Positions 1-64,000 of a stretch of DNA of 64,000 nucleotides are shown one piece after another (within the stretch, counting starts at the first letter, position 1; every line of letters begins with the position of its first letter). The stretch comes from Parietichytrium sp. I65-24A (lineage: Eukaryota > Sar > Bigyra > Thraustochytrida > Thraustochytriidae): positions 992,001 to 1,056,000 of the forward strand of contig BLSF01000001.1 of assembly GCA_012862575.1 (NCBI GenBank), given 5' to 3'. The translations under genes were made by a program, and so were the position numbers. Under the pieces are notes generated by a model that saw only the letters and a program-made list of their open reading frames with translations, searched no databases and was not told where the DNA came from.

Positions 1-683
1 CAGGGTATGGACGTTTTGGGGAGTCCGCTGCCGTCGCTCTCAACCCACGGCTTGGATGGTTTCTGCTGGAGTTGCCCACAACTTTAGCGTTTGTGTACTT
101 TTTCTTTGTCAAAGGCGGAACTCAATCGCATGAACTGGTGCCCCGCATCATGGCCGGCATCATGTGCTGGCATTACGCGTATCGCGGGTGGTTGTTTCCA
201 TACTTGATCCGAGTACACCAGGACTCGAAAAACTTTTCTATTCTGCCTGCCTTTATGGGTTCGTTTGTAACAATTACGCACGGGTATCTGAACGCCAAGT
301 GGTTCGCTGAACACGGTAAACATCTCAATCGAAAGTGGCTCAAGGACCCGAGATTTCTACTGGGTCTGATTGTTTACTTTTCAGGCTTTTGCATGCTCGT
401 CTGGCATGACAAAATCGTGCGAGATCTACGCACAGACGACGGACCACGGTACAAGATTCCTCGTGGAGGGCTTTTCGAATACGTGACGGCTGCGCAGTAC
501 TTTTGCGAAATATGGACCTTTTTTGGCTTCTTTCTCTTGTCTTGGGGCCCCAATGGTCTGTTCATTGTGGCTGTCAGCGTCGCCAATCTCGTCCCTCGAG
601 CAGTAACGTCTCACAACTGGTACCTGGAAAAGTTTGGAGAGGACTACCCAGACCGCAACTACATCATTCCGTACATATATTGA
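1..683 (+). CDS. Steroid 5-alpha-reductase (3-oxo-5-alpha-steroid 4-dehydrogenase) family protein, 3' part
   Basis: The reading frame is open from base 3 to the stop at 683, so the N-terminus lies outside the window. About 226 residues are visible. The family reduces the C4-C5 double bond of 3-oxo-steroids or related lipids with NADPH, in the ER membrane. Seen: YGRFGES and LELPTT near the left edge, several hydrophobic segments, and the family's C-terminal block with KIPRGGLFEYV, then HNWYLEKFGEDYP and a short IIPYIY end. This block resembles SRD5A1/SRD5A2 more than the polyprenol reductase SRD5A3. The substrate cannot be told from sequence; a sterol made by a protist is the likely class. The frame is clean with no sign of an intron in the visible part. 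Family assignment is firm, subfamily moderate. Confidence 0.9.
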   Translation, partial: GYGRFGESAAVALNPRLGWFLLELPTTLAFVYFFFVKGGTQSHELVPRIMAGIMCWHYAYRGWLFPYLIRVHQDSKNFSILPAFMGSFVTITHGYLNAKWFAEHGKHLNRKWLKDPRFLLGLIVYFSGFCMLVWHDKIVRDLRTDDGPRYKIPRGGLFEYVTAAQYFCEIWTFFGFFLLSWGPNGLFIVAVSVANLVPRAVTSHNWYLEKFGEDYPDRNYIIPYIY

Positions 684-1533
684 TTGACATATCTGGCGCC
701 TTCATGAATGCATGCGTGCCTACGAATCTGCCGCGAGAGAGGGTTTGGAACCGGCCATCCGTGCAAAGTATGCCGCGCTACGTGCACTAATCGCCTCAAT
801 TCTGCCTCTGCTGCCGCATCGAGTTCATTCTCTGCTTTAAATCTCCATGGTCTTCGATCGACCGCAGCGTCTTTATAAAAATTCGAAAAATAGAAGCCTT
901 TCCAGACTTCACTCGTCATCACCATGCTCTTTTGTTCCACGACAGCTATTTCCTCCGACAATCACGCCGTCCTCCTTGCCACGGACGACGACTCGAGTAT
1001 CTCGAGTATCCACAGTCAAATGCACCAAAACCATCACAGAGGTTGCTACGCGACCCAACTAGCTTAGGACTTTATCGACCGGACTCTGTAGCATCAGCTA
1101 CCATAAACCTTAGCGGTGCGGCAGAAAAAGACCGTTGAAGACGGACTATGCCAGTGTTCTCACATGTCAGGTAAGTACGCGAGCCCTCCTCTCTTTGCGC
1201 AAAGGAAAGGAACACAGAGAGAGAAAAGAGAAGAGAGAAGAGAGAAGACAAGTCGCAAGGAAAGGTGCGTGCCATGCGCCCTTGGCCGCGCCAAAGTGAA
1301 GCTTCGAGGGCACGGTGTAAATACGGAGAGTGGGCAAGAGCAGCAGGGGGGAAACTAAAGGCGGCGCGGAAGGACGCGGGCAAGTGAAAGGGAGAGCTCA
1401 TCTGCCTGCTGGCTGTGGATGTTGAGCGATTGAAGAGCGCGACCGGCAACAAAAAAGACTGCGCAATTGTAAGAGGAGGGTAGAGGCTTCGACTGGCGAA
1501 GGAAGAATTGCGAGTGCTGCCCAGGACGGCGCA
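684..1533. other. Intergenic region between 5-alpha-reductase and the giant ARM-like gene
   Basis: No convincing gene. It holds the 3' end of the left gene and the 5' region of the right one. A purine-only tract of GA and GAA repeats lies at about 1213-1252, roughly 280 bp before the start codon of the next gene. The short open frames here show no family resemblance. Confidence 0.5.
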
Positions 1534-4500
1534 ATGGAAGAAGATGAGTGGGCAAATAAGGTTCGCGCGGATGCGCTCGTGCATCAACCCACCGGCCTGG
1601 TTGTGGAGGATATTGAACTTATGGATGAAGATGGAGTTTTGCTGATCGAGAGCGCTGTGCATCTGCTTGGGGAAATTGCGCAGCATGGCGGATTTGTATT
1701 TGAAAATCTCTACAGGGTGGCCGTTCTGTTACCGAGTGCATTCGGCCCTGTCGAAAACACAAAGCAGAAATTTGACACGAAGCGAGAATTCAGAGTGGTC
1801 AAGAACGACGGCGAGCTTGTAAGCTTAATCAGGGCGTGGCTTTTGCCAAAGCAGGTCAAAACCAGAGTGAAACAGCAACGTCTCGCTGCGTTGGGCAAAA
1901 TCTACTCGGTCATCACGCAGAGGGTAAATGAACTTGGCCGAGGCGGGGATACTGGGGCTGATGCTGGAGATGTAAGAGATGACGGCTTTGGGATGGATTT
2001 TGGCGAAGACTCGGAAGATTACAGCGATGTGGCCGCCTTGCAAGGTATTTGGGAGCTCGCTCTGGATAAAAGCAACTACAAGGCGATCATGAATTCTAAA
2101 TACGACATTACGAACCAGTTGACCGAGCTCATCACGATTGAGGCGCGTAATTTTGAGACGCAAGCTGCTCACAACCTTTGCGGAGCCTTATGGGCGTTAT
2201 CCGTGAATCGGATAGCACGCGATCGGCTTGTCAGTCTTGATGTGGTTCCAATGCTCCTCACGGTTCTCTACCAACACAACGCTTTGGTGGGACCAGATAC
2301 AGCCAATTCTCATATATTCGCGCTTGGAGCACTCCGCGCGCTCTTGGAGGCAGATGCCAATCACACGTTTCTATTGCACGCTGTGAGAAAGTATGACATT
2401 GACTTTCTCAAGTTCGCTGCCGAAAGTATGGCCGCAACCAGGAATAGACAGGTGTGGGATCATCTTGCGGCTATAATTCTGCGATGCATCGTCCGTAACG
2501 AGGAATCCCTTCGTCTGTTTTTGGAAGATTACTCCGAGGCCAGTGGAGAGCCTTTGAAAATCGTGCAAGACTTTGGCGCGACACTCGAAGATGTGACTCT
2601 TGGAGTACCTCAGCGCAACAAACCGCAAACCTATCACGACCCGATCGGCAATGGAGCGGAGCCAGCTCTTCCGATGAACTCCGGAGCCCGACTCGCGCTC
2701 TCTGTACTATACTCAAGACTCGCGTCGTGCAACCAAGGTCGCACGCTTTTATTGGAGAATGAGTTTCGAAGCAAGAGTAAGACTGTTCAATCCCTCTTGC
2801 GTTGGGCAGTGTACACGGTCTCCTCCAGTTCCGAATCGGCTCAAGGTGCGTTTACGGCGGTCTCATCAATGAAAGGGCTCGGGATGGGTTCTTTCTTGGA
2901 ACGGGAGGAGAGCTCCGACTCTATCGGCTTGAGTAACGAGGCTGGAGAAAGTCTCTCCGATCTTCACCACGGTTCTGCCGGGAACGATTTCCCGACATCA
3001 TTTGACGCCATTGTCTCCGTACTCATTCCACTTGATCAAGAGTCACAAGGCGGGGCTCAAAAGTCCTCTGCTCGACGGTCACGACATTCCCAGGCAAAGT
3101 TATTGGAGAGAGGGGGGTCGACAGCTATTATAAATCAAGACGGAGGCTTCGAATGGAACGCTCCAGCCTTCAAGTTAATATCTCGGGGACCCGACATCGA
3201 CAGCTCGGAGAACACTCACTTTAATCAGAGCGAGTGGGTGATTCCAAGTGGTCGAGCTCACGAGTCTACCTTGGTGAACAGCGTTGTCGCCTTGTGGGGT
3301 ATCTTGAAAGGTATTTCCGAGCTCACTTCGCTTGAAAATGAGGATCTCCTCCACCCAGACAACATTTCTTCTCTCGCAACATCCCGTCAAGAGTCCATGG
3401 GTCCGCAATCCGTCGATCTGGACCCTATTGAGATAAACATGGGAGAAGCCAAGGTATGCTCAATCACTTCCTACTTTGACTGGAACAAAGCGCTGAGAGA
3501 AAGCAGCAGAGAAAAGGTGGCGTCTTCCATGATTTCTGATAGCCTTCTAGCTTCGGTGCTAGCCATCATCTTGGCGTCCAGGAGAACAAATGACACCAAA
3601 GTCCCTGTTGAGCTTTCCGCGATCTCTGCCCTCAATAGCTTAGCACACGCTCAATCTGCGGCAGTACGAAGGCGATTCTTGCGCCTACATTCAGAATTGT
3701 ACGAAGACGCCGCACTTGCGTCGTCATCCAGTGCGACGAACGCTCCCTTTTCATTTGAAGACGACCCGCTTTCCCAAGAGCTGGTGCTAAGAGAGCGAAA
3801 GACAGAGCTTGGCAACTATTTCTCCCGGTGTCTTGCCGAAGTGATGCTCAGCCCAGGGACATTGATTTTGGAGCACTCCGGCCTTGATTCGCCTGTCAGG
3901 TGCAACTCTACCGTCAGCCAACCTTGCCGAGCGTATGGACTCTCCATCCTCGTTGGTGCTTTGGAGACTTGCACCAACCTCGGAATATCGCCTTCTGCAG
4001 CGTTGCCGCACGTGGACATCAGGGATTTGCTTCTTATGTGCTCCAACGTAGTCTCCGCTGCGCAAAAAGCTGAATTCAAATCAGCCGATTCAGCTTCACG
4101 CAGCAAATCATTCACGCGTACCACAAGAGAGAAGATGCAAAATTCTACTTCCCAAATTGTGCGCAATTTGGCGAGCGCGGCCGTCATGCTACACGCTTGC
4201 TCCCCTCGTTGCGATCCTCTTGTTCCTAGCACCGACGTCATGGCATGCTATCCAAAGTGGAACCTGCAAGCGCTCAGAGTTCTCCTCCAGATTCTCAACG
4301 GAGTGCCTGTAACAGAACACATTCAAGCCTCCCTGCAACCGCAGCCGTCAAAGACCAATCTATTTGCGTCTGCCAGACGGATGAGTTTCAAAAGGCAGCA
4401 AAGCTCGTCTGATACATCCATGCGCGTTCACATCCTCGCTCCCTCCGGGCTCAACTTGACTTATCTTGCGCTTGCAGTGTGGAGTCTATCGCGGGAGTAT

Positions 4501-7500
4501 CCACTACGCATGCTTTGTTTGCGCACCGGCTATCTTCCAGCTATGATCAATGCAGCTCATTCCGCCGTCGAAATGATTGACGTGTATCGGCAGGCATATC
4601 TCCGCGTTTCCAGAAACGAGACGAACATTATTAAAATGCAGCATGAAACCAAACGTTCGCTGCGCAAGGTGACTGTGACCACCGACGTCAAGGATAGCAC
4701 TACCGAGGCCCGCAGCAAGAACCTGAAGTGCGCCCAGGAGCACCTTATGGCCCTCAGCGCTGTTCTCAGCTCCATTTGGCAGCTGGTGATGAATCGCGAC
4801 ATATTTAAGGCTACTTCAGAGTCAGAGACGAGAATTTCCTCGCTCATGCTCAATTTGGACAAATTGCAAGAGGAACGGGCAGTCCTAAAGAAGTGCCGTA
4901 CCGAGCTCTTCCAACTCTTACTTCGAATTATCCAAGCGGTGTGCATTGGCCGCAAGCCAGCCAACAAAGAGGAGGCTTCACGCGTGGGCACCTTCACGTT
5001 TGCGTACGGAGTGCACAAGGAAATGATCGACTCAATTGCTTATAAAGCATTCTGCATTTTGTGGGTGGTAGCTGCGTTGCGGATCTCTGACAAAACTCTT
5101 TGCGAGCCTTCTCTCATGCAATTTCTGTTGGACTACGTTTACAATCACAATGTGAGCACGGAGAACCGCTGCATGGTTGCCCAGATGCTTTGCTATATCG
5201 ACCGTCTTCCTCCTCGATCAGAAACCAGTTCCACATTGCGAAAAAAATTGGAAACCATGATCTCGCCGACTTATTTATGCGAAATCGTTATTCACTTTCT
5301 TGGCTCGGACGATGAAGTGCTGCGAAGTAATGCTGCTGATATGTTGGCAAAAGTGCGATCGACCAAAATAGGACAAGCACTTGTGAGAGACAGCAATGGC
5401 ATTAGTCTCTTGTTGAACCTCATCAGAGATGCAACATCCCCCGGAGTCGTTTGCAACGCTTTGAAAGGCTTGCGACACGTATCGCTTGACTCTACAAGCC
5501 AGGTCCACCTTTGCCGCCAGGGCTTGTACCACTTACTACAGCTCTCCTGGACAAGTACAGTGGAGGAACACAGGAGAATTATCGCTCTTATCCTCAAGCA
5601 ACTCTCCGAGAATTCCAAGAATAAAACGCGAATGTACAAAGCAGAGCTTAGATCAAGACAGATGCTGGGCTGGAAAGACACACAGGCGCCAACCGAAGAG
5701 GAGCGAGAGTCTTTCAAAAGTAAGCTTACTAGCTTCAAACTGTCTCGTGGTACTACCGCCACCAAAGAATCGTTCAAAAGGCAACCCTCAGCTGTAACAG
5801 CAGCCGGAGAGAACCCAAAGGACGAGTTCTTGTTGTGGCTTGAGGACCTTAAGATTGAAGAGGCGCACCTTGAGGCTGGGCAATCTATGCTACGTTACAG
5901 GAACGTCTCGATTCCTCGCGCAGCTTCCTCGGCAACCGGAAGGAAATCGGCCCTTGGAGCTGCCGAGTCCGCGGCCGGGCGTATTGGAGATCTCGACCAA
6001 TTGCTTCACGACTCTGCTGAAATGGAGGAGAAAGAGAGCACCGGCTCCGTGGGGGACCCGGAAGAGACCAAACCGATGCAACGCACGCTAAGTTCATTCC
6101 TCCGCGAGGTGCGAAGAGAGATTCAGGAGGAATCAGGGCTAGAAAAGCACGGAGCCACAAAACATTCTGGCGATGAAAAGACCAAGTCTGTCCACGAGAA
6201 GAAAGAACTGCAAGTTGTTGTTCCCCAGATCACTGGCAATGGCGTGCAAGAGAGGTCAACCAAGCAGCCTTCTCCGCAAAAGCCAGGAAGAGGTAAAACC
6301 TCTCCAACGTCCCCTAGAGCACTCAAATTCAATGTTCTGAGCCCCGTAGAGTCTCCACTTTGGGACGTTCGATCAAATATTCACTACCCTGGAAAGGCAG
6401 AGGGTCCTGCAACTGTAAATGAGCAGCACGTAACGCAGAGCGCAAGATCACCCCGAAAATCAAACATTCCGCTAGACGCAACCCTGACAGCGGAAAGCAT
6501 TCTCCACTCCTCTCATAGCCCCTTCACGGCTCAGGAGCACAGGAATGCCAATGCAGAGCTCTCTAAGCAGATGTGCAAGCCAGCGCGAGCGCTGTGGGCG
6601 CCAGACAACCTGTACACAAACGTTGGAAAAGACCGATGGAGCCCAAAGGTCACGGAGATCACCACTCGTTCCCCAACAGAAATTGACCAGGAAAAGGAGT
6701 TTATTAGGACCGGAAAACTCCCCAAAAGCCCAATTCCTGCAGCTGATGCCGAAGAGCCAAGAGAAAAGCGCGTGGATGAAATCCGTGTCAAGATGGAAAG
6801 CACACGACCATATGCTCACTTTGTTTTCAACAAAGCTGGGGACCCATTTAGCAGCTTGCGGGGGTGGGATGAGATTGAAATCTATGAGAGCGACTCAGAC
6901 ACAAGCTTGTCGTCTTATAATAGCGACGAGTCTGTAAGCGGCGATGAGGCCGAAGGAGAGGAAGATGCTGACGGGGACACGAAGCCGGTTTCACCTGTCC
7001 AAAAGCGGAATAAAGGCTCGCAGTCTCCAAACAGTAGTTTCTCAGGCAAGGCCGAACGTGAACCTAGTAGCCCGAATCAGCAAGATTCCAGCGAGGCCAG
7101 CAAGCCAGCGATTGACCCAAAGGAGAAGAAGATGCAAAAGCTACTCCGGAAAAGGCGGAGAGAACTTCGTAGAAGGCACGCTGCTCAACGGGAGAGACGG
7201 AAGAGAGAGATGCATGTGCCCAAGCGTGTTTATATGTCCAAGTTTGATCACATCGACGGGTCAAAAGTCTACGATGACATTCCGACGTACAAGCTGCCGA
7301 ATGGCCAAGAGATATTCCTCTACCTTTCGGGGGGGCCAATGTTTGGGAAAGACAAGCTTGAAGACGTGTCATGCCCTGTACTTTCCCCAGTGGCAATTTC
7401 CGATCTTCGCCTTCCGAATAGATCGTTGCCAAGCATTCCAAAGCTGGTATCGGCGGCCAACTATTTGATGAATGAGTCGGCAAAGTTACCTTCTGCATTC

Positions 7501-9810
7501 GTCTCCGCGCCAATCCCCCGAGAGCACAGCCTGGCCGCCTTTAGCGGGAGACAGCCTGAAACTAAAGCTGCTTGGACCAGGGAGGGAAAAGTACTCGATG
7601 AACCACTGCCAGTCCTGACTGCACCAAAAGATGATGCGGACACGAATGAAATTGATATTGTGCTCGACCAAGACCCGTGGAACGTTGAAAAGTCTGTGTT
7701 TGCTGGGCGCGGCAAGATGTTTGAGACTTTTTACAATGACAAACTTGTTCGCAACGCTGCCTTTGATAATGACTGGCAACTGTGCGAGCAAAAGCGAACC
7801 TTCCGCAAAATGCTCTCAAGATATTCGGATCAAGCTATAGCAGATCTGCAGGGTATTTTGAAGCAGAATTATGGTCTCATTTGCAATGTGTTTCGGTATT
7901 ACTCCGCTCTGGATCAGATTCAGAGCATCTTTACAATGCAAATGCTCGAATTCACAGATTTCTGCAGTCACGGCAATATTAAGGAAACGGCGGCAGAGAG
8001 TCTTATTCAAGAAGGCCATTGCAACACAATCTTCATTCAAGTTGCAAAGAATGTTATCGAAGATTGGACCCCGGCACAGGACTCTTTCGAACGAGATTGT
8101 CGCATCTTGAGTCTCAAGAAAGGAAACCAGCTTATGAGGTACCAGTACCTGGAGGCTCTCGTGCGCATTGCAGAGGCAAAGTACGTCAAAGCAAACATCA
8201 CCGCAGACATTGCGTCAGGAATGCGAAAGCTGTTCCAGACAGTCCTGGATGTTTCACTTATGAAACGAATCGACGGCTGCTTTGATGAGTTTAGAAAGAG
8301 GCAACTCTACTGCGAGTCTGTGGACAATGTGCTGCGGGCCAACCTCGCCTTCCTGAAAGGTATGTTTCTACAGTTTGCTGGGCTGTCAAACAACTCCAAG
8401 TCGCACGGAGGCGCTAAAGGGAAGAGGCTCACATACGAAGAGTGGCAGACAATGCTCTTATCGATCGGAATGTTTAATCCTCTCTTCACGCTCCGCGAGT
8501 CGAATAACATCTACCGAAGCTCCACACTCGACGTGGCTGACGAGGTAGTGAATTGGAGACAATTGGTTTCGCTCAGCTTTGTGGACTTTCTGGAAGCCAT
8601 CGCTCGCACTGCCACAGCCATGGTTATTCCATCAAAGGTGGAACTCGAGGAGGTCGGAGCTGATGACATTGTTGACTACTACAAGATTATGGAGAGCACA
8701 GGGTTGTGGCTAATCATCAATGAGAAAGTCAATAGCGTGGAGGAGTCGCACGAGATGCCCCAGGCAGGCGGAACTCAGCAGGAAGGGTCCATCTTACAGC
8801 GTAAAGGAGACAAGGATAAGGACAAGCCGGAGGGCGGAGAAGATGTTTTAGACTCGGATATGCCGCTCGAAGCATGCTTGCAGCCCAAGAGGAACAAACT
8901 TCCGCTCCACTCTCGTCTCGAACAGTTTATACTATTGCTGCAGCACATGAAAAACAGGAGTGAGAGAATGCGCCTTGAGGAGCGCCTCTGGAAAGCGGAC
9001 CCCAAGAAGATGCACGAGGAGCAGCAACAGAGGATGGAAGAAGAGCAAAAACAACTTCTCCAAAGCATCAAATACAAGAAGAAGGTCACCTCGAGCGGGA
9101 TGGTTCCGCATGTCTTGCGTGCACACCAGAAGGCCAAAGGCTCGCAGGACGAGGACGGTGAAGAGGAGGAGGCAATGGATCCACTAGCTGTCGCTCTCGC
9201 GGCTGTTGATGAGGGCATTCCAATGGATAGATTTGAAGCCCACGTCGCAGCGACCTTGCACGACGTCTGGCGAGAGAATCGCGGAAAACAAGCTGACGGA
9301 ACCTTCACACCGCGTGTCAAGGTCATCAAGAATGTAGAGTATGACATAGCCAATTTATCCTTCGCTCGGCTCCCAGGGCACTTCCAAATGGAGAACCTTT
9401 TGGCGGCCCATGATGCATGTGAGTCTATTCGCGCTGCCTTCGAGGAATGGGAGAAGAAGGGTGAGCAAATTCTAGAATTCTTTTTTGAGACGGTAGAATC
9501 TACCGCGTTTCTCGAAGAAGCCAGCAGCTCGCAGCATGAGCACTGGCTCAAGCGAAATGCTAAAAAGGCATGGGTGGAGGCACACCAGCGAGTTGCCTGG
9601 AAAGAGCTGGCAGAGGAAGACAAGGAGAAGAATAGGGATATTGTGAGGACTGCAGTAAAAGTGTGGCTTGCGCACCAGGGCAGGCGACGGACCATTGCTG
9701 GCGGTCAGAACGAGTTTTTGCGCCGGGCCAGTAGCAAAATCATGAGTCCCGCTCCAGTATCACCGGACTCTACTTCGGGATCCAAATTGAATCAAATTGG
9801 TGAATCGTAG
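1534..9810 (+). CDS. Giant armadillo/HEAT-like repeat protein of unknown function (2,758 aa)
   Basis: I do not recognise a named orthologue. The start is the ATG at 1534; the gene is one uninterrupted exon of 8.3 kb. Residues about 160-1370 are mostly amphipathic helices with ARM/HEAT-like spacing (for example LCGALWALSVNRIARDRLV and LRSNAADMLAKVRSTKIGQ). Residues about 1390-1865 are charged and probably disordered. A more conserved-looking block, about 1866-2400, contains VYMSKFDHIDGSKVYDDIP, PNGQEIFLYLSGG and long helices. The end, about 2455-2720, is rich in Glu, Lys and Arg. A scaffold role is the general expectation for this fold. A flagellar or cytoskeletal role is possible because such very large ARM plus charged-helix proteins are common in flagellates, but that is a guess. 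It converges on the PP2C gene. Confidence 0.75.
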   Translation: MEEDEWANKVRADALVHQPTGLVVEDIELMDEDGVLLIESAVHLLGEIAQHGGFVFENLYRVAVLLPSAFGPVENTKQKFDTKREFRVVKNDGELVSLIRAWLLPKQVKTRVKQQRLAALGKIYSVITQRVNELGRGGDTGADAGDVRDDGFGMDFGEDSEDYSDVAALQGIWELALDKSNYKAIMNSKYDITNQLTELITIEARNFETQAAHNLCGALWALSVNRIARDRLVSLDVVPMLLTVLYQHNALVGPDTANSHIFALGALRALLEADANHTFLLHAVRKYDIDFLKFAAESMAATRNRQVWDHLAAIILRCIVRNEESLRLFLEDYSEASGEPLKIVQDFGATLEDVTLGVPQRNKPQTYHDPIGNGAEPALPMNSGARLALSVLYSRLASCNQGRTLLLENEFRSKSKTVQSLLRWAVYTVSSSSESAQGAFTAVSSMKGLGMGSFLEREESSDSIGLSNEAGESLSDLHHGSAGNDFPTSFDAIVSVLIPLDQESQGGAQKSSARRSRHSQAKLLERGGSTAIINQDGGFEWNAPAFKLISRGPDIDSSENTHFNQSEWVIPSGRAHESTLVNSVVALWGILKGISELTSLENEDLLHPDNISSLATSRQESMGPQSVDLDPIEINMGEAKVCSITSYFDWNKALRESSREKVASSMISDSLLASVLAIILASRRTNDTKVPVELSAISALNSLAHAQSAAVRRRFLRLHSELYEDAALASSSSATNAPFSFEDDPLSQELVLRERKTELGNYFSRCLAEVMLSPGTLILEHSGLDSPVRCNSTVSQPCRAYGLSILVGALETCTNLGISPSAALPHVDIRDLLLMCSNVVSAAQKAEFKSADSASRSKSFTRTTREKMQNSTSQIVRNLASAAVMLHACSPRCDPLVPSTDVMACYPKWNLQALRVLLQILNGVPVTEHIQASLQPQPSKTNLFASARRMSFKRQQSSSDTSMRVHILAPSGLNLTYLALAVWSLSREYPLRMLCLRTGYLPAMINAAHSAVEMIDVYRQAYLRVSRNETNIIKMQHETKRSLRKVTVTTDVKDSTTEARSKNLKCAQEHLMALSAVLSSIWQLVMNRDIFKATSESETRISSLMLNLDKLQEERAVLKKCRTELFQLLLRIIQAVCIGRKPANKEEASRVGTFTFAYGVHKEMIDSIAYKAFCILWVVAALRISDKTLCEPSLMQFLLDYVYNHNVSTENRCMVAQMLCYIDRLPPRSETSSTLRKKLETMISPTYLCEIVIHFLGSDDEVLRSNAADMLAKVRSTKIGQALVRDSNGISLLLNLIRDATSPGVVCNALKGLRHVSLDSTSQVHLCRQGLYHLLQLSWTSTVEEHRRIIALILKQLSENSKNKTRMYKAELRSRQMLGWKDTQAPTEEERESFKSKLTSFKLSRGTTATKESFKRQPSAVTAAGENPKDEFLLWLEDLKIEEAHLEAGQSMLRYRNVSIPRAASSATGRKSALGAAESAAGRIGDLDQLLHDSAEMEEKESTGSVGDPEETKPMQRTLSSFLREVRREIQEESGLEKHGATKHSGDEKTKSVHEKKELQVVVPQITGNGVQERSTKQPSPQKPGRGKTSPTSPRALKFNVLSPVESPLWDVRSNIHYPGKAEGPATVNEQHVTQSARSPRKSNIPLDATLTAESILHSSHSPFTAQEHRNANAELSKQMCKPARALWAPDNLYTNVGKDRWSPKVTEITTRSPTEIDQEKEFIRTGKLPKSPIPAADAEEPREKRVDEIRVKMESTRPYAHFVFNKAGDPFSSLRGWDEIEIYESDSDTSLSSYNSDESVSGDEAEGEEDADGDTKPVSPVQKRNKGSQSPNSSFSGKAEREPSSPNQQDSSEASKPAIDPKEKKMQKLLRKRRRELRRRHAAQRERRKREMHVPKRVYMSKFDHIDGSKVYDDIPTYKLPNGQEIFLYLSGGPMFGKDKLEDVSCPVLSPVAISDLRLPNRSLPSIPKLVSAANYLMNESAKLPSAFVSAPIPREHSLAAFSGRQPETKAAWTREGKVLDEPLPVLTAPKDDADTNEIDIVLDQDPWNVEKSVFAGRGKMFETFYNDKLVRNAAFDNDWQLCEQKRTFRKMLSRYSDQAIADLQGILKQNYGLICNVFRYYSALDQIQSIFTMQMLEFTDFCSHGNIKETAAESLIQEGHCNTIFIQVAKNVIEDWTPAQDSFERDCRILSLKKGNQLMRYQYLEALVRIAEAKYVKANITADIASGMRKLFQTVLDVSLMKRIDGCFDEFRKRQLYCESVDNVLRANLAFLKGMFLQFAGLSNNSKSHGGAKGKRLTYEEWQTMLLSIGMFNPLFTLRESNNIYRSSTLDVADEVVNWRQLVSLSFVDFLEAIARTATAMVIPSKVELEEVGADDIVDYYKIMESTGLWLIINEKVNSVEESHEMPQAGGTQQEGSILQRKGDKDKDKPEGGEDVLDSDMPLEACLQPKRNKLPLHSRLEQFILLLQHMKNRSERMRLEERLWKADPKKMHEEQQQRMEEEQKQLLQSIKYKKKVTSSGMVPHVLRAHQKAKGSQDEDGEEEEAMDPLAVALAAVDEGIPMDRFEAHVAATLHDVWRENRGKQADGTFTPRVKVIKNVEYDIANLSFARLPGHFQMENLLAAHDACESIRAAFEEWEKKGEQILEFFFETVESTAFLEEASSSQHEHWLKRNAKKAWVEAHQRVAWKELAEEDKEKNRDIVRTAVKVWLAHQGRRRTIAGGQNEFLRRASSKIMSPAPVSPDSTSGSKLNQIGES

Positions 9811-10025
9811 TGGTTTTTAAACTTTGTAACTCAACGCAGCAAGATCTAAGTTTTTCTCTTGTATTGCAACGACCTTGTGTTTTCTCACCCGCACCCGCTT
9901 CAATCATGCTCAAAATAGAAAACGGGGGAATCGGTAATGTGAAGAACGGAAGTTCGTTTTTTTTTTCTGTTTCAAAACAAGAACAGAATACAAATTACAA
10001 CAACAAGTACCTTTTTAAACAAATT
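9811..10025. other. Short convergent 3' region
   Basis: The 215 bp between two convergent stop codons must hold both 3' ends. A T-rich stretch near 9957-9968 is the only visible landmark. Confidence 0.4.
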
Positions 10026-11093
10026 TCACTGTATTGTGCAAGTCGAAGACAAATTTCGAAGCATCCCTTGTGAATGGCGAGCTAATAATATAATCTGACA
10101 AGAGCAGTTGTCAGTGGAGCCTCTTCGAAGAGCCTCCTCCACGAGGAGTGTGGCAACCTGACAACATTTCTCCGCGCAATCGTGATCTCTCAAGGGTCCC
10201 AGCTTTCGAAGTTGGTTGGCGACAAACTTTCCAGCATCCTCGTTAGTGAACACATTCCATATGCCATCGCACGCTAGGAGAACTGCGAGGTCGTCTTCTG
10301 TACATAAGTGTTCCACAATCTCCGGAATCCCGCAGACAAGGTCTTCGCTTATGGGGTTTGCGCTGGTTCCCCAAGCTGACACCCTCGGGAGCTTAAAATC
10401 AAAATCTCCCAAAGCTCTCGTCACGGCGAGTGCACCAAGAACGCGTTCTTGCGTGCTTCCGTACTTTGCCGACGATATGAAGCCTCCGCTCTCTTCAATC
10501 CTCTTCCTCTCTCTCTCGAGCGTGGGAACGTGGTCCTCGCTGAGCCCTTGAACTTGGCCATCTTTTCTGATCAAAATACACCTTGAATCACCAGCGTTGG
10601 CACACGTAACCTTCAGCTTTTTAGTGCTCAAATCGTACTCAGTGCAGGCCACCACAGCAGTGCATCCGCTGCTATATTCGGAAGAGTCCGCAAACCTGCT
10701 CTGTAAATAATTTCGCAATAGATCGTCGCATTCCGAGAAAGCGGAGATTATGGCAGCGTTAATATCTGTAAACCGCTCGCCGCGTTGAGATAAAAGGAAT
10801 GGTATGACTTGGCTGCAAAACTTGGCCGACTCGCAGCCCCCATGTCCATCAAAAACTCCGAACAAGCCCTGAATTTTGTTCGAGTCGGTGTGAATTTCCT
10901 TTTGCTGGACAAGCCCGTCGATGGGGATCTGTTGAATATCAAACAGCTCGTACTTTAGATAGTTGACGGCCGTGAGCGCGTCTTCCATGGTGTTGCGCCC
11001 TCCGATACGCTCGCATGAGCCTACGCCACAAAACCCATTTGCCTTCAGCTGCTCGCCCATCGCATCCACGCCTGCATCGCCTGCAGTCCGCAT
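10026..11093 (-). CDS. PP2C-type (PPM) serine/threonine protein phosphatase
   Basis: This 355-residue protein is almost entirely one PPM catalytic domain. The Mn/Mg-dependent enzymes remove phosphate from Ser/Thr. Visible motifs in order: GGRNTMEDA (about 31-39, the Arg that binds phosphate and the Glu/Asp pair), VFDGHGG (about 80-86, metal-binding Asp), SSGCTAVVA, CANAGDSR, AVTRALGDFDFK, LACDGIWNV with its metal Asp, and STDNCS with the final Asp. All expected catalytic residues are present, so it should be active. There is no signal peptide or membrane segment, so it is probably cytosolic or nuclear. The start ATG at 11093 gives about 20 extra residues before the domain. It shares a convergent end with the ARM-like gene. 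The substrate is unknown. Confidence 0.93.
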   Translation of the reverse strand: MRTAGDAGVDAMGEQLKANGFCGVGSCERIGGRNTMEDALTAVNYLKYELFDIQQIPIDGLVQQKEIHTDSNKIQGLFGVFDGHGGCESAKFCSQVIPFLLSQRGERFTDINAAIISAFSECDDLLRNYLQSRFADSSEYSSGCTAVVACTEYDLSTKKLKVTCANAGDSRCILIRKDGQVQGLSEDHVPTLERERKRIEESGGFISSAKYGSTQERVLGALAVTRALGDFDFKLPRVSAWGTSANPISEDLVCGIPEIVEHLCTEDDLAVLLACDGIWNVFTNEDAGKFVANQLRKLGPLRDHDCAEKCCQVATLLVEEALRRGSTDNCSCQIILLARHSQGMLRNLSSTCTIQ

Positions 11094-11366
11094 CTCGTTA
11101 TTAACGCCTTGGGAACGCCTGCTCGCCTACCATGCATGCATTTACAGACAACCCAAGACTCACACGCCACACTTGGTCAGCGCCAGCCACCTCCTGGTAC
11201 CTTGGCGACGGAGAGTCGGACTCCCGCGCGGCAGCGGGGCTCCCAGCAACAGGCAGACAAGCGAGGCCGCACAGCGTTTCTGTGCGAGGCTCTTTCCCGT
11301 CTTTTCCGTCGCCGAATTCCGACTGAGCTGCCGCCTCAGAGTACACGGCAGAATTGGCAAGGATGG

Positions 11367-11429
11367 CACAATCTGCACAATCTGCACAATCGGCTCAAGT
11401 GGCACAAGTGGCACAAGTGGCAGAGTGCC
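11367..11429. repeat. Degenerate 9-nt tandem repeat, seven units
   Basis: Seven consecutive 9-base units of the form gcacaatct, gcacaatcg, gctcaagtg and gcacaagtg. The units change from one flavour to the other midway. The array lies about 270 bp upstream of the PP2C start codon. Confidence 0.85.
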
Positions 11430-11913
11430 GTTCCCCTTTTGGCAGTCACTGTCGCCGGCTAGAGTGGCTAGAGTGGATTATTGTCGACACTGTGCAGAAG
11501 AAGGGTGCGACTAAGGCCATCTCTTACCAGGTCGCAGCGTCAGGTCAGTACGCGCAGCGCAGTGCAACTGAGTCTCCGTAGGGCCGTGTAAAGCACAAAG
11601 CTTTCTTTTCTTAGCCTTTCTTTTTTTCTTTCTTTCTTGGCTGTGTCTTGGCTGTGTCTTGGTCATGGATGGCTTCGATGTCGTTCTGCTGCTGAGACAA
11701 TCCAAAACTACTTTTTTTTTGCGACGGCACTGATGAGAAGCGTCCAAAATCAAGTTTCGCAGCGGAAGAGGCGGCGGAGGCTAGGCAGAGGAGTCTTGAG
11801 CGAGAGAGGCCAATCCGCAGTGCAACTGCTCGTAGTGCGTTGCCATGTTTTATTTAATTAATCCCGGGATGGACGAAGAGAAGCTCTACGAAATTGCGGT
11901 ATGGAGGACCTGA

Positions 11914-11923
11914 GTACCGGTAC
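11914..11923. promoter_or_regulatory. Recurring palindrome GTACCGGTAC, copy 1
   Basis: A perfect 10-base palindrome, followed at once by a second partial copy (CCGGTG). Identical copies were seen at 28631, 31235 and 39257, all between genes. A binding-site role is inference. Confidence 0.35.
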
Positions 11924-12342
11924 CGGTGCAATCGCCTTTCGACGATTCCAGCGGAAAAGGAAACCGCCTCCTCTCCTCAGGTTACATTTTGTCCCATCTT
12001 TGTGCACATCCCTTTTCAATTGGTAAATGAATAGCTGCATGCTTTTTTTCTTCGCCGAGGGGCATGGTCAGTTCGACTGCGTCGCTACACACTCTGGGTG
12101 GCTTGACTTCGCGTTTTACTGTTTGGGTACATTCCGGCGGCGTATTTAAAAAAACAATTCATTGCACGGAACCTCTCTCCTTCTCAGCCTTCTCTCTTGT
12201 TGCCTTCCTCCAACCTTCGAGCTCTTGGCATCGCTGGCGCGAGTATTTCGAAGGCGTTGTGAAAAATTCTAAATTTCACTCGGTGACTCTGCGTCCCATG
12301 GATGGCGAAGCAGTGTGGGCCAAAAAGTAAAGAAAAGGAAAA

Positions 12343-12344
<2 letters not shown>

Positions 12345-12380
<36 letters not shown>
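12345..12380. repeat. AG dinucleotide microsatellite, 18 units
   Basis: An uninterrupted run of AG repeats in the intergenic region, about 700 bp before the pyrophosphatase start. Confidence 0.95.
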
Positions 12381-12381
<1 letters not shown>

Positions 12382-13076
12382 AAGAGTTGTTTGCTTTTCT
12401 TCTTGCATTCGTGGCGCATACGATACGACCATTGACGGTATGGAAGCAGCAAGAAGCGAGAAGCCATCAACCACCCACCATCCACCACCATCTAGTGCTG
12501 CGGGTCCACTTATCACATCAGAATTCGATTGCAGGAAGTAATCGCCGGGAAAATTTGAGTTCGCTCGTTCTCGCTCACTGCGCTCAATTTTCGTCCAATC
12601 TCATCATCATCATTTTCATCTCAAAGCACTTGGCGCTTTGCACATCTTTGCACCTTTCAGCTTTGCAGCTCGGACGTCAAAACGGTATTCTGTGGGACAT
12701 CGCAGCGCGCCCGACACCACAAAACAATATCCCAGCGAACAATCGTGAACAACTCCTTCTTCGGTCCGTCGCCTATCACTCATCTACTCCATACCTTACG
12801 ATATCGAGATTCCTATCAGAGGGTAGCAAACATTATCCGGTGTTGCTGAGATGGTTTTCAGACTATCGTGATCTCTCCGAGTCTGTCTAGTCTGTCTGTC
12901 ACTTTTTGGAGATGTTAGGCGAAAGATTATCTTGGCAGCGTAGATTTGGTTGTAGGTTGGAGAGGCGGGACAGGTGGTCGACAGAGGCGAGGAAAGCAAA
13001 GCAAAGCAAAGCATAAACGATAGGCGTGACGAAATCGAGGTCGCTGCAAAGTTGAGCCGACATAGTTGTAGTGAAA

Positions 13077-13997
13077 ATGAGCTTGAGAGTGGCGCTTCGC
13101 AGGGCTGGGCTGGCCCGCGTGCAGTTCAGGTCGCTGTCGTCGGCGGTGAACTCGAGTCCATACGTGAGTTTGTAATGCGCTTGTGTCCTTGGGTCTGTGT
13201 GGGTATGGGTGTACGCGAGGTGGCGTTGGACCTGGAACTGACGAAAGCTGTGGTGGTGATAGACCGTGGAGTCCAAGGGAACAGTGGTGGAGGGGTTCAC
13301 TCTCAAGAACGAGGAGCACTACAGGCTGTTCTTCAAAGATAGCAAGGCAAACGCCAAGATCTCGCCATGGCACGATATCCCTCTCTTTGTGGATCGCGAG
13401 AAGCGCATTGTCAACTTTGTGAATGAAATTCCTCGTGGAGCTGTGGAGAAGATGGAGATTGCTACCAAGGAGGAGCTCAACCCGATCAAGCAGGATATCA
13501 AGAAGGGCAAACTTCGCTTGTATCCATTCCAGAGTCTGGTGAACTACGGGTGCTTGCCTCAGACTTGGGAGGACCCAAGCCACAAAGATGCATCTACTGG
13601 AATGTTGGGCGACAATGATCCTTTGGATGTGGTCGAGGTTGGATCCCGTGTGCACCTCAGTGGTGAAGTGTACCCTGTCAAGCTCTTGGGAATTCTCGGA
13701 ATGATCGACGAAGGAGAGATGGACTGGAAAGCCATCGCCATTGATGTCACTGACCCTCTCGCAAACAGTATCGACAGTGTCGCAGACCTCGAGAAGCACA
13801 TGCCCGGCAAGGTTGCTTATATTGTTAACTGGTTCAAATACTACAAGGTTCCAGACGGCAAGCCAGTCAACTCTTTCGCATTTGACGACCAGGCCAAAGA
13901 TGCCAAGTTCACCATGGAGATTGTGGAACTCACACACAAGCTATGGAAGGACTCCGCTGCAATCAATGGAAAAGGCCTCTGGAAGCCAGCCAAATAA
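13077..13997 (+). CDS. Mitochondrial soluble inorganic pyrophosphatase, two exons (273 aa)
   Basis: Family I pyrophosphatase hydrolyses PPi to phosphate and pulls biosynthetic reactions forward. My model joins 13077-13163 to 13263-13997. Exon 1 encodes MSLRVALRRAGLARVQF and onward, an Arg- and Ser-rich leader free of acidic residues, typical of a mitochondrial presequence. Exon 2 carries the whole enzyme: HDIPLFVDRE, VNEIPRGAVEKMEI, LNPIKQDIKKGKLR, NYGCLPQTWEDP, the signature GDNDPLDVVEVG, LLDEGE-like GMIDEGEMDWKAIAID, and PDGKPVNSFAFDD. The splice keeps the frame (phase 0); without it an in-frame stop follows within a few codons. The only in-frame initiator on exon 2 would be a GTG, so the upstream ATG is preferred. 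Length and motifs match yeast/animal-type enzymes. Exact acceptor is moderately sure. Confidence 0.9.
13164..13262 (+). other. Intron in the pyrophosphatase gene
   Basis: The donor is GTGAGT and the acceptor ends in GATAG, giving 99 bases, phase 0. The length is a multiple of three but the intron holds in-frame stops, so retention would truncate the protein just after the leader. The polypyrimidine tract is weak. Confidence 0.7.
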
Positions 13998-15344
13998 GTT
14001 GGCAGCCTTCTCGCGAGAAACCCAAGAACAGGACCTCAGAATCAACTCAACATCAACAAAAAGATTTTGACTCCTCTTGGCAATCATTTTAAAAAATCGG
14101 AATATGTTCTGCAACCATAATTAGGTTTCTTTTTTTTTTTTTAACGCTTGTTGAAGCGAGGCTTGGGGCTCGAAACGAGAAATGCGAAATGAGAAATGAG
14201 CCTTCTCTTCCACCACCACCCCAGTTCTCCTCTGGCGCAGCCTTTCTCGGGCTCCACCATAGCCAAGATTAAGAATTAGATCAACAAGGGTCAGGGATTT
14301 GTTCGTTGACACTGATTCGCTGTTTCGCTCGCTCAGCTCGCGATTTTTCATGTGCCTTTCCCAAAATTGCAAAAGTCCTTGACATTGAAAAACTCCAAAA
14401 AATGGCCAAAACCTGACCCACAACGATGTAGCCTATTCCTACAACCACCTATCCCACTATAACTCCGCTGACCACCAGCAGCACAAAGAGGTGTGTGCAC
14501 TAGACAGCGCCTAACACCCGCTTAACCCAATCTATAGCATAGCTCGCTAGCTTGGGATAGCTATGCCGGGGGGTAGCAAAGGACTAGAAGTTTGCACAAA
14601 CTCAGCGAACTCGAAGATTATTGACCCCGCCCGGTCCAAGCTCCAGTCGTAGGAGCGACTAGTGGAGGCTAAGGTGAACAGAAGGTCGTCTCACGTCTTT
14701 TGCTGGAAACGCTGCAAGGCTCTTTCTCGGTCTCTCTTCTGCCCAGTTTGGTCTTTGGTCTTCTCTCTGACCCGAGTCACGCTCTCTCTTCTCTCGTCTC
14801 TCTCTTGTTCACTCCTTCTCACGCTCAAACGCGCGCGTTTCACTCTCAACAAAATTTGATGGATGCACTGTGAATGAAAGAAAGTAGTGGGATGAAAGAG
14901 TGAGTGTGCTAGAAAACGTTAGCGACCATCGCCAGGTGTTGTGCGACTACTAGTGGTTTGCGCTGGGGACTCGTACCTGGTGATCATCAGTTTTGGAGGT
15001 TTGTGCAAACTCACTCCAAGGCTATAGCACAAGTGAGGACTCTTCGGAGTATGTGCAAGCGGCCGAGCAACAAGCAATCAGGGATATAGAGTCGTGGCGA
15101 GTTCGGGGACCCTCTGGTGAGGTGCGCAGTGTGCGACGCCAATTCGGGGCCGGTGGAGTGCGAGCTGCTTGCGAGTTGCTTGCGATCGCGACACACCGCC
15201 GGACAGCAGGCACGAGCCCACTCGAGCCGCCGTGACAGGAGAAACGCAGCGCGGGAGAAGCAAGGGAGAAGGCAAACGGAGCTCTCGGCGGCGGAGAACG
15301 AGCGCTAGCGCGGGAGACGCTGGAAGTGAGGTTGGCCGGCCAAG
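13998..15344. other. Intergenic region before the Ste20-type kinase
   Basis: No convincing gene. It starts with a T-rich tract (12 T at 14131-14142). A CTA/TAG-rich island runs about 14420-14660 with two small hairpins: GCATAGCT paired with AGCTATGC (14537-14566), and CTCC plus AGTCG paired with CGACT plus GGAG (14641-14667). Two word pairs recur in inverted order: TTTGCACAAACTCA (14591) and TTTGTGCAAACTCA (15000), GCGACTAGTGG (14655) and GCGACTACTAGTGG (14943). The last kilobase is presumably promoter and 5' leader of the kinase. Confidence 0.4.
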
Positions 15345-17261
15345 ATGATGAAAAGGCTGTCTAGTCGCGTTTCGAAAAGGTTTGCCGAATTTGACCGTGG
15401 CGACCCTACCAAAAGCTTCGAACTATTAGACTGCCTCGGAGAAGGTACTTATGGCAGCGTGTGGAGCGCAAATGACCTCAAGGCGAAACGTAAGACGGCG
15501 GTCAAGATCGTGCCAATCGACAATGATTTGGAAGAGATCAAAGCGGAAATTGCCATTATGCGGGACAGTCAGAGTGACTTTATTATTAAGCTCTTCAGCG
15601 CATATGTTTCCGTCGACAAGTCTCACATTTGGATGAGTATGGAGGTCTGCGAAGCTGGGTCGGTGAATGACCTCATGTTTGTTACGGACCAAACGTTGAC
15701 TCTGGATCAATTGAGGGAGGTGACTGCCTCCGCAGCTCTTGGGCTGGCTTATCTCCACAAGCAATTTATTATACACCGAGATATCAAATGCGGAAACATT
15801 CTATTGAATGCGCAGGGACAATGCAAGCTCGCGGACTTTGGTGTCTCTGCAGTTTTAAAGTCGAAAGATGCGAGAACGACAACGGCTATCGGGGCTCCTT
15901 TTTGGATGGCGCCAGAGTGCATTTCCGAACAGCCGTACGATGGTCGTGCAGACGTGTGGTCCCTTGGCATTACTGTAATCGAAATGGCAGAGTCCAGGCC
16001 TCCGAACAGCCACATTCACCCTATGCGAGCGCTCTTTGTGATTCCACACCAGCCGCCCCCAAAGCTCACCGATCCTTCTGCTTGGCCGGAAGAGATGAAC
16101 GACTTTGTGGTCAAGTGTCTCACCAAGAAGATGGACGATCGAGCGAGCTCCAAAGAGCTTCTCTCGCATCCTTTCATTCAAAGAGCATGCGGCCTACTTA
16201 AAAAGGGCGGGGGCCGCTCCCCGATACTGGAAAAGCTCGTTCAAAACAGTTTGCCTTCCATTGAGCAATTTCGCAATCTCGAGGAGGATGACGAGGATGA
16301 CTCTTCCGAATATGAAACAGACTCTGAGTACGACAACGAAACGCTGCAGATCGATCGCAGTAGGACGAACGCAAAGACAATGGCATCAGTGGCTTCATCC
16401 GTCAACGAGCCAAGGCCGCCCAAGCCACGTCAAGGCTCGGTGCAAACCTTTTACATGCTCGAAAGCGACGAAGAGGAATCACCGAAGGCAAGGTCCGGCG
16501 GGCGCGAGCCAGAGGCCTTCGACAGGTGGTTCGAGGACGATGCCGCACGAAAGTCGCAACCAGTTCCTTCTCAAGGGATGCGCACACCTTCCGCGAGGGT
16601 TCCACCACCTCGGCATCAGGATCGCATGTCCACCTCGAGTTTCGTAGAAGTGAGCAGTCGCAGTGGCATTGCATCGGAACGTAGCATTGCACCCATTCGG
16701 CCTGCCACCACGAAGAAGAGCACTTTGAAAAAGAAGGCCCAGACCCTCTCGATGGGCAAAACTGCTTCCGCCCCGCTGACTGTCTCAAAGCGGTTCTCCA
16801 GAAGCCGATTGAGCTCCAAAAAACACAGCGTCAACTTGTCGGACGGATTCCTTCCCAAGAGCGAACAGAATCGCATGAGCTTCCAGGATGTTCGGCAGAT
16901 CCTCTCGGGTCCCTCTGTCCCAATGTCGGATCGAAAGAAATCTGTGCGTTCGGTGCGAAACCCTATTGCGGTTGGGGCGCCCGAGGACTATTCGAGCGTT
17001 GTGATGACCAAGGAGTTCATTCACTTGCTCAAGCAGTCCAAGCAAGATGCGCCAGATCTTTTTAAGGCGCTTTCTGAGGTCAGCGAGGACCCGCAGGATG
17101 TTTTCACGGCCGCGTTACAAGTCGTCCTTGCAGCTACGAAAAGCTCGTCCATCGGGTCTCAGGACTCTAGTTCTACGTCAGGCCGCTCCCGGACCGGTAG
17201 GCCTGTTGCGCGCGTCACGCGGCCCAAGCCGGCTGCACCTCCTGGTCCGCCGCCGCGGTAG
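15345..17261 (+). CDS. Ste20-family (MST/GCK-like) serine/threonine protein kinase (638 aa)
   Basis: The protein kinase domain covers about residues 25-285. Visible: the glycine loop GEGTYGSV (32-39), the ATP lysine in TAVKI (54), HRDIKCGNILL in the catalytic loop, DFGVSAVL at the metal site, and the activation segment end IGAPFWMAPE, which is typical of the MST/GCK groups. It should be an active kinase. The rest is low-complexity: an acidic stretch (EEDDEDDSSEYETDSEYDNE), Ser/Arg-rich segments and a short helical block near residues 545-600 (KEFIHLLKQSKQDAPDLFKA), ending in a Pro-rich tail. MST kinases normally end in a SARAH dimerisation helix; I do not see a clear one. A Hippo-type role is therefore possible but unproven. 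The ATG at 15345 is the first in frame. Confidence 0.9.
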   Translation: MMKRLSSRVSKRFAEFDRGDPTKSFELLDCLGEGTYGSVWSANDLKAKRKTAVKIVPIDNDLEEIKAEIAIMRDSQSDFIIKLFSAYVSVDKSHIWMSMEVCEAGSVNDLMFVTDQTLTLDQLREVTASAALGLAYLHKQFIIHRDIKCGNILLNAQGQCKLADFGVSAVLKSKDARTTTAIGAPFWMAPECISEQPYDGRADVWSLGITVIEMAESRPPNSHIHPMRALFVIPHQPPPKLTDPSAWPEEMNDFVVKCLTKKMDDRASSKELLSHPFIQRACGLLKKGGGRSPILEKLVQNSLPSIEQFRNLEEDDEDDSSEYETDSEYDNETLQIDRSRTNAKTMASVASSVNEPRPPKPRQGSVQTFYMLESDEEESPKARSGGREPEAFDRWFEDDAARKSQPVPSQGMRTPSARVPPPRHQDRMSTSSFVEVSSRSGIASERSIAPIRPATTKKSTLKKKAQTLSMGKTASAPLTVSKRFSRSRLSSKKHSVNLSDGFLPKSEQNRMSFQDVRQILSGPSVPMSDRKKSVRSVRNPIAVGAPEDYSSVVMTKEFIHLLKQSKQDAPDLFKALSEVSEDPQDVFTAALQVVLAATKSSSIGSQDSSSTSGRSRTGRPVARVTRPKPAAPPGPPPR

Positions 17262-18114
17262 CTCTGGTAGCTCTGTAGTTCTGGGGCTTTCATCAGCTCA
17301 CCTCACCTCTCAATAATTCCCTGCAAATGTACCATCAACGCTAAAGAATTTTTCTTCCAATGAACATGATTTCGCGATTTCGCGTGCAATAGTTCCGGGA
17401 CCTTGGCAAATTCCCAATCTGCAAGTGTACGTACAAATGTGAAACTGCACTAGTACCACGTACGGTACTAGTCCAGACGTATGCTCTCATTAAGATTCCC
17501 CTACGCCCGCTACTCGGTGATTCCAGAAATCTGCGAGCGAAACTTGAAACTGCTCCGGAGCACTAATACTCTCTAACTTTACTCTGTACCCAGTATCTGC
17601 CTATCGCGAACAGTAGAGGTCTAGTGCTTAATATTAGTCTCTGCAATAGCGAGGTACTACCATACCACCACTCCTATAACCCTATTGGACCTGCCTACGA
17701 CAGCATGTACAAGAGCCGGCTATAGACCACGCCTACGCCAATCCCCTATCAAATGACATGTGAAGGCAGTGACAGCAGTGACTTTCCCTCAAAGAAGGTG
17801 CTAAGGAAAGACTATAGAAAAGGCTGCGGTCCAAGTGAAAGTTCAGAGATGTTGAGAGTGTTCAGAGATGTTGAGAGCTGAGCGTCGTCCTCGAGGACTA
17901 GCAGATCAAGCAGATCAAGCAGATCCCCATCGACCATCGACCATCAGCCACGACCAGAAGGCACCAGAAGCCAAGTATCGAAGGAGACAAGTATCAAAGT
18001 ATTCACGGAGAGAAGGTGTTCAGTTGTCTGAACAAAGGTTTCTCCCGGCGAAAGAAGGCCCACGCAACCCACCCAGCTCAGCAGGAGCCTATTGAGAGGC
18101 AACAGAGGAGGGAG
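17262..18114. other. Intergenic region before the copine gene
   Basis: No gene seen. About 17440-17780 is a CTA/TAG-rich island. Three short tandem arrays follow within 240 bp of the copine start: a 19-nt unit twice (17841-17878), a 9-nt unit gcagatcaa about three times (17901-17927), and a 7-nt unit catcgac (about 17928-17945). Confidence 0.45.
17841..17945. repeat. Cluster of 19-, 9- and 7-nt tandem repeats upstream of copine
   Basis: Adjacent unrelated arrays: gttcagagatgttgagag repeated twice with 19-nt spacing, gcagatcaa repeated, and catcgac repeated. They lie in the probable leader of the copine gene. Confidence 0.75.
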
Positions 18115-19997
18115 ATGGCGAACGTTCCAACGGCGGCGGTGGTGGAGGTGGACACGTCGCTGAGCAGCAAAGTGGAGCTGTTCATGTCGTGCCGAGGGTT
18201 GGTGAACATGGATGTTCTGAGCAAGAGCGACCCTTTTATCGTAGTGTACACGAGGGAGAATCGATCGCAGGGATGGAAGGAGCTCATGCGTACCAAGACG
18301 ATCATGGATAATTTGAACCCGGATTTTACAGACCAGTTGCAGATGCTTTATCAATTCGAGAGGATTCAAGACCTTCGGTTCGACGTTTACGACCGAGATA
18401 GCGACTCAGAAAACTTGAGTTCACAAGATTTTATTGGGCGCTGCGATACGAACCTGGCTCGAATTATGAGCGCTAAAGGCTCGGTTCTCTCGGAGAATCT
18501 GATCGGGCCTCATGGAGAGACAAACCGAGGAAGGATCGTTATTCGCGGGGAGGAAATTTCTGCTTGTCGCGACGTGGCACACTTCACACTTTCGGCGGAT
18601 AATTTGGATCGAAAAGACTGGTTTGGGTTTGGCCGGAGCGATCCTTTTGTATCGATGTTCCGTTCCAGGGAAGATGGCGGCTGGGTCAAAGTATGGGAAA
18701 GCGAGGTCATCAAGAGCAATCTGCATCCGCGCTGGAAGCCATTCTCTGTGCCCGTGCAAGTGCTGTGCAATGGCGACCTGGATCGTCCTATGCGCGTCCA
18801 GGTTTTGGACTGGAACTCGAGCGGTTCTCATGAGCTCATCGGCGAGTTTTCCACTTCTCTCCGGACGATGGTTACGGGAAAGACTTATACGCTGGAGCAC
18901 CCGAAACTCAAGGAGAAAAAAGGGGCAAAGTACAAGGGATCCGGGACCTTGCAAGTCGTGTCCGGTACGATAGAGAAGCGATACTCCTTTCTGGAGTACA
19001 TCCGCGGCGGCTGCGAGCTGAACCTCATTGTCGCCATTGATGCTACTGCAAGCAACGGTGCCCCGTCTCAGCCGCAAAGCTTGCACTATCAGTTCCCCGG
19101 GACCAACCTCCCTGGCTCGCAGCGCAACTTTAGTCAGCTGAACGAGTATCAACGTGCCATTCTTTCTGTTGGGGAGATCTTGAAGGATTATGATACGGAC
19201 GGAAATTTTCCAGTGTACGGTTTCGGAGGGGCTGTCAACGGCCAAGTTAACCATTGCTTTCCGCTCACTTTTGACCCCTCAAACCCGGAAGTTCGAGGCG
19301 TGGAAGGTATCATGGACGTTTACTCAAACATGTTCAACTATGTGAGCCTCTCTGGCCCAACTCTATTTGCCCCTGTGCTTCGCACCGCGAACGAGTACGC
19401 TCAAAACCATTGTTCGCAGCAAAATCAGAGTTATACCGTCCTACTTTTGTTGACCGATGGTGTGCTCATGGATATAGACCAAAGGTAAGTGCTATGCGTG
19501 GTTTTCGGTATTGTGCGAAGAGCCCTTTTTCTAATTCTTGTATTGACGTGACCTGTAGTATTGAGCAAATAGTGAAGGGTTCTGAGTTGCCGCTCAGCAT
19601 CGTCATTGTTGGTGTGGGGAACGCCGACTTTGCACAAATGGAAATTCTCGACGCGGATGAGAACCCTCTCGTTTCAAACGGAAAAAAGATGGAGCGCGAC
19701 ATCGTTCAATTCGTGCCTTTTACAAAATTCAGTCAGATGCACTACTCTGCGCTTGCTGCTGAAGTCCTTGCAGAAATTCCTGATCAACTTGTACAATACA
19801 TGACGAGTCGGGGCATTAAACCAAAGCCTCCCATGCTCGGTTCTCAGAGTGTCTTGGCGATTGAAAGGTCCCAAAGGAATGTTACCGGAGAGGGTTCCGT
19901 TCGCCCTTCGGCTGCCGAAGTTCCTTTTGCGCTCCCCGTACAGTCTTCTCCATCTGCACCCCCTGCACCCCCAGCGTCCGGCAGTGTTCATTTTTAA
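18115..19997 (+). CDS. Copine, two exons (602 aa)
   Basis: Copines are calcium-dependent phospholipid-binding proteins that recruit partners to membranes. The model joins 18115-19484 to 19559-19997. The start is the first ATG in frame (MANVPTAAVVEV), because the frame further upstream has no ATG. C2A lies at about 15-140 (LSKSDPFIVVY), C2B at about 150-280 (FGRSDPFVSMF), and a von Willebrand A-like copine domain from about 295 on, with the metal-site motif LIVAIDATASNG and VYGFGGAVNG. Exon 1 ends in LLLLTDGVLMDIDQ; exon 2 resumes with SIEQIVKGSELPLSIVIVGVG, exactly the normal copine sequence across the junction. It ends with FVPFTKF and AEIPDQLVQYMTSRGIKP, then a Pro/Ser-rich tail. Domain order and length are standard. 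Highly secure. Confidence 0.95.
19485..19558 (+). other. Intron in the copine gene
   Basis: A 74-base intron, donor GTAAGT, acceptor ending CTGTAG, phase 2. Splicing joins AG to T to make Ser and restores a continuous copine domain. A possible branch region is ttgacgtgac close to the acceptor. Confidence 0.9.
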
Positions 19998-20649
19998 CTT
20001 GCTTTGAGTCGGTTAATTGACCCACATGTACATTTTCGATTTCCATGTTTATCTCTCTTCGCCCCTTGTAGCCTTGAACACGTCAGACTCACACCGTACC
20101 ACAAGCAAGACTCTTGCACATCTTTACACATGGTATCATCTCGCTTCCGAACCGCATGCTTTTACCCGCTCTATCCACCGATGCATCGTCTCCACATTGC
20201 GCCGGTGCAAAGGCGCAAACAAACCTCACAGTCAAAGCAAATCATTGCAAGATCATTGCAATTCAATGCAATTCAATGCAATGATATGCAATGATATGCA
20301 AAGATGGCAAAGATGGGCAAAGCATATCTCAAGCCTCAGGTTGCGTTCCGCATCGTCTCTATATGCGGACCCTTCCCTTGTTCTTTCTGCGATCTCTAGT
20401 CATCTAGTCATCTCCCCATCCTTGCATTCTTATCAGAGCTCAGTGCAAATCCTTAGCATCAGGAACGAGTGACTTCGACGCTGATAGCATACATACCTCG
20501 CGCGGACACTCGCGGACGTCCGAGGGTGCGCAGGAAATCTTTTAGCGTAACGGAATACTCCCTGCGAAGGCAAACAGCAGAAGGAAGCCGAGGGAAATCA
20601 GAGAGGAGGAAGGGAAGGACCGGCCAGGTTGGGGTGCGGCGTGTTGAGA
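19998..20649. other. Intergenic region between copine and AP-3 delta
   Basis: No gene seen. It holds the 10-nt array at 20241-20320 and a direct repeat tagtcatctagtcatct near 20397-20413. The genes run in the same direction, so this is a terminator-promoter spacer. Confidence 0.45.
20241..20320. repeat. 10-nt tandem repeat with TGCA core
   Basis: Consecutive 10-base units such as attcaatgca (twice) and atgatatgca (twice), with diverged units on either side ending in ttgca or ggcaa. The period matches about one DNA helical turn. It lies about 330-410 bp before the AP-3 delta start codon. Confidence 0.85.
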
Positions 20650-23600
20650 ATGTTTGAAAAGTCGCTGCAGGACCTGATCAAGGGTATCCGAAATCACAAA
20701 CATGACAGTGCGTCGTACATTAGCAAGGCGATGGTGGAGATTAAGAAGGAGCTGAAGAGCACGGATAAGCATCTCAAGTTCCTGGCAGTGCAGAAGGTGA
20801 CGTACTTGCAGATGCTGGGGTATGACGTCGGGTTTGCTTCGTTCCATATCGTGGAGGTCATGTCGGGATCCCGATTCGCGCATCGCAGGGCGGGTATGCT
20901 GGCGGCGTCGCAGGTGTTTGACACGCACACGGATGTAGTATTGCTGTGCACGAATCTGCTCAAGAAGGAACTACACAACTCGAACATGTACGAGGCGGGC
21001 CTCGCGCTGAATTGCTTGAGTAATATTGCCACCAAGGAACTGGCAAGGGATTTGATTGAGGATGTTGCTGCGATGCTCAACTCATCCAAGCCTCTCGTGC
21101 GGAAGAAAGCTGTGTTGACATTGTACAAACTGTACCTCAAGTTCCCGCAGGGCTTGCCTCAGACGTTTGAGCGGCTTCGACAGCGCTTGGATGACACGGA
21201 TATGTCGGTCGTCTCGTGTACGGTCAACGTAATTTGCGAACTGTCCCGAAAAAACCCGCGCAATTTTCTCGCTCTTGCACCGCACCTGTTCCAACTCCTC
21301 ACCACATCAACAAATAACTGGATGCTCATTAAGATAGTCAAGCTCATGTCAGCTTTGCTTCCAGAGGAGCCAAGGCTCGCGAGAAAGCTTCTTGAGCCTC
21401 TAGCAAAGGTTGTGGAGACCACAGCCGCAAAGTCGCTCCTTTACGAATGTATCCACGCTATTACACTGGCCCTCGCCTACACGGCCAAGCCAGATGGGAG
21501 CCAACCGCGGGTTGTCCCTGCGATTGTCCAGCTATGCACCATAAAACTGCGAGAGTTTGTGGAGGATGTGGACCAAAACTTGAAGTACTTAGGGCTCGTC
21601 GGGTTCGTCAACCTCATGAGGTCGCACCCGAGCGTTGTAGCCGAGCACAAGGAAATGGTCTTGCAGTGCTTGCTGGACGATGATATTACCGTGCGGCTTC
21701 GTGCACTCGAGCTTCTCACCGGAATGGTCACCAAAAGGAATCTTATGGACATTTTACAAAAATTGCTTGAGCACGTTCGCGACGCTGAAGGAAGCTATCG
21801 GGACGAGATTATTGAGAAGGTTGTCTATGTGTGCTCCCGGGACAAGTACGCCTATTTGACAAACTTTGCTTGGTATGTGTCAGTTCTTGTGGAGCTTGCT
21901 CATCTGAACGGAGCCCCAAAGGGCAAGCTGATTCGCGATCAGCTTGTGGACGTGGTGGTGCGTGTTCCGAGCGTGCGACCTTTCGCTGTACAGGCGATGT
22001 ACGCAGTCATTCAGGACAGGCGCCTTGCACTTCGCAGAAGCAATCAGGTTCAAGTCGACGGAATCTCCCACATTCTGTACGCGGCAAGCTGGATCACGTG
22101 CGAGTATGCTGAGCTTCTCAGCGCGGTTCCAGCTGATCGAGCGGATGCTCCTGAGCGAGAGGATCTGCATTTCGAAAGGGTGTTGACAAAACTTGTGGAA
22201 GTCATGCTTGTTCCCCAAACTAATGAGCTTGCTCCTTTTGTACAAGCCGGTTACATGCACAATGTCCTCAAACTCGTTGCTGCATTCGGGAAACAGCAGA
22301 CCAGCGCACTTGTCGCTGGGAAAGATGCATCGGAGTGTATGGATCGTTGGAAGGAATTCGGGACCCTTGTTGCATCATACATGACAACTTTTATTAGTTC
22401 CGAGCATGTTCAGGTACAGGAACGAGCGGTCACGGGCGTTGAGCTACTTTTGCGTCTGGGACTTGTCGAAGAGCGCCCACAGCTTTTGCTGCCGGCTCTT
22501 CTAGGGTCGGAGGTATCCCTCCGCCAACACTTGGCCACAAAGCCCGAAATCCCGCCAGTCGACCTGTTACTTGGCGAAGCCCCGCAGGCAGACACGTCCG
22601 TCCAAGGCGAACTTGAAGAAACGAGAGACGAAGCAGACAGCGTAGACGCTCGCGGCGATGTCCCCGCTGGCCGACCATTGTCTGGCAGCGCGTCCGATAT
22701 GCATGCTTGGGCAATGCGCTGCTTTGTGGCTCTCTTTTCCCCAGAACTTGGCCCGATCGGTAAGCAGGCACAGTCTTTGGTCCCCGTCCCAGAGGGGCTG
22801 GACCTTGAGCAGCCTGTGGTAGTCTCGCTGGCGAAGAGTACTGTCTTCGTTGAGTCTGAGGAAGATCGACAGCTGGACAATATTATGCGTGAGGGCGGCG
22901 GAGCGCGCAAGGTGTCGTTTAGAGAACTTACTCCTGGGTTGGGCTATACGGCCCCTTACGGAGGATCTGAAGCTAGCGATGTAGATTCCGACGGTGAGGA
23001 GATGCTTCTCCTTGACAGCAAGAAGAAGTCGAAGAAGGACAAGAAGAAGAAAAAGAAGGAGACGCGCTCCTCAGATAGGATCGCCCGCGAGCAATCCCAT
23101 GACCCGTTCTACTTGAAGAGCTCAAGCAAGTGGGAATCAGATGGCGAAGAGTCCGGTGAAGTCGACAGTCGTGGAGAAAGTGCGCCTGGTGTTGGCATGG
23201 TCCATTTGGAGCAGGGCTCTCTTGGAGACCTCTCCAAATCACATGCCCCAACAACAATTAGTGGGTTATACGTGGAAGGCATGTACAGCCACCATAGTAC
23301 AGATGGTGGCGCGCAAGTTCTTCTTGACGATGCCATGCCCGAAGGTTTCGAGAAAGCTACGGCTTCAAAAATGAAGATGAAGAGAAAAGCTCAACTCAGG
23401 GAAGGCATCTCAGAGGAAGATATCACCCTGGCCGATATTGACCTGTCAGCTGGCTCACAAGGAGGATTCAGTATTTCACAAAGCGACACTCTCGGGACAA
23501 AGGAGAGCACGGGGGAAGACAAGAAGAAGAAGAAGAAGAAGCACAAGAAGGAGAAGAAGGAGATGTCCTCTCCAGAGGTGACTGAGAGTTCTATCGCTGG

Positions 23601-23691
23601 ACATAGAGCGAAATCAGACCACAAGGCGAAGAAAGAGAAGAAGGAGAAGAGAGAAAAGAAGGAGAAGAAGGAGAAGAGAGAAAAGGTCTAA
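20650..23691 (+). CDS. AP-3 adaptor complex subunit delta, lacking an ear domain (1,013 aa)
   Basis: AP-3 sorts cargo from endosomes or the trans-Golgi to lysosome-like organelles. The first ATG (20650) gives MFEKSLQDLIKGIRNHKHD, matching the start of animal delta-adaptin. The adaptin trunk (about 1-600) is highly conserved: VTYLQMLGYDVGFASFHIVEVMS, KKAVLTLYKLYLKFP, NVICELSRKNPRNFL, TSTNNWMLIKIVKLM, DQNLKYLGLVGFVNLMRSHP. A hinge follows with VPVPEGLDL, DPFYLKSSSKWESDGEES and Lys-rich blocks; the protein ends in such a block. Animal delta subunits carry an ear domain after the hinge; here there is none, and only about 110 bp separate the stop from the neighbouring gene's end. An upstream in-frame TTG start is not needed. 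Orthology is firm. Confidence 0.95.
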   Translation: MFEKSLQDLIKGIRNHKHDSASYISKAMVEIKKELKSTDKHLKFLAVQKVTYLQMLGYDVGFASFHIVEVMSGSRFAHRRAGMLAASQVFDTHTDVVLLCTNLLKKELHNSNMYEAGLALNCLSNIATKELARDLIEDVAAMLNSSKPLVRKKAVLTLYKLYLKFPQGLPQTFERLRQRLDDTDMSVVSCTVNVICELSRKNPRNFLALAPHLFQLLTTSTNNWMLIKIVKLMSALLPEEPRLARKLLEPLAKVVETTAAKSLLYECIHAITLALAYTAKPDGSQPRVVPAIVQLCTIKLREFVEDVDQNLKYLGLVGFVNLMRSHPSVVAEHKEMVLQCLLDDDITVRLRALELLTGMVTKRNLMDILQKLLEHVRDAEGSYRDEIIEKVVYVCSRDKYAYLTNFAWYVSVLVELAHLNGAPKGKLIRDQLVDVVVRVPSVRPFAVQAMYAVIQDRRLALRRSNQVQVDGISHILYAASWITCEYAELLSAVPADRADAPEREDLHFERVLTKLVEVMLVPQTNELAPFVQAGYMHNVLKLVAAFGKQQTSALVAGKDASECMDRWKEFGTLVASYMTTFISSEHVQVQERAVTGVELLLRLGLVEERPQLLLPALLGSEVSLRQHLATKPEIPPVDLLLGEAPQADTSVQGELEETRDEADSVDARGDVPAGRPLSGSASDMHAWAMRCFVALFSPELGPIGKQAQSLVPVPEGLDLEQPVVVSLAKSTVFVESEEDRQLDNIMREGGGARKVSFRELTPGLGYTAPYGGSEASDVDSDGEEMLLLDSKKKSKKDKKKKKKETRSSDRIAREQSHDPFYLKSSSKWESDGEESGEVDSRGESAPGVGMVHLEQGSLGDLSKSHAPTTISGLYVEGMYSHHSTDGGAQVLLDDAMPEGFEKATASKMKMKRKAQLREGISEEDITLADIDLSAGSQGGFSISQSDTLGTKESTGEDKKKKKKKHKKEKKEMSSPEVTESSIAGHRAKSDHKAKKEKKEKREKKEKKEKREKV

Positions 23692-23802
23692 TTTGATCTG
23701 CCAAACAGTATAGCAAATTTAGTTTTGCAGTGATGGAAAATGAATAGTCCACCTTTTAAAACTCTTGTCTTGCTAATGTAATGTTCGAAGAGACTAAATA
23801 AT

Positions 23803-26800
23803 TTACATGAGCCTCCTTTCCACCTCGGCGGCAAGCTCATTGACAACTTGGGCAACTTGAAACCGTCTATAGGCTTCGTCGTGTGAGTCATAACAATTGT
23901 TTTTGGCCGGTTCCTTGAGCGGTTCACATGGGAACCGCTGGAAAATATCCGAGAGTTGCTGCGCTTGGAGGTTGTCAGCCTCCCGGAGAAGCTCTTCTCG
24001 GATATTTCTCAGAATCAATACTCCAGACCTCCCGTTCATATCCGCTGGGCGGATACAGTGTTTTACTTTGTTGCTGGCAAAACCATCTTCGAGAAGAACC
24101 GTGATAGTGCCACGTGGCATGGGAACAACAAAGTCCCCGTTGCAATAACCATAGAGTTTGCAACCAAACGCAAGTCGCGAATCGCTGAATAAACGTAGGG
24201 AAGTGATGCTGATGCATGTAACGAGTTAGATTCTTGTTTCCACTCCGCTTCGATATGACAAAGTATGAGCATTGTAAAACTTACGGATGTTTGAATCGTT
24301 CTGTATCATCGTAATGTTGCCCCAGTCCTTCAGATCCGTCGTGATAGATGTTACACGCAATGGAGTTGATGAATCCCGTCTCTACGATTCCTAGCTCCTC
24401 CAGTGGTTTTGTGAGTAGTGTGTTCATCCACGCCCTATTTTTCGAAACATCAGTACGGATGCCTTTGGCAACACTTGCATCTGGTGCTTCAAGTTGCTCC
24501 TTGGTCCATAGGTACCTCGCATTAAAAAACATTTTTGTGCGATTGACTTTCTCCCCCCGCATGGAGTGATGACACGTTTCTGGGAGAATGTATGAGCCGC
24601 GGGGATCTACGCTTGCTTCGAACTCCTCCATCACCCGTTTCTCAATGCATGATATTTCGGCTTCGCTAAAGACTTGCAAGTAGGTTCTCACGCCAACGGG
24701 ATATAACCCGACGTCCGAATCCTTTGTGTACTTGTCAGTGTGGTACTGTGTTGGAAGATACGAGGTGGAAGAGAAGAACCAGTCCACAGCCAAAGGCTCC
24801 TTCGAAGTATCTCGAGGCGCAAGCGCCCGAATGAGCGCCCCGTCTTCCTTGATTAACACCTTTTTCGTTTTTGCGTCAATTCCTACCAAGGAGTATGAGA
24901 ACGAGTCGCGCGTATTTGTGAGGTACAGCGGGCATTTCTGTTTCGTGTCGGAGATGGGCGCAGAGACTGCTGGTCTCCTGGCCGAGGGGTCAGCGCTTGG
25001 TCGTGTGCTACCAGAACGGTCCATGACACTGTCGACTTTTTCGACTTTTGGAATGCTTGCTTTTGCGAGATAGCCGACATCATTACTTTGCTGCGCTGCA
25101 CTCACCGCATCAGATTGAACGATACCAATCGAAGGAACAGTTGCCGACGAATTTGTGCCACGATATGGATTCGCGTGAGAGGAGCTCGCATGGCCGACCA
25201 AGTCCGTTTGAGGAGATATCGTACCTTGGTAGTTCATGGCAAGATTGCTCCAGAACCGACTCAGGCTACTCTGGCCAACGTGGGGCATTATTGGGCTCGC
25301 GACCACGCTTTGTCCGGAAGAGATTGCAGTACAAGGATATGCGCGGTGCTGCTTCGTATCAAACGGTGTCTCGAGGCTGTGCATGTGCGCAGGGCTCCGC
25401 CCGTACGCGTAGGCCAAGTACTCTGCCAAGCTCGCAGCATTCACAGCTTGAGGTTGGTATGATGTATACTGCGAAAGGAGCTCCGCGACTCTCCCGTCGT
25501 AAACCCCTGGTTGGTGAACCGCCGGCGTACAGAAAATATCAAAGACGGTGTGGCTGAGATTTGTTGGAGGCTGTAAGAGATGCGACGTATTGAGGAGTTG
25601 GTAGTTGCTCAAATCTACTTGAAGAAGCTCGCTGATACTTTGAGGAGCGCAACAACCGGCGCTCTCGCAAAGGTTGTATCCGTACTGAGTCTGCGGAGTT
25701 GGCATTTGAACGTACATTTGCGGTGGGGCAATTGACTGCAAGGGCCATGGAGAAGTATGTGGGAGTGACAACTGCCCAAATGCACTGCCTCGCGGCTCAT
25801 GCGCGAGTGGAGGGGCGGGGAAAGGGGTGCCCTTAACATGCATACTTACAGCGGCAGCCACATTTGCATTTTGAGGTTTTACTCCCTGAGCCACTGGTTC
25901 GGGGTTTCTCTCTTTTGGCTTTGATTCTTCAGAATGGCCTGCCGCTTTCTTAAAGCTCTCAAAAGCAGATTTGTTCCACTGTACGAAGATGTCGTTGAGA
26001 TGGTGCTCTGCAATATGGACGAATGCCAAGAGGCGCGATTTGTGACTCTCGGACATTTCTCTCCACATGTATGGGTCGACGTAAGCTTCAAACCGCACAC
26101 TCAAAGTCCACTTGTTAAATCCGTCTATGACGTGGTCGGAGGTGTGGCACAGCTGGCTTCCGCTTGAAGAGCCTTCGAGGTTCGCAACGCGCTCCATCTT
26201 GGCTTTGCCTTGGGTACCCGCTTTGCATTTGCGAACCATGAAAGTAAATTGTAGATTACTTTTCCTCAGATGTGCGAAATCCGTGTGTGATATTGCCTCC
26301 AAGTCTCCAGGATGTGGCGCACAACTCCCGCGCTCGGAGCCAGGCAGGCGGACTGGCTCCAAAGTCCAAGAGCCCCCCTTAAAGTCGAGCTTGTAGTGCA
26401 GGCAAATGAAAATCTGGTTCAGAAAAGCGAGATGCTGCAGATCAAGAAAACCGTTCATCAAAAATTGTGTGGAGTTCATCGCACGTTCTGTACGGCTCTC
26501 GTTCATCCAAAGCAGGCGCTCCGTGCTCTCTTCGCCCGAATCTGACTGCTGCTTTGCAGGGCCTCGCGAATCCCGTATGTTGACTGCGCGGTGTGTGTGT
26601 TGCGAGCAGTCCATATCGAGGTTTACGAGGTCACGCATGTAGTTTTTCGATCCACTCTCTCCGCCTTGAACCGAGATGCACACCGCAGTGACGGGTTTGG
26701 ACTCAAGGGCTGAGTGAAATAGATCATCGAGCTCCTCTACGTTACTACATCCGTCCTTAAAGTAGTCGCGTGCAGCGAGTCTCATTGTAAGAGGCGGCAG

Positions 26801-27541
26801 AGGCAGCTTGTTGGGCACGCCTTCCTGTGTCATGAGAGTGGACGCCATGTACGAGATGCTCGACGTCATTGCGCTGATATGGCACACTCGAAGTTGCCCA
26901 GGGAAGTGCGAGCAGTTGTACTTGAATTCCTTGACAACCTCGTTAACGTGTGACTCTTCCAGGTGCGATTCCCCGCTCGAAGGCGGTTTCGTAACCTGCC
27001 GCGCCCGTCCTTCGAGGACACCCTTTGAACCAAGATCTGCAGACAGATGAGAAGGCTGTTGCCAGTTCACGTCACTCCCCATGGCGAATTCCGCAGCCTG
27101 TCGGGCTGCCTGTCGACTATCAAACTCATCGTGACGGCTCAGGTCAGCTCTTGCTTGTGCTTGTAGCGCTAACTCGTACGCGCTCACACACTCTCGAATC
27201 GCCTTCGTCGCGAGTGGTATGCGGAGCAATGCGTTGACGGGCTTACACTTGCGCCGATTCCTCGGGAGCTTGTTATACTGAAGGAGCAAGTCCACATCCA
27301 CGTTGAACAGGCTCGCGATGACGTTGAAAGAGTACTCTCTCTGCACTAAAATTAGAACTGACTCGAAGGTTTCATGCAGCGGTTGCAAGACGCGGATTTT
27401 CGTAGGCTTCCGATTATCATCTGGCCGCCTCCGCTTTCCGGCAGGAAAGTAGTCTTTGACGCTGGCCCCCTCCCTCGCCGCCCTCGCCGGGGGCCTTGTT
27501 GGCCCGGAGTGGCCGGTCCGCGTGGATTGCGATGCTTTCAT
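23803..27541 (-). CDS. AlkB-family Fe(II)/2-oxoglutarate dioxygenase with N-terminal LysM-like domain, two exons (1,220 aa)
   Basis: The model joins 27541-24285 to 24208-23803 on the minus strand. AlkB enzymes oxidatively remove alkyl groups from nucleic acid bases. The catalytic domain is at the C-terminus: NRTKMFFNARYLWTKEQ, then iron ligands His1076 and Asp1078 in GQHYDDTERF on exon 1; the second His (about 1136, KVKHC) and the 2-oxoglutarate Arg region (RSGVLILR, about 1146-1153) lie on exon 2. The segment around LFSDSRLAFG resembles the ALKBH9/10 and related groups. Near the N-terminus, residues 61-110 look like a LysM domain (FNVIASLFNVDVDLLLQYNK, then LLRIPL). Residues 25-32 (GASVKDYF) followed by GKRRRP resemble a weak PCNA-binding PIP box plus a nuclear signal. 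The middle is long and mostly unassigned. The ATG is chosen over an in-frame TTG four codons earlier. Substrate (DNA or RNA) is open. Confidence 0.82.
24209..24284 (-). other. Intron in the AlkB-family gene
   Basis: A 76-base intron on the minus strand with donor GTAAGT and acceptor ending CATCAG, phase 2. It joins FKHP to ITSLRLFSDSRLAFG. The second iron-binding His and the 2-oxoglutarate Arg are encoded after it, so an unspliced product would be inactive. Confidence 0.88.
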
Positions 27542-29192
27542 GCTCCCGTCCAAGGTCGATCCTTCAGAAAGTGCGGACTGCTTGACTGCTTCTGACGTGC
27601 TTCCAAAAACTCCAAAAACTCCAAAACGGTCTCTCGTCCCAGCTCACGCACAGCTCAAGCACCGCCCCTCTGATCCTCTACCATCGGATCGAGCACGCAC
27701 AAGCTACTAGTACCTGTACCCTGCCGACTTGAATCTTCGCGTTCACAGCAAGCCCGCGCGAAACAGATTAACAGACAAACGCAAGCACACAACAGCTTTG
27801 GCTTTCGGTGCACACTCAATCGTGGGGCCCGGGCAGCCCCCGATTCCAGAGGCTAGCTAGCAAAAGCAGCTACTCCTGCCTGAAGCTCTTGTAAATTCAC
27901 GACTCGTTTCGGGGTTGATTGATTTTTTTTTGGATCGAAAGAAAGCTATGAAATAATAATTATATCAAAACAGCGCCAAGGCACTTGGACCTGTTCATAA
28001 TGGATGAATTGGCAGCGGACCCCTCGGCCAGTTCGAAGAGTGCCTTGACTGTGAGCCTCTGAATGATTGTGAGTGATCGACCTATCATGCAGAACTTAGA
28101 ATTTAGAACTTGGAAAATGTGGATGGAATGTTATGGAATGTCATGGAATGGATGATCTGTTTCCCTTCCGTCCGTAGTTGTTGGCCTCCACACAAGCAAA
28201 GCAAGGATCGCGGATGATCGCGGCAATCGCGGCCTCTGAACTCGGTCGGGGGTGCACTGAGAAACTTGAGCAAGAAACAAGAACAAGAAATGAGAAACAA
28301 GAACAAGAAACGAGAGTCCCATGAGCTAGCTCACTACTCCGTATGACTAGAGCTAGCTAGCCCAAGCTGGTACCAGTTCCAATAGCAGTACCCCATACCT
28401 CCGTGAGTACTATGTCTCAATTACCGCTTCTGGTACGAATACGCGACCTCCACGGCTATCTCTGGCTACCTTATACCGTCTTTCGGGAACATAATGATCG
28501 GAGACACTGTACCGCTGGCCACTAAGGCAAGGTGGTACTGAATGTGCTATGTGTGTTAGCATGGTGCTATTACCGAGGACGCATGTGTTCCAAGGCCGGA
28601 AATGCCGGAGTACTCAGATCCAAAGTCACGGTACCGGTACCACTGACAGTGAATACTGAGTACCAGGTACACTCACCACCACTCACTCACTGTACCAGAA
28701 GAGCAAAATGAGCAATTAGAACGCGATAAAATTAGCAAATTGACTTCCGTGACACTCTCAGTCAGAGTAAGTATCTTTACTGCACTTTCTGTCACGTGCT
28801 CACAAGAATTTGATTGTTGATCAAGATCGATTGGTTTCCTTTTCTGAGGACTCAAATGAGGTCCAGGAACTATCAGGCGATATCAGGCGAGAAAAAGTTG
28901 ACACTACTAGAACCAAGCATATTCTCGAGTAGCGTAGCTTTACGTCAGGTTAGAGAAAAACAGGATGTGGAGAGGTTAGTAGAAGAGTCAAATTGGATTC
29001 ACAGTCAAGTTCGTGCAAGCACCAGAAGAGGAAGAGGAATTTCTTGCCTTGAATCATGAATCGTCACCAAAGGTTTTTAAATTTTAAGAAAAGTACAGGT
29101 AAAAGCACGATTATCAACACACAAGAATTTATGCAGCCAAACCTTTCCGCTCGAGAAGCGAAGAAGGCTCATATCAGGTGCGAACGATTTTC
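27542..29192. other. Intergenic region upstream of the AlkB-family gene
   Basis: No convincing gene. It contains an 11-nt repeat (ccaaaaactcc units, 27600-27627), a duplicated phrase of gaaacaagaacaagaaa type (about 28271-28311), a CTA/TAG-rich island about 28320-28700 with AGCTAGCT palindromes, and the two recurring palindromes abutting at 28631-28651. The right part holds the 3' end of the next minus-strand gene. Confidence 0.4.
28631..28651. promoter_or_regulatory. Abutting palindromes GTACCGGTAC and CACTGACAGTG
   Basis: Bases 28631-28640 are a perfect copy of the first motif, and 28641-28651 a perfect copy of the second, with no gap. Both also occur elsewhere between genes in this window. 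Function is unknown. Confidence 0.4.
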
Positions 29193-30161
29193 TTATTGGG
29201 GAAAGTGGCGCCGCGCTTCCGCAGCCAGGGCATATGCCTTGACTTGGTCGTCTGTCGCCTGGAAGAGAACTCCTATGATCTCCCGATCCACGTTGGCCAT
29301 ATCTTCAAGCGTTCGAATACCATTATTCTGGAGCGAATCCAAGTAGGAGCTGAGACCGTATCGCTTAAGCCCGGCCGGAAGATCATCGCTTGGGCCGCCG
29401 CCAACAATTCGAACCGAAGGGGCTCGCGGGGTCTCCTCGGGTGCTGGAAATGTGTCGTTCCCGTTCTTTTGAGCAACAAAGAGCTCGTCCAGCCCCTGGC
29501 CAAACTGTTTGAACAGGGTTCTGTCCAGCGCAGCCCTTCCGTCACTGTCGGAAGAATATGCCTCCATCATCGTGTCAATGTCCTCCTCGCGCATATCCCT
29601 AGCAAACTTGGCATAATAATTTTCAAGTGCAACTCTAAAGTCCGTATCCGATGTGCGCATGTCGGTTGGGAGAATCACGTCTTCCTCCTCGCCGTTTTCC
29701 TCGTCTTGCTCGTCCAGCGGCGACCTGTTGGAACGCTGGTAGGACGAGTCGGACGGAGGCACGCGCGAATCAAACTCCTTGAAGAGGTCCTCCTCCTCGT
29801 TTCCATTGAATGGATCAACAGCCCTCGGAGCCTGGGCGATGGGTGCCGACCTTCGGGACGACACAGACTTTGGTCTGGAGTTCGACTTTGCCCGAACCCT
29901 TTGCGCCACCAGCTCTTGCTGCGGCCTCACAACATCCTTCTCCTGGATGCCGTTGTAATCCGAGCTATCGACCCAATGTTCGCGCTTCTCCGGCACCCCG
30001 CCTGTCGCTAGCGCCCTCGTCCCGAGCCGCTCCTGAATCTCCGCCGTGTTATGCCCCACATCGCCGGTTCTAAAATAGTATTTGTAATACACAAAAACTG
30101 CAACGCCGAACAGAATGCCAAATACCGAGGCGATCCCGACGCCCACAGCGAGATCTGTCAT
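29193..30161 (-). CDS. Single-pass membrane protein with C-terminal SAM-like domain (322 aa)
   Basis: I do not recognise an orthologue. The N-terminus (MTDLAVGVGIASVFGILFG and on to about residue 27) is one hydrophobic helix followed by YYKYYFR, so the protein is probably an N-terminally anchored membrane protein with a cytosolic body. Residues about 55-160 are charged and Ser-rich, probably disordered, with an acidic run (DEQDEENGEEEDV). The last 55 residues (LKRYGLSSYLDSLQNNGIRT then LEDMANVDREIIGVLF) fit a SAM domain, a small helical bundle used for protein-protein or lipid contact. The start ATG at 30161 directly precedes the hydrophobic segment, which supports it. Function unknown; an organelle-tethering or signalling scaffold would fit. 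Confidence 0.78.
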   Translation of the reverse strand: MTDLAVGVGIASVFGILFGVAVFVYYKYYFRTGDVGHNTAEIQERLGTRALATGGVPEKREHWVDSSDYNGIQEKDVVRPQQELVAQRVRAKSNSRPKSVSSRRSAPIAQAPRAVDPFNGNEEEDLFKEFDSRVPPSDSSYQRSNRSPLDEQDEENGEEEDVILPTDMRTSDTDFRVALENYYAKFARDMREEDIDTMMEAYSSDSDGRAALDRTLFKQFGQGLDELFVAQKNGNDTFPAPEETPRAPSVRIVGGGPSDDLPAGLKRYGLSSYLDSLQNNGIRTLEDMANVDREIIGVLFQATDDQVKAYALAAEARRHFPQ

Positions 30162-31234
30162 CTCGCCAACGCCACGCTAGCACTCTCGCGCTCACTCCCT
30201 GACAGTTCTCGTCTGACTTGCTTTTCAAAACGCTGCAAGGTGATTTGATCAAATACAGTGACCGCCGACTCCGAGCTCCCAGCCCAAGTGCACCAGCCCG
30301 CAGAGCCCCGTCTTGCGCGCACCACAACTCCGACTGCGATCAATCCCGTTTCCTAGCTTCGGTCGCCTTCCTGTCTGTATCTGCCCATCTATTATTCCAC
30401 CCACCAAACCCACCCCCAACTCTACCGCGTCAAAACCGTGAGATTTCCGTCTTCACCAAAGTCGCTGGCGAGCGATCGATCTCCCACTTGTGCCGTGGTG
30501 GTCCGCGACTAAAAAGAAGCAACTTTGTGTTGGAGAGCGCGGGTGAAGCAAGGATGAAGGAGGCTAAGGAGTGTGTGTGTTTGTTTTCTTATGTTTTGTT
30601 ATGTTTTGTTTGTTGTTTGACTGACATTGTGAGTTGTGTTGTTTGTCTCTGATTGTGACTGAGGGTTGCCGCCACGTCCACACTTGTAAGGAATAAATTA
30701 AGGAAGAGAGCTAGGAGGCAAGACGATTAGGCGTGGGAGTAGCTAGGTGATAGCGCTCAAATAGCTAGCTGGGAAGCGAAATGCCAGTACTTAGAGATTG
30801 TGCTATGCTCACCTGGAAAATTTGCATGCGAGTAGAGCGTATTTAGACGATCTTAGGCGCTGCTCCTACCTCAAAGTGCTATCAGTCCGTAGTGCCGGGG
30901 GAGACTACCTGTGCAAGACATAATAAATGGTAAGTGAAGAACGGAGAGAGAAGGGAGAGTAGGCCCGCATAGGCGCCAGGAACAAATATGTTGCCACTAG
31001 CGTAATTTATATTCTATCCGGTAGTCTCGCTCTGGGTGTGTACCGATCCGACCCGGAGCTAGGGAAATAGATAGAGTGTCCTATGTCTATACATCTCTAT
31101 GGGGACAGACCTATTTCAGTTTGGTAGAATTTCGAAGTGACAGCGACGTCCAATCCCACCCACGAGGCCACTCCTGCTATCTACTGCTCCATGTGCTCTT
31201 GTGAGTCGGAAGAGCTCGCTAGGGATAGGAGCGA

Positions 31235-31244
31235 GTACCGGTAC
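31235..31244. promoter_or_regulatory. Recurring palindrome GTACCGGTAC, copy 3
   Basis: Perfect copy, in the shared context gagTACCGGTACtga. The other copies are at 11914, 28631 and 39257. Confidence 0.35.
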
Positions 31245-31484
31245 TGACATGTGAGTATGGAGGTCTTGGTCGGCGGACGAGAGCTGTGCACGTACTCGAG
31301 CTAAGTTTATTCGAGCAATTTGCATCATTTTGCCCAGTTTGATCGGAAGTGCGTTTTGAAAGCCAGTGACGGGCACGTTCACGATTTGACAGTGAGCGAG
31401 CGATTATGGAACCGTCACCATGTCAAGATCACCGTTTAAACATTTCGCCAAACGTAGCGGCACACGAAATGACTGAAAACCGGT

Positions 31485-31495
31485 CACTGTCAGTG
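31485..31495. promoter_or_regulatory. Recurring inverted motif CACTGTCAGTG
   Basis: This is the other-strand form of the CACTGACAGTG found at 28641 and 47593. It sits about 170 bp beyond the stop codon of the SUFU-like gene. Confidence 0.3.
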
Positions 31496-31667
31496 CCAGT
31501 GAGATGCTGATCTAACGCTTCTTTTACGCCTACTATCCACCGCACATTTGAGTGCCCAGCTCATCACAGCTCTACATTAATTTAATTTTTAACCGTAGAG
31601 CGCGATCTCGCGAAAAATTGGCTGACTGTGAGGCATAATATTCTGTTGTATTTACATCTTTGGGATA

Positions 31668-32612
31668 TCAACTTTCCAAGTCATTCACGTCTGTTACGTG
31701 GAATGTGCCGTTGGATCTAAAATTCTCTACTAACTCGAGGCGAGCACGCCGCGTGTCCTCCTCCGTTTCCTGATTTAAAATATGCGACAGCTGTTTGTCT
31801 GTGATTAGCCGGAGAGCAATAAACTTAACCTTCCCCGTGGGTAAGCGGAGAGACTTTGGGACCGAGTCCACGTCCGAGTGCATCAACAAGACGCCAATAG
31901 TGTTTTTCTTGTTAATCAGAGCCTCTGGCACCCCGACAGAGAGGTTCCGCAGAGACACTTCAGTCGAAATAGCTCCTCCAAACTTCTCCATCATTGAGAG
32001 CACCCCACGGCCCCTGCTTGCTAGTTGCTGCGTGACAACGTCCACAAGAATCGCCTGCCACTGATGAACCCACAGACCTTCGCAAAAGTTCCTCTCCATC
32101 TCTTTCTTAGAGAGTTTGAATTCTGCAAAAACTTCGAATTCAAACCCTGTATTTTCGAACTGAGGTGGAAGGTTCTCGTCCTCGAGATCCTCCGGAGGGA
32201 ACGGGTCACTTAGTCCATCAGACACAATCAAGGCTGTGCCTTTCTCCGGGTTGCGAAGGCAGCAGTGCGATTGTCTAACATTTGGCCACTTTGGGCCACC
32301 AAAAAAGAACGGATTTACAAGCTTGGTCAACACCGTCTCGAGCAACTCGTATCCGTGATCACGCTCCAATTTGGTGTAAAACTGTTCGCGGGCTGCGTAC
32401 ACGTCCTCTAGCAAGCGGTCGAACTCGATGTGCTTTTGCTGTAGTGACTCCCTCTTCTTTTCTGCGTCATCCAGAGGCATCGAAGAGTCTGTACTATCTG
32501 AGGAGTCCGCCGGCCCACGATACTGCGCGATTTCCGTCCCATTGCCAACCTGCCTTCTTAAAGAAGCTTTGGCTTTAGTTTTCTCGTGCGCAGTCGAACT
32601 GACGCAGCCCAT
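31668..32612 (-). CDS. Acylated Suppressor-of-fused (SUFU)-like domain protein (314 aa)
   Basis: The start MGCVSSTAHEK is a classic N-myristoylation site (Gly2) with a neighbouring Cys3 for palmitoylation, so the protein should sit on a membrane. Residues about 45-80 form a charged helix. From about residue 85 on, the order of motifs matches the SUFU domain: SDGLSDPF (SUFU has a related FGLSDLY), GFEFEVFAEFKL (GFGFEL in SUFU), W followed by LVDVVTQQLASRG, then IGVLLMHSDV, and PTGKVKFIALRLITDKQL (SUFU: TPFGVVTFLQIVG, then TEEL). The match is by eye and moderate. In animals SUFU restrains GLI factors; bacterial and protist relatives are of unknown role. A membrane-bound version outside animals would have another job. 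Start ATG at 32612 is supported by the acylation motif. Confidence 0.7.
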   Translation of the reverse strand: MGCVSSTAHEKTKAKASLRRQVGNGTEIAQYRGPADSSDSTDSSMPLDDAEKKRESLQQKHIEFDRLLEDVYAAREQFYTKLERDHGYELLETVLTKLVNPFFFGGPKWPNVRQSHCCLRNPEKGTALIVSDGLSDPFPPEDLEDENLPPQFENTGFEFEVFAEFKLSKKEMERNFCEGLWVHQWQAILVDVVTQQLASRGRGVLSMMEKFGGAISTEVSLRNLSVGVPEALINKKNTIGVLLMHSDVDSVPKSLRLPTGKVKFIALRLITDKQLSHILNQETEEDTRRARLELVENFRSNGTFHVTDVNDLES

Positions 32613-33411
32613 CCTTGCTCGCGGCGACCTGAACCCTTCCGCGAGTTTTGTTTTTGCTTTCGCTTGTGTCGCTGCTGCCTCGAAGCCCCAAGTGCTTACC
32701 CACTCTCGGAGCGCGCGTCTGGTTTGCGTTTGAAATCCGTTGACGTCGGCAGATCAACAACCCGATGATGCTCCCACCAAGGGCCGCGCAATCTGGTTCA
32801 ATTGAAGGAATACACGCTCAGGCTGAGGTTCAGGCTCGCGGGGCAAAAGTTGACAGGGGTGAGTCGTTTTTTGCACAGGCGAGAGCTCAGTTAAAAAAAG
32901 ATAAGAGTTCAGAAGACTTTGCGATCTTCCACACCTGACACGAAGAAATGCACTGAATAGTCGGCACGGGCCTTGAGATGGAGCTCCACTAACTTGGCAC
33001 TGTTGAACCACTGCACTGCACCCTTCTCTCCTCGTAGCTGTTCGCTGCTTGGCTGATCGAACCTACCCTCTCTGCTGCAGATGGCGTTCGAACACCACCA
33101 CTCCCTCTTTCACGGCCCCAGACTTTGGAACTTTACAAGTCCCACCGGTCCACCGGTCCTGTCTCGCTACAGTTTCCTTCCCTTCACTCTCTGCAGGCCG
33201 CTCCTCTGTCCTCAAAACTAGACCGGCGACAAAGAGCGACACTGGCACTTGAAGTTTGACTGGTCTGGACCTGCTGCTCGGCTTTGAGTTCACAGTGTGA
33301 ATAGTGAGGACCAGTACTCCCGAGACTCCCGAGGCTCGCTCTGCGCTCTGCAGTAATTTCCTTCGAGTGAGGACAAACTATTATAAGTTATGATGGCAAG
33401 TGCACGACTGA

Positions 33412-33456
33412 CTGACTGACTGATCGACTGACTGAGTGAGTGAGTGAGTGAGTGAG
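33412..33456. repeat. GACT/GAGT tetranucleotide repeat
   Basis: A run of gact units turning into gagt units. A similar gtga-type run lies at 34018-34036. Confidence 0.85.
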
Positions 33457-33597
33457 GATGAAGACGAAGATGATCTTTGTCGCGTTTAGCACCTCCTCGG
33501 AGGCAGGCAGGTCGCTGTTTCGTTAATCTTGAAATTATTTTAAACTCACAAGTCAAGGCAGTTCATTCGATTGTACCGAGTACCACAGCCAAGTCGC

Positions 33598-33634
33598 ACT
33601 TTTCTCACTTTTCTCACTTTTTCTCACTTTTCCC
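33598..33634. repeat. 9-nt cacttttct tandem repeat
   Basis: Four units of cacttttct, the third with one extra T. Confidence 0.85.
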
Positions 33635-36131
33635 AAATTCCAAACACTTTTCTCGCTCTCCTCCTCGCATTCACTCTCGCACTCTCCAATCTCTCCAACC
33701 CCACTTGCGCTATTCCGCCAACTTGTTCCTTCCTTCGTCCTCCTCCGTCCTTCTCCTCCTCAGCTTTCTCACTTTTCTCACTCACATTATCTCACATTCT
33801 CACACTCACACTCTCGCGGTCCCACTCCTCCCAACTCGGACGAGAGGGGTACTGTGCACTGCTACGATATAACGTTATTACTTGTTAACATACCGTCCCT
33901 ACTTGGCACCTCCTCTACTGGTGGCTTAATCAATGCCGAGTACTGCACTGATCTAGTAGTAGCTATAGCTGAGCTGAGTGTGGCGAACGGAAAGGTGAAA
34001 GGAAGAGAGAATGGATGTGAGTGAGTGAGTGAGTGAATGAGTTTACAGTCAATGCAAAATTCAATTGATTCTGAATTGGTTGGACGGACGGAGACGTTGT
34101 AGACGTTGTAGAACTCCAGTTGTTTCACTCCTTTCATCTGAATTCTGAACTGCTTGCCCTGCTCAAACTAGCTGAAATATATTTCTTTATTGTTGGTTGA
34201 GAAATGAGAAATGCATAAATAGGTAAAGATAAAGAATCAATGTCACGCTGCTGGTGCTGGCGCGATGGTCCGCCCTACTTTATTCATCTTCATTTCACGT
34301 GAACACACAAGTTGTATTGATTTTTGTCAGTCAATTTCGATCATTTCGATTGTTCCACTGCACTGGTTCCTTCCTCCTCCTCCTTCTTCCTGGCCTGCCA
34401 GAACTGCCAGAACTGCTAGAACTGCCAGGACGCAGCCACCCTTTCGTTCTCGCGGCCTCACGCGGAACTAGCCGCCCTGCTACGTATCTCTACCGCGCGC
34501 AGTCGTTCGTTCTTTTTTCATGCGCTGTTTGTATTCCAGAGCCACTGTGGTTCTGCCCTCTGCCGTGCTGGTACTGCAGTACTCATTACCGGGATACTAG
34601 TGCTGCGGAAAGAGAAACCAAGAGCGCGAGTGGTGCGAGGAATGAATGTGAGTGTGGAGGCGCATTGCTCAGCAGAACGAACGTTAGAAAGGTAAAATTT
34701 TGCAATGGTTTTCGTTTGAATGAATTTATTTGAATTTTGATTTTAATCAATAACAAGAGGAATTATTTGTTTGCGAAAGGAAATGGCCGAAAGACCGCTA
34801 GGTTGGGACACCTTTTCTCTGTAACTGCACGAAGCTTTTCCATTCCCTGTCATTTGTGTGACTGGAAGAGGGGTGTCGGCAGAGAAAGAGTCAGCTCGCT
34901 AGTATAATGTGGGAGTACTGTACTGTAGCAGCGAGAAAGGCTTGTCGCTGTTTCCTCCTCTTTCATCTTTCAACTTGCACCTCTCACTCCTGTCACCACG
35001 CAAATTCCACATCACAGCTTAAGGTCTTCGTGCCCGATTCTTGCCATTTGCCGACAAGGTCCTATGGCGACACGTACCCTTGGATAACGGTCGCAAGCGG
35101 ATCTTGCTCCCAAACTTTAAGTCAACACTTCGCAGAACAGCACCTGCTCTATTTGAGAATCTTACTATTGAATAAATGACTCCTATCATTTCAGGCTCGC
35201 ACATTTTCGTTCTATGGAATGGTCTCCGAAGGCTACTGTTTAAAGTAGTCAAAGGCGTTTACGAGACTCGTGCTGTTGTTGATTTGAGTTTTTTTTTGTT
35301 TTGTCAAAATTGGAAATTTACTGTTGTCATAGAAAAAGAGAACTGTCTGTAAATCGAAAGAGGCTCTTCAGTGGAGAAGGAAATACCGGCAGGCGGTCAA
35401 ACGTTTCACGGTGGGCACCATTTCCACTTTGCATTTGAAAACAAAAAGGCCGACGACCCAGTGCCACTTCACATCACACTCCATCAAGCAATTCAACCTT
35501 TGACTGTGACGTTCGCTTCTCGAACATGTTCATCGAAATTTGAAATTGACTTGCAAGAACCACCGCCAGTCTGCGATGCACAGTACTTGAGAAATCCTTG
35601 CTGAACCTGTTGCCGCTTGCTGGGCGAAAGAGCATTCACGAAGCCCTAGACATTCAAGACTTGCGCAACCCGTGGTCTTGTAACTCCGTTTTCGACGGGG
35701 TGTGTTTTTCTTGCTTACCAGACACGGCGCTCACAGTCAGTGCGTGCGGTGAAGATTAGTCGAAATGTCGATCACCAAGACACACCAAGACGTGGAGGAC
35801 TCTCGCGCCAATCACCAAAATCCAAAATTCAAAATTAAAAATTAAAAAACGATTCGAAGAAGATAATTTGAAACTGAGAATCTTTTTCGAAAAACTTACT
35901 GTGTTAATTCATGAACAAAGTTCACACGAAAAACTAACTAACTATTCACTGTCAATCAAATTCAAAAATCAAATTTTCCTTCCTATTTTCCCCAAGTTTC
36001 CCAAATCCCAGTGGCCTTGCGGGAGAGGAGAGGAGAGGAGAGAAGAGAGGCGCTCTGACACTACGAAAAGTCACCAGAGACATACGGTAGATTCGCAAAA
36101 GATTCACAAAAGATTCACACACAGAGCCAGA

Positions 36132-36581
36132 ATGCACGTTGACAGCGGCACAAGGGAGGTGTGCTCCGCGCGGGTACGCGCGAACTCTTCCTTGAAGGAA
36201 GCCTCTTCGCGGCTGGCCAGCGCTCGGTCCGCGCTGGACGACTGGGCTTGGAGTGTGCAGGAGGAGGTGGCGGGTACGCGCGCGGCGGTGGGGCAGCTGG
36301 CGGTACTCGCGGACATGGTGCGGCGCGAGGCCATGCTGGCGGAGGCCATGCTGGACAAGGCAGTGCGAGCCAAGGCTGGCGCCGCGCACGCCGCGAGACA
36401 GGCCGCCATGATGGGCTGGACGAGCATCGACAAGGACAATGACAAGGACAATGACAATGGCAAGGACGCGGCGGCAGGGAAGACGGAGAAGAAGGAGAAG
36501 GAGGCGCTGTTTCGAGAGCATGACTTGGCCGCGCTGGATGCGTTCTTGGCGGCGGGGAGCTCGGATGATGAGCAAGAGTGA
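36132..36581 (+). CDS. Small Ala-rich coiled-coil protein (149 aa), unknown
   Basis: I do not recognise it. The ATG at 36132 is chosen because from that point base composition rises sharply in G and C, as in a coding region, whereas the frame before it (open from 35868) is AT-rich and looks non-coding. Residues about 15-95 form a helical, Ala-rich heptad-like stretch (SSLKEASSRLASARSALDDW, VRREAMLAEAMLDKAV) suited to a coiled coil. A KDND repeat (SIDKDNDKDNDNGKD) and a Lys/Glu run follow, and the last residues are acidic (AAGSSDDEQE). Size and shape recall small subunits of vesicle or kinetochore complexes, but I cannot assign one. It is likely a real gene, moderately sure. Confidence 0.55.
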   Translation: MHVDSGTREVCSARVRANSSLKEASSRLASARSALDDWAWSVQEEVAGTRAAVGQLAVLADMVRREAMLAEAMLDKAVRAKAGAAHAARQAAMMGWTSIDKDNDKDNDNGKDAAAGKTEKKEKEALFREHDLAALDAFLAAGSSDDEQE

Positions 36582-36914
36582 GGTTGTCAATATGGGTGAC
36601 GTCGAGGCGGTGGTTATCGTTGGTTCATAATGTGGACCGGTTCTGCTTTGGAGCACAGGACGAAAGTAGTTCTGGTTTTGTTGACCACTACTTGTGCAGA
36701 CGCCGGGAGCTGACACCTGCGCGACCCTTGCGCATGGGAAGCCAGGATGCGCGGCGCGCGGAGCCTTGCGAGGTGTTTTGGAAATGGGAGAAGGGAAGGT
36801 CCTAATTGGAGCACGAGCCGCTAAAGCTGAGTGAACGAAAAGATAGAATTTGGGTTGACTTTCTGTGTACAGTGTGCTAGGGCGACAATCATGTGAGACT
36901 TGGCGAATTTGAGC
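36582..36914. other. Convergent 3' region before PARP
   Basis: 333 bp between two convergent stop codons. I see nothing distinctive. Confidence 0.35.
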
Positions 36915-38711
36915 TTAGAAATCAAACACAAGAACGTAGCGCAAGCGGTGCTGGGACTCTTTGTAAATGAGGTATTCATCCTGCGAAAAGCTGGACGACA
37001 CGCCCGTTTGGGAGACGTCTCCGGCTGGGACGATCACCTTCATGCCGTCAATCTCGAGCTCCACGTCCTTTTTGCCGACCGGGCTCTGCTGGCCTCTTGC
37101 AACGACGGAGTTGTAGCCTTTCGGAGCTGATTTGAGTGACGAGTTGTCCCTGGTGATCTCGTACTCCTTTCCGAGCGCAGCTTCTGCAAGAAACATGACT
37201 GCCTTGTTCTTGCCCTTCCACCTGCTAGAGCTCGTGTAACCGAGGGATTTGTTGTGCTCACTGGCCAAATAGATACCGCGGCCAACGCGGCCTCCCGAGT
37301 GAGGCATGATGCGAAGTCCTCCCCGGAGAATGGCAGCTACAACAGCCACATTCGTCCCGTGCCACAGCAGCTTGTGATTACCAATGCTCTTGTGCTCTGC
37401 AAATCGCTTCTCCTCGCCGTTTCTGGCAACCTCGAACACCTTGTCCAGCTTGAAATTCCGCCAGCTATGGCCCAGACTGTTGCTCTTCATCATGTACTCC
37501 CGGATCAGCTTGACGGTGTCGGAGCTATCCTGGCACCGCTCCAATTTAATCTGCAAAGTGTCAAACTGAGCGTCCAGAGGGTGCAAGTCGACCTTTTCAT
37601 CTCCTTCGGACTTGAGCACCTGGGCCTCCTCAATGTCGGAGACCACTGCGACGAGATCATACTTTCTCTGTAGCATCTCCAGAGTGCTGATTGGTGGTGG
37701 GGCAACTCGCCCGGTCGCGTGAGGGAAGCGAGTGTAAAACTTGCCGCTCAGCTCGCGAATCACGTTTGACCGACTTCTTCCCTTGAGCTCCTCCTCCAGC
37801 TCTTGCAGGACCTCGTAAGCTTTCTTCACTTGGTCTTTGGACAAGGCTCCGAGCGGCATCCGATCCACGTCGATTCCCATCGTGTGCATGGATTCTTTGA
37901 ACATATCAGCGCTGAAGATCATCTCCACGAAGTCTTTGACGTCCTTCTCTAGCTTACAGTCCGGGATTGCGCTCTTCGCCGTTGTCTTCTTTGTCTCGGT
38001 CTTCACAGTGGTCTTTGGGGTGTGGTCCATTTCCAGGAGCTCGTACTTGTTGTTGTACTTGACAAAGTTGTGGCGGTTGGCCCAAAGGTTCTTGGTCTTG
38101 TCCTGGAACTTCTTCTCAAACTCTTTCACAGCGCCATCCAGTGTTGTGTACTTGAGAGCATCTTTGCCGTCTTCTCCAACTCGGTTCCACCGCGTGTAGC
38201 ACGCGTGGGATCCGGTCGGGCACCGCACGACATAGATGTGGTATGCCTTGTTGTTGTTGCTTCCGAGGTTGCACTGATTGAGAACCACGCCATACTCGCC
38301 AACCACGACGGTTCCGCTCGGAACCTTCCGCTCAAGCACATAGTCCAGAGGGATCGTCCCGTCTGAGATCACGGCGCCCGCAGCCTCTGACTTGACAACC
38401 TCTTCCCCTTCAGGCTCCTTCTTCACCTTCTTGGCAGCGGGAGCCTTCTTGGCAGCTGGACCCTTCTTGGCGGCTGGAGCCTTCTTGGCGGCTGGAGCCT
38501 TCTTGGCAGCTGGAGCCTTCTTGGCAGCTGGAGCCTTCTTGGCAGCGGGAGCCTTCTTAGCGGTTTTTGGCGCTGGCTCTTCCGCTCCTGCGGCAGCAGC
38601 CCCTCGCGTTCTCTTCCTAGTCACAGGCGCAGCTTCCACGGCTGGCGCGTCTTCCACCTTCACTTTGGCAGCCGCTGCTGCGCTCCTTGTCTTCCTCTTG
38701 GCCACCAACAT
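36915..38711 (-). CDS. Poly(ADP-ribose) polymerase, PARP2/3-like, with histone H1-like tail (598 aa)
   Basis: PARPs use NAD+ to build poly(ADP-ribose) on chromatin proteins after DNA breaks. Order: a basic N-terminal tail (1-105) with seven PAAKK repeats spaced six residues apart, like histone H1; a WGR domain (about 115-230) in which the name motif reads WNRVG (about 175-179); the helical regulatory domain (about 250-375, including DVKDFVEMIFSADMFKE and PLGALSKDQVKKAYEVL); and the catalytic domain (about 380-598). The H-Y-E triad is present: LLWHGT, GRGIYLAS and QDEYLIYKESQ. It should therefore make polymers. There are no zinc fingers or BRCT, as in PARP2. Start ATG at 38711. The basic tail probably binds DNA and acts as a nuclear signal. 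Confidence 0.95.
   Translation of the reverse strand: MLVAKRKTRSAAAAAKVKVEDAPAVEAAPVTRKRTRGAAAAGAEEPAPKTAKKAPAAKKAPAAKKAPAAKKAPAAKKAPAAKKGPAAKKAPAAKKVKKEPEGEEVVKSEAAGAVISDGTIPLDYVLERKVPSGTVVVGEYGVVLNQCNLGSNNNKAYHIYVVRCPTGSHACYTRWNRVGEDGKDALKYTTLDGAVKEFEKKFQDKTKNLWANRHNFVKYNNKYELLEMDHTPKTTVKTETKKTTAKSAIPDCKLEKDVKDFVEMIFSADMFKESMHTMGIDVDRMPLGALSKDQVKKAYEVLQELEEELKGRSRSNVIRELSGKFYTRFPHATGRVAPPPISTLEMLQRKYDLVAVVSDIEEAQVLKSEGDEKVDLHPLDAQFDTLQIKLERCQDSSDTVKLIREYMMKSNSLGHSWRNFKLDKVFEVARNGEEKRFAEHKSIGNHKLLWHGTNVAVVAAILRGGLRIMPHSGGRVGRGIYLASEHNKSLGYTSSSRWKGKNKAVMFLAEAALGKEYEITRDNSSLKSAPKGYNSVVARGQQSPVGKKDVELEIDGMKVIVPAGDVSQTGVSSSFSQDEYLIYKESQHRLRYVLVFDF
38439..38568. repeat. 18-nt coding repeat in the PARP tail
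   Basis: Tandem 18-base units encoding PAAKKA on the minus strand. On the plus strand they read ttcttggcagctggagcc with small changes. Such arrays vary in number easily, so strains may differ. Confidence 0.9.
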
Positions 38712-39503
38712 CTTCGTCCTTTGCTTCTCTTGCTCGCTTGGATCTCTCTGTCTCTTTCTCTTTCTCTCTTTGCTTGTCTACTTTCTTCTTTTGGGGTCTG
38801 CACTTGGCTCGCTCATCCTCGTTTGCAATCTTGTGTTGCGAGAGCTAAGTCCGCGAAATGCGTAGAGCGCGGACCGAGGGATCCGTGGTGAGTAGCACTC
38901 AGCCACGTGCGGCGCTAGTAGTCGAGCAGGGCAGAAGAGATGAGGTGTGCGAGTACCGGCGGCCAGACGGTTGATTAAGAGTGCGCGTTGGTTGCTTGCG
39001 AGTTTCCCAGACAAGAAGACTACAAGGAGTTCTGAGTGGTGTACTGACTCGGTGTACATCTTCTATACTTGGAGTGTTAAGATTCACTGTCGTGAAAGAT
39101 TTGCAGTTGCAGACTGACCGACAAGCGACAAGCGAGTATGCGTATATGCTGGCTCTTTCACCTGATTGCATTAATTTAAACGTCTTTTTGTTCAAAGGTG
39201 GCGCTGACCTGGAACTTATGTTGCTAATTCGAACTCGCAGAATGATTGACTTTCCTGTACCGGTACTGTTATGCGTGCAGTCGGCCCGGATACGGATACT
39301 CCAGACGGTACTCACTGTCAGTACACGTAAAAAGAGCCACTGCGGAGTGAAGCGTGGCCTGGATAGTGCTAGTGCGGGCAACTCATTGCGCGTTTCGCAA
39401 GAATTAATATTCATTGTGTTCGCGAGCAAAGGAACGCGGCATTGTTCGTCACAAAGGCAGACATCAGACAAGGAAAAGGATGAAGTTGAAAAAAAAAGTT
39501 CTA
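38712..39503. other. Intergenic region between M16 protease and PARP
   Basis: Both flanking genes are on the minus strand, so this holds the PARP promoter and the protease 3' end. It contains GTACCGGTAC at 39257-39266 and CACTGTCAGTA at 39313-39323. No gene seen. Confidence 0.4.
39257..39266. promoter_or_regulatory. Recurring palindrome GTACCGGTAC, copy 4
   Basis: Perfect copy, 46 bp before a near-perfect copy of the second motif (39313-39323). Confidence 0.35.
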
Positions 39504-42500
39504 TTACATCAGAGTGCATTGGGAAGGCTGTTCATCTGTGACACATTCGTTGGAGACGCAAGTGGATTTATTGTACATGCTCTCAGAGTCAACCAGCGTC
39601 ACGTACTTGCGTCGCGCGGAGAGCTCCTTGACCGCGTCCTTCTTGAATGAAGTCCCAAATACCAACACGGAGACGCGTCGTCGCTCCTCGGAACTCGGGT
39701 TCAGCCATCGGTCATATGCTGCGAGAAGCTTTTCGAGAGAGATCCAGTTTCGCAAGCCCTCAATCTCGTCCAGACTCGACTTCCACTCGAACGACGGCGG
39801 GACTCGGTACCGACACAGAGATATCGACTCCCACATGGACTCTGCCTCTTGCTTGATACTGATGCCCGAGTCGATCTTCTTCCTAGCGATCGCGCAAGCA
39901 TTCTCGTGAAACGTGCGTGGGTCGACCCTTGCGAGGGTGGCACGAAACTGGGCAAGAAACCGGTCAACTATCGCCGCCATCTCGTGTGGAGCATGCGTGC
40001 TCGATGTGACCTCGATGAGAAACCCGAGCATTCCGAGCACGCTGTTCGTGGAGCACTGCACAATGTAGCCCACCTGCTGTCTAGATCGCAGCTCCGTATA
40101 CAGCGGCTCGCTCATCAGATGCTCGATGGTTTCCGCAAGCAGCCGATTATGGAGGGTGTCAGGCCCCAACTGAAAGTAAAGATCCACAGAATGTCCTTCG
40201 AACTCCAGTGCCTCCAGTGGGTGAACAAGCCCCGTCACGGCGTGCCAAGGGTCTCCAAGGTCGGAATTCACCTTGCTCATCGGAACCTGCAGGATATTGA
40301 GCCGAGGGATCAATTGGTCAGAAAGTTGAACGCTTTGCAGACTGTCCAAATGTCCGCGAAGCATTCCGATGACCCGTTTGGCCTGCTCAATTTCAGTGTT
40401 GCCACACAATAGAGCTTCTACGTTACACCTTCGCAACAACAGCGCGGCGTAATCGGCAACGTCTGCTCCAGACGAAATCATGTACGTCGCCTCTGCAAGC
40501 GCTTCTGGATGCCACGAGCCGTTTACTAGAATTTGGTACAGTGCGGAGGAGAGCTGGCCCTCCGTTTGGAAATGTGATGCGTCATTTCCATACTGCTGCG
40601 AAAGTACTTCCAGCTGCGCAGAAAATGCTCTCTCATTCAGACCGAGGAGCTCTTCCGTGGCCGCGCTGCCCTTTTTCTCAGGTAAGCTCTCGACGCCATC
40701 AGGTTGATCGCTTAATCCACTCTTCTTCTTCTTCTTTTTCTTCTTCTCCGAGCTTGAAACTCTCCGCATCTCCTCGGGCTCTGTCGGCTTCATCATGACG
40801 TGATCCTTGCCCGCCTTACTGCGCAACGTATCTACAGACCCAAATCGCTTCGACCCACGGGCCAGCCGCACAAGCGCCCCGAAGACCTCGTCAAGAAACA
40901 TCGGAAGCTTCTCGCTAAACCCCGAAACGTGAAGGGTCAAACCCTCCTCCTCAGATTCCACCTCCAAGTCCAGCCCTGCCAACGATGCGAGGTAAGACTG
41001 GTGGATAAGAGCTTCGGACAACAGAGCCGCCATAAAGTCATTCAAAGCAGAAAAAATTGGGAGCAGGGTCGGCAGGGGTGAGAGAATTCGAACATAGCAC
41101 TCTGTGCGTGGCACCTGATTTACCTTATCGGGCATGAACCACAATTTCAAGTGGTCGTTTGACCCTGGCGTCAAAGCTGGGATGCTAAACTCAAATGGGT
41201 CCTTGGTTGATTCCGGAAAACTTTCCCAAATCTCCTCGTGCTCCTGCACGCTCAGCCCATCCCTCACGGCAGCAGCTTCATTCACCCGAGCGCTCTCCGC
41301 GGCGGCGTTGTTTCGGCCGGTGCGCTTGAGGGCACGGAGTAGTCTGCTCATCTTACTCGGCAGCAGTGCTTTCCTCGGGCCTTTCCTAGTCTTCATGGAC
41401 GACGTTAGCTTATTACTCCCACTAAAAAGAGTTTCAGCCGCGCTTCTCGACTTGCGAGTTCCTGGAGGAAGCGACGGATTACCTGCTGCTTGATCTAACC
41501 CATCCAAGCTGGCGGCAGCCCCCTCTAAAAGGCGAACCTTCAGGCCGTTGTCCACCCTGATTGTCGAAGTCCCAGAGATGGATCGCGACGCCCGAGCCAC
41601 TACAGTGTGGCTCTGAGGGAGGATCTCGTGCCATCGAAACAGGCCATGTCCGTACCCTATGAGCAGACGATTTAGCTTCAAATCATGTTCCACAATGTGA
41701 CCATCCAACCATGTCGGTTTGCTCTGCTTGACCGACGTCTGCAAGTACTCATTCAGAGCATGCTTATGGCCAAAGAAGGAGTCCATGACGAGGTCTTGCT
41801 TTGCAAACGCAAAGTTCGAGTACGTCTTAAAGTGCTGCACAACCACATGACGCCCGATAACTGAGCCTCTTGCTGCGTCGCCCTCAGAGTCGCCCTCGCC
41901 AGACGACGACGACGACGAAGACGACGAGCCAGTCGAGGTGCTAGAGTGAAGAGCAAAGCTCGTGGGAATGTACGGATTTCGAGGCGGTAAGCTCAACAGC
42001 GACTTGCCAGACTTTCGGGTGTGTGGAGCCGTCTGGTTCTCCACGCAACTGAGAGAAAGGGATCCGTCCAAGAGACTGTTCCACAGCGGCATTGACTCGC
42101 TCACACGATGGCACCAAAACGGAGTGTCTGTGTACGGCTCGACGTCGTGCCTCGCCCCAACAAAGGGCTCAAAGATGGAGAGCATGGATCTCTTCACGAC
42201 TGATGTTTGGCCGGACCAGAACGCACTGCTACGGAGATCCAACCGTGCCAGCTCTGGTCTCAGATGATTCAACACTTCGTCCACCAGCTCAGGCTCCCAC
42301 TCGACGTACGAGAACGGGTCCAGCAGCCATTTGCTGTCCAGCTTCCATTGCGGCAACATCTTGACGCTCAGATCCGTTGCATAGTCGACATAATCCTCCT
42401 CCTCTTTGAATCTGTACTTCATTTGCTCAATGCTCTTGTTCTCCTCGTAGATCCACTTTTGCGGCTTGGTTCTCCTAAGCAATCCAATATACTCGTAAAC

Positions 42501-44291
42501 GAGTCCTATGACCATCTCCCAGGCAAAGAGGCCTTGCGAGGTCAACTGAATGTCCACCATGAAGAGCGAGTTGGCGCTGGTTCCCTCAAAGTTCCCCGCC
42601 ATGGACGAGCAGCTCGCTCCGAGAGCCGTTGCCCACCCCCTGGACTTGAGCTGCGCAAGAACTGACCCCGAGCTTTCGTGCCCGAGGAGATTTCCGATGT
42701 ACTCGCACCCATAATATCTAAAGTTATCTTTCTGCGGAGGCAACTGCCAGGTGATCACAAGCTTGTGTACGTTGGAAACGGGCGGAACCACAAACAAACA
42801 ACCCAACGCGACACCATCCTGGCCTACATGGTTCGGCCTTGTGCAACCCTCTTCTTCGCTGGGAAGGTCCGGCTCGAGCATTTTGGGCCAAATACCAGCT
42901 TTCGCCATTTTTTCCGCCATGGCACGATCCCCTATTCGCCAAGGCGCTCCATACTCAGTAATCAAAGGACTAACTACCCCCTCATGACCAGGGGCGCTTC
43001 CGTCGCTAATATCCTGAAAGAGGTCGACCACAATCTCCTCCAAAGAGTCAAGGGATTCGTACCCCACAACCACTAGTCTCAAGTTTGGAGCAATATAATA
43101 CTTGTGATGAAACTTGCGCAATTCTTTGTAAATGTCCACTTTAGCCTTCTCCGGGTCGTGTTTGAGCGTTTGCTCGTTGCCACAACAAAATTTTGCGAAC
43201 GGTGTCTGCCGTCTCGCTGTGTATCGCCAAATTTCAAACAATCGGCAATCGTCCACATTTTGGCGAAGGGCGAACTCGGATTCAATTGATTGAAGCTCGC
43301 GATCCGCTGCATCTTTCAGAAGCAAAGGCGAAATAAAAAACTGTGCAAATATGTCCAAAGCCTTGTGCAAGTCTTTCTGAAAGCACGAAAAGTAGTATAC
43401 AGTCCGCTCAGAGTCTGTGTAGGCGTTGCTGCTTCCTCCGTTTTGACTCATAAACATATCAAACTCGTTTTCACGAGGGTATTTTTCACTGCCCATGAAG
43501 AGCATATGCTCAAGAAAGTGCGCCAAACCTTGGCACGAATCCGGTTCGTGGAAAGAGCCACACCCCACGGCCATGGACACAGCCGCTATTCTATTCGACG
43601 ACATTCGCTCGTCCACATCAAAAGTCGCCTCCGCAGCTCCGTTCTGCATGTCTTCATCCAGCTTCAAGCTAATGCTTCTCGGTAGGACCACTCCCGCCGT
43701 ATCGGCGCCCGTTTCCAGGCTCGGCTCGAACTCTTGCTCGGCATCACGAAGATCGGGCATAGACCTAACTCCCCCGCCAACTTCCACGAGCCGCCTGTGC
43801 TCCGACTTTCGAGTCCCCGCGCTTGCTGCCGGGCCAAGGCTCATCCCAGACACGCTTGCGAACCCATTCAACGAAGCTGGTCTGCTGAGGTCCCGGGAGG
43901 AGTGCTTGTGCCCCAGACCTAAAGTCTGCGCCTTTCCCGGCGTCTGATGCGCCTGCGTCGAGGGTTGTCCGCTGTGCTGGTGCTGGCTGTGAGCATGGTT
44001 CTGTTTCTGACTCTGTGTCGGGTTCTGGCTCGGGTTTTGATTCGTGCTTTGCTTAGTCTTGGCGATGGCGCTGGACAGCGGCCGTTCCCCAACGTGCGAC
44101 TTACTGGTGCTCGTACTGGTTGTGCTGTGCCGAGAGTCGCGCTTCTTGGCAAGACGCTGTGGTGGAGCCTGACGGCCCTTTTGGCTGTGCACATTCTCGG
44201 CTGAAACGAGCAGACACTCCAAACCATTCCTGAGCTGTACACGGCGGTACCGCTTTCGGTCATTCGCACTGCGCGTGCGGTCCACCTCCAT
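39504..44291 (-). CDS. M16 metallopeptidase, insulysin/nardilysin type, with long insertions (1,595 aa)
   Basis: M16A proteases are zinc enzymes that trap and cut peptides in a clam-shell chamber. The first ATG (44291) gives MEVDRTRSANDRKRYRRVQL and the usual strand RNGLECLLVSAEN. Before the second strand lies an insertion of about 195 Ser/Gln/His-rich and acidic residues (about 34-230). The active site is intact: HFLEH at 258-262 and the third ligand Glu339 in RELQSIESEF, 81 residues later, the same spacing as in human IDE. A C-terminal M16 half has LRSRQQVGYIV, matching the substrate-binding Arg and Tyr of IDE. Further insertions are Ser/Glu-rich (STGSSSSSSSSSGEGDSEGD) and Lys-rich. Human IDE has about 1,019 residues; the excess here is mostly these inserts. 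An acidic insert near the zinc site is a nardilysin trait. The open frame extends 61 codons upstream without an ATG. Confidence 0.92.
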   Translation of the reverse strand: MEVDRTRSANDRKRYRRVQLRNGLECLLVSAENVHSQKGRQAPPQRLAKKRDSRHSTTSTSTSKSHVGERPLSSAIAKTKQSTNQNPSQNPTQSQKQNHAHSQHQHSGQPSTQAHQTPGKAQTLGLGHKHSSRDLSRPASLNGFASVSGMSLGPAASAGTRKSEHRRLVEVGGGVRSMPDLRDAEQEFEPSLETGADTAGVVLPRSISLKLDEDMQNGAAEATFDVDERMSSNRIAAVSMAVGCGSFHEPDSCQGLAHFLEHMLFMGSEKYPRENEFDMFMSQNGGSSNAYTDSERTVYYFSCFQKDLHKALDIFAQFFISPLLLKDAADRELQSIESEFALRQNVDDCRLFEIWRYTARRQTPFAKFCCGNEQTLKHDPEKAKVDIYKELRKFHHKYYIAPNLRLVVVGYESLDSLEEIVVDLFQDISDGSAPGHEGVVSPLITEYGAPWRIGDRAMAEKMAKAGIWPKMLEPDLPSEEEGCTRPNHVGQDGVALGCLFVVPPVSNVHKLVITWQLPPQKDNFRYYGCEYIGNLLGHESSGSVLAQLKSRGWATALGASCSSMAGNFEGTSANSLFMVDIQLTSQGLFAWEMVIGLVYEYIGLLRRTKPQKWIYEENKSIEQMKYRFKEEEDYVDYATDLSVKMLPQWKLDSKWLLDPFSYVEWEPELVDEVLNHLRPELARLDLRSSAFWSGQTSVVKRSMLSIFEPFVGARHDVEPYTDTPFWCHRVSESMPLWNSLLDGSLSLSCVENQTAPHTRKSGKSLLSLPPRNPYIPTSFALHSSTSTGSSSSSSSSSGEGDSEGDAARGSVIGRHVVVQHFKTYSNFAFAKQDLVMDSFFGHKHALNEYLQTSVKQSKPTWLDGHIVEHDLKLNRLLIGYGHGLFRWHEILPQSHTVVARASRSISGTSTIRVDNGLKVRLLEGAAASLDGLDQAAGNPSLPPGTRKSRSAAETLFSGSNKLTSSMKTRKGPRKALLPSKMSRLLRALKRTGRNNAAAESARVNEAAAVRDGLSVQEHEEIWESFPESTKDPFEFSIPALTPGSNDHLKLWFMPDKVNQVPRTECYVRILSPLPTLLPIFSALNDFMAALLSEALIHQSYLASLAGLDLEVESEEEGLTLHVSGFSEKLPMFLDEVFGALVRLARGSKRFGSVDTLRSKAGKDHVMMKPTEPEEMRRVSSSEKKKKKKKKSGLSDQPDGVESLPEKKGSAATEELLGLNERAFSAQLEVLSQQYGNDASHFQTEGQLSSALYQILVNGSWHPEALAEATYMISSGADVADYAALLLRRCNVEALLCGNTEIEQAKRVIGMLRGHLDSLQSVQLSDQLIPRLNILQVPMSKVNSDLGDPWHAVTGLVHPLEALEFEGHSVDLYFQLGPDTLHNRLLAETIEHLMSEPLYTELRSRQQVGYIVQCSTNSVLGMLGFLIEVTSSTHAPHEMAAIVDRFLAQFRATLARVDPRTFHENACAIARKKIDSGISIKQEAESMWESISLCRYRVPPSFEWKSSLDEIEGLRNWISLEKLLAAYDRWLNPSSEERRRVSVLVFGTSFKKDAVKELSARRKYVTLVDSESMYNKSTCVSNECVTDEQPSQCTLM

Positions 44292-44692
44292 CGCCCTTCG
44301 ACCTTCGACGAGGTGCAGAGCGTATGGAGCTACAGGAATGTGCACAGGCGAATGAACCTGTGCGTTTAGGAACTCCTCCTCGTGGCCTCTCCGCGTGGCT
44401 CTGACCAACGTGTGCCTAAAGATTATGTCTCTGCTTCTGACACCCACCTGTTCATCCAAACTCCCAATTCCCAATGTATCACGATGGTACTCTGTGCTCG
44501 ATTACACAACTCGTCTCCTCTGCTCCAGCTTTGAAAAGGGTGTGCTGTCAGCCGGACTTTCCTTGCTTTACACGTCCAGCTTTACGGAACGACAATATTC
44601 ACACTGGGACTTTTTTAATCCCAACCCAAAGTTCCGAATTTCCCCGAGAGTGCGAGCGCGCGCCGAGTATGTTCCCAAGGCAATGACGAACA

Positions 44693-44716
44693 GTATATAT
44701 ATATATGTATATATAT
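44693..44716. repeat. TA dinucleotide repeat
   Basis: A TA run with a single G interruption, about 400 bp upstream of the protease start. Confidence 0.9.
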
Positions 44717-45769
44717 CCTTATGGAGAAAGTCACTCAGTTCCGCAATCCGACTCTGATCAGGGGTACTCAGCGCGCACCCCGGCCTTACTCTCGGCTTAA
44801 CTATCCTCTAGCACTTCGATAGTGTCCTCGCACGTGAAGTGAGGCTTCTTCGACCCGACCCATCCTACTACATACTCTAGCCATCGCTTATAGCAGACTA
44901 GTGAGTCTCTTATGGCTAACCCTCTAAGAGGCAGTAGAATACTATATAATACACACCTGTAGTACCATAGTCTACTTAACAATACCCTTAGAAGTAGGTT
45001 CAGGAGGGGAAGCGAGTAAGGGTAGACGAGGATTAGTGAGTCGAGTAGGGGACAGAGGCACACACAGCGAGTGCTAGCTAGGTACAGTGGATAGGTATAA
45101 GGTACTTCGGTAGATGGAGTGGTTCGTTTGAGAGGGGAAATAGTTCCTATGGATTCTTATGGCTTCCTCGAACTTTGTCTTTCTCTTTGTTGTGGATTGA
45201 AGCAGTGAATTTTTCAACTCACATCATGATGTCTATCAAACAAACGAACAAACAAACAACTTAAATTTCTTCATTTTTAAAAAATTATCCATAAGCAAAG
45301 ATTGTTTTGTCAAATAAATACTCACATGCTTTACAAATGTCTGATATGCAATCTTTACACCGCACCAAAAAATCAGTTTTATAAAAAAGGAAACGGCTCG
45401 CTAGCACTCAACATCATATCCCATAGGAGACCTCTGCGCACACTCACCGTCCTATAACCAGTCCCTACCACGCCACTATGCTTGAAAGTACCAACACTCG
45501 TATCACTTCTTCTTACTGCAACCACTACCACAGCCGCATAGGTACACATAGCGGTAATCAACACCCTGTTAATAGTGACCTAGCAGAGGACGCGGTAATA
45601 TAGCTCGGCGTACGAAATACTAAAGAACGAAAAGGAACAAAATTCGAGGGGCGAGAACTTGGACCAGGCGACGCCAGTTAGAAGGATGAATGAAAGAAGC
45701 AACAAACAACTTTTTTTCGGATTGGAATTCTTCGCTTGGAGCAACTTTGAATTGAACAACAGACAACAA

Positions 45770-45806
45770 CAGAAGACAACAGAAAGACAACAGAAAGACA
45801 ACAGAA
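45770..45806. repeat. 11-nt tandem repeat aagacaacaga
   Basis: About three units, in the probable leader of the KNL1-like gene. Confidence 0.8.
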
Positions 45807-46127
45807 ACCAACAAACAACAGTGACAACAGAGACAGCAAGAGCGAGCGTTTCTCTCTGCGTACGCCTCGGTAGGTGCGCGAGGTGTGCCAAGTTTTGTGT
45901 GGATGCTTTTGGTTGCAGAGCACTTGGGGAAACTGAAGAAAGCGCATCTCGAGTTTGGAGTTGGCAGACACGGCGAAGAGCACTGCATCGGCACTCACGG
46001 TCGATTGTTGACGGAGATATTTGGCCGGCCGGCATTCAAGTGACGGAGCACGAGCTTTTGCGAGCTTGGAAAAGGAAGAAGAGAAGAGCAGGTATTGTTG
46101 ACTTGTATCGACGTGCGCACGGGCAAG

Positions 46128-47438
46128 ATGACGGAGCTTTTGAAGCAGGTTTCGCCTCTCATGGCCCCGCTGCAGGCTTCGATGTTGCAGTGCACGGATA
46201 TCTTGGCCAACTACGAAGGAAATGTGGGCGGGACTGGAAGCGAAGCGAAGGACCAAGGATCCCGTGAGATCGAGCACAGGCTGAACGAGCGAATCAATCA
46301 GCTGAAGGTGGCGATGGTGGAGCAGGAGACGGTGCAACTGTTGCTCGAGAAGATTGCACAGTACAATAGCTCGGACGGAATTGACAAGAGCCGTGTTCAG
46401 CAGCTTGAGCGACACCAAGCTGAGCTGTCGGAGGAGGTTGCGCACCTGAAAGAGGCTCTGCAATCTGAAACTGAAGGGCTTACAAAACTCTCAAACGAGA
46501 CGGTGGAATGCATAAAGTCGTACGAAAGTCGGAGACAGAAGCTGATCGAGCTTATTCAACAGATTCAGCAAACGGAGGAGACATCTTCGTCCAAAGACGC
46601 ACTTGAAGATGCGGCAAGAGAGAAGAAGCTTCAGGTCGAAACCCTCGTTTCGGAGCAAAGCACGCTCGAGAACGAATGCCAAAGCCTCCAAACACAAACT
46701 TTGACACTGAAAGAGGCCATCCAAAAGCTTTCCGCTCAGCTCGAGCAGGTGACACAGGAGAATGATCGCTCCGCAGTCGACGCTGAGAACACACTCATTG
46801 AAACGCAAGAAAGACTCGAGTGGGTGACCGAGGTTCAGTCCGTTCTCGATGGCATGACGGGTCTCCAAATCGCCGAGTTTGTGGAGAACGCGTTCGTGCT
46901 GCATAGCGAGAAAGAGGACCTCAAAGTACGGCTGGAGTTTGACTCGCAAAGCGCAACTCTCGCAAAGGCCACTCTCGAAGATGGGGTGCTGAAGGCGTAC
47001 TTGTCAGAGCCACGCGCTGTCATCAGCCGAAAGGCCCATTTTGACGCTATTGTGAAAAGAGCCGTCGCAAGGAACGACGCTCGCTTTCTGATACGAGAGC
47101 TCCGAAATCTCTCCATATCTACAAAGCGCTTGAAAGAAGAGCTTGCAGAGATCCGGTCTGAATATCCGGTCAATATCACAGCAAACGAGATGGTCGTCAC
47201 ACTGCCAGATTCCGTGGTTGCAACCTTTAGCCTTGGCGCACTCTATCCAGAGCTGTCAAGCCCTGCAAAGCTCACTTCTCTGGAGGCGTTCAATGGCTGG
47301 AAAAGCTCGCTGATGGAAGAGACGGTCGTTCACATCTCGCAACAGCAGGAGAATAACGTATCTGAGCTCGTCACAGTATCCAGTATCCTCGATGCTGTGC
47401 TCGTCCGCTTCGCACAGCTCCGGGCACAGCAAAATTAG
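46128..47438 (+). CDS. Coiled-coil protein with possible KNL1/Spc7-like tandem RWD C-terminus (436 aa)
   Basis: The first ATG in frame (46128) gives MTELLKQVSPLMAPLQASML. Residues about 50-240 are a long coiled coil rich in Glu, Gln and Leu (QLERHQAELSEEVAHLKEAL and similar). It ends in TQERLEWVTEVQSVLDGMTG, then strands (AFVLHSEKEDLKVRLEFD), helices, RELRNLSISTKRLKEELAEI, and strands again (TLPDSVVATFSLGALYPEL). That order (coiled coil, a leucine helix ending in a G, two strand-rich blocks each followed by helices) fits the KNL1/Spc7 C-terminal module of tandem RWD domains, which binds the Mis12 complex at kinetochores. The long N-terminal part of KNL1 with MELT motifs is absent. Other RWD kinetochore proteins are possible. 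The assignment is by pattern only. Confidence 0.72.
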   Translation: MTELLKQVSPLMAPLQASMLQCTDILANYEGNVGGTGSEAKDQGSREIEHRLNERINQLKVAMVEQETVQLLLEKIAQYNSSDGIDKSRVQQLERHQAELSEEVAHLKEALQSETEGLTKLSNETVECIKSYESRRQKLIELIQQIQQTEETSSSKDALEDAAREKKLQVETLVSEQSTLENECQSLQTQTLTLKEAIQKLSAQLEQVTQENDRSAVDAENTLIETQERLEWVTEVQSVLDGMTGLQIAEFVENAFVLHSEKEDLKVRLEFDSQSATLAKATLEDGVLKAYLSEPRAVISRKAHFDAIVKRAVARNDARFLIRELRNLSISTKRLKEELAEIRSEYPVNITANEMVVTLPDSVVATFSLGALYPELSSPAKLTSLEAFNGWKSSLMEETVVHISQQQENNVSELVTVSSILDAVLVRFAQLRAQQN

Positions 47439-47592
47439 TATGTCGCTGTTTCCGCTTTTGAACCTGCCATTGACGGCTCCCTAACATTCTACCCGAGCTC
47501 GGGGTTTCGGCCGGCCCAATAAGCGCTGAAATGTTAAAGGGAGACGAGTATACAAAGAATTAAATTTTTAATCTATATCATCGATTTTTTAC

Positions 47593-47603
47593 CACTGACA
47601 GTG
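47593..47603. promoter_or_regulatory. Recurring inverted motif CACTGACAGTG
   Basis: Perfect copy in the 232-bp convergent spacer between the KNL1-like and CLN7-like genes, about 70 bp from the end of the latter. A place between two gene ends argues against a promoter role for this copy. Confidence 0.3.
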
Positions 47604-47670
47604 TATCACCACCGTTTAACATGTAAATCAGCCCCGCCGACCTACAGCGCCATCCTCCGGGCAGGAGGTT

Positions 47671-49281
47671 TTAGCTTTCAGCAAGCAAGGACACCTCCTC
47701 AGACCTTTGCTCAGCCTGATGGGAAGAGGCGCTACTTTGGACCCGCACTCCCTCCTCACTGTCTTCTGGAACGACACCCCGCTGGTCCTTCGTCAAACCG
47801 AAAAAGACGACCAAATTAAGCAAGAACATTACAATGCTCACCACAATGCAACCGTCGATCGCGAGAGGAGACACCCGCTCGTGTATTCGCTGGCTTGGTC
47901 GATGACCCAATGTCAGGCCCACCCAATACGGTCCCAGGAGCCCGCCAAAGGAGGCGAACACACTTAGCATACTACTTAGAAATGCTTGTTGCTGACTTTT
48001 CTCGATGAGCCTAGAAAAGATAGAGCGATTCGAGGGAAATCCAAGAGACATCGGGATGGCCCAAATTAACACCCCGATCCAAAAGTGCCAGGTAGGCATA
48101 TCGTAAAAGTACAGGAAATGAGCCAGCGCAGTTCCAAGGATTGAAAATGCAGCTGCTGCCAAAAGGAAGGACCGGTCTCCTATAATCTTGCTCGTTGACA
48201 TCACGATCACCGAGACACCCAATGCGACGCCAGTAATGCCCAGATACACATACGAATTCTGCAGCGCAGTCCAGCCAAATGCAAGACTAGTGGTGGGAAC
48301 AATCACGGCCTCCAAAGACCCGAACATAAAGTTGAGAACCAATATGTTAAAGAAGCACTGCGCGAGGGGAAAGGAGCAAAAGGAAAGCATCTGCGAGAAT
48401 TTCCCTTTCTTTTCTCCTTGAGCGCTGGCAGTATCATCGTTTGAATATGGTGGTGGCTCTTTCAAATGGACTGCCAAAACAAGAATTAAAATGGTCTGAA
48501 CAATGCTCACAAAGAGGCCAGGACTGTTATTCTCGTTCACCTTCAAGTCGCCAATATTAAACACCATGAATGCCGTAATTACATTGAGAGCCGGACCTAG
48601 AGCGAACCCTGCAACTTTGCTGAGACCCAACAGTGTCATGTACTTTGTTCTTTGTGAGCCCGGCACTGTTCGGGCGAGGTACGCAAAGGTCAGGGAGGTA
48701 TTGGCGCAGCCCACCCCAGACAGTAGCCTCGCGAGGAGCAACAAGTTCACAAAGAGCTGGTTCGAAGACTTGCTTCCTGCAACGTCGTTGATGTACGCCG
48801 TCAAAAAGTACAACATGTTCCCTACCACAGCTACTGCCGAGCTCCACACGAGTGTCTCCATGTACGGCCGACGGTCTGCGAGGTACCCAAGAATCGGTTT
48901 CGCGCACAGGGACGCCGCCGAAAAGGCGCTAAGAATAAGGCCGTACGAATGCGCCAAATCCGCGCTCTCTTCGTCTCCATTCATCTCCTCCATGTACTTC
49001 CACAGACTCGGAATGATCAACCCGTACTCCACCGTATCCGTCAGCGACAAGAACACGAGCACGTAGTACGAGACCCCGTACACCTGCCACCATGCGTTTC
49101 CATCTTCATCCTCCTCCCCGCTCGCCACCGACGCTGCCATGCTCGAAAGCAACCTCCCTGCCATTGCCGGTGACGCGGGCAGCTCTGCTTCCAGCACCTC
49201 GTCAGCGTCTCCGAGCACTATCTGCTGCTCCCCTTCCTCGCTCCCTCGCGCGTCGCCTAGCAGCGCCTCGTTGCTCGCCAT
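47671..49281 (-). CDS. Major facilitator transporter, CLN7/MFSD8-like (536 aa)
   Basis: The ATG at 49281 gives MASNEALLGDARGSEEGEQQ; an upstream in-frame TTG is not used here. About twelve membrane helices follow a 65-residue cytosolic N-terminus. Resemblance to MFSD8/CLN7, a lysosomal membrane carrier, is seen in YVLVFLSLTDTVEYGLIIP, SYGLILSAFSAASLCAKPIL and the loop GYLADRRPYMETL. Two acidic-dileucine-like sorting signals are visible: NEALLG near the N-terminus and SEEVSLLAES at the very end; such signals are read by AP-3 and other adaptors, consistent with a lysosome-like location. In human CLN7 loss causes neuronal ceroid lipofuscinosis; its cargo is linked to chloride or lysosomal export. 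The substrate here is unknown. The family level is firm, the CLN7 group moderate. Confidence 0.85.
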   Translation of the reverse strand: MASNEALLGDARGSEEGEQQIVLGDADEVLEAELPASPAMAGRLLSSMAASVASGEEDEDGNAWWQVYGVSYYVLVFLSLTDTVEYGLIIPSLWKYMEEMNGDEESADLAHSYGLILSAFSAASLCAKPILGYLADRRPYMETLVWSSAVAVVGNMLYFLTAYINDVAGSKSSNQLFVNLLLLARLLSGVGCANTSLTFAYLARTVPGSQRTKYMTLLGLSKVAGFALGPALNVITAFMVFNIGDLKVNENNSPGLFVSIVQTILILVLAVHLKEPPPYSNDDTASAQGEKKGKFSQMLSFCSFPLAQCFFNILVLNFMFGSLEAVIVPTTSLAFGWTALQNSYVYLGITGVALGVSVIVMSTSKIIGDRSFLLAAAAFSILGTALAHFLYFYDMPTWHFWIGVLIWAIPMSLGFPSNRSIFSRLIEKSQQQAFLSSMLSVFASFGGLLGPYWVGLTLGHRPSQRIHERVSPLAIDGCIVVSIVMFLLNLVVFFGLTKDQRGVVPEDSEEGVRVQSSASSHQAEQRSEEVSLLAES

Positions 49282-50200
49282 CGCGCTGACCACTGTGCTC
49301 GCCCGACAACAACCAATCCTTTTTACTGGGCGCCCGTCGCTAGTGCACTTCAAGTTGCAGAGGAAGAGGCACTTGAAGTTGAACTTGCAGACTCTGTGCT
49401 CTGTGCTCTGTACTCTGTGCTCTGTGCTCTGTGCTCTGGGGCGGCAGCCTATACTCCGCTCTCGCTTGCTCCGGTCCTCCCGTCTGAGCCTTCTCAGCCT
49501 TGTGCGCTTGGTCGACGTTCCTTATCTTGCCAACGCCGTTGGTCCACTGTGAGCCACGTTATGTGTTAGGTGTTCTGTGATCTGATGAATCTGATGTGAT
49601 TTGTGTGGAAAGCACACTCTCACACCCTCTGACAACAACACACGTGTACACGTACCGGTAAGGTAGTACAGCGGTTGATCGCTTGCTCGCTTGCTATCTA
49701 TCAATATAAAAAAAAAAAAAAAAGGATAAGAAAATGTTGAACTGCAAGTGGGAATATCTATCAGTTACAGGGGATGGGTGCCATCATGTGCCATCAGTGA
49801 TGTGGATGACAGTGGATGGCAAAAGGAGAAGGGGGACTAGAGGGATGTTTTTTTAAGCAGTGGGAGCGTTGCAAGCCAAATTTTTCAAGTTGGAGGTTTC
49901 ACGCGTATGTTCGTAAGCAAGCCGTCAATCTGGCTAGTTTTCTTTCTTTTACTGAGAAGGCGGCGCTTTCGATTCGCTCGATGTGCTTGGTTGACTTGGT
50001 CGCAGTCTGTACTGGATAGGAAGGATCCAGCAAAAGACGAAACGATCCTCCTTCAATCAAGATGAGGTGGAAAATTTTTGAGCATGATACGCCTCTAACG
50101 GTTGGTTATTTCGAGCAAAAATAAAAGTGAATCAATTACTTGTTGCGAGGGAGGATGGAAGCAAGCGAGCACGAGAGCTTTCGACTCACAGGTTTGAAGG
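49282..50200. other. Intergenic region between NBAS and the CLN7-like gene
   Basis: Holds the transporter promoter and the NBAS 3' end. Contents: the 7-nt array at 49392-49440, a near copy of the palindrome (CGTACCGGTAA, 49651-49661), and a run of about 16 A at 49708-49723. No gene seen. Confidence 0.45.
49392..49440. repeat. 7-nt tandem repeat ctctgtg, seven units
   Basis: Seven consecutive 7-base units (49 bases), two of them with one change. It lies about 110 bp upstream of the transporter start codon. Confidence 0.9.
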
Positions 50201-53200
50201 TTAGATTTCGAGGTCATCGTCGCTCCAACCCCCCTTGCTCTTAGCGCTCTGATCTCCATCGCTTAGATGACCCGAGTTTTGGGTGAGATTGAGGCTTTCG
50301 TCGCCTTCCCAGCCGTCCAAGTTGCCATCTTCATTCGCATGAGAGAGCGAAGGCTTCGAGTCCGCCAAGGGCTCCTCACTCTCGATGAATCCATCGAATC
50401 CTTCAGTTTGTTCTGCACCTGCATCGTGGTCTACCACAAGAGACTGTGCTTGCTCGAACGCTGGGACAGATGTCTCCCCGACAGCATCAATCTCGTTCTC
50501 GGTAAAGCTGAGGCCGCCATCGCTATTCCATCCATCTTGAGCAGAAGACTCATCTTCGTGTTCGTAAATTCCCGGACTTAAAGCTCCAGAACTGTGCAAC
50601 ACCTCGTCCGCAACAGATGCCGAACTCAGAGTCGAAAGCTGAGCCCCCCTTGTTTCAGAGTCTGGACTGCCTTCGGTATGGCCCTGTCGAACAAGAGGAG
50701 AAGCCCGGGCCCTCTCCGCCAGCTCATCTGACTCTTGGGCAGACTCGCCTGCTTCCGCTTGAAACGTGAATCTCTGACCGGTCTCATCGCGATCAGGTTC
50801 GTGAGCAGACTCCCCAACGTGCTGCGAAGCTGCTGCAAGTGACATGCCTTCCCGTGAATCTGTTTCAGAGCTGGGCTGTAGATTATGAAATTCGCGTGGG
50901 TGCTCTCCTGCAGGTCCTTGGTCCTGGCCTTCGAGTTCGTGTTCGTCGGCTCCTTCTCGCCTGTCATTTGCGTGCTGGCCGTGATCCAAGCTCTCTTCGG
51001 CGCCCTTCTCTTCATTTACATTAAACTCGTCAACCTCAAGATCGTCGTCCTCCCAACCGGCACCAAGCTCGCTCGAAGCTGTCGGCGAGCCCTGGAGCTG
51101 TGCCCCATGAAACTCCGCACCCTCCTCTTGCGAATCACCACCTGCTTGGTCCGGGATAGCGCGACCGAGCGCATCTCTAGCGTCCCAATTAAACGTCGGC
51201 TCACTACCTGGCTCCCCTTGTGCTTGACTTTGTAACTGAGGGTCCAAGAAAGCTGAAGGCTCATGAAACTGGACCCCAGCTTCATCTCCAACCGTGTTGG
51301 AGCTTGCATGAAGAGAACCTAAGCTCTCTGCCAAACCTTCGTGGAGTACAGGGTTCTGTTCGAGATATTCAGAAGCAGCGGCATTGTACGCTGGAAGAGT
51401 GGCGTCTTCGTCTCCGATACTTCCTATTTGATGAGATGAATTACCTTCCTCGCGCACCGCGGAAGGCTTTTCGGCGCCTTCTTCGACCGCATCGCCCCGG
51501 GCTTGATTTTCGCTCAGAAGCTGCCTGGCAGATGCGAAATGATTTGTACCAAGTGAACTTTCTTCAACAGCGTTCGGAGAAGACTGCATGAGCTCCCCAC
51601 CAGCCTGCGCCCCTGTACCTACTCCATGACCATCACTCTGATTTCCTTCACCAGCCGTCGCGGAGGCAGAGTACTCCGAGTCCCTCGGCGGCAACATGCA
51701 GGCAGTATCTGTCTCGTCCGGTACATCTTCCTCGAGGGCGCCAGCATCGTCCCAGCCTGAGACATGGTCAATGTCCTCGTACTCGTCAACACCTTCGGCT
51801 ACCGTCACATCTCGATTTTGAGTAGCTCTTGGGCCGGAGTCGGCCCCATCGGCCACAGGATGGGCAGCTTCGTATGCGTCAAGCTCATCCAAGCCATCGT
51901 TTGCCCACTCTTCCGCAGCGTCACCCTCGTCGATTCCGTTGTCCTCCCAGCCTTGACCCTCATCGACCTCGTCAGGCAAGTCTTTCGGCTCTGAAGGAAG
52001 GCCACCTTCGTCCAATTCATCGCTTTCCCAGCCCCCTCCTTCTACTTGCTCGTCAAAGTCGTGGTCAACCTCATCAAGGGCCACAGAATCGGCTATAACG
52101 TCCACCTCATGTTCAGAATTTATGTTGTTTCCTACCTCGCCTGCCACAGTGGTATATTGTGCACCTGCATCTGTTTCGACATAGGTTCCATCATCCAAGT
52201 CACCAGCTTCCCAGCCCTCCGGTTCGCCCAGCGCTTGGCCCTCACCTGCAGTCGCAGCGTCGGAGCGTTCGGGGGAATATAATGTTTCATTGTTCTCAAA
52301 ACCGTCTAGTTCTTCGCTGCCAGCCCAGCCATCATGTCCTGTGAGCTGGGCTAAATTGCTGGCTGCAGAAGCCTCTGTTTCGTCCAGGCCATCATCTTCC
52401 CACCCCTCAGCTTCGCTCCCCTCTTGAACGTCGGAGGTCATGGTACCAGGTTTGGACTCGCCGGCAGCCCCTGGAGGGTCGCCGTGTTCAGCAGAATGCG
52501 CTTGATCGTTAATTGTAACGCTGCCAAGATCATCCTCATCCCCCCAGCCGTCGCCGGCCGTGGGATCCACCTCAGTATCGTTTGCAGGTGCCTTCGATTC
52601 TATCCGGCCATAGGTCTCCCACTCCTCAACTTCGTTCAATCCCAGGTCATCTTCGTCCCAGACGGATTGGCCTTCGACAGTGTCAATCTGATTGTTACCA
52701 AGTCTCTCGCTCCCTTTCCAGCCATCTCCGGTGGATGGAGACTTGTTGGGACTATCAAAGGCGGCGTTCGCAATGTGCTCAGACGAATCGTGTACAGGGA
52801 CCTCTGCTGAGTCTATGCCGTCATTTTCCCAGCTTTCAACCTCGCTCAATCCTTGCTCGTCTTCACGCAAGGTGCCCGAGTTAGCGTGAGCTTTCGTGGC
52901 AATGTCGTTTTCACCAAGCTCATTGCCACCTTCAGCAGGCGGAACCTCGACAATATCTTCAGAAAGGCTGTCATCTCCCCAGCCCTCAAAATCGTCCGAT
53001 TTCTGGGAGTCTTCGTTGATTATATCTGGTGAAGCGGGGCGTTCGGAAGGACAGGCTTGGTGAGCATCAAGTGCATCTTGTCCAACCGTGGTGTCAAACA
53101 CGTCGGGTTGATCGATATCCACACAGTCCTCCTCAGCGAAATGTTGGGCATCAGCTTCACGCTCTGGAAACTTTGGCTCATCCAGATTGTCGTTCTCCCA

Positions 53201-56060
53201 TCCAGTTGCTTCGGGCGACTCCTGAGCTCCGCCGCTCACCTCATCGCTCAAACCGTGGTCCTCCCAGCCCTCAGCGTCACTTGACCTTTCGTGGACTGCA
53301 TCGGTGGGAACATGGCCATCCTTTTCTGCTGTGTCCGTTGTCTTGATATCACCGAGCTCATCACTGCCCCTCCAGCCATCTTCTGCGGGAGGTTGGGCTG
53401 GGATGCACGCATCATGCTCAGATAGCCCCGGTTTCTTCACGCCTCCAGCTTCCTCTGGGGCCAAACTGTATTGATCCAAAGTGTTTGAAGTAGTCGAAAA
53501 TTCGGCAGCGTCTGTCAGCCCACTATTTGACTTGAGATCCACATCATTTCCGCCGTCCCAAGCATTTTCCGCCGTGGCTTGAATTTCGCTTCCGACGTTT
53601 GAAATTGCTGCGTCGTTCGCATCATCATCCTCTGAAGTAGCGTTCAACTTTTGAGCACTTCCATCCGCCGAATTTTCGTTTATTGCTTCTGTGGACTGTG
53701 TCTCGTGGCCGTCCTCGGGAACTGGGGATTGGCCAAGACTATCGTCTTCCCATCCGACGTCAGAATTATTCCCCCGGTCTCCTCCATCTAAAGGATCTGG
53801 CGCAATTTGTTGTTCTACTGGAACGCTATGATCCATGTCGCTGGGTTCATTCTCCTCCGTCGTACTCTGAGCACTGAGGTGAGACTCAGCATCCAGGCTG
53901 TGGTTCTCCCATCCCCCACCAACATTCATTTCAAGCGGTACACCCAGAGCTTCCACAGCTGAACTTTCAGCAGCCGATTCGTCGCCATGATCATCATCGG
54001 CCCCCCAGCCGTCTTCTGCGGTGCGATCAAGTGCCTTGCTTACATCGAAGCCTGACATGTCACCCAAGTCCTCATTTTCCGAACCCTTGGCTCCCTTCTG
54101 CCCCTCATCCGACTCTATAAAAGTAACTCGAGCGCCATCATTGTCCTCGGCAAACTCTTTCGGGTTTTCATCAGCAACGTTGTCATCGACTCCGGGACCG
54201 TCTCTGAATACAGGCGAGGCGGAGTCATCGATGAGCGGCCTTTCGACGTGCTTCAGCCCATCTTCGTTCCAACCTTCAGTTTGATTTGGTGTCACATGAC
54301 CTTCCTCAGCTGCTCCAGACGCATCATCACCATTAAAGCCATCTTTTGCAACGGACTGAGCATCAGAATTTGCTTCGGGAAATATGTGATCATCCAAACC
54401 ATCGCTCCCCCATCCTTCGTCCTCCTTATTGTCCTGATCGCCGCGTTCTGCTTCGTTGAAAGCAATTGAATCTCCAACGGTTGAACTCTCAACATGCGCC
54501 TCATCACCAAGGCCGCGACTGGCCTCCCAACCATGTTCTGCTGTGTGCCCAGTAGAAACGTTCGCAATAGGATTCGACGGCAGCGCCTCCACACCGGCGC
54601 TTTCTAGATCTTCAACTTCCGTCTGACCCTGGTCGTCTTTAACAACAGCGATTGGAAGGTCCTTGCCCTCGGAAAGCTCTTCCTGTTTACCGACTTCAAA
54701 ACCAGTGTCGACTCCCCATCCATCGCCAGATGTCAAATTGCTTGCTTCGCCCACTCCATTGTTTTCAGCTTCAGTGGGTCCAACATTACCAATCTCTGGC
54801 TCGACATAAAGGCTATTGTCACCCCCACCGGGCTCTTCTCCGTCTCGCCAGCCATCTTCCGTGTTATTCTGATCAGGAGAGCCGACCTCGAATTGGAGGC
54901 CATCGTCTACCACATCTCCATCTTCCATCAACTTCTGGTCGCCGTTGTTCATCTCATTCGATGCGCTAAGACCTTCAGCCGTAGAGCTCTCAACGACGAC
55001 GTCATCGTCAAGGTCGTCGTCAGTGTTTTCCCAACCATCTTGCGCAGTGCGATCAATGGCGAGGTTTCCATTGATACCAGATATCTCATCGATGCCATCG
55101 TTTTCCCAACCTTCGGGTCCAACTTGGCCCTCGCCAGTTTCGACAGAAGTGACTATACCATCATTTCTGTCCTCGGTTGATTCTTTCGAGTTGCCGTCGA
55201 TAATATCGTCGTCTATTCCCCAGCCATCGTTGGGATCGGGCAACGCCAAACCTCCATTCTTCAGACCCTCTGCTTTGTCCATCTCGTCATTAACCCAGCC
55301 TTCGCCGCTCCCCGGTTGTCTTTGCTCGTGCTTATCGACAGGGTCAACTCCGCTGTCGCCATCGAGGCTTCCAATTTCGAAGTCCTGGCCCCAATCATCT
55401 TGTGCGACAGGTTGACCACTCACACCGACTTCGGAATCTGCTGATTCGCCAATACTGACGCTCTTTCTTTCCTCAGCATCGTCAGCACCGTCTTGGGCCG
55501 CATTCTCAGCCAAAGCCGCTGAAGGTTCTGAAACATCGGCGAGATCATCCAAAGCATCATCATCCCAACCCTCAGATGGGCCTACGTTGCCGTTCTGATG
55601 TAGGGGCGTTTCTGAGATATGCGAATCAGTTTCCGAACGAGCACTAGTCTCATCAAACTGCACATCCTCTTGCACAACAGGTAGAGGGGAGCTTGACGAT
55701 GGAAAATCGGATGATTCGAAGTTGAGATCTTCGTCCTCCCAATTTGACGCGATGGAGTCTTGCGGCTTGCTTATTGCTTCGAGATGAGCTGACGACGTTC
55801 GGCGATCCTCAAAAGACATCTCCTCTACCACTTCCTCAATGTGCAAGTTCCGGTTCAACGTGGAGTTGGGAGAAGCCGTCAGCCCCCCATCATCGTCATC
55901 GGTGTGATAGCCCCTGGCCTCCGATGTTGCCACGACGTTTGCCCCTGCTCCACTTGCAGCAAAAGATGAGCTGCTTGGCTCAACAGTTGCTTCTTCATCA
56001 AGAACACCAAGGTCATCGTCGACGTCCCACCCTGTGGACGAGCCATCCCGTCGGGAGCTG
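50201..56060 (-). repeat. About 40 degenerate Trp-acidic motif repeats in the NBAS tail
   Basis: Encoded repeats of the form (E/D)GW-x-x-D-x-L-(D/G)-(E/D), spaced about 50 residues. Examples: EGWDDDALDD, DGWGIDDDI, EGWENDGIDE, DGWRGSDELGD, EGWEDHGLSDE, GGWESDELDE, and the last residues GGWSDDDLEI. Nearly every Trp in the tail lies in such a motif. The DNA units have diverged well, so this is an old expansion and not an assembly artefact. Confidence 0.9.
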
Positions 56061-59000
56061 GAAGAAGTGGGACTTTTGTGGATTTCTCCATTGTCTTCAA
56101 TTTGAGAGATCGTCGATGGAATTCTTTTCAGCAGATCATCGCAAGGAAGCTCAGGGCTCCAGTCCTGGTTGACGGCGTTTGGCGAGTGTAGGGGAACGTC
56201 CCCTTGCCCACTCCAGCTGTCCCAGTCCTTCTCTTGAGACGGAAAAGATCTCGCCGAATCTGACGGCGCCGTCCGCAGCGATGCTGTAGGCGGGGTCTGT
56301 AGTTTGCTTAGCGCTACTTGAGCTAGTTCCACACACGACGCCCAACCACTTCCCTGGCGAGATTCCTGAGCACTGCTGAGAATTGATGCCTTGAGTAAAG
56401 AAGACCAAGACGAACCTCTTCCGAGAATTGGATGCAGGCGGTGAAGCTTTTGATTAACATAGTCTGCGTCAAGGAGTTTGTGCTCAGCAACAAGAACCAA
56501 GATCAGATACGAAGGACTCCAGCAGAATGGGTAATCTCCTGAGTCGACCGAGATACTAGTTTCCACAAGGTTTTGTTTGAAAAGGGGAGGGAGTCTGCAC
56601 CATACGGCACCAATGTCAACGGCTGAGAGGAGCAGCAAGTAAAGCTCGGGGTCATGATTTGATATTGGAACTGCCGTGGCAGTGTAATCCCGAACTTGAG
56701 AGTAGCACGAGAATAGCCCAAATTTCAAGGCACGCTGCGCCAAATCTTTGCTCTCGAGCTCTTTCGTGAGCGCCATTTCAGCTTCCAAAGAAAGAAGGAC
56801 CACTTCAGCCGTGTAGCGAATTCCAAGGAACTGATCTCCCTCAACGGAGGCGTCCTCGCAAAGAATGGCATGAAAAAGATTCCTCCACTCTTCCTGAAAC
56901 GAAGAAACACTAAGCGATGACTCGCGCTCGCTCGAGCCCTCGAGATGTAGCCTTTGTCCAAGGAAGCTATCTTGGGCGTATAAGGCGTGCGCTCGAACTT
57001 CTTCGGAGAAATCCACGTTGAACAAGTGCCCCCCAACACCTTCCCACAAACAAAGTACTTTGGCAAGCCCAATTCTGCTACCTGATGGTGGCAAGCCGAT
57101 TCGTTCAAGTAACGCTTTTCGCTCATCAAAATTCGACATTTTGCTCGGAGACACCATTTTGGCGATGTCTTTGCCCCAGTACGTCTCTATCAGCTCGATT
57201 GCAATCAGATCCTGTTCAAGACATTCATCGCCAGCCTGATCGAGTCCGGAAGTGCGGATAGCACGCAGTGCAGCAACTTTGATTTCATTTGATATTTGTC
57301 CGTGCGCTGCTTCCCGAAGTGCCTGTAGCATGTCCTCACCAACAGCTCTTTCAGATTGGCTATCAATCATAATAGATATTTTGGAGGTGAGGCTCGGAAG
57401 TCGAGTGCTGTACAGCTCCTCGTCGCGGAGAACATCACCAAGTACATCCATGTAAATCTGGCGAGGGTCAAACACCACCTCTGGAGTTGAAAAGGATGGC
57501 GCCAAGGTATTGCAAACTTGAAAGACCAGGTCCACGTCGACATGTGGGGCGTCTGCAAGCAAGCGAAGCACGCGGCAAATTGCTTCCGGTTCACCTTCCG
57601 TCGACTCAAAGTCATTCAGGATGTCGGTCAAGGTGGCATCGATCTCCAAGTTCTGGAACAGAAATGACACCGTCTCAACAAACGCTGCTGCTTTGTCGTG
57701 CTCCAGGAGCAGGTCTTCCGAGGTGTCAGAAGATTTTGTGATAACGGCCCGGCAGAGATTTACGATTTTTGACCTGAGATCAATCTCTAGCAACCGTCGA
57801 CTGCCTCCGCAGAATGCTGCGCTCTGGGCAAGCTGGACCGCATCCTGTGCTTTCAAATTGGGGATCAAAGGCTCCACTTGAGCTGCAAAAAGCTGACGAC
57901 TGGCCCTTGCCACGGACCGCGGAATATCAGTCAAGCATTTCGGTCTCCCGTCAGTAGCAGGGCTTACGACTTCACTCTCCGATGCAAATTTGAGCTTCAA
58001 AGTATACAGAAGTGAGTCTAGTAATAACTGGCTCGGGCGTATCTTTGGCTCCACATCGCACTGCTTGGCAACGACCTTTGCAACTGAAATAGCATTGTCC
58101 TTGTTCATATGACGAACGACTTCCAAAATTGCGTCTTGAACATCAAGCTCGCCGCAATGAGACACTCCGGCCGGGAACACAGAAACCACTTCCTCTTGCA
58201 ATACTCCAGAAAACTCATCATGTGAGGCACTCTCGAGTGCGAGATGCCAAGGGTTCCTAAGCAGCTTTTTGGCGTCCATGTGGAGACCGATCTTTTCCAG
58301 TCGAAGAAGAAATTTTCGCCGTTCCTTGAATGCCTCAAACATACTCTTTGACTCAGCGGAGTTTTGCAGCGCTTTCTTCAGCACCTCCGAGAGAAGCTTC
58401 TCAACGAGCATTAATCGACGGTAATTGCTTCCTGCCAAATCATATCCCCAGGTACTGACACTAAGCTTCACAACAAGTCTCGCAAGAACATGGAGATCGT
58501 CACTCTCCAACAAATTTCGTGTCAACGGGCAATTGCGAACGACGAATGGATCTAACTCGTTCTCGGTCATCAGTTTAGAATCAGAAGAAATGACCCCGGA
58601 CAGATAGGCGATGTATACATCAGGCAAATAAACTTGGTGCTCCGCCGCGGCGTCAACGACTCCTTGCCAACGTGTATCGCCCTCGAGATTCCGTTCCATT
58701 CGATCTCCGAGCTCGTGGGCTGCGGAACAGAGCACTTGCTGACGATAATCCGAGTCGACTCCGAATTTGGCTACATCGAGGTGCGGGAACACCTGCTGAA
58801 GCTTTTGGCCCTGAAACAAAGCAGCGCTTTCCTCGGCCACCTTATCAAGAAATGGAGAAAGGGTTGAGTTAAGCGGTACTGCTCCTGACGCTTGGGCTGC
58901 CGAGAGAACTCTCAACAGGGCGGACGCCGAGAGCGACAGCACATCGACGTCTGATGTGTCGGAGGTTGATGCAAAGAAGAGAGCGAAAGCTTGTATCATA

Positions 59001-62000
59001 ACGTGCAGAACTTGAGAGTGCTGCTGCTGCTCTTTCTCTTTGTGTTGTAATTCCTCGAGCAATTTGTGATAGCCGGTCTGCAGAAGCTGATGCGAAGCTT
59101 CGTCGGGGCTGGCAAGGACGTCCGCGATGAGAAGAGCAGCCACATCAGGGTTACTAAGAGATTCCGCAAGCGCCCAGGACACAGTTTCATCAGCGCTGAT
59201 GATGCCTTTTCGGGCCTTTGCTCGCATTGACCAAAGATCAACGTCCAGTACTCTGGCACCAATATCAGGCTCTGCTCGCTTGGAGTTGTAATTCGCATTT
59301 TGAACAAATGAAAGACTTTCTGGCAAATCAAAAGCGGCACAGTGAATGAGGCTTAGCTCCGCAAATTTCTCCACGTCTTTGCCACCCGATTTCTCTATCG
59401 CTTCTGCCAACAAAAGGCAAGCATGACCGGTGTGCTCCTCAGCATCTCGCAATTGCACTCTCTTCTCGCTGGGTAGCGAGTTTTTGCTTTGCGAAAGGAT
59501 GTCCATCTTTTCCACCATGCTCTCGCAAATTGTTCTCGCAATGTCAAAATCGCTTTTCAGAATCGCGCTTTTTACAACATTTAAGCGAACTCGAGCAATG
59601 GAGCCGATCCCCTGAATCCCGATGAGGGACGCTAAACGAAGGATTTTCGCATCGGGCTTCGCGTTGGCATTGATTGTATCAGACTTGTGGAAGCCTATCT
59701 TGTAGGCATCAGACTGACTCTCCAGCAAATGCTCCACGAGGCGTATTGGCGAATCTGATTTCATGTACAAGCGGACCTGCAATGGAACCATAGGAAAGTG
59801 AAACTCGTTCGCAAGCATGTCCACCACCTCAATTAAATTGCGTTCTTCCTGAACACGCGAGGAGGAGAACGGCAGCGCGCGAAGTGTCCGCTTCGCATAA
59901 TCCATTTCCCGGAAGGCGAAGTCATTAGCGCTGTTGAAGAACTCCTTCGAGATAGCCAACACGATTCCTTCAATCTGTTGGCGACTCAACACTGCGTCTG
60001 GGTCGTCCACGTCGATCACACTGATGATTTCGTGCGCCAGGTCAAATTGAGCGGCGCGGAGCAAGTATATAAGAGTGTATTTAGTACAAAACCTGTCCGA
60101 AAGAAACCCAAACGCCTTGTACTTCATTTCCCAGACCAAATGAATAATTTCTTCCCAGAATGCTTGCTTCAACCCCTGCTCAGAGTTTCGCGATGTTGCG
60201 TTTGGACGGCTCTCGTGATTTCCCGAGTTCGCGCTTGTCTTGAACCATTCTGCAGCGTCCACCCCTAAGGCTCGTTGAAGTACAGCGAGTACGAGACCTT
60301 TGCCTTTGTCTTCCCGCCTCCCGCTTCCGGGCACAGCTTCAAGAAGAACAGAGTCACCGCTGCTAATTCCAGTTGGCTCAGTGGCTGCAAGCGAAGCATC
60401 GTCGTCTTCGCCACTAGCTTCGCTCTCCATGTGGAAACTTAGTGCAGGATCCGCTCTTCCAAGCACGAGGTCATCCGCGATGGTTTCTACATTGGGAACA
60501 TGCTTGCGCTTTTTCATCGATGCGAGCTTCTTTTGCTCGTATTCTTTGCAGCACTCGATAAATGTCTGCATTGGTACAGCCAAGTTCAGACGCGCGAGCT
60601 CCGAATTCACGGTCAGGTGGCCGTCAAGGACCTCAACTCGATCTTGAAGCAGAGCGAGAGCTTTTAACTTGCTTTCCAGGTGTGGAATTCTTGCCGGAAG
60701 AGACTCAAAAATTCTGTCCATCGCAGCCAAGGAGGGTTTGGTGGCCGATGGGCAACTGTATATGCATGCCAAGGAAATTTCAATCAAAGCTTGCGGCATT
60801 GGAATGATTCGCTGACTCGTTTCCAAACCTTGGGGTCGACTTTGGTGGATAATTTCGGCGCAGAACTGTATTCCTTCTTCCGCTTTTTCTAGATTCCATT
60901 CCTCCTCTGACAACGCGTCGTCGAGAATATCATCCAAGGAGGATTCCAGTGGGTCAATAATGCCACGCGCTTTAGACACCATGAGATATCTCAGGTTAGC
61001 AATCCACTGGACCGTCGATTCCTCACTGTCGTAAAGAGGTATCAATCGGTTGGAAAGCACCTTGACAGCATTATCAGCGTTGAGATCTTGAGCGAGCACG
61101 CACATCTGTTCAAAATCCGTCATTTGTTCCCACACACAAAGCTGAATAGCATCGCTCAGTCCGCAACGATAGATTAAGCGGGACAAAGAGGCGGCGGAGC
61201 TTCGAAGATGTTCCAGATCTCGCAACGATTCGCACAAGGTACCGAACGCACTGTCATCTGGCGGAGCAGGCCCATCAACGAGAGAGAGAGGACTCACCAG
61301 TCTGAACTTTGCGCATTCCAACAACTCGAGCGAGGCGTCAAGCTGACCACTCAATTGATCAATGGCTCTGGCTCTGCCATGGTACCAGGTGATGATACGT
61401 TGCGCTGAAAAGGTTTTATCTAACTTTGTGTGGTCACAAAAGGTACCATCCCAGGTGACCTGTTCACCTGCCTCAGAAGAGCAGAGCGCCAACAGAGGAA
61501 CAGCTTCTCCTTGTGACAAAACATGATATGAGAAATGCTCAGAGCTCTGAGCAATAGCGGGCGGTGATGCGGGCAAGATTTTCTCGTACTTTAGCGGGGA
61601 GAACGTTTCTGGTATGATTTCTAACAGCTCCAGGACACACGGCTCAAGCTCAAATGGAAAGTGCAGCAAGGCGGATTCGAGGCCCGTGAAGTTGCCGGAT
61701 GCTGCAAAATCAGTAGCCAAAGAGCGAGGATCAGATGTTCGAAAGCCGGCGAACTCAAACGCGTCAAATTTGGCTTGTTCAGCGAGACCTCTTCTACTCG
61801 CCATATAAACGTCAAGCTTGGCTTGGAGGGCCTCAAGCTGGCCCCTGACCCATCTTTCCCCTTTGGCATGCTGGCTCGCTCGCTTAGTACCGAGGTTTAT
61901 TAGAGCTCGCGTAGTCTCCTCAGACATTGCAACGTGGGTTAAACACTCGTTCACCACCCAGTTTGAGTCCTTTACTTTGGCGAGGTACAACTCTACAGTA

Positions 62001-63823
62001 TCGTTGTTGGCCGGGCTAGCAAGCCACTGAGCTTTGAGGATTGGCTCATCGTCTAGTCCAGAACCTTTGGCAAGGTCGTGTGCCTTGCTAAATTCTCCAC
62101 GATCAATCAAGTTTTCTAACAAGGAGGATGGCGACGCGTCATGTACCGCACGCAGGTTATATTTGCGAAGTAGTTTTTTGTTTCCCAAGACCACACAGCT
62201 TGTCGCAGTTGACGCAACCGCAGATGACGAGACATCAATCCACGAATGTCTGCAATCCAAGATAAACACTTTATGGTCAACATTTGTCTGTGGCGATGCG
62301 CCTGCCGAAAGATCATCGTCAGAGTTCAATGTAGCTGCCAAAGTTACAGGCCAGGAGAATGTTGGCAACCCAAATTCAGCGGACACGATTGAAGACTCCA
62401 AGTCCAAAACATGCGGCGCATCTTGACCCAACACACTGCTCACAATAACCCGGCCACCCTCTAGAGATACGGCGATTGCATCTTGAGACCACCAATCCAC
62501 ATCGAATATTTCGCATGAATCGTCATGACAAACAACTGAGTTGCCAAGGTCGGTGGGGATTTGCTGTTCATGCTCTCCTTCGGCACGAACTTGCAACCCA
62601 GAATGCGACACGGTCAATGCGCCGGACCATGTCAATGTCGCAATAAATTTGTATCCTGGGGACAGGGAAACTTTTTTAATTCTCGCAAGCTTGGGGATCG
62701 CAGATTCGCCATCGCTCAAGACCCAGCTGCTGCGCTTTGAAACCTCGTGTCCCGCAGGCATACGAAGAGGGACAGTCCGAAGAGTTTCGTAGAAAGGCTC
62801 CTGTTCTCCCAGCCGAACCATTATCAAGGCCTGATCGCAGCACAAGTACAACACGTCACTGCATGAGCTATGGGGTGATGCTTGCTGGAAATCGTTGCTC
62901 ACGGCATCGCTACTAAAATAAAAACATTTTCCAGAACTCCAATGCGATGGTCGCAGAGCGATAGCTGTAGCTTGAACTGAATTGGCTGCGCGCAGTTTGC
63001 AACTTAGAGGCGAATCTTTATGCCCGTAGCTCGGTGCCTCCACTGTCACACCACCGCTCTCCCCGAACGACACTGCAAGGCGGAGGATTGAACCCGTTTG
63101 GTACACAATCACGAGTTCTGAGGAGTGCGAAGCACTGACATGGTTGGGCGAGCGAAAGTGTAGTCCTACCACAGCCCCTCGGTTAGTCTCGGCATAAATA
63201 TGTTCCGCATGCGCCGTGGTCAACGCCCCGTTGCGATGAAGAGTGCAGACTACCACCCCATGAGCAGTGGCCACCGCTAAAAGCTTCTCCTTTGAATCCC
63301 ACGCCGCACATCCTGCGCCAACCCAAAGATGCTCGCTTGCTGTCGCTTCCTTCTGAAAGATTTTTTGCCTCGTTTGGCTTTTTATACAACACAGAAATGC
63401 CTGGCCACCTTGGGAATCAAAGACCGCGCAAAGCTTGCCCGATGGCGATGGAGCTAGTCGCCACACAATCTTTTCGATGGCAAAGTGATCTTCCTGGCCT
63501 CCCAAGAATGCTTGTTTAAGTTGAGCCAGACACGAATCTGCTTTGAGACCTTCTACAGGAATCTTCAGCTCTTGGGACGCCTTCGCAGCAAATTGAGCAT
63601 CTGCATCATCACTCCTTTCATGAAACAATTTCCCGCCGCAGTCCGGGAACCAGCTCTTCTCCAGCGGCTCGACCGCGCAACTGCATTACCACCAAGCCAT
63701 CGAGATCCAGCCAATAATCATTCACAAAAACATGTTAGATGTGCAAGAACATAAGGAAACCCTTCCTCCGTATCTTGCAAAACGGTCTCCTCGCCCCTGT
63801 GTAACTCACTAAGCTTTTGCCAT
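50201..63823 (-). CDS. NBAS/Sec39 orthologue with giant Trp-acidic tail, two exons (about 4,497 aa)
   Basis: NBAS (yeast Sec39) is part of the ER tethering complex with ZW10/Dsl1 and RINT1/Tip20 that receives COPI vesicles from the Golgi. The N-terminus (about 25-520) is a WD40-like propeller, with IVWRLAPSPSGKLCAVFDS aligning to human NBAS. The Sec39 region begins near residue 525 (ENLIDRGEFSKAHDLAKGSG and LAKVKDSNWVVNECL, again as in NBAS). The core ends near residue 2,480, close to the human length of 2,371. An acidic tail of about 2,000 residues follows with some 40 motifs such as EGWEDDGLDE. The large frame has no ATG near its start; I propose a 14-base first exon (63823-63810, ATG GCA AAA GCT TA) spliced at a GTGAGT to 63680, which keeps the frame. 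Coding identity is firm, the first exon tentative. Confidence 0.9.
63681..63809 (-). other. Proposed first intron of the NBAS gene
   Basis: Donor GTGAGT right after a 14-base exon, acceptor ending ATGCAG, 129 bases, phase 2. Joining gives MAKAYCAVEPLEKSW, which leads into the open frame. An in-frame TAA lies inside the intron, so some splice or other start is needed. Confidence 0.5.
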
Positions 63824-64000
63824 TCCCTCCACCGGCCAGTCTGACCCGTTTTGAAGTGCCCTCCGCGCCGCGCCAATATATTCCTGACCCAAGTCGCCAG
63901 CTACCAATTGTGAGTACACCTCTTTTGCGTCCTTCGGTCCCCGGAGTCCCCGGCCACTAGTGGAGTGTGCGTTCTGCAGAACCCTTTTCCGGTTCTGACA

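What the first reader, a model, noticed from the sequence alone, without database searches (positions are those of the whole stretch)
50201..56250. NBAS with a 2,000-residue tail of about 40 Trp-acidic motifs: a possible expanded coat-catching lasso
Seen: a single frame joins a normal-length NBAS core to a disordered acidic tail in which almost all Trp residues sit in the pattern (E/D)GWxxDxLDE. Known: in the yeast Dsl1 tether the Dsl1 subunit, not Sec39, carries an acidic lasso with Trp motifs that bind the COPI subunits delta- and alpha-COP, and human NBAS as I know it has no such tail. Inference: this lineage moved or duplicated the COPI-binding function onto NBAS and multiplied it, giving one tether very high valency for coated vesicles. 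Other ear or mu-homology domains (AP-1 gamma ear, GGA) are alternative partners, since they also read acidic-aromatic motifs.
Basis: partly seen in the sequence, partly recalled or inferred. Interest (0 to 1): 0.88.

Follow-up and report, generated by a model that had tools for sequence, protein, structure and literature searches.

The report
NBAS tether with repeated Trp-acidic tail
A eukaryotic vesicle-docking protein (NBAS) carries an extra 2,000-residue floppy, acidic tail with about 40 copies of a short tryptophan motif, most likely a many-handed grip for vesicle coats, although its binding partner is not proven.

Summary
One stop-free frame (window 50201-63685, minus strand, 4494 codons) joins an NBAS/Sec39-family core (Pfam Sec39, E 2e-19) to a 2019-residue acidic tail with 41 Trp. 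The real rule is W-x(4,5)-hydrophobic: 36 of 41 Trp have L/I/M/V/F at exactly +5 or +6 (12 expected), with hydrophobics avoided at +1 to +4 (6 versus 20 expected), G before 30 Trp, and acidic flanks. Identity between copies is confined to -2..+7. One ancient internal duplication is saturated at synonymous sites but constrained at the protein level, so the tail is a selected protein and not a recent DNA repeat. The tail does not carry the recognised delta-COP di-Trp motif W-x(1-6)-[WF] (4 versus 8.5 expected), and LIR and WxxF ear motifs are absent. It resembles that motif with L/I in place of the second W/F. My best explanation is a multivalent coat-binding (COPI most likely) lasso placed on NBAS, in a family where non-fungal ZW10/Dsl1 proteins are reported to lack one. 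The genome is not held and no relatives were found, so ZW10 and phylogenetic spread could not be tested.

The parts
63810..63823 (-). Proposed first coding exon (ATGGCAAAAGCTTA) with the start codon of the NBAS gene
   Evidence: splicing to 63680 restores the frame, MAKAYCAVEPLEKSW...; GT-AG junction; not supported by transcript data
63681..63809 (-). Proposed 129-nt intron, GTGAGT...ATGCAG
   Evidence: the copine gene of the same window has a GTAAGT...AG intron of similar kind
50201..63680 (-). Second exon: the rest of the NBAS gene, core plus tail plus stop codon
   Evidence: one stop-free frame; 4497-aa protein with exon 1
62396..63478 (-). N-terminal strand-rich region (residues about 70-430), expected beta-propeller
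   Evidence: strand-rich then helical, but very low confidence (mean pLDDT 33); no Pfam Nbas_N match; position agrees with human NAG 1-420 (PMC4206994)
61850..62110 (-). Start of alpha-solenoid (residues 526-612), weak match to KNTC1 first ARM domain
   Evidence: PF24520 E 1.7e-5, 25.2 bits, below its cut-off of 27.3; ROD/KNTC1 is the paralogue of NBAS
59513..60127 (-). Sec39 domain match (residues 1187-1391)
   Evidence: PF08314 E 2.2e-19, profile 457-654 of 753; E 3.3e-21
50204..56260 (-). Acidic low-complexity tail, residues 2476-4494, with 41 Trp, 36 in W-x(4,5)-[LIMVF] motifs
   Evidence: coding character of this frame only:
54941..55246 (-). Ancient duplicated block, copy 1 (residues 2814-2915), three Trp motifs
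   Evidence: local score 217 against a null mean of 64 (maximum 98); pS 0.73, pN 0.30
53918..54220 (-). Ancient duplicated block, copy 2 (residues 3156-3256), in which two of the three Trp are changed (to Pro and Ser)
51880..52045 (-). Densest motif cluster: GGWESDELDE, QGWEDNGIDE, EEWANDGLDE (Trp 3886, 3913, 3927)
50204..50233 (-). Last motif at the extreme C-terminus, GGWSDDDLEI-stop (Trp 4487)

Best explanation
The gene encodes the NBAS/Sec39 subunit of the ER-resident Dsl1/NRZ tether with a long, disordered, acidic C-terminal arm. The arm is an array of about 36-41 weak docking motifs of the form (D/E)-G-W-(polar/acidic)4-5-(L/I/V/M/F) spaced about 44 residues apart. Shown: the fusion in one frame, the motif rule, and protein-level constraint on one duplicated block of the array. 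Inferred: each motif inserts Trp and the +5/+6 aliphatic residue into two pockets of a folded coat subunit, most likely the COPI delta-COP mu-homology domain or alpha-COP, in the way that Dsl1 and ArfGAP1 motifs do. Many weak sites on one arm would let the tether catch and hold coated vesicles by avidity and perhaps help strip the coat. On this reading the coat-catching role that yeast gives to the Dsl1 lasso sits on NBAS in this lineage.
For: Sec39 domain fixes the protein as the tether subunit that works on Golgi-to-ER COPI vesicles (PMC7397857). The tail is coding in this frame alone: 0 stops against 43-171 in the five other frames, and the best codon score. Two-anchor motif with fixed spacing, P 8e-15, still 30 of 34 after removing copies with similar flanks, and specific to Trp. 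Identity between copies falls to background outside -2..+7, and synonymous codons within motifs are mixed, so selection and not recent duplication keeps the motif. Known COPI ligands are Trp-based motifs in highly acidic disordered stretches, W-x(1-6)-[WF] (PMC11441981; PMC7145657), with low-micromolar affinity (PMC6737914), a regime in which repeats matter. The Dsl1 lasso is the precedent in the same complex, and other lineages lack it on Dsl1/ZW10 (PMC4868844; PMC4206994).
Against: The recognised motif W-x(1-6)-[WF] is not enriched (4 versus 8.5 expected); the second anchor is aliphatic, and no published COPI ligand of this exact form was found. A motif profile matched no solved structure. 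No ZW10 or COPI gene of the organism could be examined. One duplicated copy lost two of three Trp, so single sites are dispensable. No transcript, relative or binding data.
Confidence: 0.5

Rival explanations
1. The array binds a different folded partner: a clathrin-adaptor ear (AP-1 gamma, GGA, AP-2), or another mu-homology or appendage domain such as that of gamma-COP or an AP mu subunit.
For: Ears also read acidic-aromatic motifs (established knowledge). An AP-3 delta gene lies in the same window, so adaptor coats exist in the organism.
Against: WxxF 0, FxDxF 0, DPF/DPW/NPF 0, GAE-like [DE][DES]Fxx[FLI] 0 in the tail. The Trp-to-aliphatic spacing is +5/+6, not +3. NBAS works at the ER, where COPI is the arriving coat.
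Confidence: 0.12
2. The array is a specific multivalent ligand for a partner unrelated to coats, for example an NMD factor such as UPF1, a cytoskeletal adaptor (kinesin light chain) or Argonaute (GW hook).
For: NBAS recruits UPF1 to the ER in NMD (PMC7397857). 30 of 41 Trp are in GW dipeptides.
Against: An Argonaute hook needs spaced Trp only and would not predict the strict +5/+6 aliphatic residue (my knowledge of GW182). The kinesin W-acidic core [DE]W[DE] occurs 2 times versus 2.6 expected. No UPF1 motif of this form is known to me.
Confidence: 0.2
3. Sticker-and-spacer tail: Trp stickers in an acidic spacer drive self-association or condensation of the tether, or keep vesicles at a distance, without a specific pocket partner.
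For: Long low-complexity tail, net charge per residue -0.21, even Trp spacing with 2-6 per 202 residues.
Against: A fixed Trp-to-aliphatic distance, avoidance of hydrophobics at +1 to +4 and a conserved -1 Gly point to a bound conformation rather than generic stickers. Strong like charge opposes self-association.
Confidence: 0.13
4. Autophagy receptor-like arm: the Trp motifs act as LC3/Atg8-interacting (LIR) motifs.
For: Acidic flanks and a Trp are typical of LIRs; the NRZ complex has links with autophagy (PMC4206994).
Against: The LIR core W-x-x-[LIV] occurs 0 times in the tail against 5.5 expected.
Confidence: 0.02
5. The tail is not part of the mature NBAS: a separate downstream gene, an alternative 3' end or an assembly fusion.
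For: No transcript data. One GTGAGT donor-like site in the tail (55423).
Against: No stop codon between core and tail, no in-frame ATG before the first Trp motifs (first Met of the tail near residue 2625), almost no strong donor sites, and codon usage of the tail resembles core and neighbours.
Confidence: 0.03

Closest known systems
Yeast Dsl1 subunit with its acidic lasso (Dsl1 complex, S. cerevisiae)
   Same: Disordered, acidic, Trp-containing ligand region on a subunit of the ER tether for COPI vesicles.
   Different: Sits on Dsl1, not on Sec39/NBAS; it is an internal loop with few motifs of the WxW kind and a proven partner. Here about 40 motifs on the C-terminus of the Sec39 homologue with an aliphatic second anchor.
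ArfGAP1/Gcs1 and insect FAM114A delta-COP ligands, ELM class LIG_deltaCOP1_diTrp_1
   Same: Trp in an acidic disordered stretch with a second hydrophobic anchor within 1-6 intervening residues.
   Different: The known second anchor is W or F (WxxF in Gcs1, WDDW in FAM114A); here L, I, V, M or F after 4-5 residues. One or a few copies versus about 40.
Human NBAS/NAG, plant MIP2, yeast Sec39
   Same: Sec39 domain and (human, plant) core length.
   Different: 2371 aa (human) and 2409 aa (Nicotiana), which leaves no room for a 2000-residue tail; the yeast protein also lacks the propeller.

Membership tests
NBAS/Sec39 (Dsl1/NRZ tether subunit) | Sec39 domain | tested here: met
   PF08314 E 2.2e-19, above the curated cut-off
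NBAS/Sec39 (Dsl1/NRZ tether subunit) | N-terminal beta-propeller before the alpha-solenoid (non-fungal form) | tested here: inconclusive
   strand-rich residues 70-430, then helices, but pLDDT 33; no Nbas_N match
NBAS/Sec39 (Dsl1/NRZ tether subunit) | Not ROD/KNTC1, the kinetochore paralogue | tested here: met
   Sec39 far above cut-off; the KNTC1 ARM model only below its cut-off (25.2 against 27.3 bits) and no Rod_C match
delta-COP di-Trp ligand (LIG_deltaCOP1_diTrp_1) | W-x(1-6)-[WF] | tested here: not met
   4 occurrences against 8.5 +/- 2.5 in shuffles
delta-COP di-Trp ligand (LIG_deltaCOP1_diTrp_1) | Trp within a highly acidic, disordered stretch | tested here: met
   4.7 acidic residues per 14-residue motif window, net charge per residue -0.21; disorder inferred from composition only
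delta-COP di-Trp ligand (LIG_deltaCOP1_diTrp_1) | Binds the delta-COP mu-homology domain | not testable with these tools
   No COPI gene of the organism is held
Dsl1-type lasso | Located on the Dsl1/ZW10 subunit | tested here: not met
   It is on the Sec39/NBAS subunit
LC3/Atg8-interacting (LIR) motif | [WFY]-x-x-[LIV] core | tested here: not met
   W-x-x-[LIV] 0 against 5.5 expected
Adaptin-ear ligands | WxxF, FxDxF, DPF/DPW or GAE-type motif | tested here: not met
   All 0 in the tail
Argonaute GW hook | Multiple GW/WG dipeptides in a disordered region | tested here: inconclusive
   GW 30 (4.6 expected), WG 7 (4.7 expected); the +5/+6 aliphatic rule is not explained
Kinesin light chain W-acidic motif | [DE]-W-[DE] core | tested here: not met
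   2 against 2.6 expected

The most novel reading that the evidence does not exclude
This lineage placed the coat-catching function of the ER tether on NBAS and multiplied it about forty-fold with a new two-anchor motif, W-x(4,5)-aliphatic, giving a roughly 2000-residue arm that can hold many coat subunits at once: a tether working by high avidity.
Probability: 0.4. Interest if true: 0.85.

Novelty: new variant of a known kind. Interest (0 to 1): 0.72.

Why it matters
How tethers outside the yeasts recognise COPI vesicles is stated as open in the literature: ZW10 lacks the acidic region, partners of the NAG C-terminal extension are called for (PMC4206994), and UVRAG is offered as a bridge in mammals (PMC4868844). 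A tether subunit that carries about forty copies of a motif close to known COPI ligands would give a natural, highly multivalent test case. It predicts a relaxed second-anchor rule for COPI ligands that can be tested with peptides and used to search other proteins.

Tried and rejected
Own-genome search: no genome held. Relatives in viral contigs and genome contigs with two queries each: none; metagenome scans had a cap of zero and were not tried. Sequence search of solved structures with the whole protein and with a motif profile: nothing. Rfam and tRNA scans of the window: nothing. Tandem-repeat search: no substantial DNA array in the tail (best row there is a two-copy 15-mer), so a recent satellite expansion is rejected. 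AlphaFold2 of the N-terminus without relatives: pLDDT 33, used only as a hint, no fold search made. Alternation of the two motif classes along the tail: not significant (20 runs versus 18.8 expected). A weak Pertussis_S2S3 Pfam hit in the N-terminus (E 0.063, below cut-off) is taken as chance. Literature search for the ArfGAP1 peptide letters: nothing held; the Suckling et al. paper is not held, so its rule is taken from PMC11441981 and PMC7145657.
Full report
What is there. On the minus strand, window 50201-63685 is one stop-free frame of 4494 codons. No in-frame ATG lies near its start. A short upstream exon (63810-63823) joined over a GTGAGT...GCAG intron of 129 nt gives MAKAYCAVEPLEKSW... 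in frame and a complete protein of 4497 residues. The window is from a eukaryote: genes for copine (with a short intron), AP-3 delta, PARP and a large M16 peptidase surround it. The organism was not identified.

Core. The Pfam Sec39 model matches residues 1187-1391 with E 2.2e-19, well above its cut-off. The KNTC1 ARM model matches 526-612 below its cut-off. ROD is the paralogue of NBAS, and no Rod_C model was hit. The core, about 2475 residues, has the length reported for human (2371 aa, Sec39-like domain 734-1355) and Nicotiana (2409 aa) NAG/NBAS (PMC4206994). The propeller could not be shown directly: AlphaFold2 without relatives gave pLDDT 33, with strands at 70-430 and mostly helices after 500.

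Tail. Residues 2476-4494 hold 25% D+E, 11% G, 10% S, 0.2% C and 41 Trp, with net charge per residue -0.21. The reading frame is real protein: codon score is best in this frame and the five other frames have 43-171 stops. There is no substantial tandem DNA repeat.

Motif. Measured over all 41 Trp, the fixed features are: G at -1 (30 of 41), D or E at -2 (25 of 41), D or E at +3 (25 of 41), and L/I/M/V/F at +5 (20) or +6 (16). At +1 to +4 hydrophobics are avoided, 6 copies against 20 expected. The +5/+6 rule holds in 36 of 41 against 12 expected (P 8e-15; the copies are partly related, so the P value is nominal). It still holds in 30 of 34 copies after removing those with similar flanks, and the other residues tested in the tail, and Trp in the core, do not show it. 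Identity between copies rises above background only from -2 to +7.

Selection. One block (2814-2915) is repeated at 3156-3256 with score 217 against a null maximum of 98. It differs at 73% of synonymous but 30% of non-synonymous sites: an old duplication kept as protein. Two of the three Trp of the second copy are gone, so single motifs can be lost. Synonymous codons for the motif residues are mixed. The array therefore looks old, selected as a whole and redundant in its parts.

Mechanism. NBAS is a subunit of the tether that receives Golgi-to-ER COPI vesicles (PMC7397857). In yeast the Dsl1 subunit binds delta- and alpha-COP through Trp motifs in an acidic lasso, and Dsl1 homologues of plants, animals and aquatic fungi lack it (PMC4868844). 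The question how ZW10 then works is stated as open (PMC4206994). Known COPI ligands are W-x(1-6)-[WF] in acidic stretches with low-micromolar affinity (PMC11441981; PMC6737914). The tail motif has the same layout with an aliphatic second anchor after 4-5 residues. A weak motif repeated about forty times on a disordered arm would act by avidity. That is my best explanation at 0.5. Shown: fusion frame, motif rule, constraint. Inferred: partner, avidity, functional relocation.

What speaks against. By the letter the known delta-COP motif is under-represented (4 against 8.5), so I do not file the tail as a member of that class. LIR (0), WxxF and other ear motifs (0) and the kinesin W-acidic motif (2) fail as well. 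Thus either the second pocket of the partner accepts Leu in this lineage or the partner is something else. An Argonaute hook could use the GW pairs but would not explain the second anchor. UPF1 is a possible partner because NBAS recruits it (PMC7397857), with no motif evidence.

Limits. No genome of the organism is held, no relative was found in reachable collections, which are prokaryotic and viral, and the COPI and ZW10 genes could not be read. Whether the tail is confined to one species or marks a whole lineage is unknown.

Verdict. New variant of a known kind; interest 0.72.

Noticed in passing
20551-23691 (+): Single-frame AP-3 delta adaptin gene; best PDB matches are AP-3 delta subunits (E down to 5e-163).
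   Followed up: partly
1426-9810 (+): A 2794-residue open frame with no Pfam match below E 1; large unassigned protein.
   Followed up: partly
24281-27643 (-): A 1120-residue open frame with no Pfam match at all.
   Followed up: partly
39504-44501 (-): Insulinase-type M16 peptidase of 1665 residues, with its domains spread far apart, suggesting long insertions.
   Followed up: no
36915-38777 (-): PARP with WGR, regulatory and catalytic domains.
   Followed up: no
17902-19997 (+): Copine gene (C2 domains plus copine domain) split by one short GTAAGT...AG intron; shows the intron style of the organism.
   Followed up: partly
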